64,000 nt of DNA from Synechococcus sp. RS9916. GTDB lineage: Bacteria; Cyanobacteriota; Cyanobacteriia; PCC-6307; Cyanobiaceae. The stretch covers positions 2,258,869 to 2,322,868 of the forward strand of contig NZ_DS022299.1 in assembly GCF_000153825.1 (NCBI RefSeq), in the 5' to 3' direction. This document shows, one piece after another, positions 1 to 64,000 of this stretch. The position numbers and the translations under genes were made by a program. The notes under the pieces are model-generated. The model worked only from the letters and a program-made list of their open reading frames with translations. It ran no database searches and had not been told where the DNA came from. The number at the start of each line of letters is the position of its first letter. Position 1 is the first letter of the stretch.

Positions 1-1457
1 TCCAGCTGCTCGAAGGTGGATTGCCACTTCTGTTGGTTGGTTTGGATCTTGCTGATGCGTTTCCGGAAATTCTTTGGCTGACCGCCTTCCAGAGCGAGCA
101 CCCCTCCACCGATCCCTATGGCGATCGCTCCCACAAGGGCGGGGTTGGCTCTGCTGCCCAGTGACGGGGCGACCCACTGGCTCCAGATAAAGGCCAGATC
201 CAGCACGGTGATCAGTTGTACTGGCAGGGTCCAGAAACTTTCGTAGGGGTAGCCAACGCTCAGCCACAGCCCCGTGGCATAGGCCAGGGCAGCCAGGTTC
301 AGGCCATCGGTCAGATGGGCTTGGCAGCGTTGCTTCGCGATCAGAAGCCAGCGACTGAAGGCAAACAGCAGCAGTGCCACCAGGCGCCAGTCAGCCATCA
401 GCGTGAAGCGGTCACCACTGTCGAAGCCACCGTTGGCGGCGTAGAGGCTAGGCAGCAAGCTGAGCACTCCATAGGCCGCGATCGCTACGAGGCTGAGGCC
501 CATCAACCACCACTCGAGGGCATAGGAGGTGCGCTGTTGCCCGCCCCGGCCCGTGGCTGCCAGCAGCAGGGTGAAGGCGGCGGGGGCGACGAACAGCACC
601 ACAGCGATGTCTTTCACGAACACGCCCACCAGGGCGCAGCTGAAGGCGAGCGCAAACGAGCTCCTGCCCTCATGGGTCTGATGGGTCAGCAGGGCTGTAA
701 TGAAAACGGCTAACAACAGGGTGAGCAGCCGTTCGCTGTAGATCAACTGGAAGAATCCCCAGCCGATGGCGGGGTGGAAAAGCAGCAGCAGGCTGATCAG
801 CCAGAACTGGCCGGGTCGTTCGTGTCCGTCTGATAACTCGCTCACCGCGCGGTTGGCTAAGTGCACGATTGCCACCAGCTCCAAGGCACTCACCAGGGCC
901 CAGACCTTCACGTAGGGCGTGAACCAGCTGAGGAGGTGCAGGTCCTGGTGGGCGAGGGGAAAAAAGCGAAAGCTGTTGGCCCGCATCGTTTCGTTGATCA
1001 GGCCATCGCGAAGCTGGAAATGGTCCAGCAGCGGGGGTGCCTGAATCTCCCGGAGCCAGCCCTGTAGTTCGGGGTAAAACCCCGAGGTGCTTTGCACCAT
1101 GGCAATGGTGTAAGTGCTGAACAGGATCAGCAACAGCGGATGCTCGCGGCACCAGCGCAGCACCCGTTCCCCCCGTAGGAGTGGAGGTTCGAGGTAGTGC
1201 TCGGTGTTGGTCGTGGTTGCTTGTTGTGCCCCGCGCCAGAGGCCGGCGATGGTCAGCCCTACGCCGCTCAGCAACAGGCCATGGGAGAGGTGGTTGTAGT
1301 GCCGCAGCAATGCTCGGCCGGCATCTGATGAAGGTGTGGGGAGGCCGCTGTGACCACTGAGTAACACCATGGCGGCCGCCAGGACGCTGACCCCGACCAG
1401 GCCGGAGGCGATCAGGAGCCAGCGCAGGGACGGAGGTGGTTGCAGTGCCGGAACCAT
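1..1457 (-). CDS. Multi-pass membrane protein, 3' end cut by the window edge
   Basis: An open frame of 485 codons starts at ATG 1457 and runs without a stop off the left edge. An in-frame TAG at 1500-1502 limits the start, and 1457 is the only ATG after it. I translated it by hand. It begins MVPALQPPPSLRWLL and has at least seven hydrophobic stretches, for example LLIASGLVGVSVLAAAM, FWLISLLLLFHPAIGWGFF and FALAFSCALVGVFVKDIAVVLF, with short polar loops between them. The layout resembles large integral-membrane glycosyltransferases (GT-C/GT39-like) or a conserved cyanobacterial membrane protein, but I see no diagnostic motif, so the function is open. It is divergent from the helicase gene, with 86 bp between the two starts. 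GC content and the HIP1 octamers at 121-128 and 478-485 are core-genome-like. Reading frames on the other strand here are shadows. Confidence 0.75.
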   Translation of the reverse strand, partial: MVPALQPPPSLRWLLIASGLVGVSVLAAAMVLLSGHSGLPTPSSDAGRALLRHYNHLSHGLLLSGVGLTIAGLWRGAQQATTTNTEHYLEPPLLRGERVLRWCREHPLLLILFSTYTIAMVQSTSGFYPELQGWLREIQAPPLLDHFQLRDGLINETMRANSFRFFPLAHQDLHLLSWFTPYVKVWALVSALELVAIVHLANRAVSELSDGHERPGQFWLISLLLLFHPAIGWGFFQLIYSERLLTLLLAVFITALLTHQTHEGRSSFALAFSCALVGVFVKDIAVVLFVAPAAFTLLLAATGRGGQQRTSYALEWWLMGLSLVAIAAYGVLSLLPSLYAANGGFDSGDRFTLMADWRLVALLLFAFSRWLLIAKQRCQAHLTDGLNLAALAYATGLWLSVGYPYESFWTLPVQLITVLDLAFIWSQWVAPSLGSRANPALVGAIAIGIGGGVLALEGGQPKNFRKRISKIQTNQQKWQSTFEQL

Positions 1458-1543
1458 GGGCAGAGAAGCGTTCAGGCCCTGCTTTCGTTGGAATCGAGGC
1501 TACGTCCGGCGCTGGGGCTAGTCGTGAGCGATAGCCTCACCCC
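1458..1543. promoter_or_regulatory. Divergent intergenic region between membrane protein and pcrA
   Basis: This 86-bp gap lies between two outward-facing start codons (ATG 1457 minus, ATG 1544 plus), so it must hold or border both promoters. I see no -10/-35 pair I would defend and no Shine-Dalgarno sequence before ATG 1544. Confidence 0.4.
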
Positions 1544-3931
1544 ATGAGTTTTCTTGCCGGTCTCAACGACGCCCAGCGCCGGGCGGTGGATCACCATGAG
1601 GGGCCCCTGTTGGTGGTGGCTGGAGCTGGCAGTGGCAAAACCCGGGCCCTGACCCATCGCATCGCCCATCTGATCGGTGAGCACGGGGCCGACCCAGCCC
1701 AGATCCTGGCGGTGACCTTCACCAACAAAGCCGCCCGTGAGATGAAGGAGCGGCTCGAGTTGCTTCTGGCCCAGCGTTTGGCGTCCAGTCAATTCGGCCA
1801 GCCCTGGAGCACCCTGCCGGCGGTGGAGCAGCGGCAGCTGCGGTCGCGTATTTATCGGGAGGTGACCAAGGAGCTGTGGATCGGCACCTTCCATGCGCTG
1901 TTTGCGCGCATGCTGCGCTTTGACATCGACAAGTTCAAAGATGCGGAGGGCCTCACCTGGACCAAGCAGTTCTCGATCTACGACGAGGCCGATGCCCAGA
2001 GTCTGGTGAAGGAGATTGTCACCCAGGAGCTGCAGCTCGATCCCAAGCGTTTTGAGCCCAAAAAAGTCCGTTGGGCGATTAGCAACGCCAAGAACCAGGG
2101 CTGGCTACCCGATCAGCTGGAGGCCAATGCCGAGGGACAGCGTGGCAAGCTCATGGCCGATGTCTATCGCCGCTATCGCAAAGCTCTGGCGGCCAATAAC
2201 GCCCTCGATTTCGATGATCTGCTGCTGCTGCCGGTGCAGTTGCTTCAGCAGAACGAGCAGGTGCGTGGCTACTGGCACCGTCGTTTCGCCCACGTGTTGG
2301 TGGATGAATACCAAGACACCAACCGCACCCAGTACGAGCTGATCAAGTTGCTCGTGACCGATGGCAAGGAACCCCAGGTGTACGACAACTGGACTGGGCG
2401 CTCGGTGTTTGTGGTGGGCGATGCAGACCAGAGCATCTACAGCTTCCGTGCTGCCGACTTCACGATCCTGATGGGCTTTCAGGACGACTTCGGTGACAAG
2501 GCTCCTGATGACGCCACCCGCACGATGGTGAAGCTGGAGGAGAACTACCGCTCCACCGCCACGATCCTGGAGGCGGCCAATGCCCTGATCGCCAACAACA
2601 GCGAGCGGATCGACAAGGTGCTGCGGCCCACTCGCGGCGAAGGGGAGCTGATCACTCTTACCCGTTGCGACGACGAAATCGCCGAGGCCGAAGCCGTGGT
2701 GCATCGGCTGCGGATGATGGAGGCGGCCAACCCCGAGCTGAGCTGGGGCGACATGGCTGTGCTGTATCGCACCAATGCTCAGTCACGGGCGATCGAGGAA
2801 TCGCTTGTGCGCTGGCGGATTCCCTATGTGGTGGTCGGCGGTCTGCGCTTCTACGACCGGCGCGAGATCAAGGATGTGCTCGGTTACCTGCGGCTGCTGA
2901 TTAACCCGGCTGACACCGTCAGCCTGCTGCGGGTGATCAACGTGCCCAAGCGAGGGATTGGCAAAACCACGATTCAGCGCTGCACCGATGCGGCCAATCA
3001 GCTCGGCATTCCCCTCTGGGATGTGGTGAGCGATCCGGAAGCGGCCCGTTCCCTTGGGGGGCGTTCGGCCCGTGGGCTGTTGCAGTTCTGCGAACTGATC
3101 AACGATCTCAAGCAGCGCATTCACGACACACCGCCTTCGGAGCTGATCCAGCAGGTGATGGAGAAGAGCGGCTATGTGAGCGAGCTGATTGCCGAAGGCA
3201 CGGACGAAGCGGAGGAACGCCGCCGCAACCTGCAGGAACTGGTGAATGCAGGTCTGCAATACCAGGAGGAAAACGACGAGGGCGATCTCGAGGGCTTCCT
3301 GGCATCAGCGGCGCTGGCGAGTGATGCCGATAGCAAAGACACCGAAGCCGACCGGGTCACCTTGATGACCCTGCACAGCAGTAAGGGGCTGGAGTTTCCG
3401 GTGGTCTGCCTCGTGGGCCTGGAGCAGGGGCTGTTCCCCAGCTACCGCTCCCTTGATGATCCGGCCTCACTCGAGGAGGAACGGCGTCTCTGTTATGTGG
3501 GCATCACCCGCGCGAAGGAACGCCTGTTCCTCTCCCACGCCAGCGAACGACGCCTTTGGGGCGGGATGCGGGAGCCGGCCGTGCCCAGCGTCTTCCTCTC
3601 TGAGTTGCCGGAAGCCCTGGTGCAGGGCGACATCCCGCGCTCGGGCGGCGCAGCGATTCGCCGTGAGCAACGTTTAGATCGTCTGACCCGGGTCGATCGC
3701 GCCAAGCCCACCAGCGCGCCGGCCAATGCGGTTCGACGCCGTCAGGCCGGCCCTGCCCCTGGCAAAAGTTGGTCTGTGGGGGATCAGGTCAGTCATGCCA
3801 GCTTTGGCATTGGCGAGATCACCCACACCTTCGGTAGTGGGGAGAAGGTGTCGATCGCGGTGAAGTTCCCCGGCATGGGGCCGAAGATCCTCGATCCGCG
3901 CCTGGCGCCGATTGAGCCCGTGCAGGGGTGA
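1544..3931 (+). CDS. pcrA: ATP-dependent DNA helicase PcrA/UvrD
   Basis: Superfamily 1A 3'-5' DNA helicase of 795 residues, the usual size for the family, acting in nucleotide-excision and mismatch repair and in clearing stalled replication complexes. The Q-motif region LNDAQRRAV is followed by Walker A GAGSGKT at residues 27-33, the motif Ia segment AVTFTNKAAREMKERL, Walker B VDEYQDTN near residue 253, and the motif III segment VVGDADQSIYSFRAAD. Later come the ENYRS motif, TLHSSKGLEFPVV and the motif VI segment YVGITRAKERL. The C-terminal 50 residues (WSVGDQVSHASFGIGEI onward) match the Tudor-like RNA-polymerase-binding domain of PcrA/UvrD. Start ATG 1544 sits just before the Q motif. The downstream glycosyltransferase begins 4 bases after the stop. 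It is an ordinary GC-rich core gene. Confidence 0.97.
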   Translation: MSFLAGLNDAQRRAVDHHEGPLLVVAGAGSGKTRALTHRIAHLIGEHGADPAQILAVTFTNKAAREMKERLELLLAQRLASSQFGQPWSTLPAVEQRQLRSRIYREVTKELWIGTFHALFARMLRFDIDKFKDAEGLTWTKQFSIYDEADAQSLVKEIVTQELQLDPKRFEPKKVRWAISNAKNQGWLPDQLEANAEGQRGKLMADVYRRYRKALAANNALDFDDLLLLPVQLLQQNEQVRGYWHRRFAHVLVDEYQDTNRTQYELIKLLVTDGKEPQVYDNWTGRSVFVVGDADQSIYSFRAADFTILMGFQDDFGDKAPDDATRTMVKLEENYRSTATILEAANALIANNSERIDKVLRPTRGEGELITLTRCDDEIAEAEAVVHRLRMMEAANPELSWGDMAVLYRTNAQSRAIEESLVRWRIPYVVVGGLRFYDRREIKDVLGYLRLLINPADTVSLLRVINVPKRGIGKTTIQRCTDAANQLGIPLWDVVSDPEAARSLGGRSARGLLQFCELINDLKQRIHDTPPSELIQQVMEKSGYVSELIAEGTDEAEERRRNLQELVNAGLQYQEENDEGDLEGFLASAALASDADSKDTEADRVTLMTLHSSKGLEFPVVCLVGLEQGLFPSYRSLDDPASLEEERRLCYVGITRAKERLFLSHASERRLWGGMREPAVPSVFLSELPEALVQGDIPRSGGAAIRREQRLDRLTRVDRAKPTSAPANAVRRRQAGPAPGKSWSVGDQVSHASFGIGEITHTFGSGEKVSIAVKFPGMGPKILDPRLAPIEPVQG

Positions 3932-3935
3932 TGCG

Positions 3936-5075
3936 ATGGGGTGGCGAGACCGGCTAAGGCGCGGGTTCCGTCGTTGTTGGACCGCATTGTGGTCTGCCCC
4001 GCAGCCCCCAGAGCTCGATCCGGGTGTAGCGATCGATGGAGGCAATGGTTTCGGCGGGCAGAAGTTGCTGCGCTCCATCCAGCCGGCTGGCCATCAAATG
4101 CAGAGGGGGTCGCAGCTGCTTCCATTAGCGGATGTGCAATTGATCACCCGTTATTGCGGGATTGAAGCGCCCTACTGGCCCAGCTTTCTCAGGCATTACT
4201 CCTCCTTGGGTGTGGAGTGTCTCCATGTCTGCGTTCAGACCGACGCAGATGCCAAGGCGGTGGAAGCGTCTGTGATGTCAACGGGTTTTCGGTGTCAGCT
4301 GCATCGATTGCCGCTCGCGTTGTCGCCGGATCAGGCCTTGAAGCAGTTGCCTCTAAAAGCGCTGGTCCATGGAGCTGCTTACACCTTGCTGGTGGATGGG
4401 GATGAATACGTCACACCGTTGCGCTCGGATGTGGGTGTGGCTCAGTTGTTTGCTCTTTTCCCGGATGTGCAGCAGTTCTTTCTCCCCTGGTTGATGACAC
4501 CGTTTCTTGACGCTGGTCAGCCTCCGCGGTATGGGTATTGGGGGCATATCGGTAAGCCAGTGGTGCGCTCCGACTGCATGGCTGGCATTGCTTTTGATCA
4601 CGGCTTTTTTGTTGATGAGACCCATGCCAATCACCGCTTGGGCTCCGCTCCAGCGGGTGTGTTTGGTTTGGCGATCGCCCACTACTGGGCCCGTGGTTTT
4701 CGCGAGTGTCTGCTCAAGACCTTTCACAACCGCTTCAACGATGCCAAGAGTGTCGATCGCTTTGAGGCCCTTGCCCTGATCCGTGCTGGTGAGTTGCCAA
4801 TTCGCCTTCGGCTGTTGGCCTTTCTCACGCTTCAGCAGGGGTTTGTGCCGCTGCCGTCTTGGCAGGAGCAGTGGATTGATCGAGGCCTGGAAGCTCAGTT
4901 GCTGCGCCAGGTGCTGAGTGAGGAGGAAGAACGCCGCTGCCGTTTCTGTTTTGACCGTTATCAGCAGTTGTTGCGCGCTCACCTGCCGCAGCTTCCTCTC
5001 TATCCCGCTGCCTCGTTGCTCACGTTTGCGAAGCTGTTGCCGAGCTTGGCTCAGTTGGAAGCTTCTCGGTTGTAA
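3936..5075 (+). CDS. Glycosyltransferase of GT2/GT92-like (GT-A) type
   Basis: This 379-residue protein starts at ATG 3936, 4 bases after the helicase stop. An in-frame TTG at 3912 would overlap the helicase and is less likely. Visible GT-A features are an early strand with YCGIEAPYWPSFLRHY, where GT92/DUF23-type enzymes carry a similar E-x-x-Y-x-x-W/F-x-x-x-Y pattern, and a metal-binding DGDEY box at about residues 154-158 within LLVDGDEYVTP. A later HYWARGFRECLLKTFHNR segment follows, where related enzymes have an acceptor-side histidine. No membrane segment is evident. It probably transfers a sugar from a nucleotide donor to a surface glycan. The 3' end overlaps the convergent sulfotransferase gene by 56 bp. 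Family assignment is moderate, substrate unknown. Confidence 0.75.
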   Translation: MGWRDRLRRGFRRCWTALWSAPQPPELDPGVAIDGGNGFGGQKLLRSIQPAGHQMQRGSQLLPLADVQLITRYCGIEAPYWPSFLRHYSSLGVECLHVCVQTDADAKAVEASVMSTGFRCQLHRLPLALSPDQALKQLPLKALVHGAAYTLLVDGDEYVTPLRSDVGVAQLFALFPDVQQFFLPWLMTPFLDAGQPPRYGYWGHIGKPVVRSDCMAGIAFDHGFFVDETHANHRLGSAPAGVFGLAIAHYWARGFRECLLKTFHNRFNDAKSVDRFEALALIRAGELPIRLRLLAFLTLQQGFVPLPSWQEQWIDRGLEAQLLRQVLSEEEERRCRFCFDRYQQLLRAHLPQLPLYPAASLLTFAKLLPSLAQLEASRL

Positions 5076-5940
5076 CCCAGCGTGCATGGGGCCAGAGATC
5101 AAGCACCGTCTCGCTGAAGCGATCCACCATCGCTGCATACACATCCCGGTAGGCGAGGGCCACGGTCTGCTGCAGCTTTGGGCAGATATCGATCGTTTTG
5201 GGCGAAGCGTTCACCCGGGTGCCGAAGTCGGCGGCGGGGAGATCGAGCTCCAGAAATGCAGCCAGGCGTTGATGGGCGTCTGGGGTGAACAAGCGTTCGT
5301 AGAAGTCGATGTGGATCTGATTGGTAGAGAACACTCGCTCCAACCGCTCAAGCGTGCGGTGGTACTGGGTTTTGGCGGCAAAGCGGGGATGGTGATGCAG
5401 CAGGGCGAGGGCCGTTTCCTCTTCGCGATAGCCGCAGAGGTCGGGAAAGCGGTTCTGGCGTCGCAGCATGCGCAGCTGCGACCAGACTCGCTCCACTGGA
5501 TCCCGCAACAGCAGGATCACCTTCACGTTGAAACCGCCTTTCTCCAGTAAGTGGCGGATGTGCTGGAACTGCTGAGCGCTGAGTTCGCTGTAGTGGGGAG
5601 AGATGTCTCCCGTTGCCAACAGCTTGGGGTCACGTCGCACCAGAGTGCGGAAATAGTGGCGATAGGCCCTCGGGTCCGTGCGTATCCACTGGAGCTGATC
5701 TGTTGCAGACAGCTGCGCAAACCGTTGCGGATCGAATTTTGGCGGGCGTGTCGGCCATGGCCATCGGTTCTTGGGTCCCGTGGACTTGATGCTGGGGAAG
5801 GCTTTGTATTCCTTGCAGCCCCCCAGATCAACTGTGGAACAGCGACTCAGCTCCCGGTGCAGCCAAGTGGTGCCAGCTTTTTGTGCTCCCACCCCAAGAA
5901 TGAAGCTGGGTTGTTGCAGAGTGGCGCGACGGCTTGGCAC
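5020..5940 (-). CDS. PAPS-dependent sulfotransferase
   Basis: A 306-residue cytoplasmic sulfotransferase that would transfer sulfate from PAPS to a carbohydrate or other hydroxyl acceptor. The 5'-phosphosulfate loop GVGAQKAGTTWL lies at residues 16-27 with the essential Lys-21 and Thr-24/25. The 3'-phosphate-binding segment appears as VKVILLLRDPVERVWSQLRMLRR, with the typical Arg...Ser pair. The length suits a bacterial heparan-sulfotransferase-like (Sulfotransfer_1/3) protein. The start is GTG 5940, and no closer ATG would keep the P-loop. It faces the preceding glycosyltransferase tail to tail with a 56-bp overlap. That pairing suggests decoration of a surface polysaccharide, but the acceptor cannot be told from sequence. 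Confidence 0.9.
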   Translation of the reverse strand: MPSRRATLQQPSFILGVGAQKAGTTWLHRELSRCSTVDLGGCKEYKAFPSIKSTGPKNRWPWPTRPPKFDPQRFAQLSATDQLQWIRTDPRAYRHYFRTLVRRDPKLLATGDISPHYSELSAQQFQHIRHLLEKGGFNVKVILLLRDPVERVWSQLRMLRRQNRFPDLCGYREEETALALLHHHPRFAAKTQYHRTLERLERVFSTNQIHIDFYERLFTPDAHQRLAAFLELDLPAADFGTRVNASPKTIDICPKLQQTVALAYRDVYAAMVDRFSETVLDLWPHARWVTTEKLPTEPSSATASQT

Positions 5941-6002
5941 GGTGAAGGGCGCGGCAGAACAGGGCGGGATAGGCTCCCGGGGGCACCTGGATCATTCAGG
6001 CT

Positions 6003-6833
6003 TTGGCGCACAAGTTATACGTTTGTGGTTACTGGCCAGTTCGTGGAAATCTGAAGCGATCAGGAGAGCATTACAACACCCTGCTCCCTCAGACTTTGCA
6101 GCTGATCCGCGGTGAGGAGTTGGTGTTCTACTCCTCATCGGAGGAGATCCTCAGCCGGGTAGAGAGCATTTGTCAGCAGTTTTCGATTCGCATGCGTCCG
6201 GTTTTGCAGGCGTTGGAACATCTCCCGGCCTGGTCCTTGGCTGATCGTTTGGTGCAGTGTTGTGGGGCCATGCAGCTCGATCAGTGGCAAAAACCTCGCT
6301 CCTTTGGTGGTGAAAAGGGCGTGATTCATTACTGGCGCGACTACAAAGGTGCCGGTCCGGATGCATTTCGGGCGATGCATGCGGTCTGGCTAAGCAAGCT
6401 CGCCCTGGTTGCTGAACAGGCCAGTCAAGTGGAGCATGAGCGCCTTGCCTGGATGGATTCCACCGTCGCTCGTTTTCAAGGTCTTCGATCGAATTGGCGG
6501 TTCAGGGTTGCGAACGAACATCCGCAAAAGTTCTCTCATTACGGCAGCGATATGCGTCGTTTTGGTCGTCTTCTTCCACTGAATGCCTCCTATATCTCAG
6601 GCCCGCGTCTGCAATGGCCAGCATTCCAAAATCTTTTTTCAGAGAAAGCTGAGTTGGCGACTCAGATGCCCTATGGGAATGATGAGGAAACCATCCTTTC
6701 GGAAGTCATTCGCGAGCAACCGCACTGGTTCCAGTGCATCGGCATGCCTTACAAACGGCTGACGGGTCGCCAGCTAATGAAAGCGCGTCTCAAGGATGGT
6801 TTGATGGCTGTTTATCCCAAAGTGCATCCTTAG
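6003..6833 (+). CDS. Conserved hypothetical protein, weakly HtrL/YibB-like
   Basis: A 276-residue protein with start TTG 6003. An in-frame TAG sits about 30 bases upstream, and the first ATG would remove more than 60 residues. It begins AHKLYVCGYWPVRGN, like a Rossmann-type first strand. A central part has RAMHAVWLSKLALV, then ERLAWMDSTVARFQG, where a WxD element follows a W-L-S-K segment. That pattern reminds me of the HtrL/YibB family found in polysaccharide loci (in the better-known members W-L-S/N-K ... F-x-W-I-D), but similarity by eye is weak. No signal peptide or membrane segment is evident. It lies between a sulfotransferase and SelD, and its stop overlaps the SelD stop region by 4 bp. 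It could be a glycosyltransferase-like envelope protein; function not established. Confidence 0.6.
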   Translation: MAHKLYVCGYWPVRGNLKRSGEHYNTLLPQTLQLIRGEELVFYSSSEEILSRVESICQQFSIRMRPVLQALEHLPAWSLADRLVQCCGAMQLDQWQKPRSFGGEKGVIHYWRDYKGAGPDAFRAMHAVWLSKLALVAEQASQVEHERLAWMDSTVARFQGLRSNWRFRVANEHPQKFSHYGSDMRRFGRLLPLNASYISGPRLQWPAFQNLFSEKAELATQMPYGNDEETILSEVIREQPHWFQCIGMPYKRLTGRQLMKARLKDGLMAVYPKVHP

Positions 6834-8938
6834 GCCTGGCCAATGGCGATCCAGCCTTGGTCTCCCAGGATTCGAGCCGTGGCGCCGGCGCAGCTCACTA
6901 ACAGCGGGCCGCAGGTTTGGGGGTCGACAAGCAGTGCTTCGAGACCAGCCTCAAGGCTGTTGCTGACATCTTCAGAGTGCTGAATCGTCCGCACACGACT
7001 GCCCAGGCTGGCCAGGGCTCTCCGGTTTGAGGGGGCCAGGGTGCTGGCTAGACCGCTCTTCAGTAGATCCAGGGCTCCCTCGAAGCTGGGGATTTTTTCG
7101 ATCCAGAGATCGACGCAGGCTGCAGGGCTGGCGGCCAACATTTCGTTGAGGTGGCCCAGTAACCCAAAGCCGGTGATGTCTGTGCAGGCATGGATGCAGC
7201 CAGGATCCTCAGCTTCGAGCTTGAAAAGTTCGTGGAGACGTGAGTGCTGGCTGGTGCCTAGCTGCTTAAGGCAGGCATCAAGATGCCATGGATCACAGCG
7301 CCCTTGCATGGCGGCTGCAAACATCACGCCGCTTCCAAGGCCGCGGCTGAGCAGCAAGACATCTCCAGGCTGGATCGGTCCTTTCGACCAGGGTTGTGCG
7401 CCCGTTGGGGTTTCACCTGTGACGCTGAGGCTGAGCTGACAATCGAGGGCTGATGGGGTTGCAGACGGCTGGCGCGATTCCATCGTGTGGCCGCCAATCA
7501 AGTCAGCTCCTTGTTCTTTCAGGGCGGATCGCACACCGGCCAGGGTCTGGCTGAGCAGCTCCACCTGATGGTCGGGATCGATGGCCGGCACGGTCACGAT
7601 CGCGTGCACGGTGGTGACGCGGGCGCCTGAGGCCCATAGGTCTGAGCAGGCATGCAGAGCGGTCAACCGTCCGTTGAGCCAGGGATCCGGGATCAGTGCA
7701 GGGAATCCATCCACAGAGCTGAGCACGGTGGCGCCGTTGTCGGTTGCGCCAATGGCTTGGGCGTCTTCAGGTTGCTGACCCAGTTCCCCAATTCCGCAGC
7801 GTTGCAGGGCCTGCTCGAGGGGGGCGGCTGGGAGCTTGGCGGCGCAACCACGGCAGGCCATGGAGGTTTTTTCTGCCTCGCTTTCAGCGCTGACCATGGA
7901 GTCATTGGGCTGGAGCATGCCTATGAAGCGTTGATCGAGATGGCGCTTCCAGCGCCAGATCCAGCGATGGGGGCCAGCCCAGACGGAGCCCCAGATCAGC
8001 CAGGCCGAGGGTGTTTGCCCTGGCATCGGACAACCGAGCAATTGCAAGGCTCGTTGTTGGGGGTGCCATGGACGCAGCGGTTGTTGTCGACTCAGGCGCT
8101 CGAGGTTGTTGGCGAGTGGATTGGCGGCTCGGACGGCCCAGACCCCAGAGGCTGGGCGTCGATGGTGCTCAATTACGGCGCAATCGCCGGCCGCGAAGAT
8201 CTTGGGATGACCCATCACTTGCAGGGTCGCGTCGGTTCTCACCCGACCCTGCTCGTTGCAGGGGAGTCCACTGGCTTCCAGCCATGACGGCGCATGACTG
8301 CCAGTGCAGAGCAGCGTGTTTGCGGTGTCCGGGGCTGGTTCAGACCTGATGGCAATACCTGCTTGTTGCAGGTGCTGAATCACATTTTTGTCGAGTGAAG
8401 AATGCTTGGTATGCATAATCAGCTTGCGGTTGGACCAGCGTTGTCTGAGGGCAAAGGCAAGTTCAATTCCTGCTAAGCCCGCGCCAACAATTCGGAAAGG
8501 TTCTGGTGATGGGTTGTCGGCTCTTGGATCTTGTTGTGTAACTGCCTCTAGGCCAGATTCCAGGGGCTTGATGCTGATGGCGTGTCGGAAGTCTTGGCGG
8601 TTAGTAATTGCTCCTACATTGAGGCTGAGTCGGTCAAAGTGCAGTGCAGGTCGATTGCTGAGGAGTAGTTCTCCATCCGGTTGCAGCCCAACAATCTCTG
8701 CTTGAACGAAATCGACTTGGGCTTGCTGGGCCAGCCAGCGCACATTGATGCTGATTCGATCGCGCTGATCAATTCCAGCGATATAAGCCGGCACCATGCC
8801 GGAATACAGCGAAGCACTGTGATTGCTGACAAGAGTGATCCTCCCCTGAGGTCGCTTATGAGGCTTCATGGCCCAACGTCTGAGCAGCAGGGCGTGGCTG
8901 TGGCCACCGCCAGCAAGAATTAAATGCTCAGAAGCCAA
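6830..8938 (-). CDS. selD: Fusion of NADH-dehydrogenase-like FAD oxidoreductase and selenide, water dikinase (SelD)
   Basis: A 702-residue two-domain protein. Residues 1 to about 345 form a pyridine-nucleotide-disulfide oxidoreductase with the FAD-binding LILAGGGHSHALLL at residues 6-19, a second dinucleotide fold FRIVGAGLAGIELAFAL, and the FAD motif KIFAAGDCAVI. Residues from about 357 on are SelD, which makes selenophosphate from selenide and ATP. RGCAAK carries the catalytic Cys and Lys equivalent to Cys17/Lys20 of E. coli SelD, and SSVDGF plus ACSDLWASG match the metal/ATP region. The active site uses Cys, not selenocysteine. This fusion is typical of cyanobacteria, where selenophosphate is thought to serve tRNA 2-selenouridine. 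The start must be TTG 8938, overlapping the upstream gene's end by 11 bp, because any later start would lose the FAD motif. Confidence 0.93.
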   Translation of the reverse strand: MASEHLILAGGGHSHALLLRRWAMKPHKRPQGRITLVSNHSASLYSGMVPAYIAGIDQRDRISINVRWLAQQAQVDFVQAEIVGLQPDGELLLSNRPALHFDRLSLNVGAITNRQDFRHAISIKPLESGLEAVTQQDPRADNPSPEPFRIVGAGLAGIELAFALRQRWSNRKLIMHTKHSSLDKNVIQHLQQAGIAIRSEPAPDTANTLLCTGSHAPSWLEASGLPCNEQGRVRTDATLQVMGHPKIFAAGDCAVIEHHRRPASGVWAVRAANPLANNLERLSRQQPLRPWHPQQRALQLLGCPMPGQTPSAWLIWGSVWAGPHRWIWRWKRHLDQRFIGMLQPNDSMVSAESEAEKTSMACRGCAAKLPAAPLEQALQRCGIGELGQQPEDAQAIGATDNGATVLSSVDGFPALIPDPWLNGRLTALHACSDLWASGARVTTVHAIVTVPAIDPDHQVELLSQTLAGVRSALKEQGADLIGGHTMESRQPSATPSALDCQLSLSVTGETPTGAQPWSKGPIQPGDVLLLSRGLGSGVMFAAAMQGRCDPWHLDACLKQLGTSQHSRLHELFKLEAEDPGCIHACTDITGFGLLGHLNEMLAASPAACVDLWIEKIPSFEGALDLLKSGLASTLAPSNRRALASLGSRVRTIQHSEDVSNSLEAGLEALLVDPQTCGPLLVSCAGATARILGDQGWIAIGQA

Positions 8939-10247
8939 TGCTGAACTGGGTGATCCAACGCAATTCGTCGAAGCTCACAATTTCGTCGTTTTCAGCAAAG
9001 TGAACGCCTGCGGTGACACGCAATGGGATCCCTCCGGTGAGGTTGGCGGAGATGCCCAAGGTGGCACGACCGATGGCGTATTCCACAAAGGTGCCCCACC
9101 ACTCGTCGAAGACAAGGCTGACCGATCCAATGGGCCCCCAGCAAAGATTTTCATCAACTTTGCCTACCTTTCGGTTGGACTCCACAGGGGTGCAAGTGAA
9201 GTTGAAGGGTTCGTCCTTGTCGGTGAGGCTTGCGAAACGCCCCGTGCCAAGGCCGCCGTTGGCGATGAACAGCGGATAGTCCTTGCCGTTGTCTCCCAGC
9301 CACCAGCCATTGGAGGCCATCAGATAAAGGTTCCGTCCTGTATCGGTATTATCATCCCACTGGATTACCTGCTCGCCACCAAAGGCAATGCCCCCTGTGT
9401 CGCCGATGGCCCGTGCGATGCGGAAGCCAGAGGAAACGCCATCTTCAATGCCTGTGCTGCCACCGGGAATATCAGGGTTGTTCTGAAGGCTGCGGAATGA
9501 GGTGTTCAGTGCAACGCTCCAGTTTGTGGTTTGAAGAATATTGGCGTGAATGATTCCCCAGCCATCAAGATCTCCGGAGTCTCGAGCTGGAATAAACGGA
9601 TCGCCTGGATTGCGACCGTTCTGATAGTCGTAACCAAGAATGCTGACATCGCCAAACCAGCGTTGGCTCCAGCGGAAACCATTGGGAATTCGTAGGCTGA
9701 TGTCGGGTCCAACTAAGCCATCGCCAAAGGCAACCGAGCGATTAAGAGCTTGGATCGGTGGTGGAGGTGGTGGACCTGGGAAAATGCGAGGCGGCATTGC
9801 TGCTTCCTGGGCGACGACCTCTGGGGGCGCGGCTTCTTGTTCGTTGGCTGACGCACCAATTTTGTCTTTAGCCAGGTTTTCGCTATGGGTAGACACAAGA
9901 GGTGTATCACTTTCTTGGATAGCTTCCCACACTACAGTGGTATTTAGATGAGTTCTATCTGCAGGAGACTCGTTTTCGGATATGCGCACCCAGATTATCG
10001 AACCACTTTTCTGATTCTTTTTAGTTTCAGTGAAAGGTGCGATTTCCCAGACGAGGTGTTTGGTAGGCGTTGAGTATTGTTTCGTATTTTTAGATTTGAA
10101 GCCTTGATTGCTTTCAGGGTTTGATGTATTTTCTTTTACTGGACGCCATATCGGCTGCGCTTGAAGTGGACGAGGAGAAATAATTGGCAATAGAAATAAT
10201 AAGATTAAAAGGTCAATATAATAGCCTAAATTTTTAGTTGAAATCAT
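8928..10247 (-). CDS. Secreted outer-membrane beta-barrel protein, unknown function
   Basis: A 439-residue protein starting at ATG 10247, one base after the galE stop. A longer frame from 10298 would overlap galE by 50 bp and would bury the signal peptide. Residues 1-30 form a signal peptide with the hydrophobic core LLILLFLLPII and likely cleavage after PLQA. A low-complexity linker follows, including a run of six prolines (GPPPPPPIQAL) about one third in. The C-terminal 280 residues alternate short polar/aromatic strands and turns, with segments such as GGIAFGGEQVIQWDD and WWGTFVEYAIGRATLGISANL. They end in QFSIGF, a terminal Phe typical of proteins inserted by the BAM complex. Its role in polysaccharide export is inferred only from position. 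Base composition changes inside the gene: the 3' part is GC-rich like the core, the 5' part AT-rich like the island. Confidence 0.8.
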   Translation of the reverse strand: MISTKNLGYYIDLLILLFLLPIISPRPLQAQPIWRPVKENTSNPESNQGFKSKNTKQYSTPTKHLVWEIAPFTETKKNQKSGSIIWVRISENESPADRTHLNTTVVWEAIQESDTPLVSTHSENLAKDKIGASANEQEAAPPEVVAQEAAMPPRIFPGPPPPPPIQALNRSVAFGDGLVGPDISLRIPNGFRWSQRWFGDVSILGYDYQNGRNPGDPFIPARDSGDLDGWGIIHANILQTTNWSVALNTSFRSLQNNPDIPGGSTGIEDGVSSGFRIARAIGDTGGIAFGGEQVIQWDDNTDTGRNLYLMASNGWWLGDNGKDYPLFIANGGLGTGRFASLTDKDEPFNFTCTPVESNRKVGKVDENLCWGPIGSVSLVFDEWWGTFVEYAIGRATLGISANLTGGIPLRVTAGVHFAENDEIVSFDELRWITQFSIGF

Positions 10248-10248
10248 C

Positions 10249-11289
10249 TTATGTATTCTTATACCCATCAGGATTCTTTGACTGCCAGGACCAGCCATCT
10301 CTGCAAATATCAGTAATGTCTCTTACGCATCTCCATCCTATTTTATCTGCTGCTAGTGTTGGATCAGCGATGGTAATTGCAGCATCTCCATTCCTCTTTT
10401 CAACAATCTCGTAAGGGATAGAATTTCCAGATGCAATTTCAAACTCTTTAATCAGCTGAAGAACTGAATACCCAGAACCACTCCCTAAATTAAGTGTTAC
10501 TAGTTGTGGCTTATCGTTCAACAAATAGTTAAGAGTCTCCACATGTCCCTCTGCTAAATCCATTACATGAATATAATCTCGAATACCAGTTCCGTCTGGC
10601 GTTGGCCAATCTCCACCAAAAACACTTACTGAATTTCTTCTGCCTATTGCAACTTGACTTATATAAGGAAACAGGTTATTAGGTGTTCCTAGAGGGTTTT
10701 CACCAATGAGACCGGAAGGATGAGCCCCGACAGGATTGAAATACCGTAAGCAGGCGATCCGCCAAAGTTGAGAGTTGCTATCGAAAAGATCAGTCAACAT
10801 CTGCTCAACAGCTGCTTTTGTATATCCATAAGGATTAATTGGTTTTATAGGTGCAGTTTCTTTAATCGGTACTTCAACTGGATCACCATAAAGAGTTGCA
10901 CTACTGCTAAATACTAAAGTATTGCAGTTATTATTTGACATCGCTGACAAAAGCGAATAGGACCCGCAAACGTTGACATTCCAATATTTCAATGGATTGT
11001 TTACTGACTCTCCGACGGATTTAAGCCCCGCAAAATGAATCACACCCTCAAATGGTGCTCCTTGTTTGCTGGCAATGCTAAATACTTGGTCAAGAAAATA
11101 ATTATCACAGATATCGCCTTTAATATATTCCAATGATTTAAGTGAGATATCTTGAACTCTTTTCAAAGCAAGCTCAGAACTATTAGAGAAATCGTCGATG
11201 ATGGTTATCTCATGTCCTGCTTCAAGTAATGCAATGCATGTGTGGCTTCCTATAAAGCCGGCTCCTCCAGTGACAAGTAATTTAGCCAT
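10249..11289 (-). CDS. galE: UDP-glucose/UDP-GlcNAc 4-epimerase
   Basis: A 346-residue short-chain dehydrogenase-type NAD-dependent epimerase of normal GalE length. The NAD-binding GGAGFIGSH lies at residues 8-16, followed by IIDDFSNS, which binds the adenosine ribose in GalE. Catalytic YxxxK is Tyr-154/Lys-158 (PYGYTKAAVEQML), preceded by the Ser-rich strand VFSSSATLYGDP. The segments RYFNPVGAHPSGLIGE and GTGIRDYIHVMDLAEGH are near-diagnostic for GalE. It interconverts UDP-Glc and UDP-Gal, possibly the N-acetyl forms, to supply precursors for the polysaccharide. It is the third gene of a minus-strand unit that starts with the Wza-like gene at 14258; the outer-membrane protein gene follows its TAA by 1 bp. 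Confidence 0.96.
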   Translation of the reverse strand: MAKLLVTGGAGFIGSHTCIALLEAGHEITIIDDFSNSSELALKRVQDISLKSLEYIKGDICDNYFLDQVFSIASKQGAPFEGVIHFAGLKSVGESVNNPLKYWNVNVCGSYSLLSAMSNNNCNTLVFSSSATLYGDPVEVPIKETAPIKPINPYGYTKAAVEQMLTDLFDSNSQLWRIACLRYFNPVGAHPSGLIGENPLGTPNNLFPYISQVAIGRRNSVSVFGGDWPTPDGTGIRDYIHVMDLAEGHVETLNYLLNDKPQLVTLNLGSGSGYSVLQLIKEFEIASGNSIPYEIVEKRNGDAAITIADPTLAADKIGWRCVRDITDICRDGWSWQSKNPDGYKNT

Positions 11290-11299
11290 CTTAAAATCG

Positions 11300-13057
11300 C
11301 TAAATATTTAATGTTGAAACTAGATTTGTATCTAACAATACCCAACCAGTGACGTCACCACCTTGCAGAATCAGCTCTTCTCTAAGTCTATAAATATCAT
11401 CTCTTTTCGCGGCTCCCAGTGCAGTTATTATCACTTGAGTGCTACATGCACGTGTTTCTAAAAGGTTTTGATTTAATATGATAGTTTTATTCGCGCCAAG
11501 ATAAGTTTGAAGATGACTGGAAAAATTTTTCACTATAGCATCATCAATCTTCCCTAAAGTAATAAGGGCAATTGAATTGTGTGCCAATAAGGGACCTTGC
11601 GCGATAAGTTTTATTGGTTCAATCCATGATTTTTGAATCGTTTGATCAGGGTATGGAAGGCGGTTAAGAAGAACGCCAGGAAGTACCGCTTTTAATTCTC
11701 TTATACTAAAAATTAGCCCACTTCGCTTATCTATGGTTAGAGCAATGAAAGCGCCTAGAAAAATACCTATAAGTAATCCAGATCCAATTATTCGGTATTT
11801 CCGAGGACTAACAGGATTTTCAAGCATTGTTGGGGAAGATATTAATTCCCAGGGGGATGCCTTTCGAGCCTGTTCTAATCGGAATTGATTAAGTTGGTTT
11901 TGCAAAGAAACCAGAGTAGCCTCATCCCGCAATGCCTTTTGAGTTAATTGCCTGTGAGCATTGACTACATCTTTGGGACGATCAAGGGCAGACAGATTTG
12001 CAACTGCTAAATCAAGCTCTCCTTTAAGAAGTGAGATTGTTTGCGTGTTAATATAGCCAATAAGGGCCATTCTTTCTCTCTCAAGCTTTAATATCAGTGG
12101 GTCAGTATCAGTAAAACGAGAGCGATATTCTGCGAGTTTTGTTTCTAGTGAAGTAAGTTGATCAAAAGTTGATGACTTATCGGTAAGTGCTGAAATTTGG
12201 GAGGCAAAGTACAAAGAACCTCTTCCAGCATCTTGAGCTCGTTTGATTTGTAATTTAAGTGCTCTAATTTTTTGTATAGCTGCGGTTCTAGCGGCTTCTA
12301 TGCCACCACCTGTTCCAGAGACAGCCTCTCCAGGTCTACTGCCTGACGCACCACCAGAAACAGTACCAGCTAGGGGCAGTCCATCGAGTAATCCAAGTGC
12401 ATTAGCATATCCATAATCAAGAGCCTCCTTTGTACTAGCTTCTGACTTTAACTTAATATCTATAATTTGTTCTTCTAAGTAAGAAATTACATTTTCCAGT
12501 TCACGCCTTCGTCCTCTATTGGAATAGTCTTGATATGTTTTTGAAAGCATTTTAGATATTGGTAATACTAAACTTTTATCAGAATCCCTGTATGCAACTT
12601 TTAAAACTGAGGTGCCCTGTAATTGCTCGGCAGAAACTGATGAATTAACCCAGCTTTGAAATGTCAGATCATCAGTATTAGTCTTTGTTTTATTTGCAAT
12701 TACTAGATTATAGACTGGTCTTAATACAGAAGGACTTCTCAAAATTTGGAGCTCTGTTGCTATCGAATCATTCCCACTTACACCGCTTAAGCCCGCTATA
12801 GCTGCCAGTGCTTGATTTTGAGATAATATTGACTCACCTCCTGCCTTGTTCGCACTCAGGACTATCTCAAATTCTGCTTGATAAACTGGACTTGTACGTG
12901 CAACTTGGATCAATCCTAAGCAAAGACCTGCAATGCCCCCACCAATAATCCAATGTAAACGGCGAAGACAAGCATTTTTTAGTTCAATCAGATCAATCTC
13001 GCCTGTGAGAATATCTAACGATTCTATTTTTTTATCTGAGGAGGAGGTCATTTTCAT
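11300..13057 (-). CDS. Polysaccharide co-polymerase (Wzz/Wzc-like) with degenerate, kinase-dead C-terminal domain
   Basis: A 585-residue inner-membrane protein from ATG 13057, 7 bases after the Wza stop; a longer frame from 13120 overlaps the upstream gene. Residues of the first 60 include transmembrane segment WIIGGGIAGLCLGLIQVA followed by a Wzz-type periplasmic region (YQAEFEIVLSANKAGG). A long helical part holds several coiled-coil-like stretches (REMALIGY, LQNQLNQFRLEQARK regions). The second membrane segment IIGSGLLIGIFLGAFIALTI follows the PVSPRK motif typical of Wzz/Wzc. In tyrosine-kinase Wzc proteins a P-loop ATPase would follow. Here about 150 residues follow with Rossmann-like strands (SIALITLGKIDDAIV, VTGWVLLDTNLV) but no Walker A GxxGxGK[ST] and no Tyr cluster at the end. 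It probably sets chain length and couples to Wza. Kinase loss is read directly; the domain origin is inference. Confidence 0.85.
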   Translation of the reverse strand: MKMTSSSDKKIESLDILTGEIDLIELKNACLRRLHWIIGGGIAGLCLGLIQVARTSPVYQAEFEIVLSANKAGGESILSQNQALAAIAGLSGVSGNDSIATELQILRSPSVLRPVYNLVIANKTKTNTDDLTFQSWVNSSVSAEQLQGTSVLKVAYRDSDKSLVLPISKMLSKTYQDYSNRGRRRELENVISYLEEQIIDIKLKSEASTKEALDYGYANALGLLDGLPLAGTVSGGASGSRPGEAVSGTGGGIEAARTAAIQKIRALKLQIKRAQDAGRGSLYFASQISALTDKSSTFDQLTSLETKLAEYRSRFTDTDPLILKLERERMALIGYINTQTISLLKGELDLAVANLSALDRPKDVVNAHRQLTQKALRDEATLVSLQNQLNQFRLEQARKASPWELISSPTMLENPVSPRKYRIIGSGLLIGIFLGAFIALTIDKRSGLIFSIRELKAVLPGVLLNRLPYPDQTIQKSWIEPIKLIAQGPLLAHNSIALITLGKIDDAIVKNFSSHLQTYLGANKTIILNQNLLETRACSTQVIITALGAAKRDDIYRLREELILQGGDVTGWVLLDTNLVSTLNI

Positions 13058-13064
13058 TCTTAAT

Positions 13065-14258
13065 CTACCTAAAAAGATTGTAAATTGAGTAAACGCCAAC
13101 CGCCGGACCAGTGACCTCATTAAGTACGTCTAGAGTTGCGGATAAAGGAGATTGATTAACTCTAATGACATCTCCACTCATCAATATTGGGTTAGTAAAT
13201 GATCCGGCCGAATTACTACCATCACTGAAAAAATTCCGTTTATCTGTGCTTCCATTACGATTGAACCGAACAAACTCAACTTGTCCACGCAATAGCTTTT
13301 GTCCTCCTGCTGCAGCTAATGCTTGATCTAACGAAGCTCCTTGTGGCAAAATCTTCATACCGGGGTCACGTACTCTACCTGTAATATAAACTTGAATAAA
13401 ACTAGGACTTAAATTCGTTTGACTTGCTTTGATAATTTGATCTCTAAGTTCAGTAGTGGACCTTGTGACGAATACTGTATCTCCGTCTACTAGTCTAAGA
13501 TTTCCAGATTCATCACCATTGGTTATTAACGATAAAAAATTTACTTTTGCTCTCATTGATCCACCGCCTTCACTCAATGGGCGCTTACGTGTTACGGTGA
13601 CCTCTTCAAGATTTGAAAATGGAGTGACTCCGCCAGCTACTTGCAATGCATCAAACAATCTAGGTAATCTATTGGAAGATGGATTTTGTTGACCATTATT
13701 TGATAGATTATTAAATTGTTGAACAATTTCGGATTGCATTTTGATGTTTGAATTAAGGTTAAGAGCATCGCGCCTGGATGCATAATCTTCGGATATGACT
13801 GTATTGGTTGTACTTAGATAATAGTATCCAGGACGAGCCACTTCACCACCTACGTAAACCCTAACAGGCCGATACGCGGCAGGACTTACAAAAATATCTG
13901 GATCCTTAATAAAGGATGCATATTGGGAGAAAAGAAAATACCTTAGTTCTTCAACTGTCAATCCCTCAACATATAATGATCGGAGCCTTGGCAAATATAA
14001 AGTACCATCTGGACCAATCGAATAAACACCAGAAAATTCTGGTATATTGATTAATTCTATAAATACCGAATCTCCCGGACCTAAGATATAATAATTACTG
14101 TGGAGACTCTTTTGAGAAATACTTTTATGTTCAGTTGTCTCTTTTTGATAATCAATCTCATTAGCATTACTTGCTAGAGGGAAAAGAATGATGGATAAAA
14201 TTTGGAAGAATAAGAGGAATTTAAAGTTAACCAAGCTTTGAACACTTAACCCTAACAT
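13065..14258 (-). CDS. wza: Wza-like polysaccharide export protein with SLBB domain
   Basis: A 397-residue periplasmic/outer-membrane export protein. Residues 1 to about 32 are a signal sequence (FLLFFQILSIILFPLASNA). There is no lipobox Cys, so it is not lipid-anchored as E. coli Wza is. The Poly_export domain begins with YYILGPGDSVFIEL and continues through GPDGTLYLPRLRSLYVEGLTVEEL. A SLBB-type segment VRVYVGGEVARPGYY follows, and a second one later (VYITGRVRDPGMKILPQGASL). An Asn/Gln-rich insert (about residues 165-185) separates the two halves. It forms or lines the outer-membrane exit for the polysaccharide together with the downstream co-polymerase. It is the first gene of the leftward unit, and its start faces the plus-strand initiating transferase across 168 bp. 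Confidence 0.92.
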   Translation of the reverse strand: MLGLSVQSLVNFKFLLFFQILSIILFPLASNANEIDYQKETTEHKSISQKSLHSNYYILGPGDSVFIELINIPEFSGVYSIGPDGTLYLPRLRSLYVEGLTVEELRYFLFSQYASFIKDPDIFVSPAAYRPVRVYVGGEVARPGYYYLSTTNTVISEDYASRRDALNLNSNIKMQSEIVQQFNNLSNNGQQNPSSNRLPRLFDALQVAGGVTPFSNLEEVTVTRKRPLSEGGGSMRAKVNFLSLITNGDESGNLRLVDGDTVFVTRSTTELRDQIIKASQTNLSPSFIQVYITGRVRDPGMKILPQGASLDQALAAAGGQKLLRGQVEFVRFNRNGSTDKRNFFSDGSNSAGSFTNPILMSGDVIRVNQSPLSATLDVLNEVTGPAVGVYSIYNLFR

Positions 14259-14426
14259 CTTATTTCTGGACTACCATTACAGCCTGATCAGTGGACACGG
14301 CTCGTACTGTCCGATTCGGGGCAACAAAGGTGTCAATCATGCTATATGTTGAAATGAGATTATTTTAGGTTTCACCATAAGCAAATAAGATGTTTATTTA
14401 TCTTTTTCAACGGTAATAACCACTAT
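14259..14426. promoter_or_regulatory. Divergent control region of the polysaccharide island
   Basis: This 168-bp gap lies between the start codons of the leftward export unit (14258) and the rightward WbaP gene (14427), so both transcripts should begin here. I find no JUMPstart/ops element and no convincing sigma-70 box pair. A GC-richer patch at about 14288-14326 stands out in otherwise AT-rich DNA and contains the short inverted repeat GGACA/TGTCC; it could be an operator or a remnant. Confidence 0.45.
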
Positions 14427-15782
14427 ATGCAATTCAGAATACCGTGGATTCTTTCTAGAAAACGATTAATTGCCGCAACATTACTTGATTCTGTAATCTT
14501 TATTGCTAGTTATACCTTTTCATTTCGCTTAAGCTTTGAGCGTTGGCCTGATCTAAATTTTTCAATCGCTTTTTTTTTAATCTATTGGTTAATTGTTAGT
14601 TATGTTATAGGACGTTATCCTAGGTCACATCATCCTCCTCAGATATCCACTTTATTAAATATTAGTCAACAATTATTCAAAACCCTCTTTGTTGCACTTT
14701 TAAGTACTTGTTGCATAATCGTTTATTATAATTTTTTCAAACTTACTAACAGCGTTGAAAGTGTAAATATATTTTTACTGCAAAGTGGCATCTTGTTTTG
14801 CATTATTAGTTCTAGCTCCCAAGTACTTTTTGACGACTGGATAAGAAGAAATTCGAAGAAGAATAATTTATGGACATTCATAGGGTCGCAAAACAATTTT
14901 CATAAGCTTCAGAATTACCTTCAGTGGTCTCGAGTTCCTGCAAAGTTGTACTTTGCCGAAATAGATAATTTAAACATATGTAGTTCCTTGCAAATTGTTG
15001 TTGATAACTATACCGACTATAATAAATCGCAGCTTGATAAGCTTCTTCACTTTCAACAAACAGGAATTACCATAATCACCAAATACTCTTGGTGTAAACT
15101 TATCCTTCAACGTTTTCCTCCTGATCTTTTAACAGAAGTTGAATTATTACGTGGTGAATTCTCCATGCCTCAAAGTAATTTACAGACTCGCATTAAACGG
15201 TTAGGAGATGTTATAATTTCACTTCTATTACTTATTTCATCTTTCCCATTAATATTCTTTTCATGTTTTTTAATTTTCTTGGAGGATGGTAATCCAATCT
15301 TTTATTCTCAAATACGTAGCGGGTTGTCTGGTAAGTCTTACAGGGTTTGGAAATTGCGTACTATGTACCGTGATTCTGAGAAAAATGGACCTCAATGGGG
15401 AATGAAAACTGACCCTCGTGTCACCAAGATTGGATATTTTCTAAGAAAATTTAGAATTGATGAACTTCCACAGCTTTTATGTGTTTTAAATGGAACTATG
15501 AGTCTTATTGGACCACGACCTGAACGTCCAGAATTTGATGTTCAGCTTGAGGCCGAGTTGCCATTTTACAAATTACGTTATAAAATGAGACCTGGTCTAA
15601 GTGGATGGGCTCAAGTCAACTATCCGTACGGAGCATCTGTCAAAGATTCAGCCAATAAACTCAGTTATGATCTCTACTATCTTAGAAATGCATCACTTTG
15701 GTTGGATTTGCTGATTTTGGTGAAGACCATTCGACTGGTTTTTAATGCTCAGGGCTCTATACCTGTCGACAAAATTAATTAA
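14427..15782 (+). CDS. wbaP: WbaP-like polyprenyl-phosphate sugar-1-phosphate transferase (initiating transferase)
   Basis: A 451-residue membrane enzyme that starts repeat-unit synthesis by moving a sugar-1-phosphate from a UDP-sugar to undecaprenyl phosphate. The first 130 residues hold about four membrane helices (for example [20 protein letters not shown] and [14 protein letters not shown]). After a soluble central domain with a poor CoA-binding-like fold comes the Bac_transf catalytic part. It has the re-entrant helix [17 protein letters not shown], then [19 protein letters not shown], the DELPQLL box, [12 protein letters not shown] and [13 protein letters not shown]. All conserved Asp/Glu and Arg residues of the family are present. 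It is the first gene of the rightward unit. Downstream, 129 bp containing only a possible 25-codon frame separate it from ptmE. Confidence 0.93.
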
Positions 15783-15911
15783 CAATTTTAATCTATAACT
15801 ATAATAATGCAATCATCCCTTTTAAACGAAGAATCTGCAGCATCCGCTTCTTTATCAGATATATTTACTAACCAGATTTTTTAAAAATCAACCTTCAAGA
15901 CACTCTAAATT

Positions 15912-16979
15912 TTGAATCACTCCTTTTCTGGTCCTAGCAATCTTAAGAATCTTCTTTTATCGGCTGACGCGAAGATTCTCGACGCAATGCGAGTTATTGA
16001 CTCTACACCCGCCCATATTTCGCTTGTAATTGATAAAGCCAATAAGTTAATCGGAACCCTGACCGACGGTGACATTCGTCGTGCATTGCTTCACGGAGAA
16101 TCTTTAACTTCTCCTGTAGAAAATATCATGAATCACGACTTTTATGCATTAGTGCACAATCAAGACAAGAGTCATGCCTTAGATATCATGAAAAAAAAGA
16201 AGATTAAGCAGATTCCCATTGTTAATTCTTCTGGAGAAGTTATTGATTTATTGTTCGATGATCAATACAACACTTCAAATGTAGTCAGCAACCCTGTGGT
16301 GATTATGGCGGGAGGTAAAGGTACTCGTCTTCGTCCATTTACCGAAAATTGTCCTAAGCCTATGCTGTTAATAGATGGCAAGCCAATGCTTGAAATACTG
16401 CTTGAAAATTGTATTTCCTCAGGGTTCAGAAATTTTTACTTCTCTGTAAATTATCTCAAAGAACAGATTATTGATTATTTTGGCGATGGTAAATCATGGG
16501 ATGTTTCTATTAACTATCTTATAGAGAGTGAGCCGTTGGGTACAGCAGGTTCACTTAAATTGTTGCCCAAAACTGTAAAAGAGCCAATATTGGTTCTAAA
16601 TGGCGATGTTTTGACAAGCTTAAATCTTTTGCATTTATTAGATTTTCATACACATCACCATGCTCAGGCAACTGTATGTGTCCGTCAAAATCAAACCACT
16701 ATCCCTTTCGGTGTTGTTCAAGTTGATGGATTGGATTTAATTGATTTCGAAGAAAAGCCTGTTTACTCACATTTGGTAAATGCTGGAGTTTATGTTATTG
16801 ACCCTATTTTGTTGACTAGTATTCGTCCTGATTGCTTTACTGATATGCCTACACTGTTACAAGTTTCTCGCTCCAATAGTGAGCGTGTTATTGTTTATCC
16901 TATTCACGAGTATTGGATTGATGTAGGTCGCCCTGAGACATTAGAAGAAGCACATAAAACTTGGAAGAATCTAAATTAA
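15912..16979 (+). CDS. ptmE: PtmE-like GDP-sugar synthase: CBS domains plus nucleotidyltransferase
   Basis: A 355-residue protein. Residues 10-125 are two CBS modules (SLVIDKANKLIGTLTDGDIRRALL and a second ending PIVNSSGEVIDLL). From about residue 128 a sugar-nucleotidyltransferase follows with VIMAGGKGTRLRPFT, CPKPML, the metal-binding LNGDVL and DFEEKP. The CBS-nucleotidyltransferase order matches Campylobacter jejuni PtmE, glucosamine-1-phosphate guanylyltransferase, which activates the sugar with GDP for legionaminic acid. Start TTG 15912 is chosen because an in-frame TAA ends at 15908 and the next ATG would cut into the first CBS module. It is the first gene of the ten-gene nonulosonate operon; the oxidoreductase gene begins 6 bases on. 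GDP specificity is inferred from synteny with the ptm/leg genes. Confidence 0.85.
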   Translation: MNHSFSGPSNLKNLLLSADAKILDAMRVIDSTPAHISLVIDKANKLIGTLTDGDIRRALLHGESLTSPVENIMNHDFYALVHNQDKSHALDIMKKKKIKQIPIVNSSGEVIDLLFDDQYNTSNVVSNPVVIMAGGKGTRLRPFTENCPKPMLLIDGKPMLEILLENCISSGFRNFYFSVNYLKEQIIDYFGDGKSWDVSINYLIESEPLGTAGSLKLLPKTVKEPILVLNGDVLTSLNLLHLLDFHTHHHAQATVCVRQNQTTIPFGVVQVDGLDLIDFEEKPVYSHLVNAGVYVIDPILLTSIRPDCFTDMPTLLQVSRSNSERVIVYPIHEYWIDVGRPETLEEAHKTWKNLN

Positions 16980-16985
16980 ATTCAT

Positions 16986-17963
16986 ATGGAAGGTTGCAAA
17001 ATTTCAAAAATTCTTATATGTGGACTTGGTAGTATTGGAAAACGTCATTTCAGGGTTCTTAAGCGACTTTATCCTTTCATGAAGATCGGAGCGTTACGTT
17101 CTGGTTATGGTCTTGAGAGCAAAGAGTCTAACTCTGTGGACATTACTTTTAGTAGTCTAGATGAATCTATCAAATGGTCACCTAATGCGGCTATTATTGC
17201 ATCACCCGCTCCTTATCACTTAGCGACGGCAATTCGATTGGCAAGATCTGGAATTCCTCTTCTTATAGAGAAACCTATTGGTACTGGATTTGAGTCTACT
17301 GACCTTTGGAACGAATTGCTCGCAATATCCCAAGATCTTCCTATATTAATTGGTTATGTCTTTCGCCACGATAAATGTCTTTCAAAGGTAATTAACCTTT
17401 TGAATTCCAATCTAATTGGCAATCCTGTCGAGTTGGATATATATTGCGGGTCTTGGCTCCCGGATTGGAGACCTAACCAGGATTACAAAACATCTGTTTC
17501 TAGTTGTAAAAGATTGGGGGGCGGTGTGTTATTAGAGTTGAGTCACGAAATAGATTTGGCTTTTAGGTTGTTTAGTGATCTACAGCTTGAAAGTTGTTTA
17601 TTGTCTCTGTCTAGAAACCTTGAGATAGATGTAGAGGATAACGCAGTTCTGGTATTGAGATCATCAAGATGTCAATCTATTGTTATACGTATAAATTTCT
17701 GCACTACCCCGCCAAAACGTTTTTTATCAGTCCGAGGCACATCAGGAGAAATTTCATGGAATTTGGCACAAAATTTTGTGAGTTTACACTCACGCCAACT
17801 AGATACAGTTTTCCACTCACATGAAGTCATTGATGACTTGTATTTTAAACAAATTAAGCATTTTTTTGCATGCATCGAGGGACAAGAAAGTGTTATGTGT
17901 ACTGTTGAAGATGGCTTAAAAGTAATTAGCCTTATTGCTCAAGCCAAATCAATTTCGAGTTGA
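16986..17963 (+). CDS. ptmF: PtmF-like Gfo/Idh/MocA oxidoreductase
   Basis: A 325-residue NAD(P)-dependent oxidoreductase. Residues 8-22 give the Rossmann motif LICGLGSIGKRHFRV. The strand AAIIASPAPYHLATA is followed by the family signature LLIEKPIG, with the catalytic-site Glu-Lys-Pro. The C-terminal alpha/beta domain includes GGGVLLELSHEIDLA, where the His binds substrate in related enzymes. In C. jejuni, ptmF sits beside ptmE, ptmB and ptmA and takes part in forming the amino-sugar phosphate that enters the legionaminate route. The same four genes are contiguous here (ptmE-ptmF-legF-ptmA). ATG 16986 is 6 bases after the previous stop, and the next gene starts 7 bases after this one. Confidence 0.82.
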   Translation: MEGCKISKILICGLGSIGKRHFRVLKRLYPFMKIGALRSGYGLESKESNSVDITFSSLDESIKWSPNAAIIASPAPYHLATAIRLARSGIPLLIEKPIGTGFESTDLWNELLAISQDLPILIGYVFRHDKCLSKVINLLNSNLIGNPVELDIYCGSWLPDWRPNQDYKTSVSSCKRLGGGVLLELSHEIDLAFRLFSDLQLESCLLSLSRNLEIDVEDNAVLVLRSSRCQSIVIRINFCTTPPKRFLSVRGTSGEISWNLAQNFVSLHSRQLDTVFHSHEVIDDLYFKQIKHFFACIEGQESVMCTVEDGLKVISLIAQAKSISS

Positions 17964-17970
17964 ACTTTTA

Positions 17971-18684
17971 ATGAAAATTGTAAACGCATTTATTTTTGCT
18001 CGTGGCGGATCCAAAGGTTTGCCAGGTAAAAATATTTTACCTTTGGGTGGTGTTCCTTTAATAACTCGGTCTATTCAACTCGCACAAGACCTAAAGTGTG
18101 TGAAGAATACTTTTGTATCTACGGATTGTCCGCAAATTGCCGATATTGCTTCTTCAAGTGGTGCAGAGATTATTATGCGTCCTGCTGACTTGGCGACTGA
18201 TACTTCCCCTGAGTGGCTATCTTGGCAACATGCTATAAAGCAAGTTCAAAACTCTCATGGAGACTTTGATAGTTTTCTAAGTCTTCCAACAACTTCACCA
18301 CTTCGGTCGATTCGAGATGTTGAAAAATGCATTAATTCTTTGAATAATGGGGTTGACATATGTATTACTATGACACCTTCAAGGCGAAGCCCTTGGTTTA
18401 ATATGGTAACTCAATCTCAAACAGGTTTTGTTGATTTAGTGTCCGGAGAAGGTAATGTCGCTTGTAGGCAGCAGAGTAAAGTTTGCTACGACATGACTAC
18501 AGTTGCTTATGTTGCGAGGCCAGACTTTGTTTTAAATTCTTCTAAAATGTGGGATGGTAAAGTGTATGGAGTTGAAGTACCTGCTGAGCGTGCTATAGAT
18601 ATTGATACTCCTCTTGATTTTGAATTTGCAGAATTTCTTCTGAGTAAACTCACTAGGCTACCCCAGAACTATGAATCTATCTGA
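17971..18684 (+). CDS. legF: CMP-legionaminic acid synthase (acylneuraminate cytidylyltransferase family)
   Basis: A 237-residue cytidylyltransferase from ATG 17971, 7 bases after the upstream stop; a longer frame from 17935 lies inside ptmF. The N-terminus AFIFARGGSKGLPGKNI is the CTP-binding signature of CMP-sialate, legionaminate and pseudaminate synthases, with the R-x-G-S-K-G-x-P-x-K-N residues intact. Other family segments are FVSTDCPQIADIA, RPADLATDTSPEW, LPTTSPLRS and, late, VYGVEVPAERAIDIDTPLDFEFAE with the metal-binding DIDTxxD. It joins CMP to the nonulosonic acid for transfer. The operon (legB, legC, legI, legG) favours legionaminate over neuraminate as substrate; PtmB of C. jejuni is the direct counterpart. 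It overlaps ptmA by 14 bp. Confidence 0.9.
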   Translation: MKIVNAFIFARGGSKGLPGKNILPLGGVPLITRSIQLAQDLKCVKNTFVSTDCPQIADIASSSGAEIIMRPADLATDTSPEWLSWQHAIKQVQNSHGDFDSFLSLPTTSPLRSIRDVEKCINSLNNGVDICITMTPSRRSPWFNMVTQSQTGFVDLVSGEGNVACRQQSKVCYDMTTVAYVARPDFVLNSSKMWDGKVYGVEVPAERAIDIDTPLDFEFAEFLLSKLTRLPQNYESI

Positions 18685-19441
18685 TCAAACTGTCCTTATT
18701 ACCGGTGCTGCAGGTCGTATTGGATCTGCAGCCGCAAATCTTTGTCTAGAGTATGGCGCTAGTTTAGTACTGGTTGATATTTCAAAGGAAAGGCTTGAAT
18801 CATTTGTAAACCAAATGCCAGCCGATCTGCAAAATAAAGTAAGTACAATTGTATGTGATCTCACTTCAGAACAACAGCTCAATCAATTGTTCCTTAAAAT
18901 TAACGAGTCTCCTTTTTTGATTACATCAGCTGTTCATTCTGCTTATCCTACTTCTTCAGGTTGGGGCACATCTTTTGAGGATTTGACTCCAAAAAACCTA
19001 GCATCTGACCTTTGCTCTCAACTTGGTGGAGCCATCCTTTTTTCGCAGAAAATGATGAATTATTTTCAGGAAAATAGCGCAGGTAACCTTATTCATATAT
19101 CATCTATTCAGGGTATTTCAGCCCCTAAATTTGAGCACTATCATGGCACTAATATGTCGTCTCCAATAGAATACTCAGCCATCAAAGCAGGTGTTATTGC
19201 GATTACTAGATGGCTTTCAAAATACTATTCAAATCAGAATATTCGCGTAAATTGTGTCAGTCCAGGCGGCATTTTGGATAATCAGCCGGAATCATTCTTG
19301 CAAGCTTACAGAGAAAGTTGTACAAATATTGGCATGCTATCCTCCAAGCAAGTAGCAGAGTGTATTTGCTTCTTGTTGTCTAGTTCTTCTGCTGCAATTA
19401 ATGGGCAAAATATTATAGTAGATGATGGTTGGTCCTTATAA
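18671..19441 (+). CDS. ptmA: PtmA-like short-chain dehydrogenase
   Basis: A 256-residue classical SDR. NAD(P)-binding TGAAGRIGSAAA lies at residues 11-22 and the adenine-side DISKERL near residue 36. The active site has Ser in LIHISSIQGISAP and Tyr-168/Lys-172 in EYSAIKAGV, and the C-terminus has VNCVSPGGILDNQP and INGQNIIVDDGWSL. The segment KFEHYHGTNMSSPIEYSAIKAG, with its insertion before the catalytic Tyr, resembles PtmA proteins of nonulosonate loci. Its exact reaction is less settled than that of the Leg enzymes; it is thought to act with PtmF on the precursor hexosamine phosphate. Start ATG 18671 overlaps legF by 14 bp, indicating translational coupling. Confidence 0.82.
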   Translation: MNLSDQTVLITGAAGRIGSAAANLCLEYGASLVLVDISKERLESFVNQMPADLQNKVSTIVCDLTSEQQLNQLFLKINESPFLITSAVHSAYPTSSGWGTSFEDLTPKNLASDLCSQLGGAILFSQKMMNYFQENSAGNLIHISSIQGISAPKFEHYHGTNMSSPIEYSAIKAGVIAITRWLSKYYSNQNIRVNCVSPGGILDNQPESFLQAYRESCTNIGMLSSKQVAECICFLLSSSSAAINGQNIIVDDGWSL

Positions 19442-19443
19442 AT

Positions 19444-20079
19444 ATGCATGATCTTTTCACAGGCATCAAGGATTGTTTCGCTCATCAAGCATTGCTCTTT
19501 TGCAATAAGAATCTAAATCTTGATTCTTTTGGGCCTTTATTCACTAATTCTCAACAGAGATACCATCATTGTCTTTCCAAGAAAAAAATCAAACATTATC
19601 CTACTTCTGTATTGCTCCATGCAGATGAATATACTAGTTTTCTATATATACTATCTAATGAAGCATGGAGACTCGGAATTATAGAAGTGGCAGAAGTTGC
19701 TTATCTGCTTAATAGGAGGATTAATAATTTTGAATGCTTTTACACGCGTGAGTTGCCAGATGTATTTCATCTTGAGCACCCAGTTGGTTGTGTCTTAGGT
19801 CAAGCAGCCTATGGAGAGAATCTTGTTATTTATCAAGGCGTCACTGTCGGAGGAGACCTAAAATTACGTTACCCTAGGATTGGAGCCGGCATAGCCCTGT
19901 TTGCTAATGCTACAATAATAGGTAATTCTTCTGTAGAAGATAACTGTGCTTTAGGTGCAGGGGTTCAGATTTACGGCGAAAAAATCCCCGCTAATTCCTC
20001 TATTTCTCTGAGAAATGGTATACAATTGACCTTACCCATGCAGTGGTCTGTAACCCACCGGTTTTTCTCTTATGACTAA
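19444..20079 (+). CDS. Left-handed beta-helix acyltransferase (serine-acetyltransferase-like), possible LegH counterpart
   Basis: A 211-residue protein from ATG 19444, 2 bases after the ptmA stop; a TTG at 19429 would overlap it. The N-terminal half is helical as in serine acetyltransferase. The C-terminal half is a hexapeptide-repeat helix: HPVGCVLGQAAYGENLVIYQGVTVGG, then IGAGIALFANATIIGNSSVEDNCALGAGVQI. The acetyl-CoA enzyme catalytic His (in EHPVG) is present. In the legionaminate route an acetyltransferase (LegH) N-acylates the 4-amino group before 2-epimerisation. LegH is normally PglD-like, whereas this is SAT-like, so it may perform that step or an O-acetylation. It overlaps legB by 8 bp. 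Confidence 0.75.
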   Translation: MHDLFTGIKDCFAHQALLFCNKNLNLDSFGPLFTNSQQRYHHCLSKKKIKHYPTSVLLHADEYTSFLYILSNEAWRLGIIEVAEVAYLLNRRINNFECFYTRELPDVFHLEHPVGCVLGQAAYGENLVIYQGVTVGGDLKLRYPRIGAGIALFANATIIGNSSVEDNCALGAGVQIYGEKIPANSSISLRNGIQLTLPMQWSVTHRFFSYD

Positions 20080-21070
20080 GGTACTTGTTACAGGAGCCGA
20101 TGGTTTTATTGGTAGTCACTTAACCGAGAAGTTGCTTAGTGAAGGATACGATGTTAGAGCATTTTGTCTTTATAATTCAAATGGCTCTTGGGGGTGGCTT
20201 GATTCTCTTCCGCACGAAGTTAAATCTAATTTAGACGTAGTTTTAGGTGATATTCGCGATCCATTATGCGTACGTTCTGCTATGAAAAATTGTGATGTTG
20301 TTTATCACTTGGCCGCTCTGATTGCTATCCCATATAGTTATATCGCCCCATCTAGTTATGTCGATACTAATATTCATGGCACGTTAAATGTTCTGCAAGC
20401 AGCAAGAGAATTAAATGTTTCTAGAGTTGTGCATACCTCAACTTCGGAAACTTACGGAACGGCTCAATATGTCCCAATTGACGAAAAGCACCCCCAAGTA
20501 GGTCAATCACCATATGCAGCTAGCAAAATAGGTGCTGATCAGATAGCTTTGAGTTACTGGCGTAGTTTTGAAACTCCGGTTTCCGTGCTTAGACCCTTTA
20601 ATACTTATGGTCCACGGCAAAGCTCCCGAGCCGTTATACCAACCATTATTACTCAAATAGCGTCAGGAAATCATCAGTTACGACTAGGTTCTCTTTCACC
20701 AACTCGAGATTTTAATTTTGTAGAAGATACTTGTAATGCCTTTCTTTCAGTAGCTTCTTGTGATACTTCTTTAGGTCAGGTCTTGAATTCTGCCAGTTCA
20801 TTTGAAGTTTCTATAGGCGAGACAGTAAATATGATTGCCAATATTATGGGTTCAGATGTAGAAATTATTGAAGATACTTCTCGTTTGAGACCAAAAGACT
20901 CTGAAGTTAATCGTCTATTTGGAGATAATACGTTACTTCGTTCCCTCACAGGTTGGCAGCCTTCATATTCGGGGTTAGAGGGCTTCCGTCGAGGGCTTTC
21001 AATTACCATTGACTGGTTTTCTGATCCTACTAACTTGCGACAATACCGTCCTGGTATTTATGCCGTATGA
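20072..21070 (+). CDS. legB: GDP-N-acetylglucosamine 4,6-dehydratase LegB
   Basis: A 332-residue extended-SDR sugar-nucleotide dehydratase. The NAD motif GADGFIG lies at residues 8-14; VVYHLAALIAIPYSY has the family's AA-x-x-A pattern. The strand HTSTSETYGTAQYVPIDE holds the T-S-E dehydration triad of 4,6-dehydratases, and YxxxK is Tyr-148/Lys-152 (PYAASKIGADQ). FNTYGPRQSSRAVIPTII is characteristic of LegB and related proteins. It converts the GDP-sugar to its 4-keto-6-deoxy form, the first committed legionaminate step. The start overlaps the upstream acyltransferase by 8 bp, and its stop overlaps the legC ATG in an ATGA. Confidence 0.92.
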   Translation: MTKVLVTGADGFIGSHLTEKLLSEGYDVRAFCLYNSNGSWGWLDSLPHEVKSNLDVVLGDIRDPLCVRSAMKNCDVVYHLAALIAIPYSYIAPSSYVDTNIHGTLNVLQAARELNVSRVVHTSTSETYGTAQYVPIDEKHPQVGQSPYAASKIGADQIALSYWRSFETPVSVLRPFNTYGPRQSSRAVIPTIITQIASGNHQLRLGSLSPTRDFNFVEDTCNAFLSVASCDTSLGQVLNSASSFEVSIGETVNMIANIMGSDVEIIEDTSRLRPKDSEVNRLFGDNTLLRSLTGWQPSYSGLEGFRRGLSITIDWFSDPTNLRQYRPGIYAV

Positions 21071-22263
21071 ATCATCTACAAAAAGCAGAGTCAGTATTAT
21101 CCCATTTAAAGTCATCTTATGACTCTGAAGGCATAAGGCTTCCAGTTCACCTTCATGAGCCGGATTTTAGGGATACTAATGCAATTCAATATGTCTCCGA
21201 ATGTATAAATACAGGTTGGGTTAGTTCTGCAGGTCAGTGGGTGAATAAATTTGAGCAACAATTGTCAGTATTTACAGGAGCTCGTCATGTTATAGCTGTT
21301 ACGAATGGAACGGTTGCCTTGCGACTTGCTCTTCATTTGGTCGGAGTTCGTTCTGATGATGAAGTAATTGTTCCACCACTTAGTTTTGTAGCGACCTGCA
21401 ATGCAATTTCTCACCTAGGAGCTATCCCTCATTTTGTTGACATTAATAACCGTACACTTTCTCTTGATACTGTTAAGCTATCCGATAGACTTTCCCATAT
21501 AGCCATAAAAAGAGAAAACAAAGTCTATAATAAAGAATCAGGCCGAAGAATAGCAGCTATTGTACCTGTACATATTTTTGGGCATCCTGCAGATCTCGAT
21601 GATCTAATGCGAGTATCTCAAGATTGGAACCTTCCTATTGTTGAGGATGCTGCAGAGGCTCTTGGAAGTTGGTTTAAAGATAAACATTGTGGCCTTACTG
21701 GATCTGTGGGCATCTTGAGTTTTAATGGCAATAAACTCATTACTACTGGTGGCGGTGGTGCATTAATTACCAACGATGATCTTATTGCTAAGCAGGCTCG
21801 TCATCTATCCACTACTGCAAAAGTATCTCATCCTTGGGAATTCTATCATGACAGTGTTGGTTGGAATGATCGTATGCCTAATATTAATGCGGCATTAGGC
21901 TGTGCTCAGCTGGAAAAACTTCATAGTCGTCTTCAGCTTAAACGTAAAATTTACTCATTTTATTCTAATCTATTTTCTAAATTTAGTTATTGCCAAGTAA
22001 TTGAAGAGCCTACTGGTTCAGTGAGTAATTATTGGTTAGTATCTCTTCGGCTTATTGAGCAAGACTTATCCGAGGTACTTGCCCTGCGTAATGCACTACT
22101 TGCTTCAGCACATTCCCAAAAGATTTTTTTGCGTCCATGTTGGAACTTGCTCAGCGACCTCCCAATGTATAGGAATTGTCCATCAGGAAGCCTTTCAAAC
22201 GCAAAAGACCAGGTTTTACGTCTTATTAGTTTACCTAGCAGCCCATATCTGTTGGGCCAATAA
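21067..22263 (+). CDS. legC: LegC family PLP-dependent aminotransferase
   Basis: A 398-residue DegT/DnrJ/EryC1-type aminotransferase that adds the 4-amino group to the 4-keto sugar made by LegB, using glutamate as donor. Features: HEPDFRDTNAIQYVSECINTGWVS at the N-terminus as in LegC proteins; AVTNGTVALRLAL for PLP-phosphate binding; VPPLSFVATCNAI; the PLP-binding Asp in PIVEDAAEALGS; and Schiff-base Lys-223 in SFNGNKLITTGGGGALI. GWNDRMPNINAALGCAQLEKL completes the active site of the dimer. Length is typical. ATGA overlap with legB upstream; a 23-bp gap with a run of ten A residues follows before the formyltransferase. Confidence 0.93.
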   Translation: MNHLQKAESVLSHLKSSYDSEGIRLPVHLHEPDFRDTNAIQYVSECINTGWVSSAGQWVNKFEQQLSVFTGARHVIAVTNGTVALRLALHLVGVRSDDEVIVPPLSFVATCNAISHLGAIPHFVDINNRTLSLDTVKLSDRLSHIAIKRENKVYNKESGRRIAAIVPVHIFGHPADLDDLMRVSQDWNLPIVEDAAEALGSWFKDKHCGLTGSVGILSFNGNKLITTGGGGALITNDDLIAKQARHLSTTAKVSHPWEFYHDSVGWNDRMPNINAALGCAQLEKLHSRLQLKRKIYSFYSNLFSKFSYCQVIEEPTGSVSNYWLVSLRLIEQDLSEVLALRNALLASAHSQKIFLRPCWNLLSDLPMYRNCPSGSLSNAKDQVLRLISLPSSPYLLGQ

Positions 22264-22274
22264 TTGTTTCTTGT

Positions 22275-22284
22275 AAAAAAAAAA
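22275..22284 (+). repeat. Homopolymer A10 just upstream of the formyltransferase start
   Basis: Ten consecutive A residues end two bases before ATG 22287. A tract this long is prone to slipped-strand mispairing. Length change here would alter the spacing of the translation start, not the frame. Confidence 0.9.
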
Positions 22285-22286
22285 CT

Positions 22287-23180
22287 ATGACACCATTCAA
22301 AATTGGTTATTTTGCAGATGGCCCTTGGTCACATGGCTCACTCGATTTAATTACTAGTGATCCATCCTTAGCTGTTGAGTTTATATGTGCACGATATGAT
22401 GCGCCAGACCCAGTTTTAAGAGAGAAAGCCAATTTCCTCAACATTCCTTTTTTAACGCACGAAAACGTTAACTCTCCTGCATTTACTTCATTATTGAGTG
22501 ATATTAATTGTGATATTTTTGTTTCAATGTCTTTCAACCAGATTTTACGGCCGAAGACATACTCTTTGCCTCGTTTTGGAACCATAAACTGTCATGCCGG
22601 CATGCTTCCTTATTACAGAGGCAGAAATATACTTAACTGGGCATTAATTAATGATGAAAAATCATTTGGCATAACTGTACATTATGTCGATTCAGGGGTT
22701 GACACTGGTGATATTATTTCACAAAAGTCATTCCCAATATGTGACAATGACGACTATTCTTCTCTTTTAAAAGTAGCCTATAAGGAATGCCCTCCTCTCC
22801 TCTATGGTGCTATCTTAGATATTTGCAATTGCCGTGCAGATAGAATTCCCCAGAAAACAATACACCCTCATGGGTCCTATTTTAGCCAGCGTGTTGTTGG
22901 TGACGAAATAATCGATTGGAATCAACCTTCTAGATCAATTTTCAATTTTGTTAGAGCTCTTTCAACTCCTGGTCCAAACGCCCAGACATTTGTTGGTAGT
23001 AATTGCATCAAAATAGCCAAAGTAGAGCTTATCGATACCGCTCCTATTTATAAATGTATTCCAGGAGCTATTCTCGCAAAAGATGATAATACCTTCATAG
23101 TAAAAACCTCAGATTCTTACTTAAGGCTGCTACAATGGCAGTGTGACTTTAAACTTGCCGCCGGCATGAGGTTTTCCTGA
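22287..23180 (+). CDS. Sugar N-formyltransferase (N10-formyl-THF dependent)
   Basis: A 297-residue protein of the methionyl-tRNA formyltransferase-like family. The catalytic triad Asn-His-Asp is complete: Asn-101 and His-103 in INCHAGMLPYYRGRN and Asp-139 in HYVDSGVDTGDII, aligning with the ArnA/VioF-type triad. The N-terminal part is a degenerate Rossmann fold (IGYFADGPWSHGSLDLI). The C-terminal part has an Fmt_C-like segment (DWNQPSRSIFNFVRALSTPGP), where the S/T-x-x-I-x-x-x-v-R-a-l-x-x-P-G-P pattern is typical of sugar formyltransferases. It should formylate a sugar 4- or 3-amino group. Sitting between legC and legI, it plausibly formylates the legionaminate precursor. The 1-bp overlap with legI (TGATG) suggests coupled translation. 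Confidence 0.88.
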   Translation: MTPFKIGYFADGPWSHGSLDLITSDPSLAVEFICARYDAPDPVLREKANFLNIPFLTHENVNSPAFTSLLSDINCDIFVSMSFNQILRPKTYSLPRFGTINCHAGMLPYYRGRNILNWALINDEKSFGITVHYVDSGVDTGDIISQKSFPICDNDDYSSLLKVAYKECPPLLYGAILDICNCRADRIPQKTIHPHGSYFSQRVVGDEIIDWNQPSRSIFNFVRALSTPGPNAQTFVGSNCIKIAKVELIDTAPIYKCIPGAILAKDDNTFIVKTSDSYLRLLQWQCDFKLAAGMRFS

Positions 23181-24181
23181 TGGTTCTAATTATTGCTGAA
23201 GCAGGTGTTAATCATAATGGCAGCGTAAAAATGGCCAAGGAGTTGATTGATGCAGCATCTTCTGCTGGCGCAGATGTTGTAAAGTTCCAAACATTTAAAG
23301 CTTCTTCATTGGTTACTAATTATGCATCTAAAGCCACTTATCAACAAACTAATACTGACCCGCTTGAGTCTCAACTTAATATGTTGAAAAGTCTTGAGCT
23401 AAGTGAAGATGACCACTATAGTCTTATAGATTATTGCCAGAGCAAGGGCATAGTATTTCTGTCAACTGCTTTTGACTTATTAAGCATTGATTTTCTTAGG
23501 AAAACACATCCAGTTTTTTGGAAGATTCCTTCTGGTGAAATCACGAATCTACCGTATTTAAGATCTATTGGCTCGTTTAATATGCCTGTTCTTCTCTCTA
23601 CCGGTATGTGTACCCTTGGAGACATAGAGACTGCTATAAATATCCTCGAAAATGCCGGAACTTCTCGTTCTAACATAACTGTCTTACATTGTACGACGGA
23701 ATACCCAGCACCATTTGATGAAGTTAACTTAAATTCGATACCAGCTATTGCTAAAGCTTTTGGTACATCCGTTGGTTATTCAGACCACACCACTGGTATA
23801 TCCGTACCAATAGCTGCAGTCGCGCTTGGTGCTACCGTCATAGAAAAACATCTTACTTTAAATCGTAGCCTACCTGGGCCCGACCATAAAGCCAGCTTAG
23901 AGCCATCAGAATTCGCGGCTATGGTTGATGGAATTCGCTCGGTAGTCTCTAGCCTAGGCGACGGTATTAAGAGACCCACTTCCAGCGAGACTAAGAACCT
24001 TATCATTGCTCGTAAATCTATTGTCGCTGCCACTCCTATAAAAGTTGGCGATCGTTTTACTTCTTCCAACCTTACAACCAAACGTCCTGGGTCTGGCATC
24101 TCCCCAATTTATTGGGATTCTTTACTTGGCAAGTCTTCTACTAGAGACTATATGCCTGATGATTTAATCTATTGGCTCTGA
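23180..24181 (+). CDS. legI: Legionaminic/N-acetylneuraminic acid synthase (NeuB family)
   Basis: A 333-residue PEP-dependent nonulosonate synthase. The barrel begins IIAEAGVNHNGSVKMAKELID, continues with GADVVKFQTFKASSL and the active-site region KIPSGEITNLPYLRSIG. Then come VLLSTGMCTLGDIE, HCTTEYPAP and VGYSDHTTGISVPIAAVALGA, which carries metal-binding His residues, and VIEKHLTLNRSLPGPDHKASL. The C-terminal antifreeze-like SAF domain follows (residues about 280-333: RKSIVAATPIKVGDRFTSSNL, RPGSGISP), as in NeuB/LegI/PseI. It condenses PEP with the 2,4-diamino-6-deoxy mannose analogue. Context with legB/legC/legG makes LegI more likely than NeuB or PseI. Confidence 0.93.
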   Translation: MVLIIAEAGVNHNGSVKMAKELIDAASSAGADVVKFQTFKASSLVTNYASKATYQQTNTDPLESQLNMLKSLELSEDDHYSLIDYCQSKGIVFLSTAFDLLSIDFLRKTHPVFWKIPSGEITNLPYLRSIGSFNMPVLLSTGMCTLGDIETAINILENAGTSRSNITVLHCTTEYPAPFDEVNLNSIPAIAKAFGTSVGYSDHTTGISVPIAAVALGATVIEKHLTLNRSLPGPDHKASLEPSEFAAMVDGIRSVVSSLGDGIKRPTSSETKNLIIARKSIVAATPIKVGDRFTSSNLTTKRPGSGISPIYWDSLLGKSSTRDYMPDDLIYWL

Positions 24182-24183
24182 TT

Positions 24184-25338
24184 ATGCGGAAAATCTGTGT
24201 AGTTACAGGTACACGGGCTGACTACGGCTTGCTTAGATGGGTTATTGACGGAATCAGTAAGTCCTCCATGCTTCAACTGCAGATTGTTGCGACTGGAATG
24301 CATCTATCTCATGAATTTGGTCTTACTTTTAAGGAGATTGAGAATGATGGTTATAATATTGATCTTAAAGTTGAAATGCTTTTGAGCTCTGATTCAAGTG
24401 TCGGGATTACCAAATCAATTGGATTAGGAATTATTGGTTTTGCAGATGCTTTTAAAGAATTGAATCCTGATATTGTCTTGTTGCTTGGCGATCGTTTTGA
24501 AATTTTTGCTGCAGCAACGGCAGCACTTATTTCTAAAATTCCAGTTGCTCATTGTCATGGTGGCGAGACAACTGAGGGTGCTTTTGATGAGTCAATACGA
24601 CACAGTATCACTAAAATGTCTCACCTACATTTTGTCGCGGCTAGAGAATATCAGGAAAGAGTTCTGCAACTTGGTGAAGATCCTGAGAATGTCCACTTAG
24701 TTGGTGGATTGGGAATTGATAATATCAAAAAGCTATCGCTTTTGGACAAGTCCTCATTAGAGTCAGAACTTGAATTTAAATTTCAAGATACTAATTACCT
24801 TGTTACCTTCCATCCAGTAACGCTTGATACTTACTCTGGAACTGAGCAGATTACTGAGTTACTTAGAGCCCTTTCTAATTTAGTAAATACTGGAATTATT
24901 TTTACAATGCCGAATTCGGATACGGGCAGCCGTCCCTTGATGAACCTTATAAATAACTTCTGTAGCGACCATGAATATGCATCATCATATACTTCTCTTG
25001 GTCAAATAAAATATTTATCTACGCTAAAGTATGTTGATGCCGTTATTGGAAATTCTTCTAGTGGCTTGCTAGAAGCACCGACATTTAAAACTGCTACTAT
25101 TAATATTGGTGATCGACAAAAGGGCAGGCTTATGGCTAGTAGCGTCATTAACTGTGATCCCAACTGTATTTCAATCCAAAACGCTATTAATCATTTAAAT
25201 TCTCATGCTTTCAAGCAATCCCTTAATACTACCGTTAATCCCAATGGATCTGGTGGAAGTGCAGACAAAATAATCAAAGTCTTAGAAAGCTATAAGTATC
25301 CTACAAAACTACAGAAAAAATTTCATAGTTATCCATAA
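24184..25338 (+). CDS. legG: Hydrolysing 2-epimerase LegG/NeuC
   Basis: A 384-residue GT-B-fold hydrolysing epimerase from ATG 24184, 2 bases after the legI stop; TTG 24172 would overlap it. Diagnostic segments: VVTGTRADYGLLRW at the start, ATGMHLSHEFGLTFKEIE, LLGDRFEIFAAATAAL, and AHCHGGETTEGAFDESIRHSITKMSHLHF, which is near-identical in pattern to NeuC/LegG. HPVTL is followed by VIGNSSSGLLEAP with UDP/GDP-binding residues. It releases nucleotide and inverts C2 to give the free 6-deoxy-mannose analogue that LegI uses. It closes the biosynthetic operon; 73 bp of T-rich DNA follows with a weak inverted repeat but no clear terminator. Confidence 0.93.
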   Translation: MRKICVVTGTRADYGLLRWVIDGISKSSMLQLQIVATGMHLSHEFGLTFKEIENDGYNIDLKVEMLLSSDSSVGITKSIGLGIIGFADAFKELNPDIVLLLGDRFEIFAAATAALISKIPVAHCHGGETTEGAFDESIRHSITKMSHLHFVAAREYQERVLQLGEDPENVHLVGGLGIDNIKKLSLLDKSSLESELEFKFQDTNYLVTFHPVTLDTYSGTEQITELLRALSNLVNTGIIFTMPNSDTGSRPLMNLINNFCSDHEYASSYTSLGQIKYLSTLKYVDAVIGNSSSGLLEAPTFKTATINIGDRQKGRLMASSVINCDPNCISIQNAINHLNSHAFKQSLNTTVNPNGSGGSADKIIKVLESYKYPTKLQKKFHSYP

Positions 25339-25411
25339 AAACTCTCATTTTTATTGTGATTCCAATCTAGTACTTCTTTCTTTTCTTTTATACTAGTCAC
25401 TTTTACTGAAA

Positions 25412-27187
25412 ATGCCCGTTTCATTTATCATCTTAAAAACTTTATGGTTGCATATCCCTTATCGTATCCAAAAGCTTTTATTATTTCAACTATTTTTAAC
25501 TATTCTAGTAGGCATTTCGGAATTTTTACTTTTAGGCTCAATTTATCCTTTTTTACAGGTTCTTACTTCGACAAGCAATGAGAAATCACCCCTTATAATT
25601 AGTATATTATCTCAATTAAGTGTTAGCCTGACCGATAATAATATATTATTATTTTCTTGTATAATTTTTATCTTTTCTATTGTATTTACCACTTCTGCAA
25701 AATTGTACAATTTGCACTTTGGTGCTTTTGTAGCTTCTCAAGTTGATTCCTGGCTGTCCAAACGTTTATTCGATGGATTCCTTACAATGACATATTTAGA
25801 ATCCACATTAACTAGTAGTAGTAATATTACAACCACAATTGTCCAACATGTAGCGAGTGTAACTTCGGTTGTTCGTGCCTACATTCTCATTATTACATCT
25901 TTTACCTCTGCTATTGGCATTCTGGCTGCATTATTTTTTACCGAACCTTTTCTATCCTCTTCTGTTCTTATTATTCTTATCATTTGTTATATCCTCATTG
26001 GTTCAAGAGTTAAAGAAATTTTATTGAGCAATGGTTCTATTGCTTCTCAATTAACTACTGACATCTATAAGCATATTCAGGAATCATATGGCGCGCTATC
26101 TGATATTATTATCAATAGCTCTCAAGTTATGTATTCTAAGAAGTTTGATGTTTTAAATCAGCATAAAAAAAATCTTCAAGCTCAAAAATTATTTCTTACT
26201 TCTTTTCCCAGGTTTCTACTGGAAGGGATATCTCTCACGGTTCTCATAATTGTCGCTTTTACCTCATACCTTCTTGTTTCCACTAATGTTCTATCAAAGA
26301 TTGCTGTATTAGCCCTCGGTCTTCAGAGAATGTTACCTTCACTTCAGCAAATTTACGGTAATTGGTCAAATATTAAGGCTTCTTCAACACCAGCTTTTAA
26401 TGTTTTAACGCGACTTTCTGACGCTGAACCCAAATTTTTAGTGCAATCACAGATTAAAGCACTACCCTTTAATAAAAGTATTACATTGAGCAATGTCTCT
26501 TTTGCTTATCCCAATTCACAAAAGACAACCATATCTAATATTAGTTTATTTATTCAGAAAGGCGAAATCGTTGGTTTCGTAGGAAAATCAGGTCAAGGCA
26601 AAAGTACTCTAATCAACATCTTGATGGGTTTGCTGATACCTACCTCTGGTTCCATTTACATTGACTCTGAACTTATTTCTATTCCTAACGATCCCAATTT
26701 CAATGTCTCCTCTCGATGGATGAAAAATATTTCTCACGTATCCCAAAATATTTTCATTTTTGATAGCACTTTATCTTCTAATATTTCATTAGAAGAAGAC
26801 TCAAGTATATGTTTGCAGAATTTGCGTGAATGTGCCACAGCAGCATGCATAGATGACTTTATTATGTCCCTACCTGACCAATACTCCTCAATGGTTGGTC
26901 AATCTGGTGCGAAGCTCAGCGGGGGACAAAAGCAGCGTATTGGTATTGCCCGTGCCCTGTATCAAAATCCATCGGTGCTTGTCCTCGATGAGGCAACCAG
27001 CGCTTTAGACCCAGACACAGAATCGAGAATTATCCGCAACATCATTAATTTTAATAAAAAAATGACAATTATTATGGTGTCTCATCGTTATGGTACATTA
27101 TCCAATTGCGATAAAATCTTTTCTGTCGATTCAACAGGTGTTAAAGAAATTTCCTATTCTTCATTAACATCTCCTCAGCTTTCCTAA
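25412..27187 (+). CDS. PglK-like ABC transporter (membrane-fused ATPase), lipid-linked glycan flippase
   Basis: A 591-residue half-transporter. About six membrane helices lie in residues 1-310 (LLLFQLFLTILVGISEFLLLG resembles the start of C. jejuni PglK). The ATPase domain follows: Walker A GKSGQGKST at about residue 390, the Q-loop near SHVSQNIF, the signature LSGGQKQR at about 503, Walker B VLVLDEATSALD at about 522 and the switch His in MVSHRYG. It would flip an undecaprenyl-diphosphate-linked glycan to the periplasm. No Wzx-type flippase gene is visible in the window, so this may be the repeat-unit translocator. From this gene to 43.6 kb the plus strand is notably pyrimidine-rich; the protein is rich in Ser, Ile, Leu and Phe. 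Confidence 0.85.
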   Translation: MPVSFIILKTLWLHIPYRIQKLLLFQLFLTILVGISEFLLLGSIYPFLQVLTSTSNEKSPLIISILSQLSVSLTDNNILLFSCIIFIFSIVFTTSAKLYNLHFGAFVASQVDSWLSKRLFDGFLTMTYLESTLTSSSNITTTIVQHVASVTSVVRAYILIITSFTSAIGILAALFFTEPFLSSSVLIILIICYILIGSRVKEILLSNGSIASQLTTDIYKHIQESYGALSDIIINSSQVMYSKKFDVLNQHKKNLQAQKLFLTSFPRFLLEGISLTVLIIVAFTSYLLVSTNVLSKIAVLALGLQRMLPSLQQIYGNWSNIKASSTPAFNVLTRLSDAEPKFLVQSQIKALPFNKSITLSNVSFAYPNSQKTTISNISLFIQKGEIVGFVGKSGQGKSTLINILMGLLIPTSGSIYIDSELISIPNDPNFNVSSRWMKNISHVSQNIFIFDSTLSSNISLEEDSSICLQNLRECATAACIDDFIMSLPDQYSSMVGQSGAKLSGGQKQRIGIARALYQNPSVLVLDEATSALDPDTESRIIRNIINFNKKMTIIMVSHRYGTLSNCDKIFSVDSTGVKEISYSSLTSPQLS

Positions 27188-27209
27188 GTTTCATTCCCTA
27201 CAATCTCAA

Positions 27210-27998
27210 ATGTTTAATCATAAGTTTGTTAAGAAGCTTCCCAAAAATCCTTTTGGGACAAAGCCTATGGCTACTGCTGATGAGTATCTACTTCTTTACA
27301 ATGAGCTTATTTCGAAAAATGAAAGCCCACAGCTTCTTGAATTTGAAAAAAAATATCAGTATAATATTCCATTGGATTGGTTTTACCCCTTAGTTCTACA
27401 AACCAACGTCGTTATAAAGAAATCAGCCCTTAATTGTTCTCATGGTAGATATTTATACACTTTACTTTCTCATTATATTTCATGTTACTCCTCTCAGGAT
27501 ATAACAATTCTTGAAACTGGTACAGCTAGAGGTTTTTCATCGGTATGCATGGCTAAAGCGCTTAAAGATCAAAATACTAATGGGCGAATTCTCTCAATTG
27601 ATTGTATAGCACATAATTCACCCATTTACTGGAATTGTATCGCTGATAAATATGGCCCTATGTCTAGGTATCAGCTCTTAGCTCAATGGAGAGATTTGTG
27701 TAATTCAATTATCTATCTTACTGGATGGACAAACGATGTTCTTAATTCTTTATCACTTAACAGAATTAATTTTGCATTCCTAGATGCTCAGCATGACTTT
27801 GACAGCATTCTTGTTGAGTTTGACTTTGTAAGCAAGCGCCAAATATCAGGTGATATTGTGTTTTTTGATGATGTTACTGAATCTGCATTCCCTGGTGTAT
27901 GTGATGCAGTTAGATATATTAATTCACTTGGTAGCTATACAGTGACTTATCTTGACTCTGATCCATCCCGAGGTTATGCTATTGCTATTAAAAATTAA
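27210..27998 (+). CDS. Class I SAM-dependent methyltransferase (Methyltransf_24-like)
   Basis: A 262-residue protein with a Rossmann-fold SAM domain from about residue 90: ITILETGTARGFSSVCMAK replaces the usual GxGxG with GTARG as in Methyltransf_24 proteins. It is followed by the acidic ribose-binding position in GRILSIDCI, and INFAFLDAQHDFDSILVEFDF with the D-x-x-H characteristic of this group, then SGDIVFFDDVTESAFPGV. The N-terminal 80 residues are helical and unassigned. It probably methylates a sugar or a glycan end, which can stop chain growth. It starts 23 bases after the transporter stop and sits in the glycosyltransferase run. The acceptor is unknown. Confidence 0.72.
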   Translation: MFNHKFVKKLPKNPFGTKPMATADEYLLLYNELISKNESPQLLEFEKKYQYNIPLDWFYPLVLQTNVVIKKSALNCSHGRYLYTLLSHYISCYSSQDITILETGTARGFSSVCMAKALKDQNTNGRILSIDCIAHNSPIYWNCIADKYGPMSRYQLLAQWRDLCNSIIYLTGWTNDVLNSLSLNRINFAFLDAQHDFDSILVEFDFVSKRQISGDIVFFDDVTESAFPGVCDAVRYINSLGSYTVTYLDSDPSRGYAIAIKN

Positions 27999-28000
27999 AG

Positions 28001-29266
28001 ATGCATATTAGTCCTTCGAAACATATTAAATATATAATACTTCCTTTCCCTTCAATAGGTTCCCTTGAGAACTTGCTTTCCTTCAGGGACATTTATATAA
28101 AAAAACCTGTTGCTCTTTTATTTCTTAATAATGAACATATTTATCAGTATCTAAGCTATTTACTCTTGACTAACTGCTGTTCATTACAGCTTTACTCTGA
28201 TGAATTTCTAGTCATCGCCTCCAATAATCGCTTGATTGACATTAAATTTATAATTACCTTTTTCTTTGGTCTTGTCAATCTATCCTTTCCGCTTAAAAAG
28301 CTGATCCTGATTCTTATACGACCTCTTATTTGCAATCCTCTCCTCTATCATAGTTGGACATTTTTTATCCCTAATGTTAATTTTGATTTTAGCAATTTAC
28401 AAGTTATAGTTTCTGACTTTCTAGCTCTTCACACTAAAAACCTCCTTTCTTATCTTAGGCGGTTTAAGCCTAATCAATATATTTCAATTAGACATGGTGT
28501 AACCATTTCTCCTTTGTGTCCTGTTACTAGTGACCAAAAAAAGTTATATTCTGACTTCAGTTTGCCTTCCGAGCATTTGTATCTGTATACTAACACTCAT
28601 GAATTAGATTATTTTTCAACTGTCCTTCCTTGTAATTCATCAAAGTTTCTTTATATTCCCGTTTTGCGACTTTTAAATAAATCAATTTCATATTCATCTA
28701 TCGATTCATCTACCATATCAATTTTCACTCGACCTATTTCACCACCATATTTGTCTAAAGATGATATTCTTGATTTTATTTACTTAGCAAATCAGATCAC
28801 GGCTTATCGTTCTGACCTTACTTTCGTTGTAAAAAATCATCCAAAAGATAAGCATAAGTACGTTTATAGGCTTTTAAAAAAAGGACTTACCAATTGTTCG
28901 GTTTACGAAGCTCATTATGATGCAATTTCACTGGCGCGCAAATCGAAAATTTCAATAACCTTTTACTCAAATCTGTCTGTAGATTTTTCCTATCTAAAAA
29001 TACCTCATTTTGAATTCTACTGCAAATCTTTAGAAACCATACATGCTGAATCAGGTTTATTTCACGACTGTAATCACTATCCTAGTCTAGACTACCGCTA
29101 TTTTGGCCTCTCTCCTGTATTACACAATTCCGATCAATTACATAATGCTCTTCTCGATAATTGTTGTTATGAGCATCATGTCGACTTTTCCTACAATGCG
29201 CATATTGAACTATTTAATCCTACTTTGCCATTAGATCATATCTACGAAGGCTTGCCAGCATCTTAA
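28001..29266 (+). CDS. Putative GT-B transferase with HP motif, candidate nonulosonate transferase
   Basis: A 421-residue protein I cannot place in a named family. The N-terminal half has the hydrophobic strands YIILPFPSIGSLENLL and PVALLFLNNEHIYQYL. Mid-protein QYISIRHGVTISP could be a nucleotide or acceptor loop. The C-terminal half has SIFTRPISPPYLSKDDILDF, then LTFVVKNHPKDKHKYVYRLLKK and SKISITFYSNLSVDFSYLKIPHF. The NHPK element followed by S-x-x-S-x-D resembles the HP and S motifs of bacterial sialyl- and polysialyltransferases (GT-B fold). Placed right after the CMP-legionaminate operon, a CMP-sugar transferase role is plausible but unproven. No signal peptide. It begins 2 bases after the methyltransferase stop. 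Confidence 0.6.
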   Translation: MHISPSKHIKYIILPFPSIGSLENLLSFRDIYIKKPVALLFLNNEHIYQYLSYLLLTNCCSLQLYSDEFLVIASNNRLIDIKFIITFFFGLVNLSFPLKKLILILIRPLICNPLLYHSWTFFIPNVNFDFSNLQVIVSDFLALHTKNLLSYLRRFKPNQYISIRHGVTISPLCPVTSDQKKLYSDFSLPSEHLYLYTNTHELDYFSTVLPCNSSKFLYIPVLRLLNKSISYSSIDSSTISIFTRPISPPYLSKDDILDFIYLANQITAYRSDLTFVVKNHPKDKHKYVYRLLKKGLTNCSVYEAHYDAISLARKSKISITFYSNLSVDFSYLKIPHFEFYCKSLETIHAESGLFHDCNHYPSLDYRYFGLSPVLHNSDQLHNALLDNCCYEHHVDFSYNAHIELFNPTLPLDHIYEGLPAS

Positions 29267-29267
29267 A

Positions 29268-30332
29268 ATGACCTCTGTAAAAGTATCTGTAAATCTAAAA
29301 GTTTTTTTTCAATATAAGCTTCTCCTGTTTTTCGCTAAAACAAATGTTTGCCCTCTTTTAACTGAAAAAATATTTCCTCGAAGCGGACCAAGGTATTTTT
29401 TCCTAAATCTTCTTGTTGCAATTACCTCCCATAAGTATTTAAAAGTTTCATATAATACATCAAGATCTAAGTATCATCTACATAATAGTGGTGATGTAAC
29501 TATTAAATATTTTTCCTCTATTCCACCTAGTAAATCGATTCTTCGTCTTGATGGTATCGGTTTTGAGTCATACGAAGGCGAAAAAAGAAAACAATATGTC
29601 CATACTATGAATGAACTTGTAAACAAATCTCATGCATTAATATTCCAATCCAATTTTTCAAAATCCATATTTCAAGATTTCTATTCTGACTTAATTCTTT
29701 CTAAGCCGCATACCGTTATTACTAATGGCTCATCTCAGTTATCTTCTAGTATCAACAAACGTAAACTTCAAAAGAGTTATAATATATATTTGCCAGATAA
29801 ATTTTTCGTCGTTGCCGGTCGTAATGTACCAAGAAAGCGTATAAATTTAATTATAGACCTTTTTAAAAGCTTACCTCAATATAATCTAGTAGTTTTATCT
29901 GATGTCAGTTCAAATTTTTTCGAATATCCTAATATTTATCCACTTGGTATTCTACCTCCCGGAATTGCTAGGTATATCATCTCTATCTCTACTGCACTTA
30001 TCCACGTAGACACCTACGACTGGTGTCCTAATATTGTTGTCAATGCTTTATATGATGGCGCTTCTATTATTTGTTCAAACTATGGAGGTACACCCGAAAT
30101 TGTGCGTAAATCATGTAACAACCACTTCATTATCCAGGAACATCATACGCATTCCGATACCTTCGACTACATGTGTAATTTATCCAGTGCTAAGTTTCCT
30201 CTAGATTTATTTTATGATGCTTTAGATAAAGCTTATAACAAACAAACGATAAATCTTACTTCTCAGTACGAATTCTCAATAGATTATTCTGCTTTCAACT
30301 ATTCAAGTTTTATTCAAGGCCTTTCATGTTAA
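29268..30332 (+). CDS. GT4-type glycosyltransferase
   Basis: A 354-residue GT-B glycosyltransferase. The N-terminal domain includes SILRLDGIGFESYEGEKRKQ and HALIFQSNFSKSIFQDFY, where F-Q-S-x-F-x-K/R is typical of GT4 enzymes. The C-terminal donor domain has FFVVAGRNVPRKRINLIIDLF (the G-R-x-x-x-x-K segment), IYPLGILPPG and TALIHVDTYDWCPNIVVNALYDGASIICSNYGGTPEIV, with the E-x(7)-E nucleotide-sugar motif replaced by a degenerate N-x-x-V-N-A-L-Y-D-G version. It adds a sugar to the lipid-linked oligosaccharide on the cytoplasmic face. The start is 1 base after the preceding stop, and the end overlaps the polymerase gene by 7 bp. Confidence 0.8.
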   Translation: MTSVKVSVNLKVFFQYKLLLFFAKTNVCPLLTEKIFPRSGPRYFFLNLLVAITSHKYLKVSYNTSRSKYHLHNSGDVTIKYFSSIPPSKSILRLDGIGFESYEGEKRKQYVHTMNELVNKSHALIFQSNFSKSIFQDFYSDLILSKPHTVITNGSSQLSSSINKRKLQKSYNIYLPDKFFVVAGRNVPRKRINLIIDLFKSLPQYNLVVLSDVSSNFFEYPNIYPLGILPPGIARYIISISTALIHVDTYDWCPNIVVNALYDGASIICSNYGGTPEIVRKSCNNHFIIQEHHTHSDTFDYMCNLSSAKFPLDLFYDALDKAYNKQTINLTSQYEFSIDYSAFNYSSFIQGLSC

Positions 30333-31426
30333 ATATTTTTGGATTGGCTAATGCTCTTTCGCTTCCTACCATGGAAGCTTATTCTTTAAATCCCCTTTTA
30401 ACTTTAACTCTTGCACTTACTCCGTTAGCTCTTTTTTTCTTTAACTCATTAACCTACCGAGTACGAGTTGCTTTACTTTGCCTTATTCTTCCTTTAGTAC
30501 AATCCCTCCATAGAGCAGGTGGAGATCTTTTTAATTATACTATTGCAATCAATACATCAACAATTTGGAATATTGAACCCTTCTGGTTCATCTTCTTCTT
30601 GCTCCATAAAATTTATCATGTCAACAATGAATTTTTAATTTCTTTCCTTTATTTTATCATTAGTTTATTATTCTTCGGCTCCATACTTTCCTTTTATAAT
30701 GGTCATAACATTAAGGACATATTCTATGGATTGTTACTTGCATCAGTTATGTTTGGCCCCGCTTTGTATCAGGCCCAAATACGGCTTTCTTTGTCTATAG
30801 CATTTACTTACTTATCTATCTTCTTATTTAAAAAGCGCAAATCAGTTATAGCTACTTTGCTTATGCTTTCAAGTGTTATCAGCCATTCAACATCCATCCT
30901 TTTTTCACCATTAATAATATACCTTGCTTTCTCAGATAATGTCGATGATTATCTCACACTACTGATCCAGAAATCACGAGTGAAATTTATATTCTTAATG
31001 GTTTTAATTCTTCTAGTTTCGTGTGTTATTGTTGTTTTAGTTGTTCTTGCACCAAGATATTTTAGTGCCGACTCAAGTCAGTTTCAGCTTGGCCAAGCAA
31101 GTGGGTCTTTTCTCTATGACCTTATTAGCTCATTTACTATTTTTATCTTGTACAAGTTTTCTTTAAATTCAAATTTCGTCTTTCAATTTGCTTCTTCTTC
31201 GAAATATATTCGTAGCCAATTTTTTAATTCAATTATTTCGTCTTCAATTCTTCTTGGATTTATTGGATGGCTCGGTCGATTTAAATTTTGGTTTTATCCC
31301 TATATCTCATTGACTATATCTTCAAATTACAAGCCATTTATATTTTTCATTCTTGCTTTATTCACTCTTAGGAATCTTCGATTATATTTTCTTGTAGACC
31401 CATCTTATATGGTCTTTCTCTTTTGA
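30326..31426 (+). CDS. wzy: Wzy/EpsG-like O-antigen or exopolysaccharide polymerase
   Basis: A 366-residue, strongly hydrophobic inner-membrane protein with about ten predicted helices, for example LTLTLALTPLALFFF, FLISFLYFIISLLFFGSIL, FIFLMVLILLVSCVIVVLVV and PFIFFILALFTLRN. The pattern of a short loop with HRAGGDLFNYT, helix pairs, then ALYQAQIRLSLSIAFTYLSIFLFKKRKS is that of EpsG-family polymerases. There D-x-x-x-Y near the first loop and a Q-x-R-x-x-L-A motif mid-protein are common. It would join flipped repeat units in the periplasm. Wzy proteins vary too much in sequence for certainty. It overlaps the preceding glycosyltransferase by 7 bp; a 99-bp T-rich gap follows with nothing convincing in it. 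Confidence 0.72.
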   Translation: MLNIFGLANALSLPTMEAYSLNPLLTLTLALTPLALFFFNSLTYRVRVALLCLILPLVQSLHRAGGDLFNYTIAINTSTIWNIEPFWFIFFLLHKIYHVNNEFLISFLYFIISLLFFGSILSFYNGHNIKDIFYGLLLASVMFGPALYQAQIRLSLSIAFTYLSIFLFKKRKSVIATLLMLSSVISHSTSILFSPLIIYLAFSDNVDDYLTLLIQKSRVKFIFLMVLILLVSCVIVVLVVLAPRYFSADSSQFQLGQASGSFLYDLISSFTIFILYKFSLNSNFVFQFASSSKYIRSQFFNSIISSSILLGFIGWLGRFKFWFYPYISLTISSNYKPFIFFILALFTLRNLRLYFLVDPSYMVFLF

Positions 31427-31525
31427 GCTTCCTCATTTTTAATACCTTTGTATTTATTTGCTTTTAATGCTCAGCACCTACCCACATGTGTCTGGTAGAA
31501 TTACTCTTGCTTTTCTTTTCCGTCA

Positions 31526-32845
31526 GTGTTCGTTGTCATAACTTATGAAATTCTTAACAGAGAGGCTCCTTTCATCTCAGCACTCACCTCTCAATTCAAG
31601 CGTGATGGTATATCTGCTATTGTTTTGCATCAACAGCACTTAGTCCCTATCCTTCGCTTCCTTCCAAAGTGTTTTATAATTTTTAAAAGCGCCGATCATG
31701 GGAGACTTCCATGGTATAAACTCGCTAAGAAATATTTGCATACTGTCAGTTGCTTTGATTCTGAAGGCCTTTTCGTACATCCTAAAGACTTCACTAAAGT
31801 GCGCATTTCCTCAGATGTATATGAACTCTTAGACATTTATTTCATATGTGGAGTTTATCAAAAAGGTTTATTAACTAATGCCCCTTCTTTTGATGCTTCT
31901 AAGTCACTAGTCGTTGGTTCTCCATCAATTGATTTTCTTAAATCCTTAAATATTTTCGAACGCGGTGTTCCAAAGTTTGACATTGGTATCCTGACTGGCT
32001 TTGGCGGTTACAATCATCGTGGTGGCCACGACTATCGCCTTTTAGTTCAATCAATTAAAAATACTCCTTTTACTAAACAAGAATTGTCAGATATTAATGA
32101 GTACATTGATACAGCTAGACGTGCCCTTTTTGAATATGTTGATTTGGTTTCCAATATTTGTAAAAAATATTCTCAGCTGAAAATCCTTATCCGAGTTCAC
32201 CCGTCCGAATGCCCGAAGCGTTGGAAATGCTTAGAAGAACAATTCCCCCAACAAATATCTGTAGATTCTACTGGAACAATATTTGAGTTTTTAAACAAAA
32301 CTAATCTTATCGTTTCATTCAAAAGTACTGTTTCGCTTGAAGCTCTCGCACTCAAGAAACCTATTATTTCCTATGCTCCTTCCTCTATCGATCCAAACAA
32401 TATCTTTTACCCAAATAATGAGCCATCCAACTTATCTTTGCTTGTTACTGAACGTTCTGATCTCTTTAGTTATATTGATGCTATTGTTAGTAACGAGTAT
32501 AAAACCATCTCTTTGCCAACACCGCCTAGCGCTTTGCAAACAGCAGATAGCATATGTGAAGGTTTCTCTAGCTGTACTTATTCTTCTGTTACCTATCTTG
32601 TGAGTTACATTACAGAGCATTTTCAGCCTTCACGCTTGTCTATTATTAACCGTATTCTTCTTTGCTATATATCTGTTCTTTGCTTTTTTTCGCATGTATT
32701 TTTGATTGTTCGTCGTCCTAAATCCTATCTTCTTTATGGTAGGTCAAAAATTGGCAGTAGGCTTAAACTTGCTGGGCTATCACCTGATAAGTCTAATCCC
32801 TTTTCTCTTATTCTTGCCTTTGTCACTAGAACCATTATTACTTGA
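31526..32845 (+). CDS. Surface carbohydrate biosynthesis protein (GT-B-like, HP motif)
   Basis: A 439-residue protein starting at GTG 31526; an in-frame TAG at 31496-31498 excludes anything much longer. The order of segments fits the surface carbohydrate biosynthesis protein family found in nonulosonate and Kdo loci: an N-terminal EILNREAPFISALTSQF, then PKCFIIFKSADHG, HTVSCFDSEGLFVHP (the D-x-E-G-L element), YFICGVYQKGLL, SLVVGSPSID, and a C-terminal ILIRVHPSECPKRW with the HP motif. IVSFKSTVSLEALALKKPII, an S-x-x-S-x-E-A nucleotide-binding loop, follows. The last 70 residues contain the hydrophobic stretch ILLCYISVLCFFSHVFLIV, a possible membrane anchor. It may transfer a CMP-activated ulosonate; activity unproven. 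Confidence 0.68.
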   Translation: MFVVITYEILNREAPFISALTSQFKRDGISAIVLHQQHLVPILRFLPKCFIIFKSADHGRLPWYKLAKKYLHTVSCFDSEGLFVHPKDFTKVRISSDVYELLDIYFICGVYQKGLLTNAPSFDASKSLVVGSPSIDFLKSLNIFERGVPKFDIGILTGFGGYNHRGGHDYRLLVQSIKNTPFTKQELSDINEYIDTARRALFEYVDLVSNICKKYSQLKILIRVHPSECPKRWKCLEEQFPQQISVDSTGTIFEFLNKTNLIVSFKSTVSLEALALKKPIISYAPSSIDPNNIFYPNNEPSNLSLLVTERSDLFSYIDAIVSNEYKTISLPTPPSALQTADSICEGFSSCTYSSVTYLVSYITEHFQPSRLSIINRILLCYISVLCFFSHVFLIVRRPKSYLLYGRSKIGSRLKLAGLSPDKSNPFSLILAFVTRTIIT

Positions 32846-32876
32846 TATTTTTATTCCTTTTTAACTTTCCATTTCT

Positions 32877-33674
32877 ATGCTTAATGCCTCTATTGTTGTA
32901 TACTCTCAACATTCAAAAATAAATCACTTTAAACTTGAAATTCTTGCCAAACTTGTAGATAATCTTTCTTCTCATCCTCTTCTCTCAAGTTTATTAATTG
33001 TAGACAACAGCCCTTTCCCATATTTCTCTCGCTTAGCAAGCTATCCTAACATATTTTATCACCATTCACCTGAGAACGTTGGCTATGGTGCCGGCCACAA
33101 CCTTTCAAGACAATTCTTATCACCTCAAAAATATCATTTAATTGTCAATCCCGACATTGACCTGATTTCACCCAATGTTATCAATATACTTATAGACTAT
33201 CTTGAGCAGCAAGCTCAAGTTTGTATGATACAGCCCCAAATAACCACTATTGGTTCAGGGGAAATTCAACATTTATGTAAATTAAATCCAACATTATTCG
33301 CACAAGTATCCCGATTATTAATCTCCTTATTTCCTAGGATTCGCTTTCTTAAATACTATAACAATAGATATATTATGCTCGACAAAGCCTATAACGAAGA
33401 AATAATTTCTTCGTCTTATCTTTCAGGGTGCTTTATGCTGTGCCGAACAAAAAACCTGGATCAAGTCGGTTGGTTTGATGAACGTTTTTTTATGTACCTT
33501 GAGGATGCTGATCTTACAAGAAGTCTAAGTAACATAGGTGAATGTCTTCACTACCCTAAAGTTAAGATAGGCCATCTATGGGCTCGACAGAGTTATTCCT
33601 CCCCTTTCTTATTTCTTGTCGCAATTCATTCATTTATCAAATATTCTATGAAATGGGGTCTCAAGTTAATATAA
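32877..33674 (+). CDS. Family 2 glycosyltransferase, rhamnosyltransferase (WbbL)-like
   Basis: A 265-residue inverting GT-A enzyme. It starts with the strand ASIVVYSQHSKIN, then LLIVDNSPFPYF, where the D-N-S element is family-typical. ENVGYGAGHNLSRQF follows, and then VNPDIDLISPNVINIL with the metal-binding D-x-D. The late motif YLSGCFMLCRTKNLDQVGWFDERFFMYLEDADLTRSL is the usual G-x-F-D-E-x-F-F-x-Y-x-E-D-x-D-L signature of rhamnosyltransferases, with the catalytic Glu-Asp. It adds one sugar during repeat-unit assembly. The end overlaps the convergent minus-strand gene by 14 bp, an abrupt join between gene blocks of opposite direction. Confidence 0.88.
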   Translation: MLNASIVVYSQHSKINHFKLEILAKLVDNLSSHPLLSSLLIVDNSPFPYFSRLASYPNIFYHHSPENVGYGAGHNLSRQFLSPQKYHLIVNPDIDLISPNVINILIDYLEQQAQVCMIQPQITTIGSGEIQHLCKLNPTLFAQVSRLLISLFPRIRFLKYYNNRYIMLDKAYNEEIISSSYLSGCFMLCRTKNLDQVGWFDERFFMYLEDADLTRSLSNIGECLHYPKVKIGHLWARQSYSSPFLFLVAIHSFIKYSMKWGLKLI

Positions 33675-35052
33675 TATCTTCTAGTATTTTTCTAACTTCT
33701 GTTGACTTTATCTCTTCTTTCTTATGATTTGTATCTGATAAAATTCTTTCAGGGTCTATCGTCCATAAGATACCTTTTTTTGAATGTTTGCCTGTATGGT
33801 GATCTGTAACATTAAAAAACTCGAATCCAAGATTACCATATAATTTTCTCATTTGTTTTATTGTGTACTCCTCCTTGTAGAAATCTATAGTGATTACTAG
33901 TTCGCACTTATTAATATCAATCTTATGTTTAATCCTTTCTTCTGCGCAAAATTCTCTTATTAGTTGAGCGGCTATCTCTGCCTCTTCACAGGTACGACAA
34001 CTAATTCCATACTGAGGTTCCATATTATTCTTTTGTTTCAATGGTATTTCTCTTCCCTCTCTTAACTCAATATATTCGCGAATTCTACTCATAAATAATT
34101 CCATTTTCTGTATCTTTCCATCGTACATTCTATTTATGTTTGCGGTTTTGTTCGCTTTTTGTCCCATCCCCGTACATAAGATTATTATTGTATCTTTCTT
34201 ACTCATAGAGAATATATCACCAATGAGATCGTCAAGTAGCCATAATGAATAATCTATAATTCGTGATTTCTTTGATAACCACTTTTTAGTATACATTGGC
34301 TTGTCGAATTCTTCTGGCCATGTTGCCGCCCAATATCTATGCATATTTGCTGCTATATGGTTACTAAAAAGAATTGATACATCAGGCCTTTCTTCTCTTA
34401 TTGTATTTACCAAAATCGCCGATTGATAAACATATTGCAATGTCCTGATCAGCTCAACTTCGGAATACTTTATTATCTTAGCAATAGTCTTCATGGTTAA
34501 ATACAGAGACTTAATAGTTATGCCATTGCTTATCGGCTTTTTTATTGTGTTTATAGCAAATTTCAATGATTGAAATACAAGTTTCTGCAACCTTACCCTT
34601 CGTCCTGATGCACTTGTAATTTCATTATTTAGTTTAACAAATTCTGTGTATGTTCGAGGATACACTTTATTTATATCCCCAAATGCGTCCGGAATAAACA
34701 GTTTAATGCTAGGTCTATCTAGTGCCTCCTTTTGTATTTTTGATGAGTGAAGAACTCCTATAGCGGCTACAGATTTTCCGCTCTTTATCACTTTTTCTAA
34801 AATCGTTTCATCTTTTAAAGGATCTGAATACCAGTAACACCCATGTTCATCGTAAGGTTTTCCAGTATGAACAGTTGCCCATACTTGCGATGGATAAAGA
34901 TCCTTTTCACAGACATCATCATTAATAATACTTTTTTTGTATATTTTGTTTGCCACAAAGTACTTCGATAAATTTGAGCTTTTATTCTCGACTATGAACT
35001 GATGTAGGACCTTCTCAGGAACTTCATTAATCTCTAAAATTATTGTTTTCAA
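33661..35052 (-). CDS. Alkaline-phosphatase-superfamily-like protein (phosphodiesterase/sulfatase fold), function unknown
   Basis: A 463-residue Lys/Glu/Ile-rich protein without signal peptide. It starts TIILEINEVPEKVLHQFI, where an acidic metal-binding Glu or Asp after a beta strand is usual in this superfamily. Residues around 52-75 read YPSQVWATVHTGKPYDEHGC, matching the P-x-x-W-x-T-x-x-T-G-x-x-P-x-x-H-G pattern of type I phosphodiesterases and related AlkP-fold enzymes. Later elements are IIILCTGMGQKANKT, at the position of the usual D-H-G metal motif but altered, and FNVTDHHTGKHSKKGILWT with a D-H-x-x-G-x-H pattern. It may add or remove a phosphate-, phosphoglycerol- or sulfate-type group, but the altered metal site weakens this. 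It overlaps its upstream gene by 26 bp. Confidence 0.6.
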   Translation of the reverse strand: MKTIILEINEVPEKVLHQFIVENKSSNLSKYFVANKIYKKSIINDDVCEKDLYPSQVWATVHTGKPYDEHGCYWYSDPLKDETILEKVIKSGKSVAAIGVLHSSKIQKEALDRPSIKLFIPDAFGDINKVYPRTYTEFVKLNNEITSASGRRVRLQKLVFQSLKFAINTIKKPISNGITIKSLYLTMKTIAKIIKYSEVELIRTLQYVYQSAILVNTIREERPDVSILFSNHIAANMHRYWAATWPEEFDKPMYTKKWLSKKSRIIDYSLWLLDDLIGDIFSMSKKDTIIILCTGMGQKANKTANINRMYDGKIQKMELFMSRIREYIELREGREIPLKQKNNMEPQYGISCRTCEEAEIAAQLIREFCAEERIKHKIDINKCELVITIDFYKEEYTIKQMRKLYGNLGFEFFNVTDHHTGKHSKKGILWTIDPERILSDTNHKKEEIKSTEVRKILEDIILT

Positions 35053-35800
35053 TGAAGGTTTTAGCAGAGCCTATTAAGTATGTTAATACCTCGACTCCTA
35101 TTGCCAGTAGCCTAAATGCCCAGTTGTTTAAGTGGCCACATTTTGCATTATATGATTCTTGATAATTCTTTCTTCTGCGTCTCATTGATATTCCCGGTGT
35201 TTCAATGTCCCACTTACCAAATATCTTGTTAGTTTGATGACAATATAGGTCTTTCTGCTCCTTTATTACCCTTCGCGCTTCTAGATTTAGTTTGTAGTCA
35301 GCAAGCGCTGTGTAGTTTTCATCGTACATTCCTAGACTTATTACAAAATTTTTCTTATATATAATAGCTTGATGATGTGTTGGATTTCTCTCTATCGCTA
35401 TCAACAGTTGCTTGTAATTATCAATTTTTGCTTCTCTCAATTTTTTCCCAACTTGTACAATACCAGTTGCAACAACTATTTCCCACGAATTCAAAATATC
35501 CCCAATCTCACCAATTACACTTCTTAGGTTTTGTATATATGGTGTGTCGGTATCTCCACAAAAATATAACCATTTTCCTGATGCGTGCCTTATCCCCTCA
35601 TTCATGGCAGCATAAATTTTTCCCTTTGACTTAACTAAGATCATACTATAATCTTCACTTTCCATGCAACCTTTATAGTTTTCTGGTACAACTACAATTA
35701 GCTCTATCTCCTTATACCTTTCAACCGTTTGTGCTAGTATCAACAGCTTTTCGCTTGCTAGTTCACTTCCTAAGCTCGGTACAATAATTGATAAATTCAT
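35027..35800 (-). CDS. Family 2 glycosyltransferase
   Basis: A 257-residue GT-A transferase from ATG 35800; the longer frame to 35830 adds residues before the first strand. It opens LSIIVPSLGSELASEKLLIL, then ELIVVVPENYKG, KGKIYAAMNEGIRHASGKWL and the D-x-D-like YFCGDTDTPYIQN. NPTHHQAIIYKKNFVISLG and YTALADYKLNLEARRV follow, all in the order of WcaA-type family 2 enzymes, with the late ADYKL acidic element in place of ED. The C-terminal hydrophobic segment AFRLLAIGVEVLTYLIGSA could tether it to the membrane. It is the second gene of a three-gene minus-strand block inserted in the plus-strand run. High Lys/Glu content fits the purine-rich coding strand. Confidence 0.85.
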   Translation of the reverse strand: MNLSIIVPSLGSELASEKLLILAQTVERYKEIELIVVVPENYKGCMESEDYSMILVKSKGKIYAAMNEGIRHASGKWLYFCGDTDTPYIQNLRSVIGEIGDILNSWEIVVATGIVQVGKKLREAKIDNYKQLLIAIERNPTHHQAIIYKKNFVISLGMYDENYTALADYKLNLEARRVIKEQKDLYCHQTNKIFGKWDIETPGISMRRRRKNYQESYNAKCGHLNNWAFRLLAIGVEVLTYLIGSAKTFIENNNFRD

Positions 35801-35918
35801 TTTTTCTTTCAATCTTACCATACAGAGCACTCTGGCTGCATTGTTTCAATTCCTTGTATTTATAATTATTTATCCTAGATCTTCGTAACCCTAATCATTT
35901 CACTTTTGTCATTAGCAA
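35801..35918. other. T-rich intergenic spacer between two minus-strand glycosyltransferases
   Basis: This 118-bp spacer is strongly T-rich on the plus strand and contains no frame, repeat or hairpin I would support. It may hold a promoter for the leftward gene at 35800. Confidence 0.3.
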
Positions 35919-36773
35919 TTAGGAAAACATGATCTTGTCAATACATTTGTATGCTATTGCCTGTGAGATGTATTTTATTCTGTTTATGTAGTTTGTTTTT
36001 TCCTTTCCTTTTTTCCGCAGCAAACATTGTCTCATTAGTATTAAACCACTTATATGCCAGCTTGCATATCCTCTTTTCTTCATTGTGTTATTGCTTATTT
36101 TTATATGGCTTTCTATCTGATCGTCTCTCTTTTTATTTGTGATTGAATCTTCTGATATACGATATCTAATTTGCTTTTCTTCTATTATCACTGAATTATC
36201 CCTTTTCACTATTCTTGACCATAGCTCATAATCCTGAGCCGTTGTGTAATTCTCATTGTACTTGTTCCTGTTTAATACATTTTTTTTAACGGCGATGCTT
36301 GAGTGTATAAATGGATTAGCAATAGCTAGTGCAGCGTATGTCCCCAACTTTGACCTTTTTTTTCCCATTAAGCCTATTTTTTTTCCCTCTTCGTCTATCA
36401 CCTCAGCGCGTGTTCCTAATATTTCTAGGTCACTATCCTTATGCATGTAATACAATGTTGTTTCTACTCTTTTCGGGTAACTTATGTCGTCCGCATCCTG
36501 ACGCATTAATATTGTTCCATTGGCTTTTTTTATTCCTTGATTTAAGACCTCAGCTAAGTTTTTGCAGCATTCCACATTAATTACTCTTATTCTTCTATCA
36601 AGCTTTTTTGCCCATGATATATGATTTTTTATTTTCTCTGATGCACCATTGTCCAATATCATAATTTCAAGATTACTATAAGTCTGATTTACTATACTAT
36701 TAAGTGACGCATCAAAATGTTCTACCTTGCCATCACGTATTGGCAATAGTATACTTACTAGATCTCGTTCCAT
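35919..36773 (-). CDS. Family 2 glycosyltransferase
   Basis: A 284-residue GT-A enzyme. The N-terminus VSILLPIRDGKVEHFDASLNSI is followed by QTYSNLEIMILDNGASEK (family 2 D-N/D-G element), AEVLNQGIKKANGTILMRQDADD with the metal-binding D-A-D-D, and SYPKRVETTL. NPFIHSSIAVKKNVL, then YTTAQDYELWSRIVK, carry the catalytic E/D-D-x-x-L-W motif (Q-D-Y-E-L-W). This is the common glycosyltransferase of capsule clusters. The coding strand is purine-rich and the protein is unusually Lys-rich. Its ATG (36773) is only 3 bases from the ATG of the next plus-strand gene (36777), so any promoter must lie inside the neighbour's coding region. Confidence 0.88.
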   Translation of the reverse strand: MERDLVSILLPIRDGKVEHFDASLNSIVNQTYSNLEIMILDNGASEKIKNHISWAKKLDRRIRVINVECCKNLAEVLNQGIKKANGTILMRQDADDISYPKRVETTLYYMHKDSDLEILGTRAEVIDEEGKKIGLMGKKRSKLGTYAALAIANPFIHSSIAVKKNVLNRNKYNENYTTAQDYELWSRIVKRDNSVIIEEKQIRYRISEDSITNKKRDDQIESHIKISNNTMKKRGYASWHISGLILMRQCLLRKKGKEKTNYINRIKYISQAIAYKCIDKIMFS

Positions 36774-36776
36774 CTA

Positions 36777-37706
36777 ATGCAAAAATCTTTAATTATTGTA
36801 CACTCTGATGGACCTGTAGCCTCGACCTCGCTCGCTGGTTTATGTGAGTATTATGGCTTTTGCTTCTTGCCTTTGCGCAAATTTCTTCTTGAAGAATATA
36901 TATCAGGTTCCATTCCCTTTTATTCTGATAAAATCAGACATCGTATCTTAGAAGTCATTATATCTTTATCTATACCTCGGCAAACAGGCGGTGTTTCCGT
37001 ATCTCATCGTGATCAATTATTACCAATAGTTCTTACAAAACCTCCACTTGCTAGCGATATTGAGTCATTTTTGTCTTATATGCCGACCAGTTTGGAGGAT
37101 CAGATATTTTCGTGCCTTCAATTTATTGAAGACGCACTTATTTACAAGACGCCTAGCTCTTCTAACGGATACATTATTCTCACTTTACCCCGTCCATTAC
37201 TCTCAGAATCTTTATTCTTATCTTGCTGTAATGACAGCAATTATATTCGAACCCTTGTCATGACTCGTCCTTATATTGACTGGTGTTTATCTCTTTTGTC
37301 TCAAGAAGACAGTAAATCTCAATTTTTTAATTTTACACGCCTTTCTTGTTTGTATCAACGCCACGTTAATTCACTAGATCTACAAAATCGTTTTTCTGAA
37401 ATTCCAATTTCTACTTCTGATGTTTTGCTGCCAAATACTTTCTCATTATTTAATAAGTTAGGCATTCTTTTTGGTGCCAGAGTCCTTAGTACTGAGTTGC
37501 TAACAAGTTCAAAGTTTGATCTTTATGGTAGGCTTCTTGATTTTAAATCTGCTTTCACACCTTCGTGTGATTCCATAAATGTCTCTAATAATATATCACG
37601 TTTTTTCATTAAACATTTTTCTAGCCCATCATTTATCCCACCTTTGTTAACCGACTCTTTATTTGTACTTCTACGTTTGACTAAGGTTTTTTCTTTTAGG
37701 CAATGA
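36777..37706 (+). CDS. Unrecognised protein, Ser/Leu-rich, in polysaccharide island
   Basis: A 309-residue protein I do not recognise. It starts SLIIVHSDGPVASTSLAGL, possibly a nucleotide- or PAPS-type loop because a small-residue turn follows the first strand, but no Walker A or sulfotransferase P-loop is present. The middle has TGGVSVSHRDQLLPIVLTKPP and GYIILTLPRPLLSES, and IRTLVMTRPYIDWCLSLL is reminiscent of the 3'-phosphate-binding R-x-P-x-x-x-x-x-S/L-x-L part of sulfotransferases. No signal peptide. It lies head to head with the preceding glycosyltransferase (3 bp between starts) and overlaps the next gene by 4 bp. Ser, Leu and Phe dominate, as expected from the pyrimidine-rich coding strand. 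A degenerate sulfotransferase-like protein is one guess. Confidence 0.6.
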   Translation: MQKSLIIVHSDGPVASTSLAGLCEYYGFCFLPLRKFLLEEYISGSIPFYSDKIRHRILEVIISLSIPRQTGGVSVSHRDQLLPIVLTKPPLASDIESFLSYMPTSLEDQIFSCLQFIEDALIYKTPSSSNGYIILTLPRPLLSESLFLSCCNDSNYIRTLVMTRPYIDWCLSLLSQEDSKSQFFNFTRLSCLYQRHVNSLDLQNRFSEIPISTSDVLLPNTFSLFNKLGILFGARVLSTELLTSSKFDLYGRLLDFKSAFTPSCDSINVSNNISRFFIKHFSSPSFIPPLLTDSLFVLLRLTKVFSFRQ

Positions 37707-38962
37707 AGATTATTCTTTTTTCTAATTCTGATCACCATGGAGGAGCTTCGCTTACAGCTCTTAATTTAGCTAGCGCACTTTTTGAATATTTCCCGAAGGA
37801 ATTTTGCGGTTTATATGTAAGTCGAAGACGTTACTCTAAGCCCTTTGTTTATTATTTTCCGTTTTCCAGGTACCTTGTTTATCCTTATCTTCGCAATAAG
37901 TTAGCTCAGTATATTCTTTCTCTTATGTCTTATTCAAATCCTCATGTTCAGTCACTCGCCCTCTTTCCGTCAGCTTTAAAAAATATTATCTCCCAATACT
38001 ATAGGCCAATTGTTCATTTGCACTGGATTAATGGTGAGTTTATTTCCATTTCTGATTTAGATGGTATCAACTCTCCTGTCGTTTGGACACTACACGATTG
38101 TTGGCCATTCTTGGGAACTGAACATCATGATTTTCTCTCTACTACAGATCGATTTTACGACGTTACTCATTCAATGCAAGCGCCCTCTCAGCTAAAAGGC
38201 ATTGACTTATCTTTATGGACTTGGAAGCGTAAATTAAATGTTTATCGTCAATTAAATTTACACGTGATATGTCCCAGTAACTGGATGAAAGCAAAAGCTC
38301 AACGCTCTCTTCTTCTCAAAGATATTCCTCTTCATGTCATACCTAATGCAGTTGATACTTGTACTTTCTCTACTTTTGATCGTAAAGACGCTCGTACCGC
38401 TCTTAATATTCACACCAATAAAAAGATAATAATGTTATCTTGTTATGGTAATTCTTCTTCAGACCTTAAGGGTTTTTCTTTCGTTCCTGAAGTTATACGT
38501 TTACTTGCTCTTCTTGATCTTCCCATTCAGTTTCTGATTGTAGGCAGTAATTCTTCTATTCCTTTGAACACTGACAATATCATTTCAATGGGTAATATTC
38601 ATGATCCACGTATTATGGCGAGGTGTTATCAAAGTTCAGACCTTTTCTTAAGTCTTTCTAAATTTGAGAACCTTCCTACCGTATGTATTGAGGCTCAATC
38701 ATGTGGTGTCCCTGTGTTTGCCTTTGACGTAGGTGGTACTCGGGATACTATTGCAGATGAGTCAACTGGCTTTTTGGCCTCTCCTTATGAATTAACTGAG
38801 ATCGTCTCTGCCATCCATCAATTTCTTGTCTATAACACTATTAATGGCAAGCTATTTTCTCCAGTTTTTTGCAGAAATAAGACCGTTAAACGCTTTAGCT
38901 TCTCTTCTGTTGCTAATCAGCATATCGAACTTTATCGCTCGATTGAAAACACCCAACTCTAA
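37703..38962 (+). CDS. GT4-type glycosyltransferase (WcaC-like)
   Basis: A 419-residue GT-B retaining glycosyltransferase. The N-terminal domain has IILFSNSDHHGGASLTALNLA (G-G-A-S/A acceptor loop), VHLHWINGEFISI and PVVWTLHDCWPFLGTEHH, the latter nearly diagnostic for WcaC-type colanic-acid-like enzymes. The C-terminal domain has HVICPSNWMKAKAQRS, HVIPNAVDTCTF, FLIVGSNSS, the segment ARCYQSSDLFLSLSKFENLPTVCIEAQSCGVPVFAFDVGGTRD with the E-x(7)-E motif, then a short helix. ATGA overlap with the upstream gene suggests coupling. A candidate rho-independent terminator spans the stop codon, so the next module may be a separate transcript. Confidence 0.9.
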   Translation: MKIILFSNSDHHGGASLTALNLASALFEYFPKEFCGLYVSRRRYSKPFVYYFPFSRYLVYPYLRNKLAQYILSLMSYSNPHVQSLALFPSALKNIISQYYRPIVHLHWINGEFISISDLDGINSPVVWTLHDCWPFLGTEHHDFLSTTDRFYDVTHSMQAPSQLKGIDLSLWTWKRKLNVYRQLNLHVICPSNWMKAKAQRSLLLKDIPLHVIPNAVDTCTFSTFDRKDARTALNIHTNKKIIMLSCYGNSSSDLKGFSFVPEVIRLLALLDLPIQFLIVGSNSSIPLNTDNIISMGNIHDPRIMARCYQSSDLFLSLSKFENLPTVCIEAQSCGVPVFAFDVGGTRDTIADESTGFLASPYELTEIVSAIHQFLVYNTINGKLFSPVFCRNKTVKRFSFSSVANQHIELYRSIENTQL

Positions 38963-38999
38963 CACATTTTATGTAGTCTTAGTTGGGTTTCCTGTTTTT
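38951..38999 (+). terminator. Candidate rho-independent terminator after the GT4 gene
   Basis: The arms ACCCAACT (38951-38958) and AGTTGGGT (38981-38988) can form an 8-bp stem with a 22-nt loop; a T-rich tail with five consecutive T follows at 38995-38999. The left arm lies in the last codons of the gene. The loop is long, so it is moderate evidence only. Confidence 0.45.
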
Positions 39000-39107
39000 A
39001 ATTTATACCTTGCGACCTCTCTTGATTCATTAATTTTCTTTATGTGAAGGCGTTCTCCCTCAAGGTTCCTTCCATCCTGCTATGATTATTGAACACTCTT
39101 TAACACG

Positions 39108-39689
39108 ATGATCGCAGGTTTCGATAATTTCTCGGAAAAGTTTGCTTCTGTTCTTTCTTCTGACTCTTGGAAGAAGGCTGAGTCTGATTTTTTGTCCTCC
39201 TCTCGTATTCTTGCCGTTGGCAACGGTGGCAATCTTGCTGTTTGTGATCACGGTGCTATTGATATTGCTCGTCTCACAAACAAGTCTGCATCTGCACCAG
39301 GAAGTGGTATCCTTGCGAGTTCTTTGATTAATGACGTCTCTCATGATGAATGGGTGAAAAATTGGCTTTCCATCTCCTTGAGAGGTCTTCCAGCCTCTTC
39401 TGTGAGCGAGACGATGTTGATCGGTGTGAGTAGCTCTGGTTATTCGAAAAATATCTGTATGGCTCTTGATCACGCTCTTCAACTAGGTTGCAAGGCATGT
39501 TTAATTTCAGCTCAGCAGCCAAAAATTGATGGCACTTATAACACAGTTATTCTCGATGTTGATGAGTATCATACTAGTGAAGTTTTGACTCTTTCTTTGT
39601 TTTACCAGTTGATTGACTCTGCTGGTTTCTCTTGCCCAACGATTAGTTCTTCTGTCGCCCGTACCCAAATTGATGATTATTCCAATTAA
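39108..39689 (+). CDS. SIS-domain phosphosugar isomerase, GmhA/KdsD-like
   Basis: A 193-residue single-SIS-domain protein of the size and layout of sedoheptulose-7-phosphate isomerase GmhA. Phosphosugar-binding loops are ILAVGNGGNLAVCDHGAIDIA (residues about 28-48; GmhA has G-N-G-G-S, here N replaces S) and MLIGVSSSGYSKNICMALDHA with the S-S-S-G-x-S motif. There is no CBS pair, so it is not a classical KdsD. The four genes on its right side (phosphatase, aldolase, CMP-transferase) suggest it makes the aldose phosphate for an ulosonic acid; C5 versus C7 substrate cannot be told. A 9-codon upstream frame ends in the ATGA of its start codon. Stop and next start overlap by 1 bp (TAATG). Confidence 0.82.
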   Translation: MIAGFDNFSEKFASVLSSDSWKKAESDFLSSSRILAVGNGGNLAVCDHGAIDIARLTNKSASAPGSGILASSLINDVSHDEWVKNWLSISLRGLPASSVSETMLIGVSSSGYSKNICMALDHALQLGCKACLISAQQPKIDGTYNTVILDVDEYHTSEVLTLSLFYQLIDSAGFSCPTISSSVARTQIDDYSN

Positions 39690-40318
39690 TGCAATTTGAT
39701 TTACGTGCCTCAATAGATAATTACGATACTTTTGTCTTTGACTTTGATGGTGTCATAAAGGATTCTGTTCCTGCAAAGTCAAAGGCTTTTTCTCTCCTTT
39801 TTTCATCATATCCTTCTGTTCTTCCTAGAATAGTTGCTCACCACCTTGCTAATGGTGGTATTTCTAGAGATTATAAATTACCACTTTATATGTCTTGGTG
39901 TGGCATTGATCCCTCTGACATCAATGTTTCGACCTATACTTCCAGCTTTTCATCGATTGTTTCATCACTAGTTATTAATTCTCCCTTTGTTTTAGGTATT
40001 TATAATTATCTTGAATTCTTATCTTCTAATTCGAAACGCTTGTACATCCTTTCTGCTACTCCACAGCAAGAGATCATAGATATTTCTTTGGCTCTTCAGC
40101 TAACACAATATTTTTCTACTAAAAATATCTACGGGCATCCCGCCACTAAGTCCTCCATTCTTCAAAGACTGTCACTTACTTCGCCAGTCTTATTTTTTGG
40201 TGATTCCTTGAGTGATTTCCAATCCTCAATTGATTCTAATGTTGATTTTGTTTTTTGTTCTACAAATCCATCGGTTACTATTCCTAATAATACACCTACT
40301 ATTTCTTCCTTTTTATGA
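39689..40318 (+). CDS. HAD-superfamily sugar phosphatase
   Basis: A 209-residue HAD hydrolase. Motif I is FVFDFDGVIKDS (nucleophile Asp and second Asp, with the G-V-x-x-D-S typical of beta-phosphoglucomutase-like phosphatases). Motif II is the Ser/Thr in LYILSATPQQE, motif III the Lys in HPATKSSIL, and motif IV FFGDSLSDFQSS with two Asp. A helical cap lies between motifs I and II. In this setting it would dephosphorylate the isomerase product, or the ulosonate phosphate as KdsC does; it is a capped type unlike KdsC, so acting on the aldose phosphate is the more natural reading. ATGA overlap with the aldolase gene. Confidence 0.85.
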   Translation: MQFDLRASIDNYDTFVFDFDGVIKDSVPAKSKAFSLLFSSYPSVLPRIVAHHLANGGISRDYKLPLYMSWCGIDPSDINVSTYTSSFSSIVSSLVINSPFVLGIYNYLEFLSSNSKRLYILSATPQQEIIDISLALQLTQYFSTKNIYGHPATKSSILQRLSLTSPVLFFGDSLSDFQSSIDSNVDFVFCSTNPSVTIPNNTPTISSFL

Positions 40319-41061
40319 AATCCCCTTCTCTCCTTCGTCATAAATTTCAGCTTGGTCAGCATTCTGTTGGCACTTGGATGCAAATTTCTTCTCCCGAAAT
40401 TGCTGAGATTTTTGCTGCTAATAATCTTTTTGACTGGGTTGTTGTTGATGATGAGCATGGATGTTTCAATTCTTCTGTTTTGCCATCTATTTGTCGTTCT
40501 ATTGAATTGCATGGAAAGTTACCTTTTATTCGCCTGAAAGATCGAACCTACAAATCAGCGCGGGATGTTGCGGAATTCGGTTTTTCTGGTTTTATAGTGC
40601 CTATGGTTGAATCCGCTAAAGATCTACTCAATGTATTTAATGCGATAAATTACCCCCCTTTGGGTACGCGTGGTGTTGGTTTTTGTCGCTCTAATCAATA
40701 TGGTATTAACTTCAATAGTTCCTTTAAGCAAGATTCTCCCTTCCTCGTTTCAATAATAGAAAGTGCTCTTGCTGTTCAAAACCTCGATTCAATTCTTCAA
40801 TTTAAACACTTAGATGCGATTATGGTTGGTCCATATGACTTATCCACTTCATTGTCTATACCCGGCGAGTTCGATAACCCTTTATTTACTTCAACTCTTG
40901 CCACCATCAGAGAAAAGTGCCGTTTTTATAATGTTCCATTTGGTCAGCATATAGTCTCTAATGACAAAAATCTACTCGATGAGGCAATAATTAATGGCTC
41001 TAAATTTATAGTATATTCTATGGATTCTGTAATGCTTTCTAACCCTTTTCAGATTCCATAA
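40315..41061 (+). CDS. HpcH/HpaI-family class II pyruvate aldolase
   Basis: A 248-residue metal-dependent aldolase of full family length. Active-site elements are in order: GTWMQISSPEIAEI, WVVVDDEHGCFNSS with the catalytic His (His-45 in HpaI), PFIRLKDRTYKSARDVAEFGFSGFIVPMVESA with the pyruvate-binding Arg region, TRGVGFCRSNQYG, SIIESALAVQNLDSI with the metal-ligand Glu, and GPYDLSTSLSIPG with the metal-ligand Asp. These enzymes cleave or form 3-deoxy-2-keto acids from pyruvate and an aldehyde. In biosynthetic direction it would condense pyruvate with the free aldose from the neighbouring isomerase and phosphatase. The 3' end overlaps the convergent kdsB-like gene by 23 bp. Confidence 0.9.
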   Translation: MKSPSLLRHKFQLGQHSVGTWMQISSPEIAEIFAANNLFDWVVVDDEHGCFNSSVLPSICRSIELHGKLPFIRLKDRTYKSARDVAEFGFSGFIVPMVESAKDLLNVFNAINYPPLGTRGVGFCRSNQYGINFNSSFKQDSPFLVSIIESALAVQNLDSILQFKHLDAIMVGPYDLSTSLSIPGEFDNPLFTSTLATIREKCRFYNVPFGQHIVSNDKNLLDEAIINGSKFIVYSMDSVMLSNPFQIP

Positions 41062-41785
41062 TCTTTTCTACTTTTAGGATATCTTCTGGTACGTCAACAG
41101 GGTGTGAGTGGGTTTCTACATCGACCATTTTGACCTTATATCCATATTCTATAAATCGCAGCATATCTATTGATTCAACCTTTTCAAGAGGCGTTGGCGC
41201 TAGTTTGCTATATTTTTTTAAGCTTTCTGGTGTAAATGGTATTATACATATCTGTTTACCGACATTTGTTAAATCATCACCATTATATGGTATACCTACT
41301 CTTGACATGTAAATTGCTTCTTTTTTGGTATTTGTTAGTACTTTAATGCAATTTGGATTTTTGAAATCTTCAGCATTCATTGCTGCTATTCCATTTGCGC
41401 AGCAATACTTCTCACGTTCTTCCTCAAATCTAAGGGTTATTTTCTTTATCGTTTCAGAATCTACTAGTGGTTCATCACCTTGCACTAAAGTTATTATGTC
41501 ATAGCTTTCGCCTTCCTGTTCAAGTTTTTCGATTACCTCAGTGCATCTGTCCGAGGCGCGTTCATGTTTTTTTGATGTGATTATTGAATCGAAATTTTCT
41601 TTACTGCAATAAGTTAGTATTTCCTTGTCAGGAGTTGCAATTACTATTTTATCAAATATTTTAGCATTTGCACAGTTATTATAAACATAATATAGCATTT
41701 CTTTTCCTTTTATCTGTGCCAATGGCTTGCCTGGAAATCGGCTGCTTCCCATTCTTGCTGGAATTATGCAAATCTTGCGTGTCAT
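41039..41785 (-). CDS. kdsB: 3-deoxy-manno-octulosonate cytidylyltransferase-like (KdsB family)
   Basis: A 248-residue CMP-sugar synthase. CTP-binding PARMGSSRFPGKPLAQI lies at residues 8-24. IVIATPDKEIL, the signature ITSKKHERASDRCTEVI (T-x-x-x-H-x-x-G/A-x-D-R of KdsB), LVQGDEPLVD with the metal-site Asp, and ESIDMLRFIEYGYKV, VETHSHPVDVPEDI at the end are all KdsB-like. It would activate Kdo or a related ulosonic acid with CMP. No kdsA (PEP-dependent synthase) or kdsC is visible; the adjacent isomerase, phosphatase and aldolase could make its substrate. It lies on the opposite strand, tail to tail (23-bp overlap), and shares a 4-bp overlap with the methyltransferase gene that precedes it. 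Confidence 0.9.
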   Translation of the reverse strand: MTRKICIIPARMGSSRFPGKPLAQIKGKEMLYYVYNNCANAKIFDKIVIATPDKEILTYCSKENFDSIITSKKHERASDRCTEVIEKLEQEGESYDIITLVQGDEPLVDSETIKKITLRFEEEREKYCCANGIAAMNAEDFKNPNCIKVLTNTKKEAIYMSRVGIPYNGDDLTNVGKQICIIPFTPESLKKYSKLAPTPLEKVESIDMLRFIEYGYKVKMVDVETHSHPVDVPEDILKVEKIMESEKG

Positions 41786-42831
41786 TTTTCGCAGAATATG
41801 TGCATGTGTGAACTTACTTTACTACTAACAATCAACCTCTGAAGAGCTTCTTTTGACTCTTTGTCGCTTCTTGTAATGATTTTTCTCAAGGTCTCGTTGC
41901 AAATTTTGTCTGCTTGTTTTTCCATTATATTTACATCAAGCTTGCCCGGCGTAATTGTTTCTATATTTCTAAATCCTATCTCCCTAAGAATTTTCTCGGC
42001 TCCGTTTGGGCTTAAGAAATTTATATGATGAGGTGGTGTTATTGCTTTTGAATTCTCTTTTAACTCGTTGATGTCAATTCCTTCCCCCGATAAGGTTGTA
42101 AGGTATAGCATATCTCCTTTGTTCATAAGATTATTTATTGACTCTAGAAAGGCTTTCGGTGATGTCAAGTGCTCCAATAGCTCAAACGATGTAAACAATT
42201 TTTGTCCCTGTGGTAAGTCTTGCTTGTCCATTTCATTTGTAAATTTATTGATAACGCTTATTTCTTTTCTTCTGCATTCAGCCGCAAGTTTAGGATTCGG
42301 CTCTACGACTAAAGTAAATTCTTTGCCGAAAAATTGACTTGAAGCTAATTTTGCAAACGTGCCAAATCCTCCACCTATGTCGACAAGTATTGTCTTGCTC
42401 CTTTTCTCCCTTAATTTAAAAGTCTCTATTATCCTTTCTAGTTTTGGTTTCCAGAGCAGTTCTTCCCTCTTAGATTCTGTTTTCTTATAAAATACATCTG
42501 CCCAATACTTTGTTGATTCTCCCTCAGTGTAGAATTCCTGGAAACATTTTTCATCCGCATTGAGATTTGCATATATGCTTCCACATGTCGTGCATTTCTT
42601 GTAGTAAAACTGTTCTTTCTTGCAGAAGTGCCTGTTGTTTGACTCGCATCCAGCTGGGCAATTAGCTTCAGTAGTCAAACGTTGCGGGAAAAAATTTTTG
42701 CAATCTTTTTTCGATAACCTAATGTATTCATCGAATATTTCTTGAGGTCTTATTTCCTCCTCTTTTATTTTACGTTTTAGATCGTTGTCCGAGTTTTGCA
42801 CAGTCCTCTCCTTTTCTGTACATCTTATCAT
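41782..42831 (-). CDS. SAM-dependent methyltransferase with Cys-rich N-terminal metal-binding segment
   Basis: A 349-residue class I methyltransferase. The first 60 residues are highly charged (Lys/Glu-rich). Residues about 57-95 then contain CPAGC, HFC and CTTC, a likely zinc-binding arrangement seen in C-methyltransferases and Methyltransf_23-type sugar-locus enzymes. The SAM domain follows: ILVDIGGGFGTFAKLA (motif I), FTLVVEPNPKLAAECRR (acidic ribose ligand), LFTSFELLEHLTSP (motif post-I, as in E-x-L-E-H) and MLYLTTLSGEGIDI. It precedes kdsB with a 4-bp overlap and likely modifies the same glycan or its lipid carrier end. Acceptor unknown. Confidence 0.82.
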   Translation of the reverse strand: MIRCTEKERTVQNSDNDLKRKIKEEEIRPQEIFDEYIRLSKKDCKNFFPQRLTTEANCPAGCESNNRHFCKKEQFYYKKCTTCGSIYANLNADEKCFQEFYTEGESTKYWADVFYKKTESKREELLWKPKLERIIETFKLREKRSKTILVDIGGGFGTFAKLASSQFFGKEFTLVVEPNPKLAAECRRKEISVINKFTNEMDKQDLPQGQKLFTSFELLEHLTSPKAFLESINNLMNKGDMLYLTTLSGEGIDINELKENSKAITPPHHINFLSPNGAEKILREIGFRNIETITPGKLDVNIMEKQADKICNETLRKIITRSDKESKEALQRLIVSSKVSSHMHIFCEK

Positions 42832-42926
42832 TTCATGCAGGTAAGCGCTTTTGATGGCCCGTCGCGAATGTTCGTATTGTAGTTTTTGGCTTGGTGTGAT
42901 AAAATTTACTTTATTATCTTCTGTGC
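42832..42926. promoter_or_regulatory. Divergent intergenic region between two methyltransferase genes
   Basis: This 95-bp gap lies between outward-facing starts at 42831 (minus) and 42927 (plus). On the plus strand an AT-rich TGATAAAAT element sits about 25-35 bases before the start; a -35 partner is not clear. Confidence 0.35.
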
Positions 42927-43634
42927 ATGATTTCCTCTACTCTCTATAAGGATTTTTCGGACAGGTTGATAAGTTTTGATTGTTCTTATGGTTCACGCGA
43001 AGAGCGCAATTTATCCGCCTCTCAGTTTATCCGCTCTTTTGTCCTTTCAGATAGCGGTAGTATTCTTAATATTGGCGGTGGTGGCAAGCGTCATTTATCT
43101 CAATCACTTCCAAATTCCTATGATGTTTTCGAGGTAGATATCCAAGGTGATTGTGATCTTCTCTTTAACCTTGATTCTGGCCCATTGCCTTCCGAAATAG
43201 GTTCTTTTGATCTTTGTTGTGCTTTTGATGTCTTGGAACATCTGGAAAATTTCCATTCAGTCCTTGAGGATCTTTATTCCTTCTCTAAGCGTTCAATATT
43301 GATTACATTGCCGGTTGCTACCGGTGAAGTTTTTTCCAACTCTTTTTATCGTCCTTTCTTTGCTCGTGATTGTTCAGAGAATGGTTTTTACAACAAGTAC
43401 TATGGTCTTCCTTTACAGCCCCCTGCCGATAGGCATAGGTGGTTTTTGACTTTTGCTGATATTGTACGTTATTTTCTTGACTTTGAAGAGAGGCATTCCT
43501 GCAAAGTTAACTTTGCCGTCCCTTTTTCTTCTCGGAATACTTTAAAGAAAAAGTTTTTCTACAAGATTCTGGGCCCTCTTCGCGCTTCTGAGGTTTTTGT
43601 TCCTTACGTATGGATTTGGATTAAAAAACTCTAA
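42927..43634 (+). CDS. Class I SAM-dependent methyltransferase
   Basis: A 235-residue methyltransferase. Motif I is SILNIGGGGKRHLS (residues about 45-58), followed by YDVFEVDIQGDCDLLFNLD with the acidic ribose contact. SFDLCCAFDVLEHLENFHSVLEDLY is the usual D-V-L-E-H motif, and RSILITLPVA the strand after it. The C-terminal part is rich in aromatic residues and has HRWFLTFADIVRYF. It belongs to the Methyltransf_11/23-type enzymes common in polysaccharide clusters; acceptor unknown. It is the last island gene: 27 bp separate its stop from the stop of the convergent giant autotransporter gene, with no clear hairpin in between. Confidence 0.83.
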   Translation: MISSTLYKDFSDRLISFDCSYGSREERNLSASQFIRSFVLSDSGSILNIGGGGKRHLSQSLPNSYDVFEVDIQGDCDLLFNLDSGPLPSEIGSFDLCCAFDVLEHLENFHSVLEDLYSFSKRSILITLPVATGEVFSNSFYRPFFARDCSENGFYNKYYGLPLQPPADRHRWFLTFADIVRYFLDFEERHSCKVNFAVPFSSRNTLKKKFFYKILGPLRASEVFVPYVWIWIKKL

Positions 43635-43661
43635 CCATCGCCTTTTTGTGATAAGATTTTG

Positions 43662-46600
43662 CTAAAATTTCCACTCTAAGCCACCGCCGTAGTTGATGGA
43701 TTGGGTGCTGGAAGGTGAGAGCTGACCGAGACCGTTGATGTAGATGGAGAAGCGGTCATTGATGGCGAGATCAAGGCCGAGACCGACGTTGAACCAGGAG
43801 GACGGCGCTGGTGTGCCGTCGACAGTGAAGGATCCCTTGGGAGCGGAGTTAAAGCGCGCGGTGAGCGCGCGGTTGGTGTCACCGAGATCCCAGGCATAAC
43901 CAAGGGAGATGCGGGGGATGAGGGTGGTGGATCCTGCCTTGAAGGGTTGCTTGTAGGAGAGTCCGAGCTCGAGGGGGATCGAGTTGTAGGTGGCAGCGTC
44001 GTAGGTGAGGGCGTAGCTGGCCTTACCGGGGTTGGGGGTTTTGATCAGCGGGTTGCCGGGCTGAACGTAGGCGGTGTTGTTTGAGGTGGTGGTTTCGGAG
44101 TACTGGGCTTGGTTGAGCTGGAGCCAGCTGAGGCCAAGGGAGGGTGTGAGGCTGCCCTGGTTGCCGGTGGCGATGAGGTGGCTGAGGCGGAGGCTGCCGC
44201 CGATGGCGGTGCTGCTGGATGAACCTTGTTCGGTGGAGGGGTAACCGGGGATGTTGACCTGACGGGTGATGTCGGTGGAGAAGCCACCAGCGGAGAAGGA
44301 GCCTGAGAGCCAGGTGGATGGGGTGAGGCGTTGCTTGGCGTAGAGCATGCCGCTCCAGCCCTCGGTTTTACCGAATGTGGTGGGTTCAGTGGTGGTGGTC
44401 CAGAGGTTGTCAAAGCGGCCTGCGATACCGATGAGGGTGTTGTCACCGACGAGGGTGTCAGCGCCAACGGAGGTGTTGAAGGCATTGGTGCTGTAGCCGG
44501 ATTGCTCGGAGCTGCCGCTGCCGGGTGTGGTGGCATCGGAGCCGCCGGCATTGACCCAGGTGCGCCACTTGCCGCAATCAGCGGGATCACCGGTGTAGGT
44601 GTCGCCGGGCTTGAGGGATTGGACGTTGAGGATGCAGCGCTGCAGCTGGGAGAGGACAGCCGAATCGAGGGTCTCGTTGACCTCAGCTTGGAAGGCCTGA
44701 CCGGTGGCGAGGGCGACTTGGGGGAAGGCGGCGGAGGTGGCGCCAGAGAGCTGGCGGTAGAGGGAGTTGAGCTCCTTGGTGGTCTCCTGGGCAAAGATCA
44801 GCGCGGCCGTGGAATTGAAGGCCGAGGTGCTGCCGGCGGCTTGGATGGTGTTGACGGCCTTGCCGACGGCGGTGGAGTTGGGATCAAGGCCCTTGGGGGT
44901 GTAGTCAACGGTGTACTTGAAGGCGAGATCGGTGCGGTTCTCGATCAGATCAAAGCCAAAGGAGGCAACGGCTGATTGGGGCGCGATGAGCTTGAGATCA
45001 CCGATGGTGATGCCTTCTTGGGCATTGACGATGCCGTCTGAGATGAAGGTGCCAGGCATGGCCTGACCGACCTGGTTGGCGAGGAGCTCAACGGTGCCGT
45101 TGAGGTCAGCGCGGTAGTGGGTGGTGAGGTTGTCGGTCTCGCCGGAGCGGAGGACCAGATCAGCCTCATAGAGGGAGGTCAAGCCCGTGGTGTAATTCGC
45201 CTTCACGTTCAGATCACCGATCCGGTAAGGGCCTTTCGGGTTGATTAGGCCGCGTTGCACCAAGGTGACGTTGCCATTGGCATCGACGAGTTCGGCTTCC
45301 AGCCGTGCCCCGGGAGCGTTGTAGATGTTTTTGGTGAGGCCGGGGATCAGCACATCACCGCTGATGATCCCCCAGTTCTTGATTTCATCCGGCCCGCCCT
45401 CGCCGGTGATCGCAGGGCTGGTGCCGACGTCTCCGCCGATGATCCAACCGCGATTGTTGATGCGCTCCACCTCAATAGTGGAGAGGTGGATTGCCGATGC
45501 ATCAGGGCCGTTGCCGCCTTGGATGGTGGCGCCCTTGGCATTATCGACGCGGAGGTTGCCGTGCTGGATGCCGTTGGTGCTCTTGGTGATGCCGACGCCT
45601 CCGGTGCCTGAGGAGATGATGGTGCCGGTGTTGAGGACGATGACTTCACCGGCCGGAGCCACGCCATCGATCGCGCCTTCTGTGATGGCAGAGACGTGGC
45701 CGTCGGGGTTTTGGTAGAGGTAGGCGCCGCCGGTGGCGTTCTGGAACAGCAGGGCAACAGCATTGGTGCCGCTGGCGGAGATGGTGCCTGAGTTGTTGAT
45801 GGTGATGTCTCCGGAGCGGCCGGTGGGGCTGTCGAGCAGCGTCTCGGAGCTGTCCTTGCTGACGCCACCAAAGACGAATCCGCCTCCGCCGGCGATGGTC
45901 TGGGCAATGAGAGCGTGGGCTTTGCTACCTCTCGACGAGATCAGGCCTGAGTTGGTGAAGGTGATGTTGCCGGAGCTGGAGTTGGCGTTGGTGTTGTTCA
46001 GGGAGACGGCACCTGTAGAGGACCCAGCAACACCACCGCCGCCACCGATGGTTTGGAGGAGAACACCAAAGCTGTTGTCACCGGTGGTGGAGATGATGCC
46101 TGTGTTGGTGGCCTCGATGTCACCGGAGCTGGTGGAGGTGCCGGCATGGCCAGCGGCGGAGAAGCTGACGCTGGAGCCGCCCGTGGTGTAGCCACCCCCA
46201 CCGCCGATGCTCTGAAGGACCACCGCAGGTGACAGGTCACCGCTCGTGCTGATGCGGCCTGCATTGCTCCAGGTGATCGGGCTGCCGGTGGCTTCGGAAT
46301 TTCGGCTTCCAAGACCCCCGCTCCCCAGTTGCACAGTGCCTCCTGTGCTGGCGGCAAAGCCGCCGCTTCCACCGATGCTCTGGGCGATTAATGCGGGGCT
46401 ATTGAAGCCGCTGCTGAATACATTCGCCCCTTCAGTCAGGTTCAGGCTCAGCGCTCCAGCGTTGGCGTCGCCGTTGTGGAGATCGTCACTAATGCGTCCC
46501 AGGTTGAGGTCCCCTGCCACAACACCAACGGCGCCTCCACCACCACCAAGGCTTTGCACTTGGATGGCCGTGGCGTGATCACCACCCGCTCCAACTGTGT

Positions 46601-49600
46601 TGTCAACGCTTAGTTGGATCGTGCCGCCGGAGCGGTCTCCGTTGCCGAGGCCACCCAGAGCGGCATTGCCTCCCACCGAACCAGCGACGCCACCACCACC
46701 ACCGATGCTCTGGGCTCGCAACGTGGTGCTCCGATCACCGCTGCTGGTGAGAGCCGTGTTGATCGTGAGATCGAGCGCTCCGCCGTGCCCATCAAGGGAA
46801 CCAGAGTTCGCCGTGACCGTGTCAGCGCTACCTCCAAGGCCGGCATTGCCGCCGATGTTGCCAACTCGTCCACCACCACCACCGATGCTTTGCATCAGCA
46901 TGGCGCTGGCATTGCTGCCCGATGTGGCTGTGGCCACTTGGCTGCTCAGGCTCAGATCAGCTCCGGAAGACAATCCGCGGTAGGTGCCGCCTAGCTGGGC
47001 ATTGGCGCTGCTGTTGCCGGCATAGCCGCCGCCACCACCGATCGTTTGATAGGCCAGGCCACTGGAGCCTTCGCCGGTCGTAATGACGCGGCTGCGGCGC
47101 CCTGCAGTGAAGGTGATCCCATCACCCCGGCCCTGGGTGCCTGAATTCCCTCCGCCCAGCAGTAGATCGCCACTAGTGATGTTGGTGTTCGGGAAGACAA
47201 GGCCCCCGCCGCCACCAATCGATTGCACAACGAAGGCTGGTGACTGCGCTCCGGTGGTCACAATCGATCCGTCATTGCCTAGCGCCAGGCTGGTGAGGTT
47301 GAGCGTCACCGCGGCCGCATTGCCTCGGGCGCCGTCGGCGCCGAGGGTGACGCTGCCGGAGGCTTCCCCGCCACGGCCGCCGCCGGCACCAATGGATTGG
47401 GCTGCGATGCCAATCGATTGCTCGCCTGTGGTGGTGATGGTTTGGCTGCTGCGAACGCTGACGGCGGCAGCATCGCCATGCCCTCCGCTGCCTGCGCCAA
47501 GGATCAGGCTGTTGGTGGTGCTGCCCACCAGACCACCACCCCCACCAATGCTCTGTGCGATCACGCCATCACTGGCAGCGCCATGGGTGGTGGCGTTGGC
47601 ACGCATCACGATGTCGACGGCTGCACCGTCGAGCCCAATGCTGGTGGTGGCACCGACCTGAGCTGCCCTGCTGGTCAATGGCGCATAACCACCTCCACCG
47701 CCAATGGATTGGGCCAGCACCGCTGGGGAGCCATCGCCGAAGGTGTTGAGGGCGTCCTGGATGTTGAGGGTGACGGTGGCTGCCTGATTGCTCGTCGCTG
47801 TTGTTCCCCCGAGGGAGACGGTCGTGGCGGTGGAGCCAGGTTCAGCGAACACGGCACCGCCGCCGCCACCGATGCTCTGCGCGACGATGGCCGCTGAGTT
47901 GGTGCCGCCGGTGCGGATGCTGCCGCGGTTGGTGAAGTTGATCGCACCACTGCCGTTCTGGCCCACAACCGAGCCGCCGAGAGCGACCGTCGCTCTCCCG
48001 GAGCTGGTGGTGTAGATCCCACCACCCCCGATGCTCTGCAGCACCACACCGCTGGAATTGGCCCCGGTGGTGACGACGGCGCCGGTGTTGGTGAAGTCAA
48101 TGGCTCCGGCACTGCTGTTGCCACGGCCATCACCACCAACACGCACCGATGTCGGGGCACTCCCCACGAGGCCTCCGCTCCCACCGAAGGATTGAAGTGT
48201 GACCCCCGGTGAGCTGACACCTGTGGTCGTGACGGGTGCAGCGCTACTGGCGCTGATCGCTCCTGCGCTGACATCACTGCGAACCGCTGAAACAGTTCCC
48301 ACCGTGACGCTGCCATTCACGGCACCCATCAGGCCGCCGCCACCGCCGATGCTTTGCAGCACGACGCCGGGGCTGTCATCCCCCAGGGTGGTCACACTGC
48401 GTCGCAGCTGGGTGTAGTTGAGGCTGCCACCGCTGGCGTCGACGCCCGCCTTGACGTCGCCACCGATCGCCACGGATCCCCCGACATCGGCCACCACACC
48501 GCCGCCGCCGCCGATGCTTTGCAGCACAACGCCGGGGCTGTTGTCTCCAACGGTGAGCACTTCAAAGGGCAACGCCAGGGTGAGGTCTGCGCCAGTGGAT
48601 GTGTCGGTGGTGTGGCCACCCAGCGCCACTTGTCCTTCGGGCACATTGCCGATCCAGCCACCACCACCACCGATCGATTGATGAATCACGCCGGGTGAGA
48701 AGGGGCCCTCCGCTTGGAGCGTGCCGCCCGCATTGACCAGCGTCAGCGTCCCACCAGAGCCATAGGTGCCTTCGGTTCCGCCACCCAGGACCACGGTGCC
48801 GCTGCCATTGGAATCACCAAGGCCCACCTGGCCGCCACCGCCACCGACGGATTGCATGAGATAAGCGGGGGCATAGGCACCACGGGTGGCGATCACCCCA
48901 TTGGCGTTGTTGATGGTCACTTCGCCCCCATCACCGCCGCCGTCATTGCTGCCCAAGGTCATCGTGCCGCTGGCCTGGCCGACGCGGCCACCACCACCTC
49001 CGACGGACTGGGCTACCACGCCAATGCTGTAAGCACCAGAGGTTTGAATGCGTCCATTGCGGTTGTTCACCACCACCGCGCCTGCATCACCGCTGGCATT
49101 CGCTGCTCCCATGACGAGCGAGCTGAGGCTGCTGCCGGCGGTTCCACCGCCGCCGCCGATGCTCTGGGCAATCACGCCTTCGGAGCGATCGCCGAGGGTG
49201 ATCACGGTGCCCTGGTTGTCGACCGTCACGTCGCCGGCATTCCCGCGTCCCCCCTCCATGCCCAGGCGCATGCGCAAGGCGTTTTGAGACGTGAAGCCAC
49301 CACCACCGCCGATGCTCTGCACGATCACGCCTTGCGATTCTTCCCCGCTCGTGATCAGTCGGGTGCCCCGACTGATGGTGAGGTCGAGCGCTCCGCTACT
49401 GCCAAGTTGTCGATAGTTACTCCCCAGACGCACAACGGCTGCCACACCTTGTCCATCGCCGCCGACGTACCCGCCACCTCCACCAACGCTTTGGGCAATC
49501 ACAGCCGGAGATGATGTGCCTAGGGTCTGAATGCGTGAGCTGCCTTTGGAGACCAGCGTGACCAGTCCGGCGCTGGTGTTGCCAATCGCCTTAGACCCCA

Positions 49601-52600
49601 TGCGCACAGAGGCGCTGGAGGTGAATGCCACGCCACCGCCACCACCGATCGATTGCAAGGTGAGGCCAGGGCTGTTGTTGCCTTCCGTGCTGATCTGCCA
49701 GTTCGCGCTGATGGCGCGCACCGCTGCAGCCGAGGTGTCTCCCACGCTGAGGGTGCCGAGCTCGATGCTGCGTCCTGCTACCTCGGAGGCATAACCACCA
49801 CCCCCACCGATGCTTTGCAGCACGACGCCAGGGCTTTCTTCGCCCAGGGTGATTGCCTGGAACGGACCATTCAGGGTGATGCTGCCGCCTTGGCTATCGC
49901 CGATGCCATTGCTGCCTAGCTGAAGGGTGCCGCCCACGTTGTTCACACTCCCGCCGCCCCCGCCGATGCTCTGCACCATCAGCGCAGCGGAATTGTTGCC
50001 TTGGGAACTGAGGCTGGCCCCAGCGTTGCTGATCATGCGAATCGAGCCTCCATTGGCACTGCCGATCGCGTCCTGCATGCCCAGGGTGGCGTCACCGCCC
50101 ACGCTGCCTAGGCGTCCACCACCACCACCGATGGCTTGCACCAGTAGCACCGGTGAGGTGGAGCCTGCGGTGGTCACGCTGCCTTGAAGGTCCACCAGCA
50201 GGGCTTGCTCCACCGGAGCTTCGGGGCAGGAGCCGATTGGGCAGGCCACGGGATAAAGCAGCCCGCTGCTGCCGCTGATGTCCAGGGCGCCACTGCTCCG
50301 GCGGCTGCCGAGGGTGCCAGTACCTGTGGTGTTGCCGGCAAAACCGCCACCACCACCAACGCTTTGCACCACCACACCAGGACTCACCTCCCCTGTGGTC
50401 TGGGCCGTGCCGCGCATGATCAGGTTGATGGCCCCACCACTTCCGCCGGTGAGTGCCGTGGAACCCAGATTGCTCGATGTGCTGCTGTCGACCAAGGCCC
50501 AACCGCCGCCGCCGCCGATCGACTGGATCACAGCTGCTGCAGATCGGTTGCCGGCCGTTGCGATCAATCCCCGGATCGGGGAGAGCGTTAGGGCACCGGC
50601 TGATGCGTTGATGGCGGTTTTCGCCCCCAGCTGAAGGCGGGTGGTGCTGGCCTGTCCAAGACCTTGCACCGCACCGCCGCCACCGCCGACGCTCTGCGCC
50701 ACAAGTCCTGGTGCAGCATCCCCAGTGGTGATGATCTGGCCGGTGTTGGCCAGAGTCAGCTCTCCGGAGGCACTGCTGTTGCTGCTGGCAAGGGCTGCTC
50801 CAAGGATCAGGTGTTCGCCGCGCCCTGCAAGGCTGCTGAGGGCGGTGAATCCCCCTCCCCCGCCAATGCTTTGCGCGATCAAGCCACCACTGTTGTTGCC
50901 AGTGGTCTGCAGATCGGCGTCATTGCTGATCGCAATCGCTCCTCCCCGTTGGAGTCCGGCGCTCGAACTGCTGCCCAGATGCACAGCGCCCTGGACGGTG
51001 TCGACCATGCCCCCGCCACCGCCGATGCTCTGAATCACCATGGCGGGTGCGTTGTTGCCTTCGGTGAAGGCGCCTGCCCCCTGATTGGTGGCCGACACGC
51101 TGCCTCCGCTGAGGTTGGAGTTGGCGCCAGTGGCTTCACTGGCGCCTAAATCCGCCTGGGTGTCGACTGAGCCGAACAATGTTCCGCCCCCACCCCCGAG
51201 GGAGAGCACGGCAATGGCGGCTGCGTTCGCTCCACGGGTGACCACAGTGCCGCTGTTGGTGACCGTGATGGAGCCGCCGCTGAGATCTCCCGCTGCTTCG
51301 GTGCTGCCGAGGCGCAGGGTGTTGATCGAAGCACTCGAGGCCCCGCCACCGCCGCCGATGCTCTGCAGGCGGAGGCCCTGGGCGTCGTCGCCCAAGGTGA
51401 GCACGTTGCCGGATGTTCTGATGTTCAGCGCGCCGCCACTGGCTCCACTGCCGCCGCGTTGGCCGAACTGGCCGTTGGCGATTTGATTGCCGTCAAAGGA
51501 GGTCCAACCACCCCCCCCTCCCACGCTCTGCACTAGCAGGGCGGAGGCCCCGTCGCCGCGGGTGCTCACCCGGGTGCCGCTGTTGGTGACATTGATTGAA
51601 CCTGCGGTGCTGTTGTCGCTGCTGGTGGCACCCAGATTCAGCACAGTGCCGGATCCCTGATCATTCGACCGGCTGACATCCGAGAGAAAGCCGCCGCCTC
51701 CCCCGACGGACTGCGCCAGCAGTGCCACGGACCCCGTGCCGAGGGTGGTCAGGGTGTTGGTGTTGGTCACACTGACGGACCCCGCTGTTGCCCGTGAGGC
51801 TTGCACCGCGCCCAGGGTGATGGCGGGGGAGTCGCTGGCGCTGGCGAACCCACCGCCTCCCGCGATGCTCTGGGCTACCAGAGCACTGGAACCGCGCAGG
51901 GTCGTGGCCACTGGGCCGCTGTTGCTGACGCTTACATCACCACTGTTGGCTGTGGCTGCTCCTTGCATGCCGAAGCGGAGAACGTCGTTGCCAAGGCGTC
52001 CGGCGACGCCACCACCACCACCAACGCTCTGTGCCAGGAGACCAGGGGATTGAATCCCGGCGGTGGTCACCGTGGCTGTGTTTATCAGGCTCACGTCGCC
52101 ACCACTGATGACGTAGGTGTCGTTGAGGCTGATCAGATCGGTGCCTCCGCCGAGTCGGCCCAGGCTGAGGCCTTCGCGGGTCTGGGACCCTGCATAGCCC
52201 CCGCCACCGCCGATACTTTGGGCGATCAGGCCACCGGAGTTCTGCCCGGTGGTGAGCACCCGCGCTCCTTCGTTGGTGAGGCTCACCGATGCCCCGTTGG
52301 CCACCAAGGAGTCCGTGGTTTGCACGATGCCCATTTGCAAGGCGCCGGCGAGGTTGTTCGCCCTGCCGCCGCCGCCGCCGATGCTCTGGGCAAAGGCTGC
52401 AGGGGCGTCATTTCCTTGGGTGGCCAGGGTGGCTGTGTTCAGGATGGTCACGGCGCCACCGGAGGCGCGGCCGCTGCCACGCACACTGCCCATGCTCAAT
52501 GCACCGGCTTGGTTGCCCACCACCCCGCCACCACCACCGATCGACTGACCCACCAGAGCAGCGGCACCGGCTCCTGTGCTTGTGAGATCGGCGCGATTGG

Positions 52601-55600
52601 TGATGCTGACGCTGCCGCCTGAGGTGTTGCCGTTGTTGTCGGTGGCACCCAACAACGCATTTGTGGAGGCATCCACTTCCGCGGTGATCCATCCACCACC
52701 GCCTCCGATCGATTGCGCCAGCAGCGGCCGGGCGTAATCGCCGGTGGTGACCACCGCACCGGTGTTGGTGACGCTGATGGAGCCACCGGCACCATCGAGC
52801 GTGTCATTGCTGCCCAGTTGCAGATCAAAGTCGAGGGTCTTTTCACCCAGCCTGCGGGCAATGCCGCCGCCGGCACCGATCGACTGCACCACGAGTGCAC
52901 TGGAGGAGGTACCTGTGCTGACCAACCGGCCGCTGTTGCTGATCTCCACATCGCCGGCGTTGCCGTCGCTCACCCCCTGGCTTCCCAGGGTGATGGTGCG
53001 TGCAAACACAGGGTTGTTGGCGATGGTGGTGAAGCCGCCGCCGCCGCCGATGCTTTGCGCCGTGAGCAGGGCCGAACTGCGGCCAAAAGACCGGAGGTCG
53101 CCGCTGTTGGAGAGGGTGACCGCTCCGGCATTCGCGATCGCCAGATCGCTGCCTCCCATTTGCAGAGACGTTCCCTCTGTTAACCCGATGATTCCGCCCC
53201 CTCCGGCCAGGCTTTGAACGACAAGGGCAGAGGAGCCTCCATTCAGAGTGGTGATGTTGGCGCGGTTGCTGACCTCGACGTCTCCCCCGTTGGAGGTTTG
53301 CAGGGAGCTGCCGCCCAGGGTGGAGGGGGAGTTGCTTAGTCCCAGACGGCCTCCGCCACCGCCGAGGCTCTGCACCACCAGACCAGCGGACCCCTGACCC
53401 CGGGTGGTGATCGTGGCGCCTTGGCTGTTGACCGTGATGTCTCCACCGCTGACTCCGGTGCGGGCCGTGCTGTTGGTGGTGCCCAGTTGAGCGCTTGTGC
53501 CTCCAGACCCAGAAGCACTTCCCCCACCCCCACCAATGCTTTGCACCAGTACGGCGGGGGAGGTGACCCCCTGTGTTTCGATCGCAGCACGATTGGTGAC
53601 CGTGATGCCACCCCCACGGGCGGTGGCACCGAGATCCGTGGCCCCCAGTTGCAGGCTGCCGCCGGCAGAAGCCATCACGCCACCACCACCGCCAATGCTT
53701 TGCACCGTCAGCGCTGCGGAATTGTCTCCCAGTGCCAGCAGGTCGGATCGGTTGGTGACCGCGACGTTGCCGCCGGAGCTGTTGCCGTCGCTGCCATTGG
53801 TGCCCAGTCGTGTCTGTGCTCGATTGCCCGCATTCACAAGGGCATAGCCACCGCCGCCGCCGATGCTCTGGGCGGTGAACACCGGTGCGTTGTCACCTCG
53901 GGTACTGAGCTGTGCAGCGGTGCTGGTCACGGTCACCGCACCGGCGTTGCCGGTGACGTTGCCTGTCGCTCCAAAGGTGAGGTTGTAGTCCTCGTTGCCG
54001 TTGGCTTCGGAGATGAATCCACCGCCACCGGCGATGCTCTGGGCGATCAGGGCTGCGGATCCCTTTCCGGCCGTCTGGATCACAGACTGGTTGGTCACCG
54101 TGACGTTGCCGGCGTTGGCTTGACCGCTACCGCTGGCACCAATGGCAATACTGCTCCCAGCGGCTGTGGCACTGGTGCCACCGCCGCCGCCGACGGATTG
54201 CGCCATCAGGCCAGCTGCATTCAGCCCGAGGGTGGTGATTGTGGAGCGGTTCGTCACGGTCACGTCTCCTCCCGGATTCGCGCCCTGTTGGTTGGCACCC
54301 AGCACCAGGTCGTCGCCCAGGGTCAGGCCCGTGTAACCACCGCCCCCTCCAATCGACTGCACCAGCAGTGCTGTGCTGTTGCGCCCTTCGGTGGCGATCT
54401 GTGTGTGTTCACTGGTTACTGTCACGGCACCGGCAGTCCCGCTGGCAGCACCACTGCTCCCAAGGACGGCCGAACCGATCACACTGCCCAGCCAGCCCCC
54501 GCCGCTGGCGATGCTTTGCACCACAAGTGCCGGTGCATTGAGGCCACTGGTTTGGATTGTGTCGCCACTGCCGGTGAAGCGGACGGCTCCGGCATCGCTC
54601 AGGCCAGAGCCACGGCTGTTGGTTTGGCCTAATTGAACTGACCCCAGGGTGCTGGCGCCGAGACCGCCACCACCGCCGATGCTCTGCACCACCAGGCCTG
54701 CTGCTTGCTTGCCCAGGGTGATGACGGAGCCGTTCTGGGTGGTGCTGACGCCTCCAGCGCTCAAGGTGCCGCTGACCTGACTGGCCCCTAGGGCGATGCT
54801 GTCGCCAGCGTTGCCGACCACACCGCCGCCGCCGCCGATCGATTGGATCACGGCACCAGCGGAGGAGTCGCCCGCTGTGGAGATGGCACTGGCGTTGGTG
54901 ATATTGACCGCCCCACCTTGGAGGGTTGTGCCCGCCTGGGCACCGAGCTGGGCATCGGCTGTGCTGAGCAGCAGCGACCATCCGCCACCGCCGCCGATGC
55001 TTTGGACCACCAGGGCTGGACTGATTTCCCCGAGGGTGACCAGTCGTTCGCCGCTGTTGCGGAGCTGCACCATGCCGCCTTCGGCGTTGCCCACTCTGGT
55101 GCTGCCCAGGTGGACGCTGAAGGGAGTATCGGTGCTTTGGCGTGAGGTCTCGGCAATGAAACCGCCGCCGCCGGCGATGCTTTGGGCCATCAGTGCAGGG
55201 GAGCCGTTGGCACCGGTCTGCAGGGTGCTGCTGTTGGTGACCGAGACCCTGTCGGAACTAGCGTTGCGGGTGTTGCCCCCTCCCAGCTGGGTTCTGGCCC
55301 CACCTGCGGTGGCCACGGTGCCTCCACCACCGCCGATCGACTGCGCCAGTAGAGCAGCTGAATTGATGCCGAGGGTGGTGATTGCCCCTCGGTTGGTGAC
55401 GTTCACGCTCCCGCCACTTCCTGACAGGCTTCCTCCCAAGGTGATGCTGTCCCCCGCTGACAGTCCTGCGATGCCACCCCCACCGCCAATGCTTTGAGCG
55501 AGCAAGCCGATGGCGTTGCGCCCATGGCTTTCCAAGAGGCCCCGGTTGGTCACGCTGACCTCGCCGCCGGATCCGCTGCCGGTGCCAGAGCCCCCCAATG

Positions 55601-58600
55601 TGACTGCGGTCTGAAGGCTGGCGATGGAGCCGCCACCCCCACCGATGGATTGCACCCGCAGGACGGCCGAGTTGTTTCCGCGACTGATCAACTCCTTGCC
55701 CGTTTGGGTCACCGAGACTGCGCCGCCATCACCACTGCCGTTGAGGGTGATGGCCCCCAGCTGGATTGGGCTGTTGCCGGCACCGATCTCCCCTGCACTG
55801 CCGCCGCCAGCGCCGATCGATTGCACGTTGATCAGGGGGCTGTGCTCCCCAGTGCTGAGGATCGATCCGCGGTTGCTGAAGGTGATAACGCCGCTGGACT
55901 GCTCGCCGCTGCTGGCAGTGGAGCCCAGGTTTGCTTGCCCAACGACCGACCCCGCTGCACCGCCGCCGCCACCGATGGATTGGAGGCTGATGGCACCGGA
56001 GTAGTTGCCGCTCACCACAACCGTGGCCTGGTTGGTGGCGTTGATGCTCCCCCCCAGCATGCTGCCGCTGCTGTTGCTCGCACCGGCCTGGAGTGCTCCG
56101 CTCACAGGACCCACCCAGCCGCCGCCGCCGCCAACGCTTTGGACCATGAGCGCCGGGCTGTAATCGCCCTTGTTGATCAGCAGATCACCTTTGGAGGTCA
56201 GCTGAATGCTGGCGCCATCGAGCGTGGTGCCGGCGTCGCTGTACAGGCTTCCCAATGTGGCGGAGCCACCGACGCTTGAGACGTGCCCACCACCACCGCC
56301 CAGGCTTTGCGCCATCAGGATCGGAGCGAACGACCGCTCGGTTTGCAGATCGGCGCTGTTGGTCAGCTGCAGTTCACCACCGCGTTGGCTGCCGTTGGCG
56401 GCTTGTGAACCCAGCTGCGCTGCCGCAGTGATCTGGTCGACACCGCCGCCGCCGCCGCCGATGCTCTGCACTACCAGAGCCGGGGAATCGATCCCTTCTG
56501 TGATCAGGGTGGCGGAGTTGGTGAGCGCAATCGCACCGGCATCGCCGCTGGCATCGTTGCTGCCCAGTGTTGCCGTGCTGTAGTTGCTGGCGGCTTCACC
56601 GCCGCCGCCGCCGATGCTGCTGATGGCGATCGCAGCGGAATTTCGCCGGTTGGTGGTGATCGTGCCGCGGTTGGTGATGGTGATCGCGCCTCCATCGCCA
56701 CTGCTGCCACCACTGTTGCCCAGCTGGATGGCGCTGTTGCTCACAGATCCGGTCACGCGGCCGCCACCGCCGCCGATGCTGCGGGCCACCACTCCCGTGG
56801 CATTGATGCCACTGGTGCTGATCGCACCGCTGTTGGTGATGGTGATCGTGCCGGCGTTGCCATTGCCTCCGTTGCTGGCACCCAGGCTGATGCTGCCGCT
56901 GGTCATCCCGGCATCGCCGCCGCCGCCGCCGATGCTGAGGGCACTGATGGCAATCCCATCAGGGCCTTGGGTGCTGATGGGTGCGCTGTTGGTGATGCTG
57001 ATGTTGGCAGCATCGCCGCCACTGCCCCCGCGCGTTCCAAGCTTGAGGTTCAACGCCGAGGTGCTGGACACACTGCCGCCGCCCCCTCCGAGGCTCTGGG
57101 CACCCAAGCCATAGGAGCCCTCGCCGCGCACCTCGATGCTGCCGCTGTTGGTGATCGCCACCGCACCGCTGTTGCCACCATCGCCACCGGATCCTCCGAG
57201 CAGCACGCTTGCGTTGTTGAGCAGGCTGTTGCCTCCTCCGGCGATGGCGATGCGGCCACCGCCACCACCAATCGACTGACCGAACAGGCCGTGCGATTGC
57301 ATGCCGGTGGTGACGATGGTGCCGCTGTTGTTCAGGTTGACGCTCCCACCGTCGCCGCCACTGCCGCCACTGCCGCCACTGCCGCCGATTTGTAGTGAAC
57401 CGCGCACAGCGGTGCGTTGCTCTGCATCGGCAATGCTGACGCTTGCGCCACCGCCGCCGCCGCCGATGCTCTGGGCATAGAGGCCAATGGCATTCACCCC
57501 CGTGGTGAGCAGGTTGGTGCTGTTGGTGGCGTTGATGCTGCCGGCGTTGCCACCGCTTCCGCCTGAGCCGCCAATCTGCCCCTCGAGATCGATCACAGAG
57601 CGTGTTGTGCCTGCAGCCACCGTGGTGGCGAGACCACCGCCGCCGCCAAGGGTCTGGAGCATGAGTGCTGTGGATGCGGCACCACTGGTGAGGATGCGAC
57701 CGCCCTCGCTGCTGAACGACAGGGCTTGGCCCTCACCCCCATCACCGCCCGCACTGCCAAGGGCGACGTTGACGTTGACAAGGCCGTTCTGGACATCGTC
57801 GATGGTGTGGCTCGCTGCGCCACCGCCGCCGCCGATGCTCTGCAGGGTGAGGCCAGGGCTGTTGTTGCCGCTGGTCTGAATCAGCAGTTCTCCCAGGCTC
57901 ACTTGAATGGCGCCAGCATCGCCGCCACCGCCTCCCAGGCTTGTGGTCGTGGTGCTGCGGGTGGCTTTGGCGATCACGGTGCCGGCCTGGCCGCCTCCGC
58001 CGCCGATTGATTGCAGCAGCACGGCCGGGCTCGCCTCGCCGCTGGTGAGCACGGTGAGGCTGTCGTTGCGGCCATGGCTGAAGTTGACGCGGCCACCATT
58101 CCCACCGCTGCCGCCATCACTGCCCATGGTTGTCGTCATGGATGAGGCATAGCTCGCTTGGTCGCTATCGCTGGTTTTGATCACTGAGCCACCGGCACCA
58201 CCGCCGCCGCCGATGCTTTGAATCAACACGCCGACCGATTGATCCCCCCGGGTGATCACGTTTCCGGTGACTTCGCCCCTGAGTTGCTGCCCGAGCCCTC
58301 CATTGCCGCCGTCAGCGTCGGAGTCTTCATCCACCGACAGCCCGAAGGTATAGATCGATTCGATTGTCGTTGTGGTGTCGGAGTCAACGTTGCTGGTGAC
58401 GGCCCCTCCCTGACCACCACCGCCACCCACGGACTGCAACAGCACCCCATGGGAGTTGTCTCCTGTGGTGATCAGCGTTCCGTCGATGTAGGCACTGACC
58501 CTGCCGCTCTGACCACCGTCGCCGCCTGCACCGCCCATGCTGAAGCTGGCCGACAGGTTGCCGCTGGTGTTGCCACTGTTGACGGTTCCAGTCGACCCGC

Positions 58601-61600
58601 CGCCCCCACCCACGGACTGCAGGAACAGGGCATGGGCGTTATCACCGGCGGTGACCAGGTTGAGGCGTGCCGGCTGAGAGGCCGTGCCGATCGAGACATC
58701 ACCACTGTTGCCACCGTTCCCGCCATCGGTGGTGACCGCCGCTGATGCGCCGAGAGAGACCGAGCTGTTAGCGGTGCTGGCACTGACGTTGCTGCCCAGT
58801 ACGGATCCCGCGGTGCCGCCACCACCACCGATCGATTGCAGCAGGATGGCGTGAGCACCAGAGCCGCTGCTGCGGTTGCTGTCTCCGGTGATCACGGTGA
58901 GCGGTTCGGGGGCCAGCAAGGTCACATCCCCCGCAGAACCACCACTGCCGCCAGCTCCTCCCATGGAGAAGGCGGTGGCAGCCGAGACGTTGGCATTGCC
59001 GCCATCGGCGTTGCTGGTGACGGATCCACCGGCACCACCGCCGCCGGCGATGCTCTGGGCGAACAGGCCGATCGAGCCTTGCCCGGTGGTGACGATCCGG
59101 CCGCTCAGGGATGCGGTGACATCCCCTGACCAGCCGCCGCCGGCTCCATTGCCGCCAGTGACGGCTGAAGCTCCGAAGGAATACTCGCTGTTGGCGGTGC
59201 CAGTGCCATCGGCATTGGACGTCACTGCTCCGCCCTGACCGCCGCCGCCGCCGACCGACTGAAGCAGCACGCCATGGGAAAGATGGCCTGTGGTGATGAA
59301 GGTGCCGTCGCTGTAGACCGTCACATCACTCGCGGTGCCGCCATTCCCACCCGGACCGCCGAAGGCGAAGGAGGCGGAGAGATTGCCGCCGGCCGAGGAG
59401 CTGTTGACACTGCCGCCGGCACCACCACCGCCGCCGATCGATTGCAGGAACAGAGCATGGGCCGTGTCTCCTGAGGTTTGCACCTGCAGATCCGTCCGTT
59501 GGTTGCTGGTGCCCAGCTGCACCCGTCCGCCAGCCCCGCCGGCGCCACCGCTGCCGGAAGTGGCCACGGTGGCCCCCAGCGAAAAGCTGCTGTTGGAGGT
59601 GCTGGTGCCGGCCGTGGTGCCACTGACCACCGAGCCTCCCTGACCGCCGCCGCCGCCGACCGATTGCAACAGAATGCCGTGGGAGCCATGGCCGCTGCCT
59701 TCGCTGTTGCCTGCATTGCTGTCGCCGGTGATCACAGTGAGCGTTGTTGGCGTGGTCACCTGGATGGCGCCAGCCGATCCACCACTGCCGCCCGCTCCCC
59801 CCATCGAAAGGGTCGTCGCTGCTGAGAGTTCGCCCCCGCCGGAGTCGGCCACGTTGGTGACGCTGCCGCTTGATCCGCCACCGCCACCCACCGATTGGGC
59901 AAACAGACCGATGGCGCTGTCGCCGAGGGTCCGGATGGCCCCGCTGAGGGATGCGCTCACCCGACCCCCATTGCCTCCCCGTCCGCCGCTGCCTGAGAGG
60001 GCCGCTGAGGCGCCAAAGCTGAAGGTTGCGTTGGCGCTGTCGTCGCTGCTCACCGGTGTGGCATTGGCGGTGACGGCACCGCCTTGGCCGCCGCCGCCGC
60101 CGACCGACTGCAGCAGGATGCCGTGAGAGGTGGCCCCTCGTGTCAGATAGGTGCCATCGGCGAACAACGACACTGCCCCCGCTGTGCCTCCCACGCCACC
60201 ATCGCCACCCATGGCGAAGGAGGCGGAGAGATTGCCACCGGATGTGGTGGCGTTCACCGCACCACCGGCACCGCCGCCGCCGCCCACCGATTGCAGAAAC
60301 ACCGCCATGGCGTTGTCGCCGCTGGTTTCCACGCTCAGGCTGGCCGGTGTTGCGTTGCTGCCGAGGGTGACGCTGCCGCTGTTGGCGCCGTAGCCGCCAT
60401 CGCCACCGTCACCCGTGCTCAGTCCGAAGGACATGGAGGTGTTGGAGCTGGAGGTGGAGACGTTGCTGCTGCTCACGACCGCGCCGCCTTGTCCACCACC
60501 ACCACCAATCGACTGCAACAGAATGCCGTGGGAGCCGTGGCCTGTCCCTGCATCGGCATCGCCCGTGAGCACGGTCAGGCCATCGGGCACCAGCAGGTTG
60601 ATGCTGCCCCCCCGGCCTCCATTGCCGCCATCTCCGCCCATGGCGAAGGAGGCTGAAGCGGAGAGGTTGCTCCCGCCGGTATTCGCACTGCTTGTGACCG
60701 CGCCGCCAGCGCCGCCACCACCGCCCACCGATTGGGAGAAGAAGCCGATGGCACTGTCGCCGAGGGTGCGGATCAAGCCACTGATGGAGCCGCTGATGGC
60801 GCCTGCACTGCCGCCACCGCCACCATCCCCACCGCTGCCGGCGGAGGCCCCGAAGGAGAAGTCGGAGTTGGCACTGCTATTTGGGGATGCGTTGGCGGTG
60901 GCCGAGCCGCCCTGACCGCCGCCGCCGCCGATGGATTGGATCAACACACCGTGGGACAGGGTTCCCTTTGTGATGTAAGTGCCGTCGGCATAGAGGTTGA
61001 CGGCACCACCGGATCCGCCATTCCCCCCGTCGCCACCCATGGCGAAGGAGGTGGACAAATTACCGCCACTTGCCCCTGACTGGCTGCTGCCGCCGATTCC
61101 ACCACCACCACCGACGGATTGCAGCAACAGGGCAATGGCGTTGTTGCCGATCGTGCTGGCTTTGGCACTCACTGGGCTGCTGGAACTGCCCATGGTCACG
61201 CTGCCACCAGCGCCACCGGAACCACCATCACCTCCACTGGCCGCAGAGACCCCGAAGCTGAAGTCGGCATTGCCATCGGTGGTGCTTGTCGACTTGGCCG
61301 CTCCGCCTCGTCCACCGCCACCGCCAACGCTCTGGACGGTGATCGCCGCAGCATTGGTGCCGCGGGTTGACACGGTGATGTCACGCAGCCCTTGCAGGCT
61401 GGCACTGCCGCCGTCACCGCCATTGCCTCCATTTCCGCCGAAGCCCATGGAGACGGACCCGGAGGAAGACGTTTGGGTGGAGCTGTTGGATGTTGTGCTG
61501 CTCGAGCTCGAGCCGGAGCTGTTGCTGTTGCTTTGTCCCGGACTGCTGGAGCTGGAGGCACTGCTGATCGCGGCGCCGCCGCGACCGCCCCCTCCACCGA

Positions 61601-64000
61601 TCGACTGGATGAACAGTCCATCAGCTCCAATCCCTCGGGTGCTGATGCTGCCGCCGAAGGCCACTGTTACAGCGCCGGCATCACCGCCACCGCCGCCATC
61701 CCCGCCATCGCTGACGCTGGCGCCGAAACTGAAGTCCACATCGGCATCACTGGTGGTGGACCCGCTGATGGCACTGCCACCGGCACCGCCGCCGCCGCCC
61801 ACCGACTGCGCGATCAGACCTGAGGAATGCACCCCCCTGGTGCTGATGTCGCCAAGCAGGAAGACGTTCACGCTGCCGCTATCACCACCGGCACCGCCCT
61901 GGGCTCCAAAACTCATGTTGCTGGACAAGGAACCGCCCGTTCCGCCGCTGACGGCACCTCCGCCTGCCCCACCGCCGCCGCCCACGGATTGAGCCAGAAC
62001 AGCATCGGCGGCTAACCCGGTTGTCTCCACAACAAGGCGCAGTGGGCTGCTGGTGCTGGAGCCGATCTGAACCGATCCGCCGGTGCCGCCGGTGCCGCCA
62101 CTGCCCCCTTCAACCGCGGAGGCTCCGAAGCTGTATTGCGACGACGACACGGTGACACTGCCGGCCATCGAGCTTCCGCCCTGACCACCGCCGCCGCCGA
62201 TGGATTGCGCGTTGAGACCGAGGGCCATCACGCCGCTGGTGCTGATGCGCAGCACGCTGTCGGCGGAGGGGCCTTCCACAATCACGGCTCCTGCCGTTTG
62301 GCCATCCCCGCCGCTGCCGCCCATACCCACTGAGAGGCTGCCGCTGATCGAGCTGCTGTTCTTCGATCCCGAGGCTGAAAGCGATTGCGTGGATCCGCCG
62401 GCACCGCCACCACCACCCACCGATTGGGCCAGAAGGCCAGTGGCTTGGAAGCCCACAGTGCTGATCGAACCCGACACGGTCACCGACACATTGCCGCCGG
62501 TGCCGCCATCCCCTCCATCACCCCCGAAGTCGGCACCCAAGGTCACTGCATCACCACTGCTTGATGCCGAGAGGGAGTAAGAGCTCGTTGAGCCACCTGC
62601 ACCGCCACCGCCGCCAACGGATTGGGCGAGGATGCCGTAGGAAAAAGCACCAGCCGGTAGGAGCAGATCCGGCCTCAGGGTGTTGCCGGTCACGATGACG
62701 CCGCTGGTGGTCAACGCGACATCTCCGGCCGAACTTCCACTCCCGCCAGCACCGCCGAGACTCACACCGCCAGTCACGCTGGTGCTGCCTCCGGCAGACC
62801 CGTTGAGGGTTGTTGTGCTGCCGCCCGTGCCTCCGCCTCCGCCGATTGATTGGGCCACGATCCCAGGCGAATGCTCTCCTTTGGTGGTGATGATCCTGGT
62901 GCTGTTGGTGACAGTTACAGCACCGCCGGTGCCGCCATCGCCCCCAGAGCCGCCGATCGACACAGTGCCGCTGACGCTTGTTCCGCTGCTGGCCGATAGC
63001 CCAAGGGTGCTTGTACTTCCGCCACTTCCGCCGCCGCCGCCCACCGATTGGACGTAAAGGCCTGGGGCAAAGTCCCCCCGGGTGCTGATGCTGCCGCCGC
63101 TATTGATCACAGACACGGAGCTTGCGTTGGCCCCAGTGCCTCCGGAACCACCCACCACGCCTCCGACTGCGACGGATGTCCCGCCTGAGGCTGAGGCCTG
63201 CATGCTTGTGCTTGACCCCCCTTGCCCCCCACCACCGCCGATGCTTTGGGCGATCAGGCCAGCGGAATAGTCCCCCAGGGTGTCGAGCACCATGTTGGTG
63301 AGTGACACCGTCACGGCTCCCCCCGTTCCGCCGTCTCCTCCAGAACCCCCCAATCCGAAGCTGCCGCTGAAGGAGCCATCGCTGGACAGCGACACCGATC
63401 CACTCACGCTCGACCCTCCTTGTCCACCACCACCACCCACGCTTTGCACCAAGAGTGCAGGGGAGTGGCCGATCAGAATCCCCTCAATGCTGCGTCCTGT
63501 CTTGATGGAGCTGTCGCTGAAGGTGAGGCTCACGGATCCTGCGCTGTTGCCGCTTCCTCCGTCTCCTCCCAGGGCAACGGCAACCCCTCCTGACACAACG
63601 CCTGCGGTCATCGAACCCGAGACGGCAGACCCGCCGGCTCCACCGCCACCGCCCACGCTTTGAATCAGAGCCCCTGGGGATGATTCGCCGTGGGTTGTGA
63701 TGTCTCCAGCCAAGGTTGCGCTGACATTGCCGCCGCTTCCGCCAGCTCCACCATCGCCACCGACGGCAACGGAAGCGGAAACGGTGCCTGCAGAGGCAGA
63801 AAGCGAACTACCGCCGGTGCCGCCACCGCCACCAATGCTGCTGACGATCGCGCCCGGTGAGTAGCTGCTGCGGGTTTCGATCGGACCATTGAAGTTGACC
63901 GTGACATCACCAGCGTTTCCACCCGCTCCCGCGCTTCCGCCAATGGAAGGTGCTGCCGCGATCGCTCCACCAGAGATCGCCATGCTGCTGCCGCCGTTTC
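43662..64000 (-). CDS. Giant glycine-rich repeat autotransporter, N-terminus beyond the window
   Basis: One uninterrupted frame of at least 6,778 codons. An ATG at 63983 is not the real start: the five codons upstream (NGGSS) continue the repeat and stay open to the edge. The passenger, from the edge to about 45,700, is built of roughly a hundred units. Each has a core like L-x-x-Q-S-I/V-G-G-G-G-G and a segment like V-T-N-S-G-x-I-x-T-x-G-x-N-S, suggesting stacked beta-helix coils. The linker at about 44,680-44,780 has the RQLSGATSAAFPQVAL element common before autotransporter barrels. The barrel spans about 43,665-44,505 and ends GGGLEWKF with terminal Phe. It should be secreted by type V export and displayed on the surface; adhesion, protection or motility are guesses. 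GC-rich with core codon use, unlike the island. Confidence 0.93.
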   Translation of the reverse strand, partial: NGGSSMAISGGAIAAAPSIGGSAGAGGNAGDVTVNFNGPIETRSSYSPGAIVSSIGGGGGTGGSSLSASAGTVSASVAVGGDGGAGGSGGNVSATLAGDITTHGESSPGALIQSVGGGGGAGGSAVSGSMTAGVVSGGVAVALGGDGGSGNSAGSVSLTFSDSSIKTGRSIEGILIGHSPALLVQSVGGGGGQGGSSVSGSVSLSSDGSFSGSFGLGGSGGDGGTGGAVTVSLTNMVLDTLGDYSAGLIAQSIGGGGGQGGSSTSMQASASGGTSVAVGGVVGGSGGTGANASSVSVINSGGSISTRGDFAPGLYVQSVGGGGGSGGSTSTLGLSASSGTSVSGTVSIGGSGGDGGTGGAVTVTNSTRIITTKGEHSPGIVAQSIGGGGGTGGSTTTLNGSAGGSTSVTGGVSLGGAGGSGSSAGDVALTTSGVIVTGNTLRPDLLLPAGAFSYGILAQSVGGGGGAGGSTSSYSLSASSSGDAVTLGADFGGDGGDGGTGGNVSVTVSGSISTVGFQATGLLAQSVGGGGGAGGSTQSLSASGSKNSSSISGSLSVGMGGSGGDGQTAGAVIVEGPSADSVLRISTSGVMALGLNAQSIGGGGGQGGSSMAGSVTVSSSQYSFGASAVEGGSGGTGGTGGSVQIGSSTSSPLRLVVETTGLAADAVLAQSVGGGGGAGGGAVSGGTGGSLSSNMSFGAQGGAGGDSGSVNVFLLGDISTRGVHSSGLIAQSVGGGGGAGGSAISGSTTSDADVDFSFGASVSDGGDGGGGGDAGAVTVAFGGSISTRGIGADGLFIQSIGGGGGRGGAAISSASSSSSPGQSNSNSSGSSSSSTTSNSSTQTSSSGSVSMGFGGNGGNGGDGGSASLQGLRDITVSTRGTNAAAITVQSVGGGGGRGGAAKSTSTTDGNADFSFGVSAASGGDGGSGGAGGSVTMGSSSSPVSAKASTIGNNAIALLLQSVGGGGGIGGSSQSGASGGNLSTSFAMGGDGGNGGSGGAVNLYADGTYITKGTLSHGVLIQSIGGGGGQGGSATANASPNSSANSDFSFGASAGSGGDGGGGGSAGAISGSISGLIRTLGDSAIGFFSQSVGGGGGAGGAVTSSANTGGSNLSASASFAMGGDGGNGGRGGSINLLVPDGLTVLTGDADAGTGHGSHGILLQSIGGGGGQGGAVVSSSNVSTSSSNTSMSFGLSTGDGGDGGYGANSGSVTLGSNATPASLSVETSGDNAMAVFLQSVGGGGGAGGAVNATTSGGNLSASFAMGGDGGVGGTAGAVSLFADGTYLTRGATSHGILLQSVGGGGGQGGAVTANATPVSSDDSANATFSFGASAALSGSGGRGGNGGRVSASLSGAIRTLGDSAIGLFAQSVGGGGGSSGSVTNVADSGGGELSAATTLSMGGAGGSGGSAGAIQVTTPTTLTVITGDSNAGNSEGSGHGSHGILLQSVGGGGGQGGSVVSGTTAGTSTSNSSFSLGATVATSGSGGAGGAGGRVQLGTSNQRTDLQVQTSGDTAHALFLQSIGGGGGAGGSVNSSSAGGNLSASFAFGGPGGNGGTASDVTVYSDGTFITTGHLSHGVLLQSVGGGGGQGGAVTSNADGTGTANSEYSFGASAVTGGNGAGGGWSGDVTASLSGRIVTTGQGSIGLFAQSIAGGGGAGGSVTSNADGGNANVSAATAFSMGGAGGSGGSAGDVTLLAPEPLTVITGDSNRSSGSGAHAILLQSIGGGGGTAGSVLGSNVSASTANSSVSLGASAAVTTDGGNGGNSGDVSIGTASQPARLNLVTAGDNAHALFLQSVGGGGGSTGTVNSGNTSGNLSASFSMGGAGGDGGQSGRVSAYIDGTLITTGDNSHGVLLQSVGGGGGQGGAVTSNVDSDTTTTIESIYTFGLSVDEDSDADGGNGGLGQQLRGEVTGNVITRGDQSVGVLIQSIGGGGGAGGSVIKTSDSDQASYASSMTTTMGSDGGSGGNGGRVNFSHGRNDSLTVLTSGEASPAVLLQSIGGGGGQAGTVIAKATRSTTTTSLGGGGGDAGAIQVSLGELLIQTSGNNSPGLTLQSIGGGGGAASHTIDDVQNGLVNVNVALGSAGGDGGEGQALSFSSEGGRILTSGAASTALMLQTLGGGGGLATTVAAGTTRSVIDLEGQIGGSGGSGGNAGSINATNSTNLLTTGVNAIGLYAQSIGGGGGGASVSIADAEQRTAVRGSLQIGGSGGSGGSGGDGGSVNLNNSGTIVTTGMQSHGLFGQSIGGGGGRIAIAGGGNSLLNNASVLLGGSGGDGGNSGAVAITNSGSIEVRGEGSYGLGAQSLGGGGGSVSSTSALNLKLGTRGGSGGDAANISITNSAPISTQGPDGIAISALSIGGGGGDAGMTSGSISLGASNGGNGNAGTITITNSGAISTSGINATGVVARSIGGGGGRVTGSVSNSAIQLGNSGGSSGDGGAITITNRGTITTNRRNSAAIAISSIGGGGGEAASNYSTATLGSNDASGDAGAIALTNSATLITEGIDSPALVVQSIGGGGGGVDQITAAAQLGSQAANGSQRGGELQLTNSADLQTERSFAPILMAQSLGGGGGHVSSVGGSATLGSLYSDAGTTLDGASIQLTSKGDLLINKGDYSPALMVQSVGGGGGWVGPVSGALQAGASNSSGSMLGGSINATNQATVVVSGNYSGAISLQSIGGGGGAAGSVVGQANLGSTASSGEQSSGVITFSNRGSILSTGEHSPLINVQSIGAGGGSAGEIGAGNSPIQLGAITLNGSGDGGAVSVTQTGKELISRGNNSAVLRVQSIGGGGGSIASLQTAVTLGGSGTGSGSGGEVSVTNRGLLESHGRNAIGLLAQSIGGGGGIAGLSAGDSITLGGSLSGSGGSVNVTNRGAITTLGINSAALLAQSIGGGGGTVATAGGARTQLGGGNTRNASSDRVSVTNSSTLQTGANGSPALMAQSIAGGGGFIAETSRQSTDTPFSVHLGSTRVGNAEGGMVQLRNSGERLVTLGEISPALVVQSIGGGGGWSLLLSTADAQLGAQAGTTLQGGAVNITNASAISTAGDSSAGAVIQSIGGGGGVVGNAGDSIALGASQVSGTLSAGGVSTTQNGSVITLGKQAAGLVVQSIGGGGGLGASTLGSVQLGQTNSRGSGLSDAGAVRFTGSGDTIQTSGLNAPALVVQSIASGGGWLGSVIGSAVLGSSGAASGTAGAVTVTSEHTQIATEGRNSTALLVQSIGGGGGYTGLTLGDDLVLGANQQGANPGGDVTVTNRSTITTLGLNAAGLMAQSVGGGGGTSATAAGSSIAIGASGSGQANAGNVTVTNQSVIQTAGKGSAALIAQSIAGGGGFISEANGNEDYNLTFGATGNVTGNAGAVTVTSTAAQLSTRGDNAPVFTAQSIGGGGGYALVNAGNRAQTRLGTNGSDGNSSGGNVAVTNRSDLLALGDNSAALTVQSIGGGGGVMASAGGSLQLGATDLGATARGGGITVTNRAAIETQGVTSPAVLVQSIGGGGGSASGSGGTSAQLGTTNSTARTGVSGGDITVNSQGATITTRGQGSAGLVVQSLGGGGGRLGLSNSPSTLGGSSLQTSNGGDVEVSNRANITTLNGGSSALVVQSLAGGGGIIGLTEGTSLQMGGSDLAIANAGAVTLSNSGDLRSFGRSSALLTAQSIGGGGGFTTIANNPVFARTITLGSQGVSDGNAGDVEISNSGRLVSTGTSSSALVVQSIGAGGGIARRLGEKTLDFDLQLGSNDTLDGAGGSISVTNTGAVVTTGDYARPLLAQSIGGGGGWITAEVDASTNALLGATDNNGNTSGGSVSITNRADLTSTGAGAAALVGQSIGGGGGVVGNQAGALSMGSVRGSGRASGGAVTILNTATLATQGNDAPAAFAQSIGGGGGRANNLAGALQMGIVQTTDSLVANGASVSLTNEGARVLTTGQNSGGLIAQSIGGGGGYAGSQTREGLSLGRLGGGTDLISLNDTYVISGGDVSLINTATVTTAGIQSPGLLAQSVGGGGGVAGRLGNDVLRFGMQGAATANSGDVSVSNSGPVATTLRGSSALVAQSIAGGGGFASASDSPAITLGAVQASRATAGSVSVTNTNTLTTLGTGSVALLAQSVGGGGGFLSDVSRSNDQGSGTVLNLGATSSDNSTAGSINVTNSGTRVSTRGDGASALLVQSVGGGGGWTSFDGNQIANGQFGQRGGSGASGGALNIRTSGNVLTLGDDAQGLRLQSIGGGGGASSASINTLRLGSTEAAGDLSGGSITVTNSGTVVTRGANAAAIAVLSLGGGGGTLFGSVDTQADLGASEATGANSNLSGGSVSATNQGAGAFTEGNNAPAMVIQSIGGGGGMVDTVQGAVHLGSSSSAGLQRGGAIAISNDADLQTTGNNSGGLIAQSIGGGGGFTALSSLAGRGEHLILGAALASSNSSASGELTLANTGQIITTGDAAPGLVAQSVGGGGGAVQGLGQASTTRLQLGAKTAINASAGALTLSPIRGLIATAGNRSAAAVIQSIGGGGGWALVDSSTSSNLGSTALTGGSGGAINLIMRGTAQTTGEVSPGVVVQSVGGGGGFAGNTTGTGTLGSRRSSGALDISGSSGLLYPVACPIGSCPEAPVEQALLVDLQGSVTTAGSTSPVLLVQAIGGGGGRLGSVGGDATLGMQDAIGSANGGSIRMISNAGASLSSQGNNSAALMVQSIGGGGGSVNNVGGTLQLGSNGIGDSQGGSITLNGPFQAITLGEESPGVVLQSIGGGGGYASEVAGRSIELGTLSVGDTSAAAVRAISANWQISTEGNNSPGLTLQSIGGGGGVAFTSSASVRMGSKAIGNTSAGLVTLVSKGSSRIQTLGTSSPAVIAQSVGGGGGYVGGDGQGVAAVVRLGSNYRQLGSSGALDLTISRGTRLITSGEESQGVIVQSIGGGGGFTSQNALRMRLGMEGGRGNAGDVTVDNQGTVITLGDRSEGVIAQSIGGGGGTAGSSLSSLVMGAANASGDAGAVVVNNRNGRIQTSGAYSIGVVAQSVGGGGGRVGQASGTMTLGSNDGGGDGGEVTINNANGVIATRGAYAPAYLMQSVGGGGGQVGLGDSNGSGTVVLGGGTEGTYGSGGTLTLVNAGGTLQAEGPFSPGVIHQSIGGGGGWIGNVPEGQVALGGHTTDTSTGADLTLALPFEVLTVGDNSPGVVLQSIGGGGGVVADVGGSVAIGGDVKAGVDASGGSLNYTQLRRSVTTLGDDSPGVVLQSIGGGGGLMGAVNGSVTVGTVSAVRSDVSAGAISASSAAPVTTTGVSSPGVTLQSFGGSGGLVGSAPTSVRVGGDGRGNSSAGAIDFTNTGAVVTTGANSSGVVLQSIGGGGIYTTSSGRATVALGGSVVGQNGSGAINFTNRGSIRTGGTNSAAIVAQSIGGGGGAVFAEPGSTATTVSLGGTTATSNQAATVTLNIQDALNTFGDGSPAVLAQSIGGGGGYAPLTSRAAQVGATTSIGLDGAAVDIVMRANATTHGAASDGVIAQSIGGGGGLVGSTTNSLILGAGSGGHGDAAAVSVRSSQTITTTGEQSIGIAAQSIGAGGGRGGEASGSVTLGADGARGNAAAVTLNLTSLALGNDGSIVTTGAQSPAFVVQSIGGGGGLVFPNTNITSGDLLLGGGNSGTQGRGDGITFTAGRRSRVITTGEGSSGLAYQTIGGGGGYAGNSSANAQLGGTYRGLSSGADLSLSSQVATATSGSNASAMLMQSIGGGGGRVGNIGGNAGLGGSADTVTANSGSLDGHGGALDLTINTALTSSGDRSTTLRAQSIGGGGGVAGSVGGNAALGGLGNGDRSGGTIQLSVDNTVGAGGDHATAIQVQSLGGGGGAVGVVAGDLNLGRISDDLHNGDANAGALSLNLTEGANVFSSGFNSPALIAQSIGGSGGFAASTGGTVQLGSGGLGSRNSEATGSPITWSNAGRISTSGDLSPAVVLQSIGGGGGYTTGGSSVSFSAAGHAGTSTSSGDIEATNTGIISTTGDNSFGVLLQTIGGGGGVAGSSTGAVSLNNTNANSSSGNITFTNSGLISSRGSKAHALIAQTIAGGGGFVFGGVSKDSSETLLDSPTGRSGDITINNSGTISASGTNAVALLFQNATGGAYLYQNPDGHVSAITEGAIDGVAPAGEVIVLNTGTIISSGTGGVGITKSTNGIQHGNLRVDNAKGATIQGGNGPDASAIHLSTIEVERINNRGWIIGGDVGTSPAITGEGGPDEIKNWGIISGDVLIPGLTKNIYNAPGARLEAELVDANGNVTLVQRGLINPKGPYRIGDLNVKANYTTGLTSLYEADLVLRSGETDNLTTHYRADLNGTVELLANQVGQAMPGTFISDGIVNAQEGITIGDLKLIAPQSAVASFGFDLIENRTDLAFKYTVDYTPKGLDPNSTAVGKAVNTIQAAGSTSAFNSTAALIFAQETTKELNSLYRQLSGATSAAFPQVALATGQAFQAEVNETLDSAVLSQLQRCILNVQSLKPGDTYTGDPADCGKWRTWVNAGGSDATTPGSGSSEQSGYSTNAFNTSVGADTLVGDNTLIGIAGRFDNLWTTTTEPTTFGKTEGWSGMLYAKQRLTPSTWLSGSFSAGGFSTDITRQVNIPGYPSTEQGSSSSTAIGGSLRLSHLIATGNQGSLTPSLGLSWLQLNQAQYSETTTSNNTAYVQPGNPLIKTPNPGKASYALTYDAATYNSIPLELGLSYKQPFKAGSTTLIPRISLGYAWDLGDTNRALTARFNSAPKGSFTVDGTPAPSSWFNVGLGLDLAINDRFSIYINGLGQLSPSSTQSINYGGGLEWKF
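43665..44505 (-). other. Autotransporter beta-barrel domain
   Basis: About 280 C-terminal residues with alternating amphipathic strands: GYSTNAFNTSVGADTLVG, LIGIAGRFDNLW, EGWSGMLYAKQRLTPSTWL, GGSLRLSHLIATG, LTPSLGLSWLQLNQ, IPLELGLSYKQPF, IPRISLGYAWDLGD, WFNVGLGLDLAINDRFSIYI and the terminal INYGGGLEWKF. The number of strands and the closing Phe agree with the 12-strand autotransporter pore that threads the passenger to the cell surface. Confidence 0.88.
45880..64000 (-). repeat. Coding tandem repeats with SIGGGGG core
   Basis: In-frame repeats whose DNA shares a conserved block around five GGN codons preceded by an S-I/V codon pair; on the plus strand it reads as CCNCCNCCNCCNCCGATG-like. Units are longer (about 65-80 residues, with added GGSGGDGG-type turns) from about 57,000 to the right edge, and shorter (about 48-60 residues) from about 57,000 down to 45,900. 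Copies differ enough to show long divergence, with local near-identical pairs. Confidence 0.92.
58250..61080 (-). repeat. Higher-order four-unit super-repeat, about 0.83 kb period, four copies
   Basis: Inside the passenger a set of four different units recurs in the same order. One carries xDGTxxTxGxxSHGxLxQ, one RTLGDSAIGxFAQ or similar, one LTVITGDSN with a following SHGILLQ, and one with SGDNAxALFLQ. The DGT marker is encoded at about 60,965-60,994, 60,139-60,165, 59,289-59,318 and 58,461-58,490, giving spacings of about 826, 849 and 828 bases. The last copy (toward 58,250) is the most altered. Confidence 0.85.

Follow-up and report, generated by a model that had tools for sequence, protein, structure and literature searches.

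A gene cassette of Synechococcus sp. RS9916 is somewhat likely to have been acquired horizontally and to supply a surface glycan with a CMP-activated 3-deoxy-2-ulosonic acid, with no PEP-dependent synthase involved. The cassette was analyzed within a window, i.e. the whole stretch of 64,000 nucleotides under study, and combines a sugar-phosphate isomerase (SIS), a HAD phosphatase, a pyruvate aldolase and a KdsB-like cytidylyltransferase (KdsB2). To our knowledge, the known CMP-ulosonic acid pathways (Kdo, Neu5Ac, Kdn, legionaminic and pseudaminic acid) all form the C-C bond with PEP. The use of PEP makes this step irreversible, and aldolases acting on ulosonic sugars are known as catabolic enzymes. 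If true, such a conserved route through an aldolase would add a new means of making surface ulosonates and would explain the KdsB-like genes found in cyanobacteria without KdsA; the cassette offers a four-protein system that is testable in vitro.

Gene content and catalytic residues

Table 1. Genes of the cassette, with positions in the window
Gene product	Position	Strand	Basis of assignment
SIS sugar-phosphate isomerase, 193 aa	39108..39689	+	PF01380; GmhA/DiaA-type fold, own family
HAD-IA phosphatase, 209 aa	39689..40318	+	PF13419/PF00702 and alignments
Pyruvate aldolase of the HpcH/HpaI family, 248 aa, putatively forming the ulosonate	40315..41061	+	PF03328
KdsB2, KdsB-like CMP-ulosonate cytidylyltransferase, 248 aa	41039..41785	-	PF02348 (CTP_transf_3)
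SAM methyltransferase, 349 aa, proposed fifth member	41782..42831	-	PF13489, 49.6 bits

The ORF coordinates agreed with the first-pass annotation on the placement and overlaps of the first four genes: SIS and HAD overlap by 1 bp and HAD and the aldolase by 4 bp, while the aldolase and KdsB2 genes are convergent, with tails overlapping by 23 bp. The methyltransferase gene lies upstream of KdsB2 with a 4-bp overlap and is proposed to belong to the unit as a fifth gene. The surrounding sugar-gene island is a mosaic of genes in opposed orientations. A scan for promoters and terminators gave no excess over shuffled sequence. Active-site residues had been reported for all four enzymes; they are present in the aldolase, HAD and KdsB2, but the GmhA Glu65/His180 pair is not kept in SIS.

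The aldolase matched PF03328 (HpcH_HpaI) with 82.9 bits (cut-off 25) and retains D45, E47, H48, R73, E149 and D175, which are invariant in comparison with E. coli YfaU and GarL, to which it is 25-27% identical. YfaU (2vws) was also the nearest solved protein in a single-sequence search (2.6e-25). A genome search found no second HpcH gene. The structure model of the aldolase was mediocre (pLDDT 71.8, three sequences) and was left out of the analysis. The phosphatase scored 29.5 bits against the HAD_2 profile (cut-off 23.8) and had no KdsC match; alignments showed that it keeps D18, D20, K154, GDS 171-173 and D176, and that its subfamily mostly displays an NGG(I/V)SRxxK-like motif.

KdsB2 matched CTP_transf_3 with 147 bits and keeps K20, D104 and D231. 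Its best NCBIfam matches were models of Kdo cytidylyltransferases, with a score above the cut-off for NF003952 (243.5 bits, cut-off 193) and just below it for NF009905 (248.7 bits, cut-off 255) and TIGR00466 (153 bits, cut-off 155.2). With the strain's classical KdsB it shares 27% identity.

SIS matched PF01380 with 28 bits (cut-off 25), and its matches in NCBIfam (E <= 0.001) were weak ones to gmhA models, with none to kpsF or kdsD. In its AlphaFold model (pLDDT 86.4) the fold is of the GmhA/DiaA type: the top PDB match was GmhA (Z 19.3), and GmhA and DiaA chains filled the first ranks with Z of about 18 to 19.3, above the SIS domain of arabinose-5-phosphate isomerase/KdsD (2xhz, Z 16.6). Sequence alignment at 22% identity placed Asp52 and Ser163 where E. 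coli GmhA has Glu65 and His180, which we take to be the catalytic pair of that enzyme. An assignment of SIS as an ordinary GmhA was not accepted, since this pair is not kept.

Occurrence in cyanobacterial genomes and viral contigs

The gene set recurs in other genomes, for which the first-pass annotation had proposed a search. The same five-gene order, SIS-HAD-aldolase followed by convergent KdsB and methyltransferase genes, was found in Prochlorococcus AG-347-E23 (L073), and Prochlorococcus proteins are 76-79% identical to SIS. This shared order goes beyond chance and marks the genes as a real cassette. A second locus, L080, carries SIS, an inositol-monophosphatase-family protein, the aldolase and KdsB2 within 5.4 kb, with the inositol-monophosphatase-family protein between SIS and the aldolase; a swap of the phosphatase is unproven in L080, because a HAD of the cassette kind (26% identity) lies about 5 kb from its SIS. 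KdsB2 is 52-53% identical to the copies of L073 and L080. Homologues of the methyltransferase adjoin KdsB2 with 4-bp overlaps in L073 (44%) and L137 (32%), and genome G473 has an aldolase-KdsB2-methyltransferase series, likewise with 4-bp overlaps. Prochlorococcus MIT 9302 carries SIS, a HAD and an aldolase-KdsB2 pair, besides NeuB and a protein resembling DAHP synthase.

Among 300 genomes of the family, eight of 13 clear aldolase loci had a KdsB-like gene no more than 1.7 kb away, in both convergent and collinear orders, while four of the 12 genomes with a clear HpcH match had no KdsB-like gene nearby. A phosphatase and a SIS of the cassette family surround several of these pairs. A binomial calculation gave 2e-6 for this adjacency at 8.3% chance, a figure that assumes a 60-kb island, treats related loci and was not relied on. 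Six KdsB2-partnered aldolases formed one clade with support of 99/99 in a tree of the cyanobacterial copies compared; the row of L027, a wrong reading frame with a very long branch, is to be disregarded. Neighborhood lists were read by eye, several of which gave just the beginning of longer proteins, and names are from recognized sequence features unless a family search is given. The phylum-wide search with KdsB2, in which 191 of 386 genomes matched at E <= 1e-35, is uninformative, because matches outside genomes G000 and G163 were far weaker (best 8.6e-59), as an ordinary KdsB would give.

Two genomes pair an aldolase with a cytidylyltransferase and have no KdsA, G163 and G223, both single-contig and 99-100% complete. 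G163 has a HAD-aldolase-KdsB2 operon, and its lone PF00793 protein is a DAHP synthase; G223 has three cytidylyltransferases, one lying close to NeuB and two each abutting an aldolase. In G447 and G624, genuine KdsA is encoded in KdsC-KdsA-CBS-aldolase-SDR-SDR-KdsB clusters, so the aldolase cannot simply replace KdsA there; these aldolases fall in another clade than the KdsB2-partnered ones. Individual inspection of the PF00793 proteins of G163, G223, G447, G624, MIT 9302 and L213, and of HMGL and other neighbors, agreed with these findings.

Among 41 IMG/VR contigs that carry SIS (tblastn at 1e-5, near-duplicates included), an aldolase was found within 2 kb in 14 and a cytidylyltransferase within 2.5 kb in 32, with both present in seven; when near-duplicates were merged, the counts were 13 and 27 of 34, respectively. 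SIS is not strictly tied to the aldolase, because it stood without one nearby in 27 of the 41 viral loci and in seven of nine genome loci, some of the latter cut by contig ends. No aldolase match was found in isolated phages at 1e-5 or in plasmids at 1e-30.

PEP-dependent synthases and alternative explanations

As the first-pass annotation says, the cluster has no PEP-dependent synthase, and no KdsA is encoded in the window; the genome as a whole, however, does have one. PF00793 matched at two places, both outside the window, and KdsA, about 50 kb away, belongs to a complete set of classical Kdo genes (KdsD, KdsC, KdsB and KdsA) in GC-rich DNA 45-50 kb from the cassette, with the KpsF-type (KdsD-type) isomerase at L008:13686-14891. 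A genome-wide absence of KdsA was therefore rejected, and the strain does not depend on the aldolase for Kdo. Co-expression of a kdsA elsewhere with the cassette's kdsB, named in the first-pass annotation as evidence against its reading, is not suggested by position, KdsA having its own KdsB 0.8 kb away. The sole NeuB match of the genome (C1:2282111-2282839, at about 23.2-24.0 kb of the window) lies in the same island as the cassette. NeuB was above cut-off somewhere in 11 of the 13 genomes examined, with one copy each in G000, G163 and G223, which could in principle feed a cytidylyltransferase and so speaks against the aldolase route.

With KdsA and one NeuB in the genome, KdsB2 might be fed by either of these synthases, while the aldolase makes or trims a precursor or recycles spilled ulosonate. 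KdsA-like genes accompany the aldolase in the G447 and G624 clusters and lie 2.1 kb from SIS in the viral contigs L200 and L213, which also carry an aldolase, as this explanation would have it, yet we consider it rather unlikely: the strain's KdsA has a KdsB neighbor of its own, G163 and G223 have their pairs without KdsA, and the aldolase and KdsB2-like genes overlap or touch in several loci and in two orientations. It is less probable still that the cassette makes Kdo itself from pyruvate and D-arabinose, which would be a second, redundant source of a common sugar. The NCBIfam matches of KdsB2 and the order isomerase-phosphatase-three-carbon addition-CMP transfer, which functionally mirrors KdsD-KdsC-KdsA-KdsB, would fit such a role, but it would duplicate the classical set, KdsB2 resembles the classical KdsB little, and the SIS model is closer to GmhA/DiaA than to 2xhz. 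The least probable explanation, to which we give little credence, sees in the aldolase a catabolic HpcH/HpaI enzyme that landed by chance in a mosaic island of opposed genes and has nothing to do with its neighbors. Its solved relatives HpaI, GarL and YfaU are catabolic enzymes; this reading is already strained by the recurrent adjacency to cytidylyltransferases, for which a catabolic operon was rejected as the main reading, and by the single clade of KdsB2-partnered aldolases and the lack of a further HpcH gene in the genome.

Proposed pathway and comparison with known systems

The aldolase-based route proposed in the first-pass annotation gains from the recurrent neighborhood of aldolase and KdsB-like genes and from the pairs in G163 and G223, and loses from the full classical Kdo set of the strain. 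We infer the order and direction of the reactions, the substrate and the product as follows. SIS would turn a phosphorylated ketose into a phosphorylated aldose, from which HAD would remove the phosphate; the class II aldolase would then condense pyruvate with the free aldose to a 3-deoxy-2-ulosonate three carbons longer, which KdsB2 would activate with CTP, and the loss of pyrophosphate at this last step could draw forward the aldol reaction, which lies near equilibrium. The sugar may also be a target of the methyltransferase. Since the strain encodes a complete Kdo set elsewhere, the product is unlikely to be Kdo.

The cassette shares with the classical CMP-Kdo pathway a SIS isomerase, a HAD phosphatase, a three-carbon addition and a KdsB-family cytidylyltransferase, but it has a pyruvate aldolase in place of KdsA, so that phosphate removal would precede the joining of the carbon chains; moreover, its SIS is short, with a GmhA/DiaA-type fold and no KdsD/KpsF match, and its HAD does not match KdsC. 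A CMP-activated 3-deoxy-2-ulosonate is common to the NeuB-type pathways (sialic, legionaminic and pseudaminic acid), in which NeuB condenses PEP, whereas the cassette has no NeuB, though the island has one at about 23.2-24.2 kb. Catabolic HpcH/HpaI aldolases (HpaI, GarL and YfaU/RhmA) share the family and the six kept residues; the cassette aldolase differs in being partnered with a CMP-transferase, an isomerase, a phosphatase and a methyltransferase in a glycan island, and in belonging to a clade of its own within the set of cyanobacterial copies compared. A GmhA/DiaA-type SIS fold beside a HAD phosphatase is also seen in GmhA and GmhB of the ADP/GDP-heptose pathway, but SIS is without the GmhA catalytic pair, and no heptose kinase or heptose nucleotidyltransferase was recognized in the cassette.

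A wider reading, which is tentative and falls somewhat short of probable, is that picocyanobacteria and bacterial viruses share a modular PEP-independent synthesis of CMP-ulosonic acids. Pyruvate aldolases of the HpcH/HpaI family, and perhaps of the HMGL type, would stand in for KdsA or NeuB beside a cytidylyltransferase, SIS and a phosphatase. If the isomerase is of the GmhA type, a ten-carbon ulosonate could result, and we know of no such compound in nature. The presence of the cassette in picocyanobacterial glycan islands and viral contigs hints that it may be connected with phage-host recognition. The viral SIS protein of L196 matched 12 isolated-phage records, through its C-terminal part only.

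Organization and conservation of the cassette

The gene overlaps claimed in the first-pass annotation, between SIS and HAD, HAD and aldolase, and the KdsB-like gene and aldolase, were confirmed by the reading frames. The GC content is 37% across 39108-42831 and 36% across 14427-32845, whereas the 20 kb preceding the window have 63% and the giant gene that follows the AT-rich stretch has 65%; the cassette was therefore considered part of an acquired island. Sugar genes are reported in hypervariable Prochlorococcus islands (PMC5804319). Purines make up 36-45% of the island's plus strand regardless of gene strand, and this pyrimidine excess gives minus-strand proteins a Lys/Glu-rich look and plus-strand proteins a Ser/Leu-rich one. 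Adjoining this glycan island is a 6773-aa reading frame with SIGGGGG-type repeats and a C-terminal region that by eye resembles an autotransporter barrel, possibly a glycosylated giant surface protein.

Positions of the cassette genes and other features (bare coordinates are window positions; L, extracted loci)
Feature	Position	Strand	Remarks
SIS isomerase	39108-39689	+	Reading frame; family by Pfam/NCBIfam
HAD phosphatase	39689-40318	+	Reading frame; 1-bp overlap with SIS; family by Pfam/NCBIfam
Aldolase	40315-41061	+	Reading frame; 4-bp overlap with HAD; family by Pfam/NCBIfam
KdsB-like gene (KdsB2)	41039-41785	-	Reading frame; 23 bp of 3' end shared with aldolase; family by Pfam/NCBIfam
Methyltransferase	41782-42831	-	Reading frame; upstream of KdsB2, 4-bp overlap; family by Pfam/NCBIfam
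Island	14427-43634
6773-aa reading frame	43662-63983
Complete classical Kdo set	G000:C1:2248663-2253760 = L008:9794-14891		RS9916 genome; KdsA, KdsB, KdsC, KpsF/KdsD-type
SIS-HAD locus, MIT 9302	L063:9588-14881
Pyruvate-kinase barrel protein	L067:5408-6472
Fumarylacetoacetate-hydrolase-family gene and cytidylyltransferase	L080:6925-8291; L193:10963-12226		Prochlorococcus and viral SIS loci, respectively

SIS matches at E <= 1e-3 were found in 25 of 300 family genomes and were mostly weak, with strong relatives (52-76%) in five of the 299 other genomes; scanning of GTDB contigs gave nine SIS loci, eight from Prochlorococcus and one from a Verrucomicrobia MAG. The cassette is conserved: in Prochlorococcus AG-347-E23, all five genes are kept in the same order and orientation (SIS 79%, HAD 37%, aldolase 55%, KdsB2 52% and methyltransferase 44% identity), with a convergent overlap of 22 bp. 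Other arrangements occur as well. In Prochlorococcus AG-347-L21, a protein of the inositol-monophosphatase family (PF00459, 132.6 bits) is encoded between SIS and aldolase, KdsB2 comes next, and a HAD with 26% identity is found some 5 kb off on the other side. Genome G163 has a HAD-aldolase-KdsB2 operon with SIS 34 kb distant. P. marinus MIT 9302 (G616) carries two gene pairs on the same contig, separated by about 35 kb: aldolase and KdsB2, which are convergent, and SIS and HAD. In G473, aldolase, KdsB2 and methyltransferase follow one another with 4-bp overlaps. The six aldolases with KdsB2-type partners form one clade (tree support 99/99).

Proposed route and the classical Kdo genes

Genes, residues and neighbourhood were established directly for the cassette. 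In the proposed pathway, SIS would convert a ketose phosphate to an aldose phosphate, HAD or the inositol monophosphatase would release the free aldose, the aldolase would condense it with pyruvate to a 3-deoxy-2-ulosonate, and KdsB2 would form the CMP-ulosonate, with methylation as the putative final step. A phosphatase ahead of the carbon-carbon step fits, because HpcH/HpaI-family aldolases act on free aldehydes and no KdsC-type phosphatase was found in the cassette gene set.

The first-pass annotation had proposed a product larger than Kdo if the isomerase is GmhA-like. The AlphaFold model of SIS (pLDDT 86.4) best matched GmhA and DiaA (Z about 18 to 19.3), with the KdsD SIS domain lower (Z 16.6). 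His48, Asp52, His155 and Glu158 are invariant among 12 aligned family members, and in the sequence alignment Asp52 and Ser163 stand where E. coli GmhA has its catalytic pair, Glu65 and His180. The SIS route may give a C7 aldose, from which a C10 ulosonate would follow. PMC3149649 describes a two-metal mechanism for KdsB that involves D95, D219 and K19, and D104, D231 and K20 of KdsB2 were equated with these by motif. No aldolase-based CMP-ulosonate pathway was found in open-access titles and abstract beginnings, and the word "aldolase" is absent from the main text of PMC12409901, a review of rare glycan biosynthesis.

The description of the cassette as lacking a PEP-dependent synthase holds for the cluster and fails for the cell, since KdsA lies outside the cassette but within the genome. 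PF00793 occurs at two places in the 2.66-Mb single-contig RS9916 genome, one of which is KdsA (502.6 bits versus a cut-off of 457, 3-deoxy-8-phosphooctulonate synthase model). A KdsB at a distance of 0.8 kb, a HAD of the KdsC family and an isomerase of the KpsF/KdsD type accompany this KdsA within 5.1 kb, so that kdsA and kdsC, which the first-pass annotation had suggested seeking, are both present 45-50 kb from the cassette. KdsB2 is 27% identical to the classical KdsB. This full gene set in a picocyanobacterium, a member of the family to which Prochlorococcus belongs, contrasts with the statement in the abstract of a review, PMC4515613, that cyanobacterial LPS is without heptose and Kdo.

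Aldolases and cytidylyltransferases in family genomes

A profile built from four aldolases matched 23 of 300 family genomes at E <= 1e-3 and 12 genomes (13 loci) at E <= 1e-24, the remaining matches being weak and partial; KdsB-like genes (E <= 1e-30) occur in 70 of the 300. A KdsB-like gene lies within 1.7 kb at eight of the 13 loci (G000, G163, G616, G473, G447, G624, G475 and the second of G223) and not at those of G314, G446, G608, G507 and the first of G223, which overlaps another cytidylyltransferase by 4 bp (PF02348, 29 bits, cut-off 22.6). Touching aldolase-KdsB-type pairs are convergent in G000, AG-347-E23, G616, G475 and G223 and collinear in G163 and G473; the adjacency is therefore not one frozen operon.

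Genomes G163 and G223 make the strongest case that the aldolase can serve as synthase. G163, a single contig that is 100% complete, has no KdsA, since its sole PF00793 protein is a DAHP synthase of the AroFGH type (502 bits, cut-off 173); it has one NeuB, and its PF02348 proteins number three, not counting one of GlmU size. KdsA is likewise absent from G223 (one contig, 99%), whose PF00793 protein is a DAHP synthase (509 bits); one cytidylyltransferase lies 2.3 kb from its one NeuB, and the other two each touch an aldolase. A further PF00793 protein occurs elsewhere in G473, as it does in G000. Counter-evidence comes from G447 and G624, whose aldolases stand in KdsC-KdsA-CBS-aldolase-SDR-SDR-KdsB clusters with KdsA proteins exceeding the KDO8P-synthase cut-off; some HpcH aldolases at such loci therefore do another job. 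These two aldolases form a separate clade.

The aldolase class of the bond-forming enzyme may be exchangeable, as suggested by KdsB-HAD pairs adjoining 538-558-aa HMGL-like proteins in G435, G165, G465 and G366 (PF00682, 79.5-102.7 bits, 4/4) and by a row of HMGL-like, HpcH, NeuA-like and HAD genes in G155. The HMGL family includes pyruvate aldolases, e.g. 4-hydroxy-2-oxovalerate aldolase. The HMGL-like (possibly DmpG-type pyruvate aldolase)-KdsB-HAD triads stand at L145-L148, in other picocyanobacteria, and the HMGL-HpcH-NeuA-like-HAD row at L041, in another cyanobacterium. Close to the SIS-HAD pair of MIT 9302 are a cytidylyltransferase, a gene that by eye resembles shikimate dehydrogenase, and a protein of the DAHP-synthase family (TIGR01361, 276 bits); this locus may represent a form of the module that uses PEP. 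An odd partner, a 354-aa pyruvate-kinase barrel protein (PF00224, 182 bits), stands beside a SIS-cytidylyltransferase-HAD set at L067.

Viral contigs

The SIS profile matched 41 IMG/VR contigs (L175-L215), or 34 groups at 95% identity. In most of them the SIS protein is extended at its C-terminus, as at locus L081, and the extension is HAD-like by motif and by annotation of matching phage proteins. By tblastn, an HpcH aldolase lies within 2 kb of SIS in 14 of the 41 contigs (13 groups), a cytidylyltransferase within 2.5 kb in 32 (27 groups), and both in seven; the two contigs with neither (L175, L181) each have a cytidylyltransferase about 3 kb off. Ten proteins flanking SIS on seven of the contigs were compared with known families: six, encoded on five contigs, matched families of phage lysis, tail, exonuclease or PhoH proteins, and the other four gave no match. 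These gene neighbourhoods point to possible phage-borne ulosonate synthesis, in part with an HpcH aldolase. The cytidylyltransferases beside the viral SIS genes are NeuA-type.

The aldolase profile matched six IMG/VR contigs; the sought partners were not found within the examined stretch of five, and in the sixth (L174) aldolase and a KdsB-like gene stand side by side after a glucosamine-6-phosphate isomerase/6-phosphogluconolactonase-family gene. A fumarylacetoacetate-hydrolase-family gene (PF01557, 138-139 bits) directly adjoins the cytidylyltransferase at one Prochlorococcus and one viral SIS locus.
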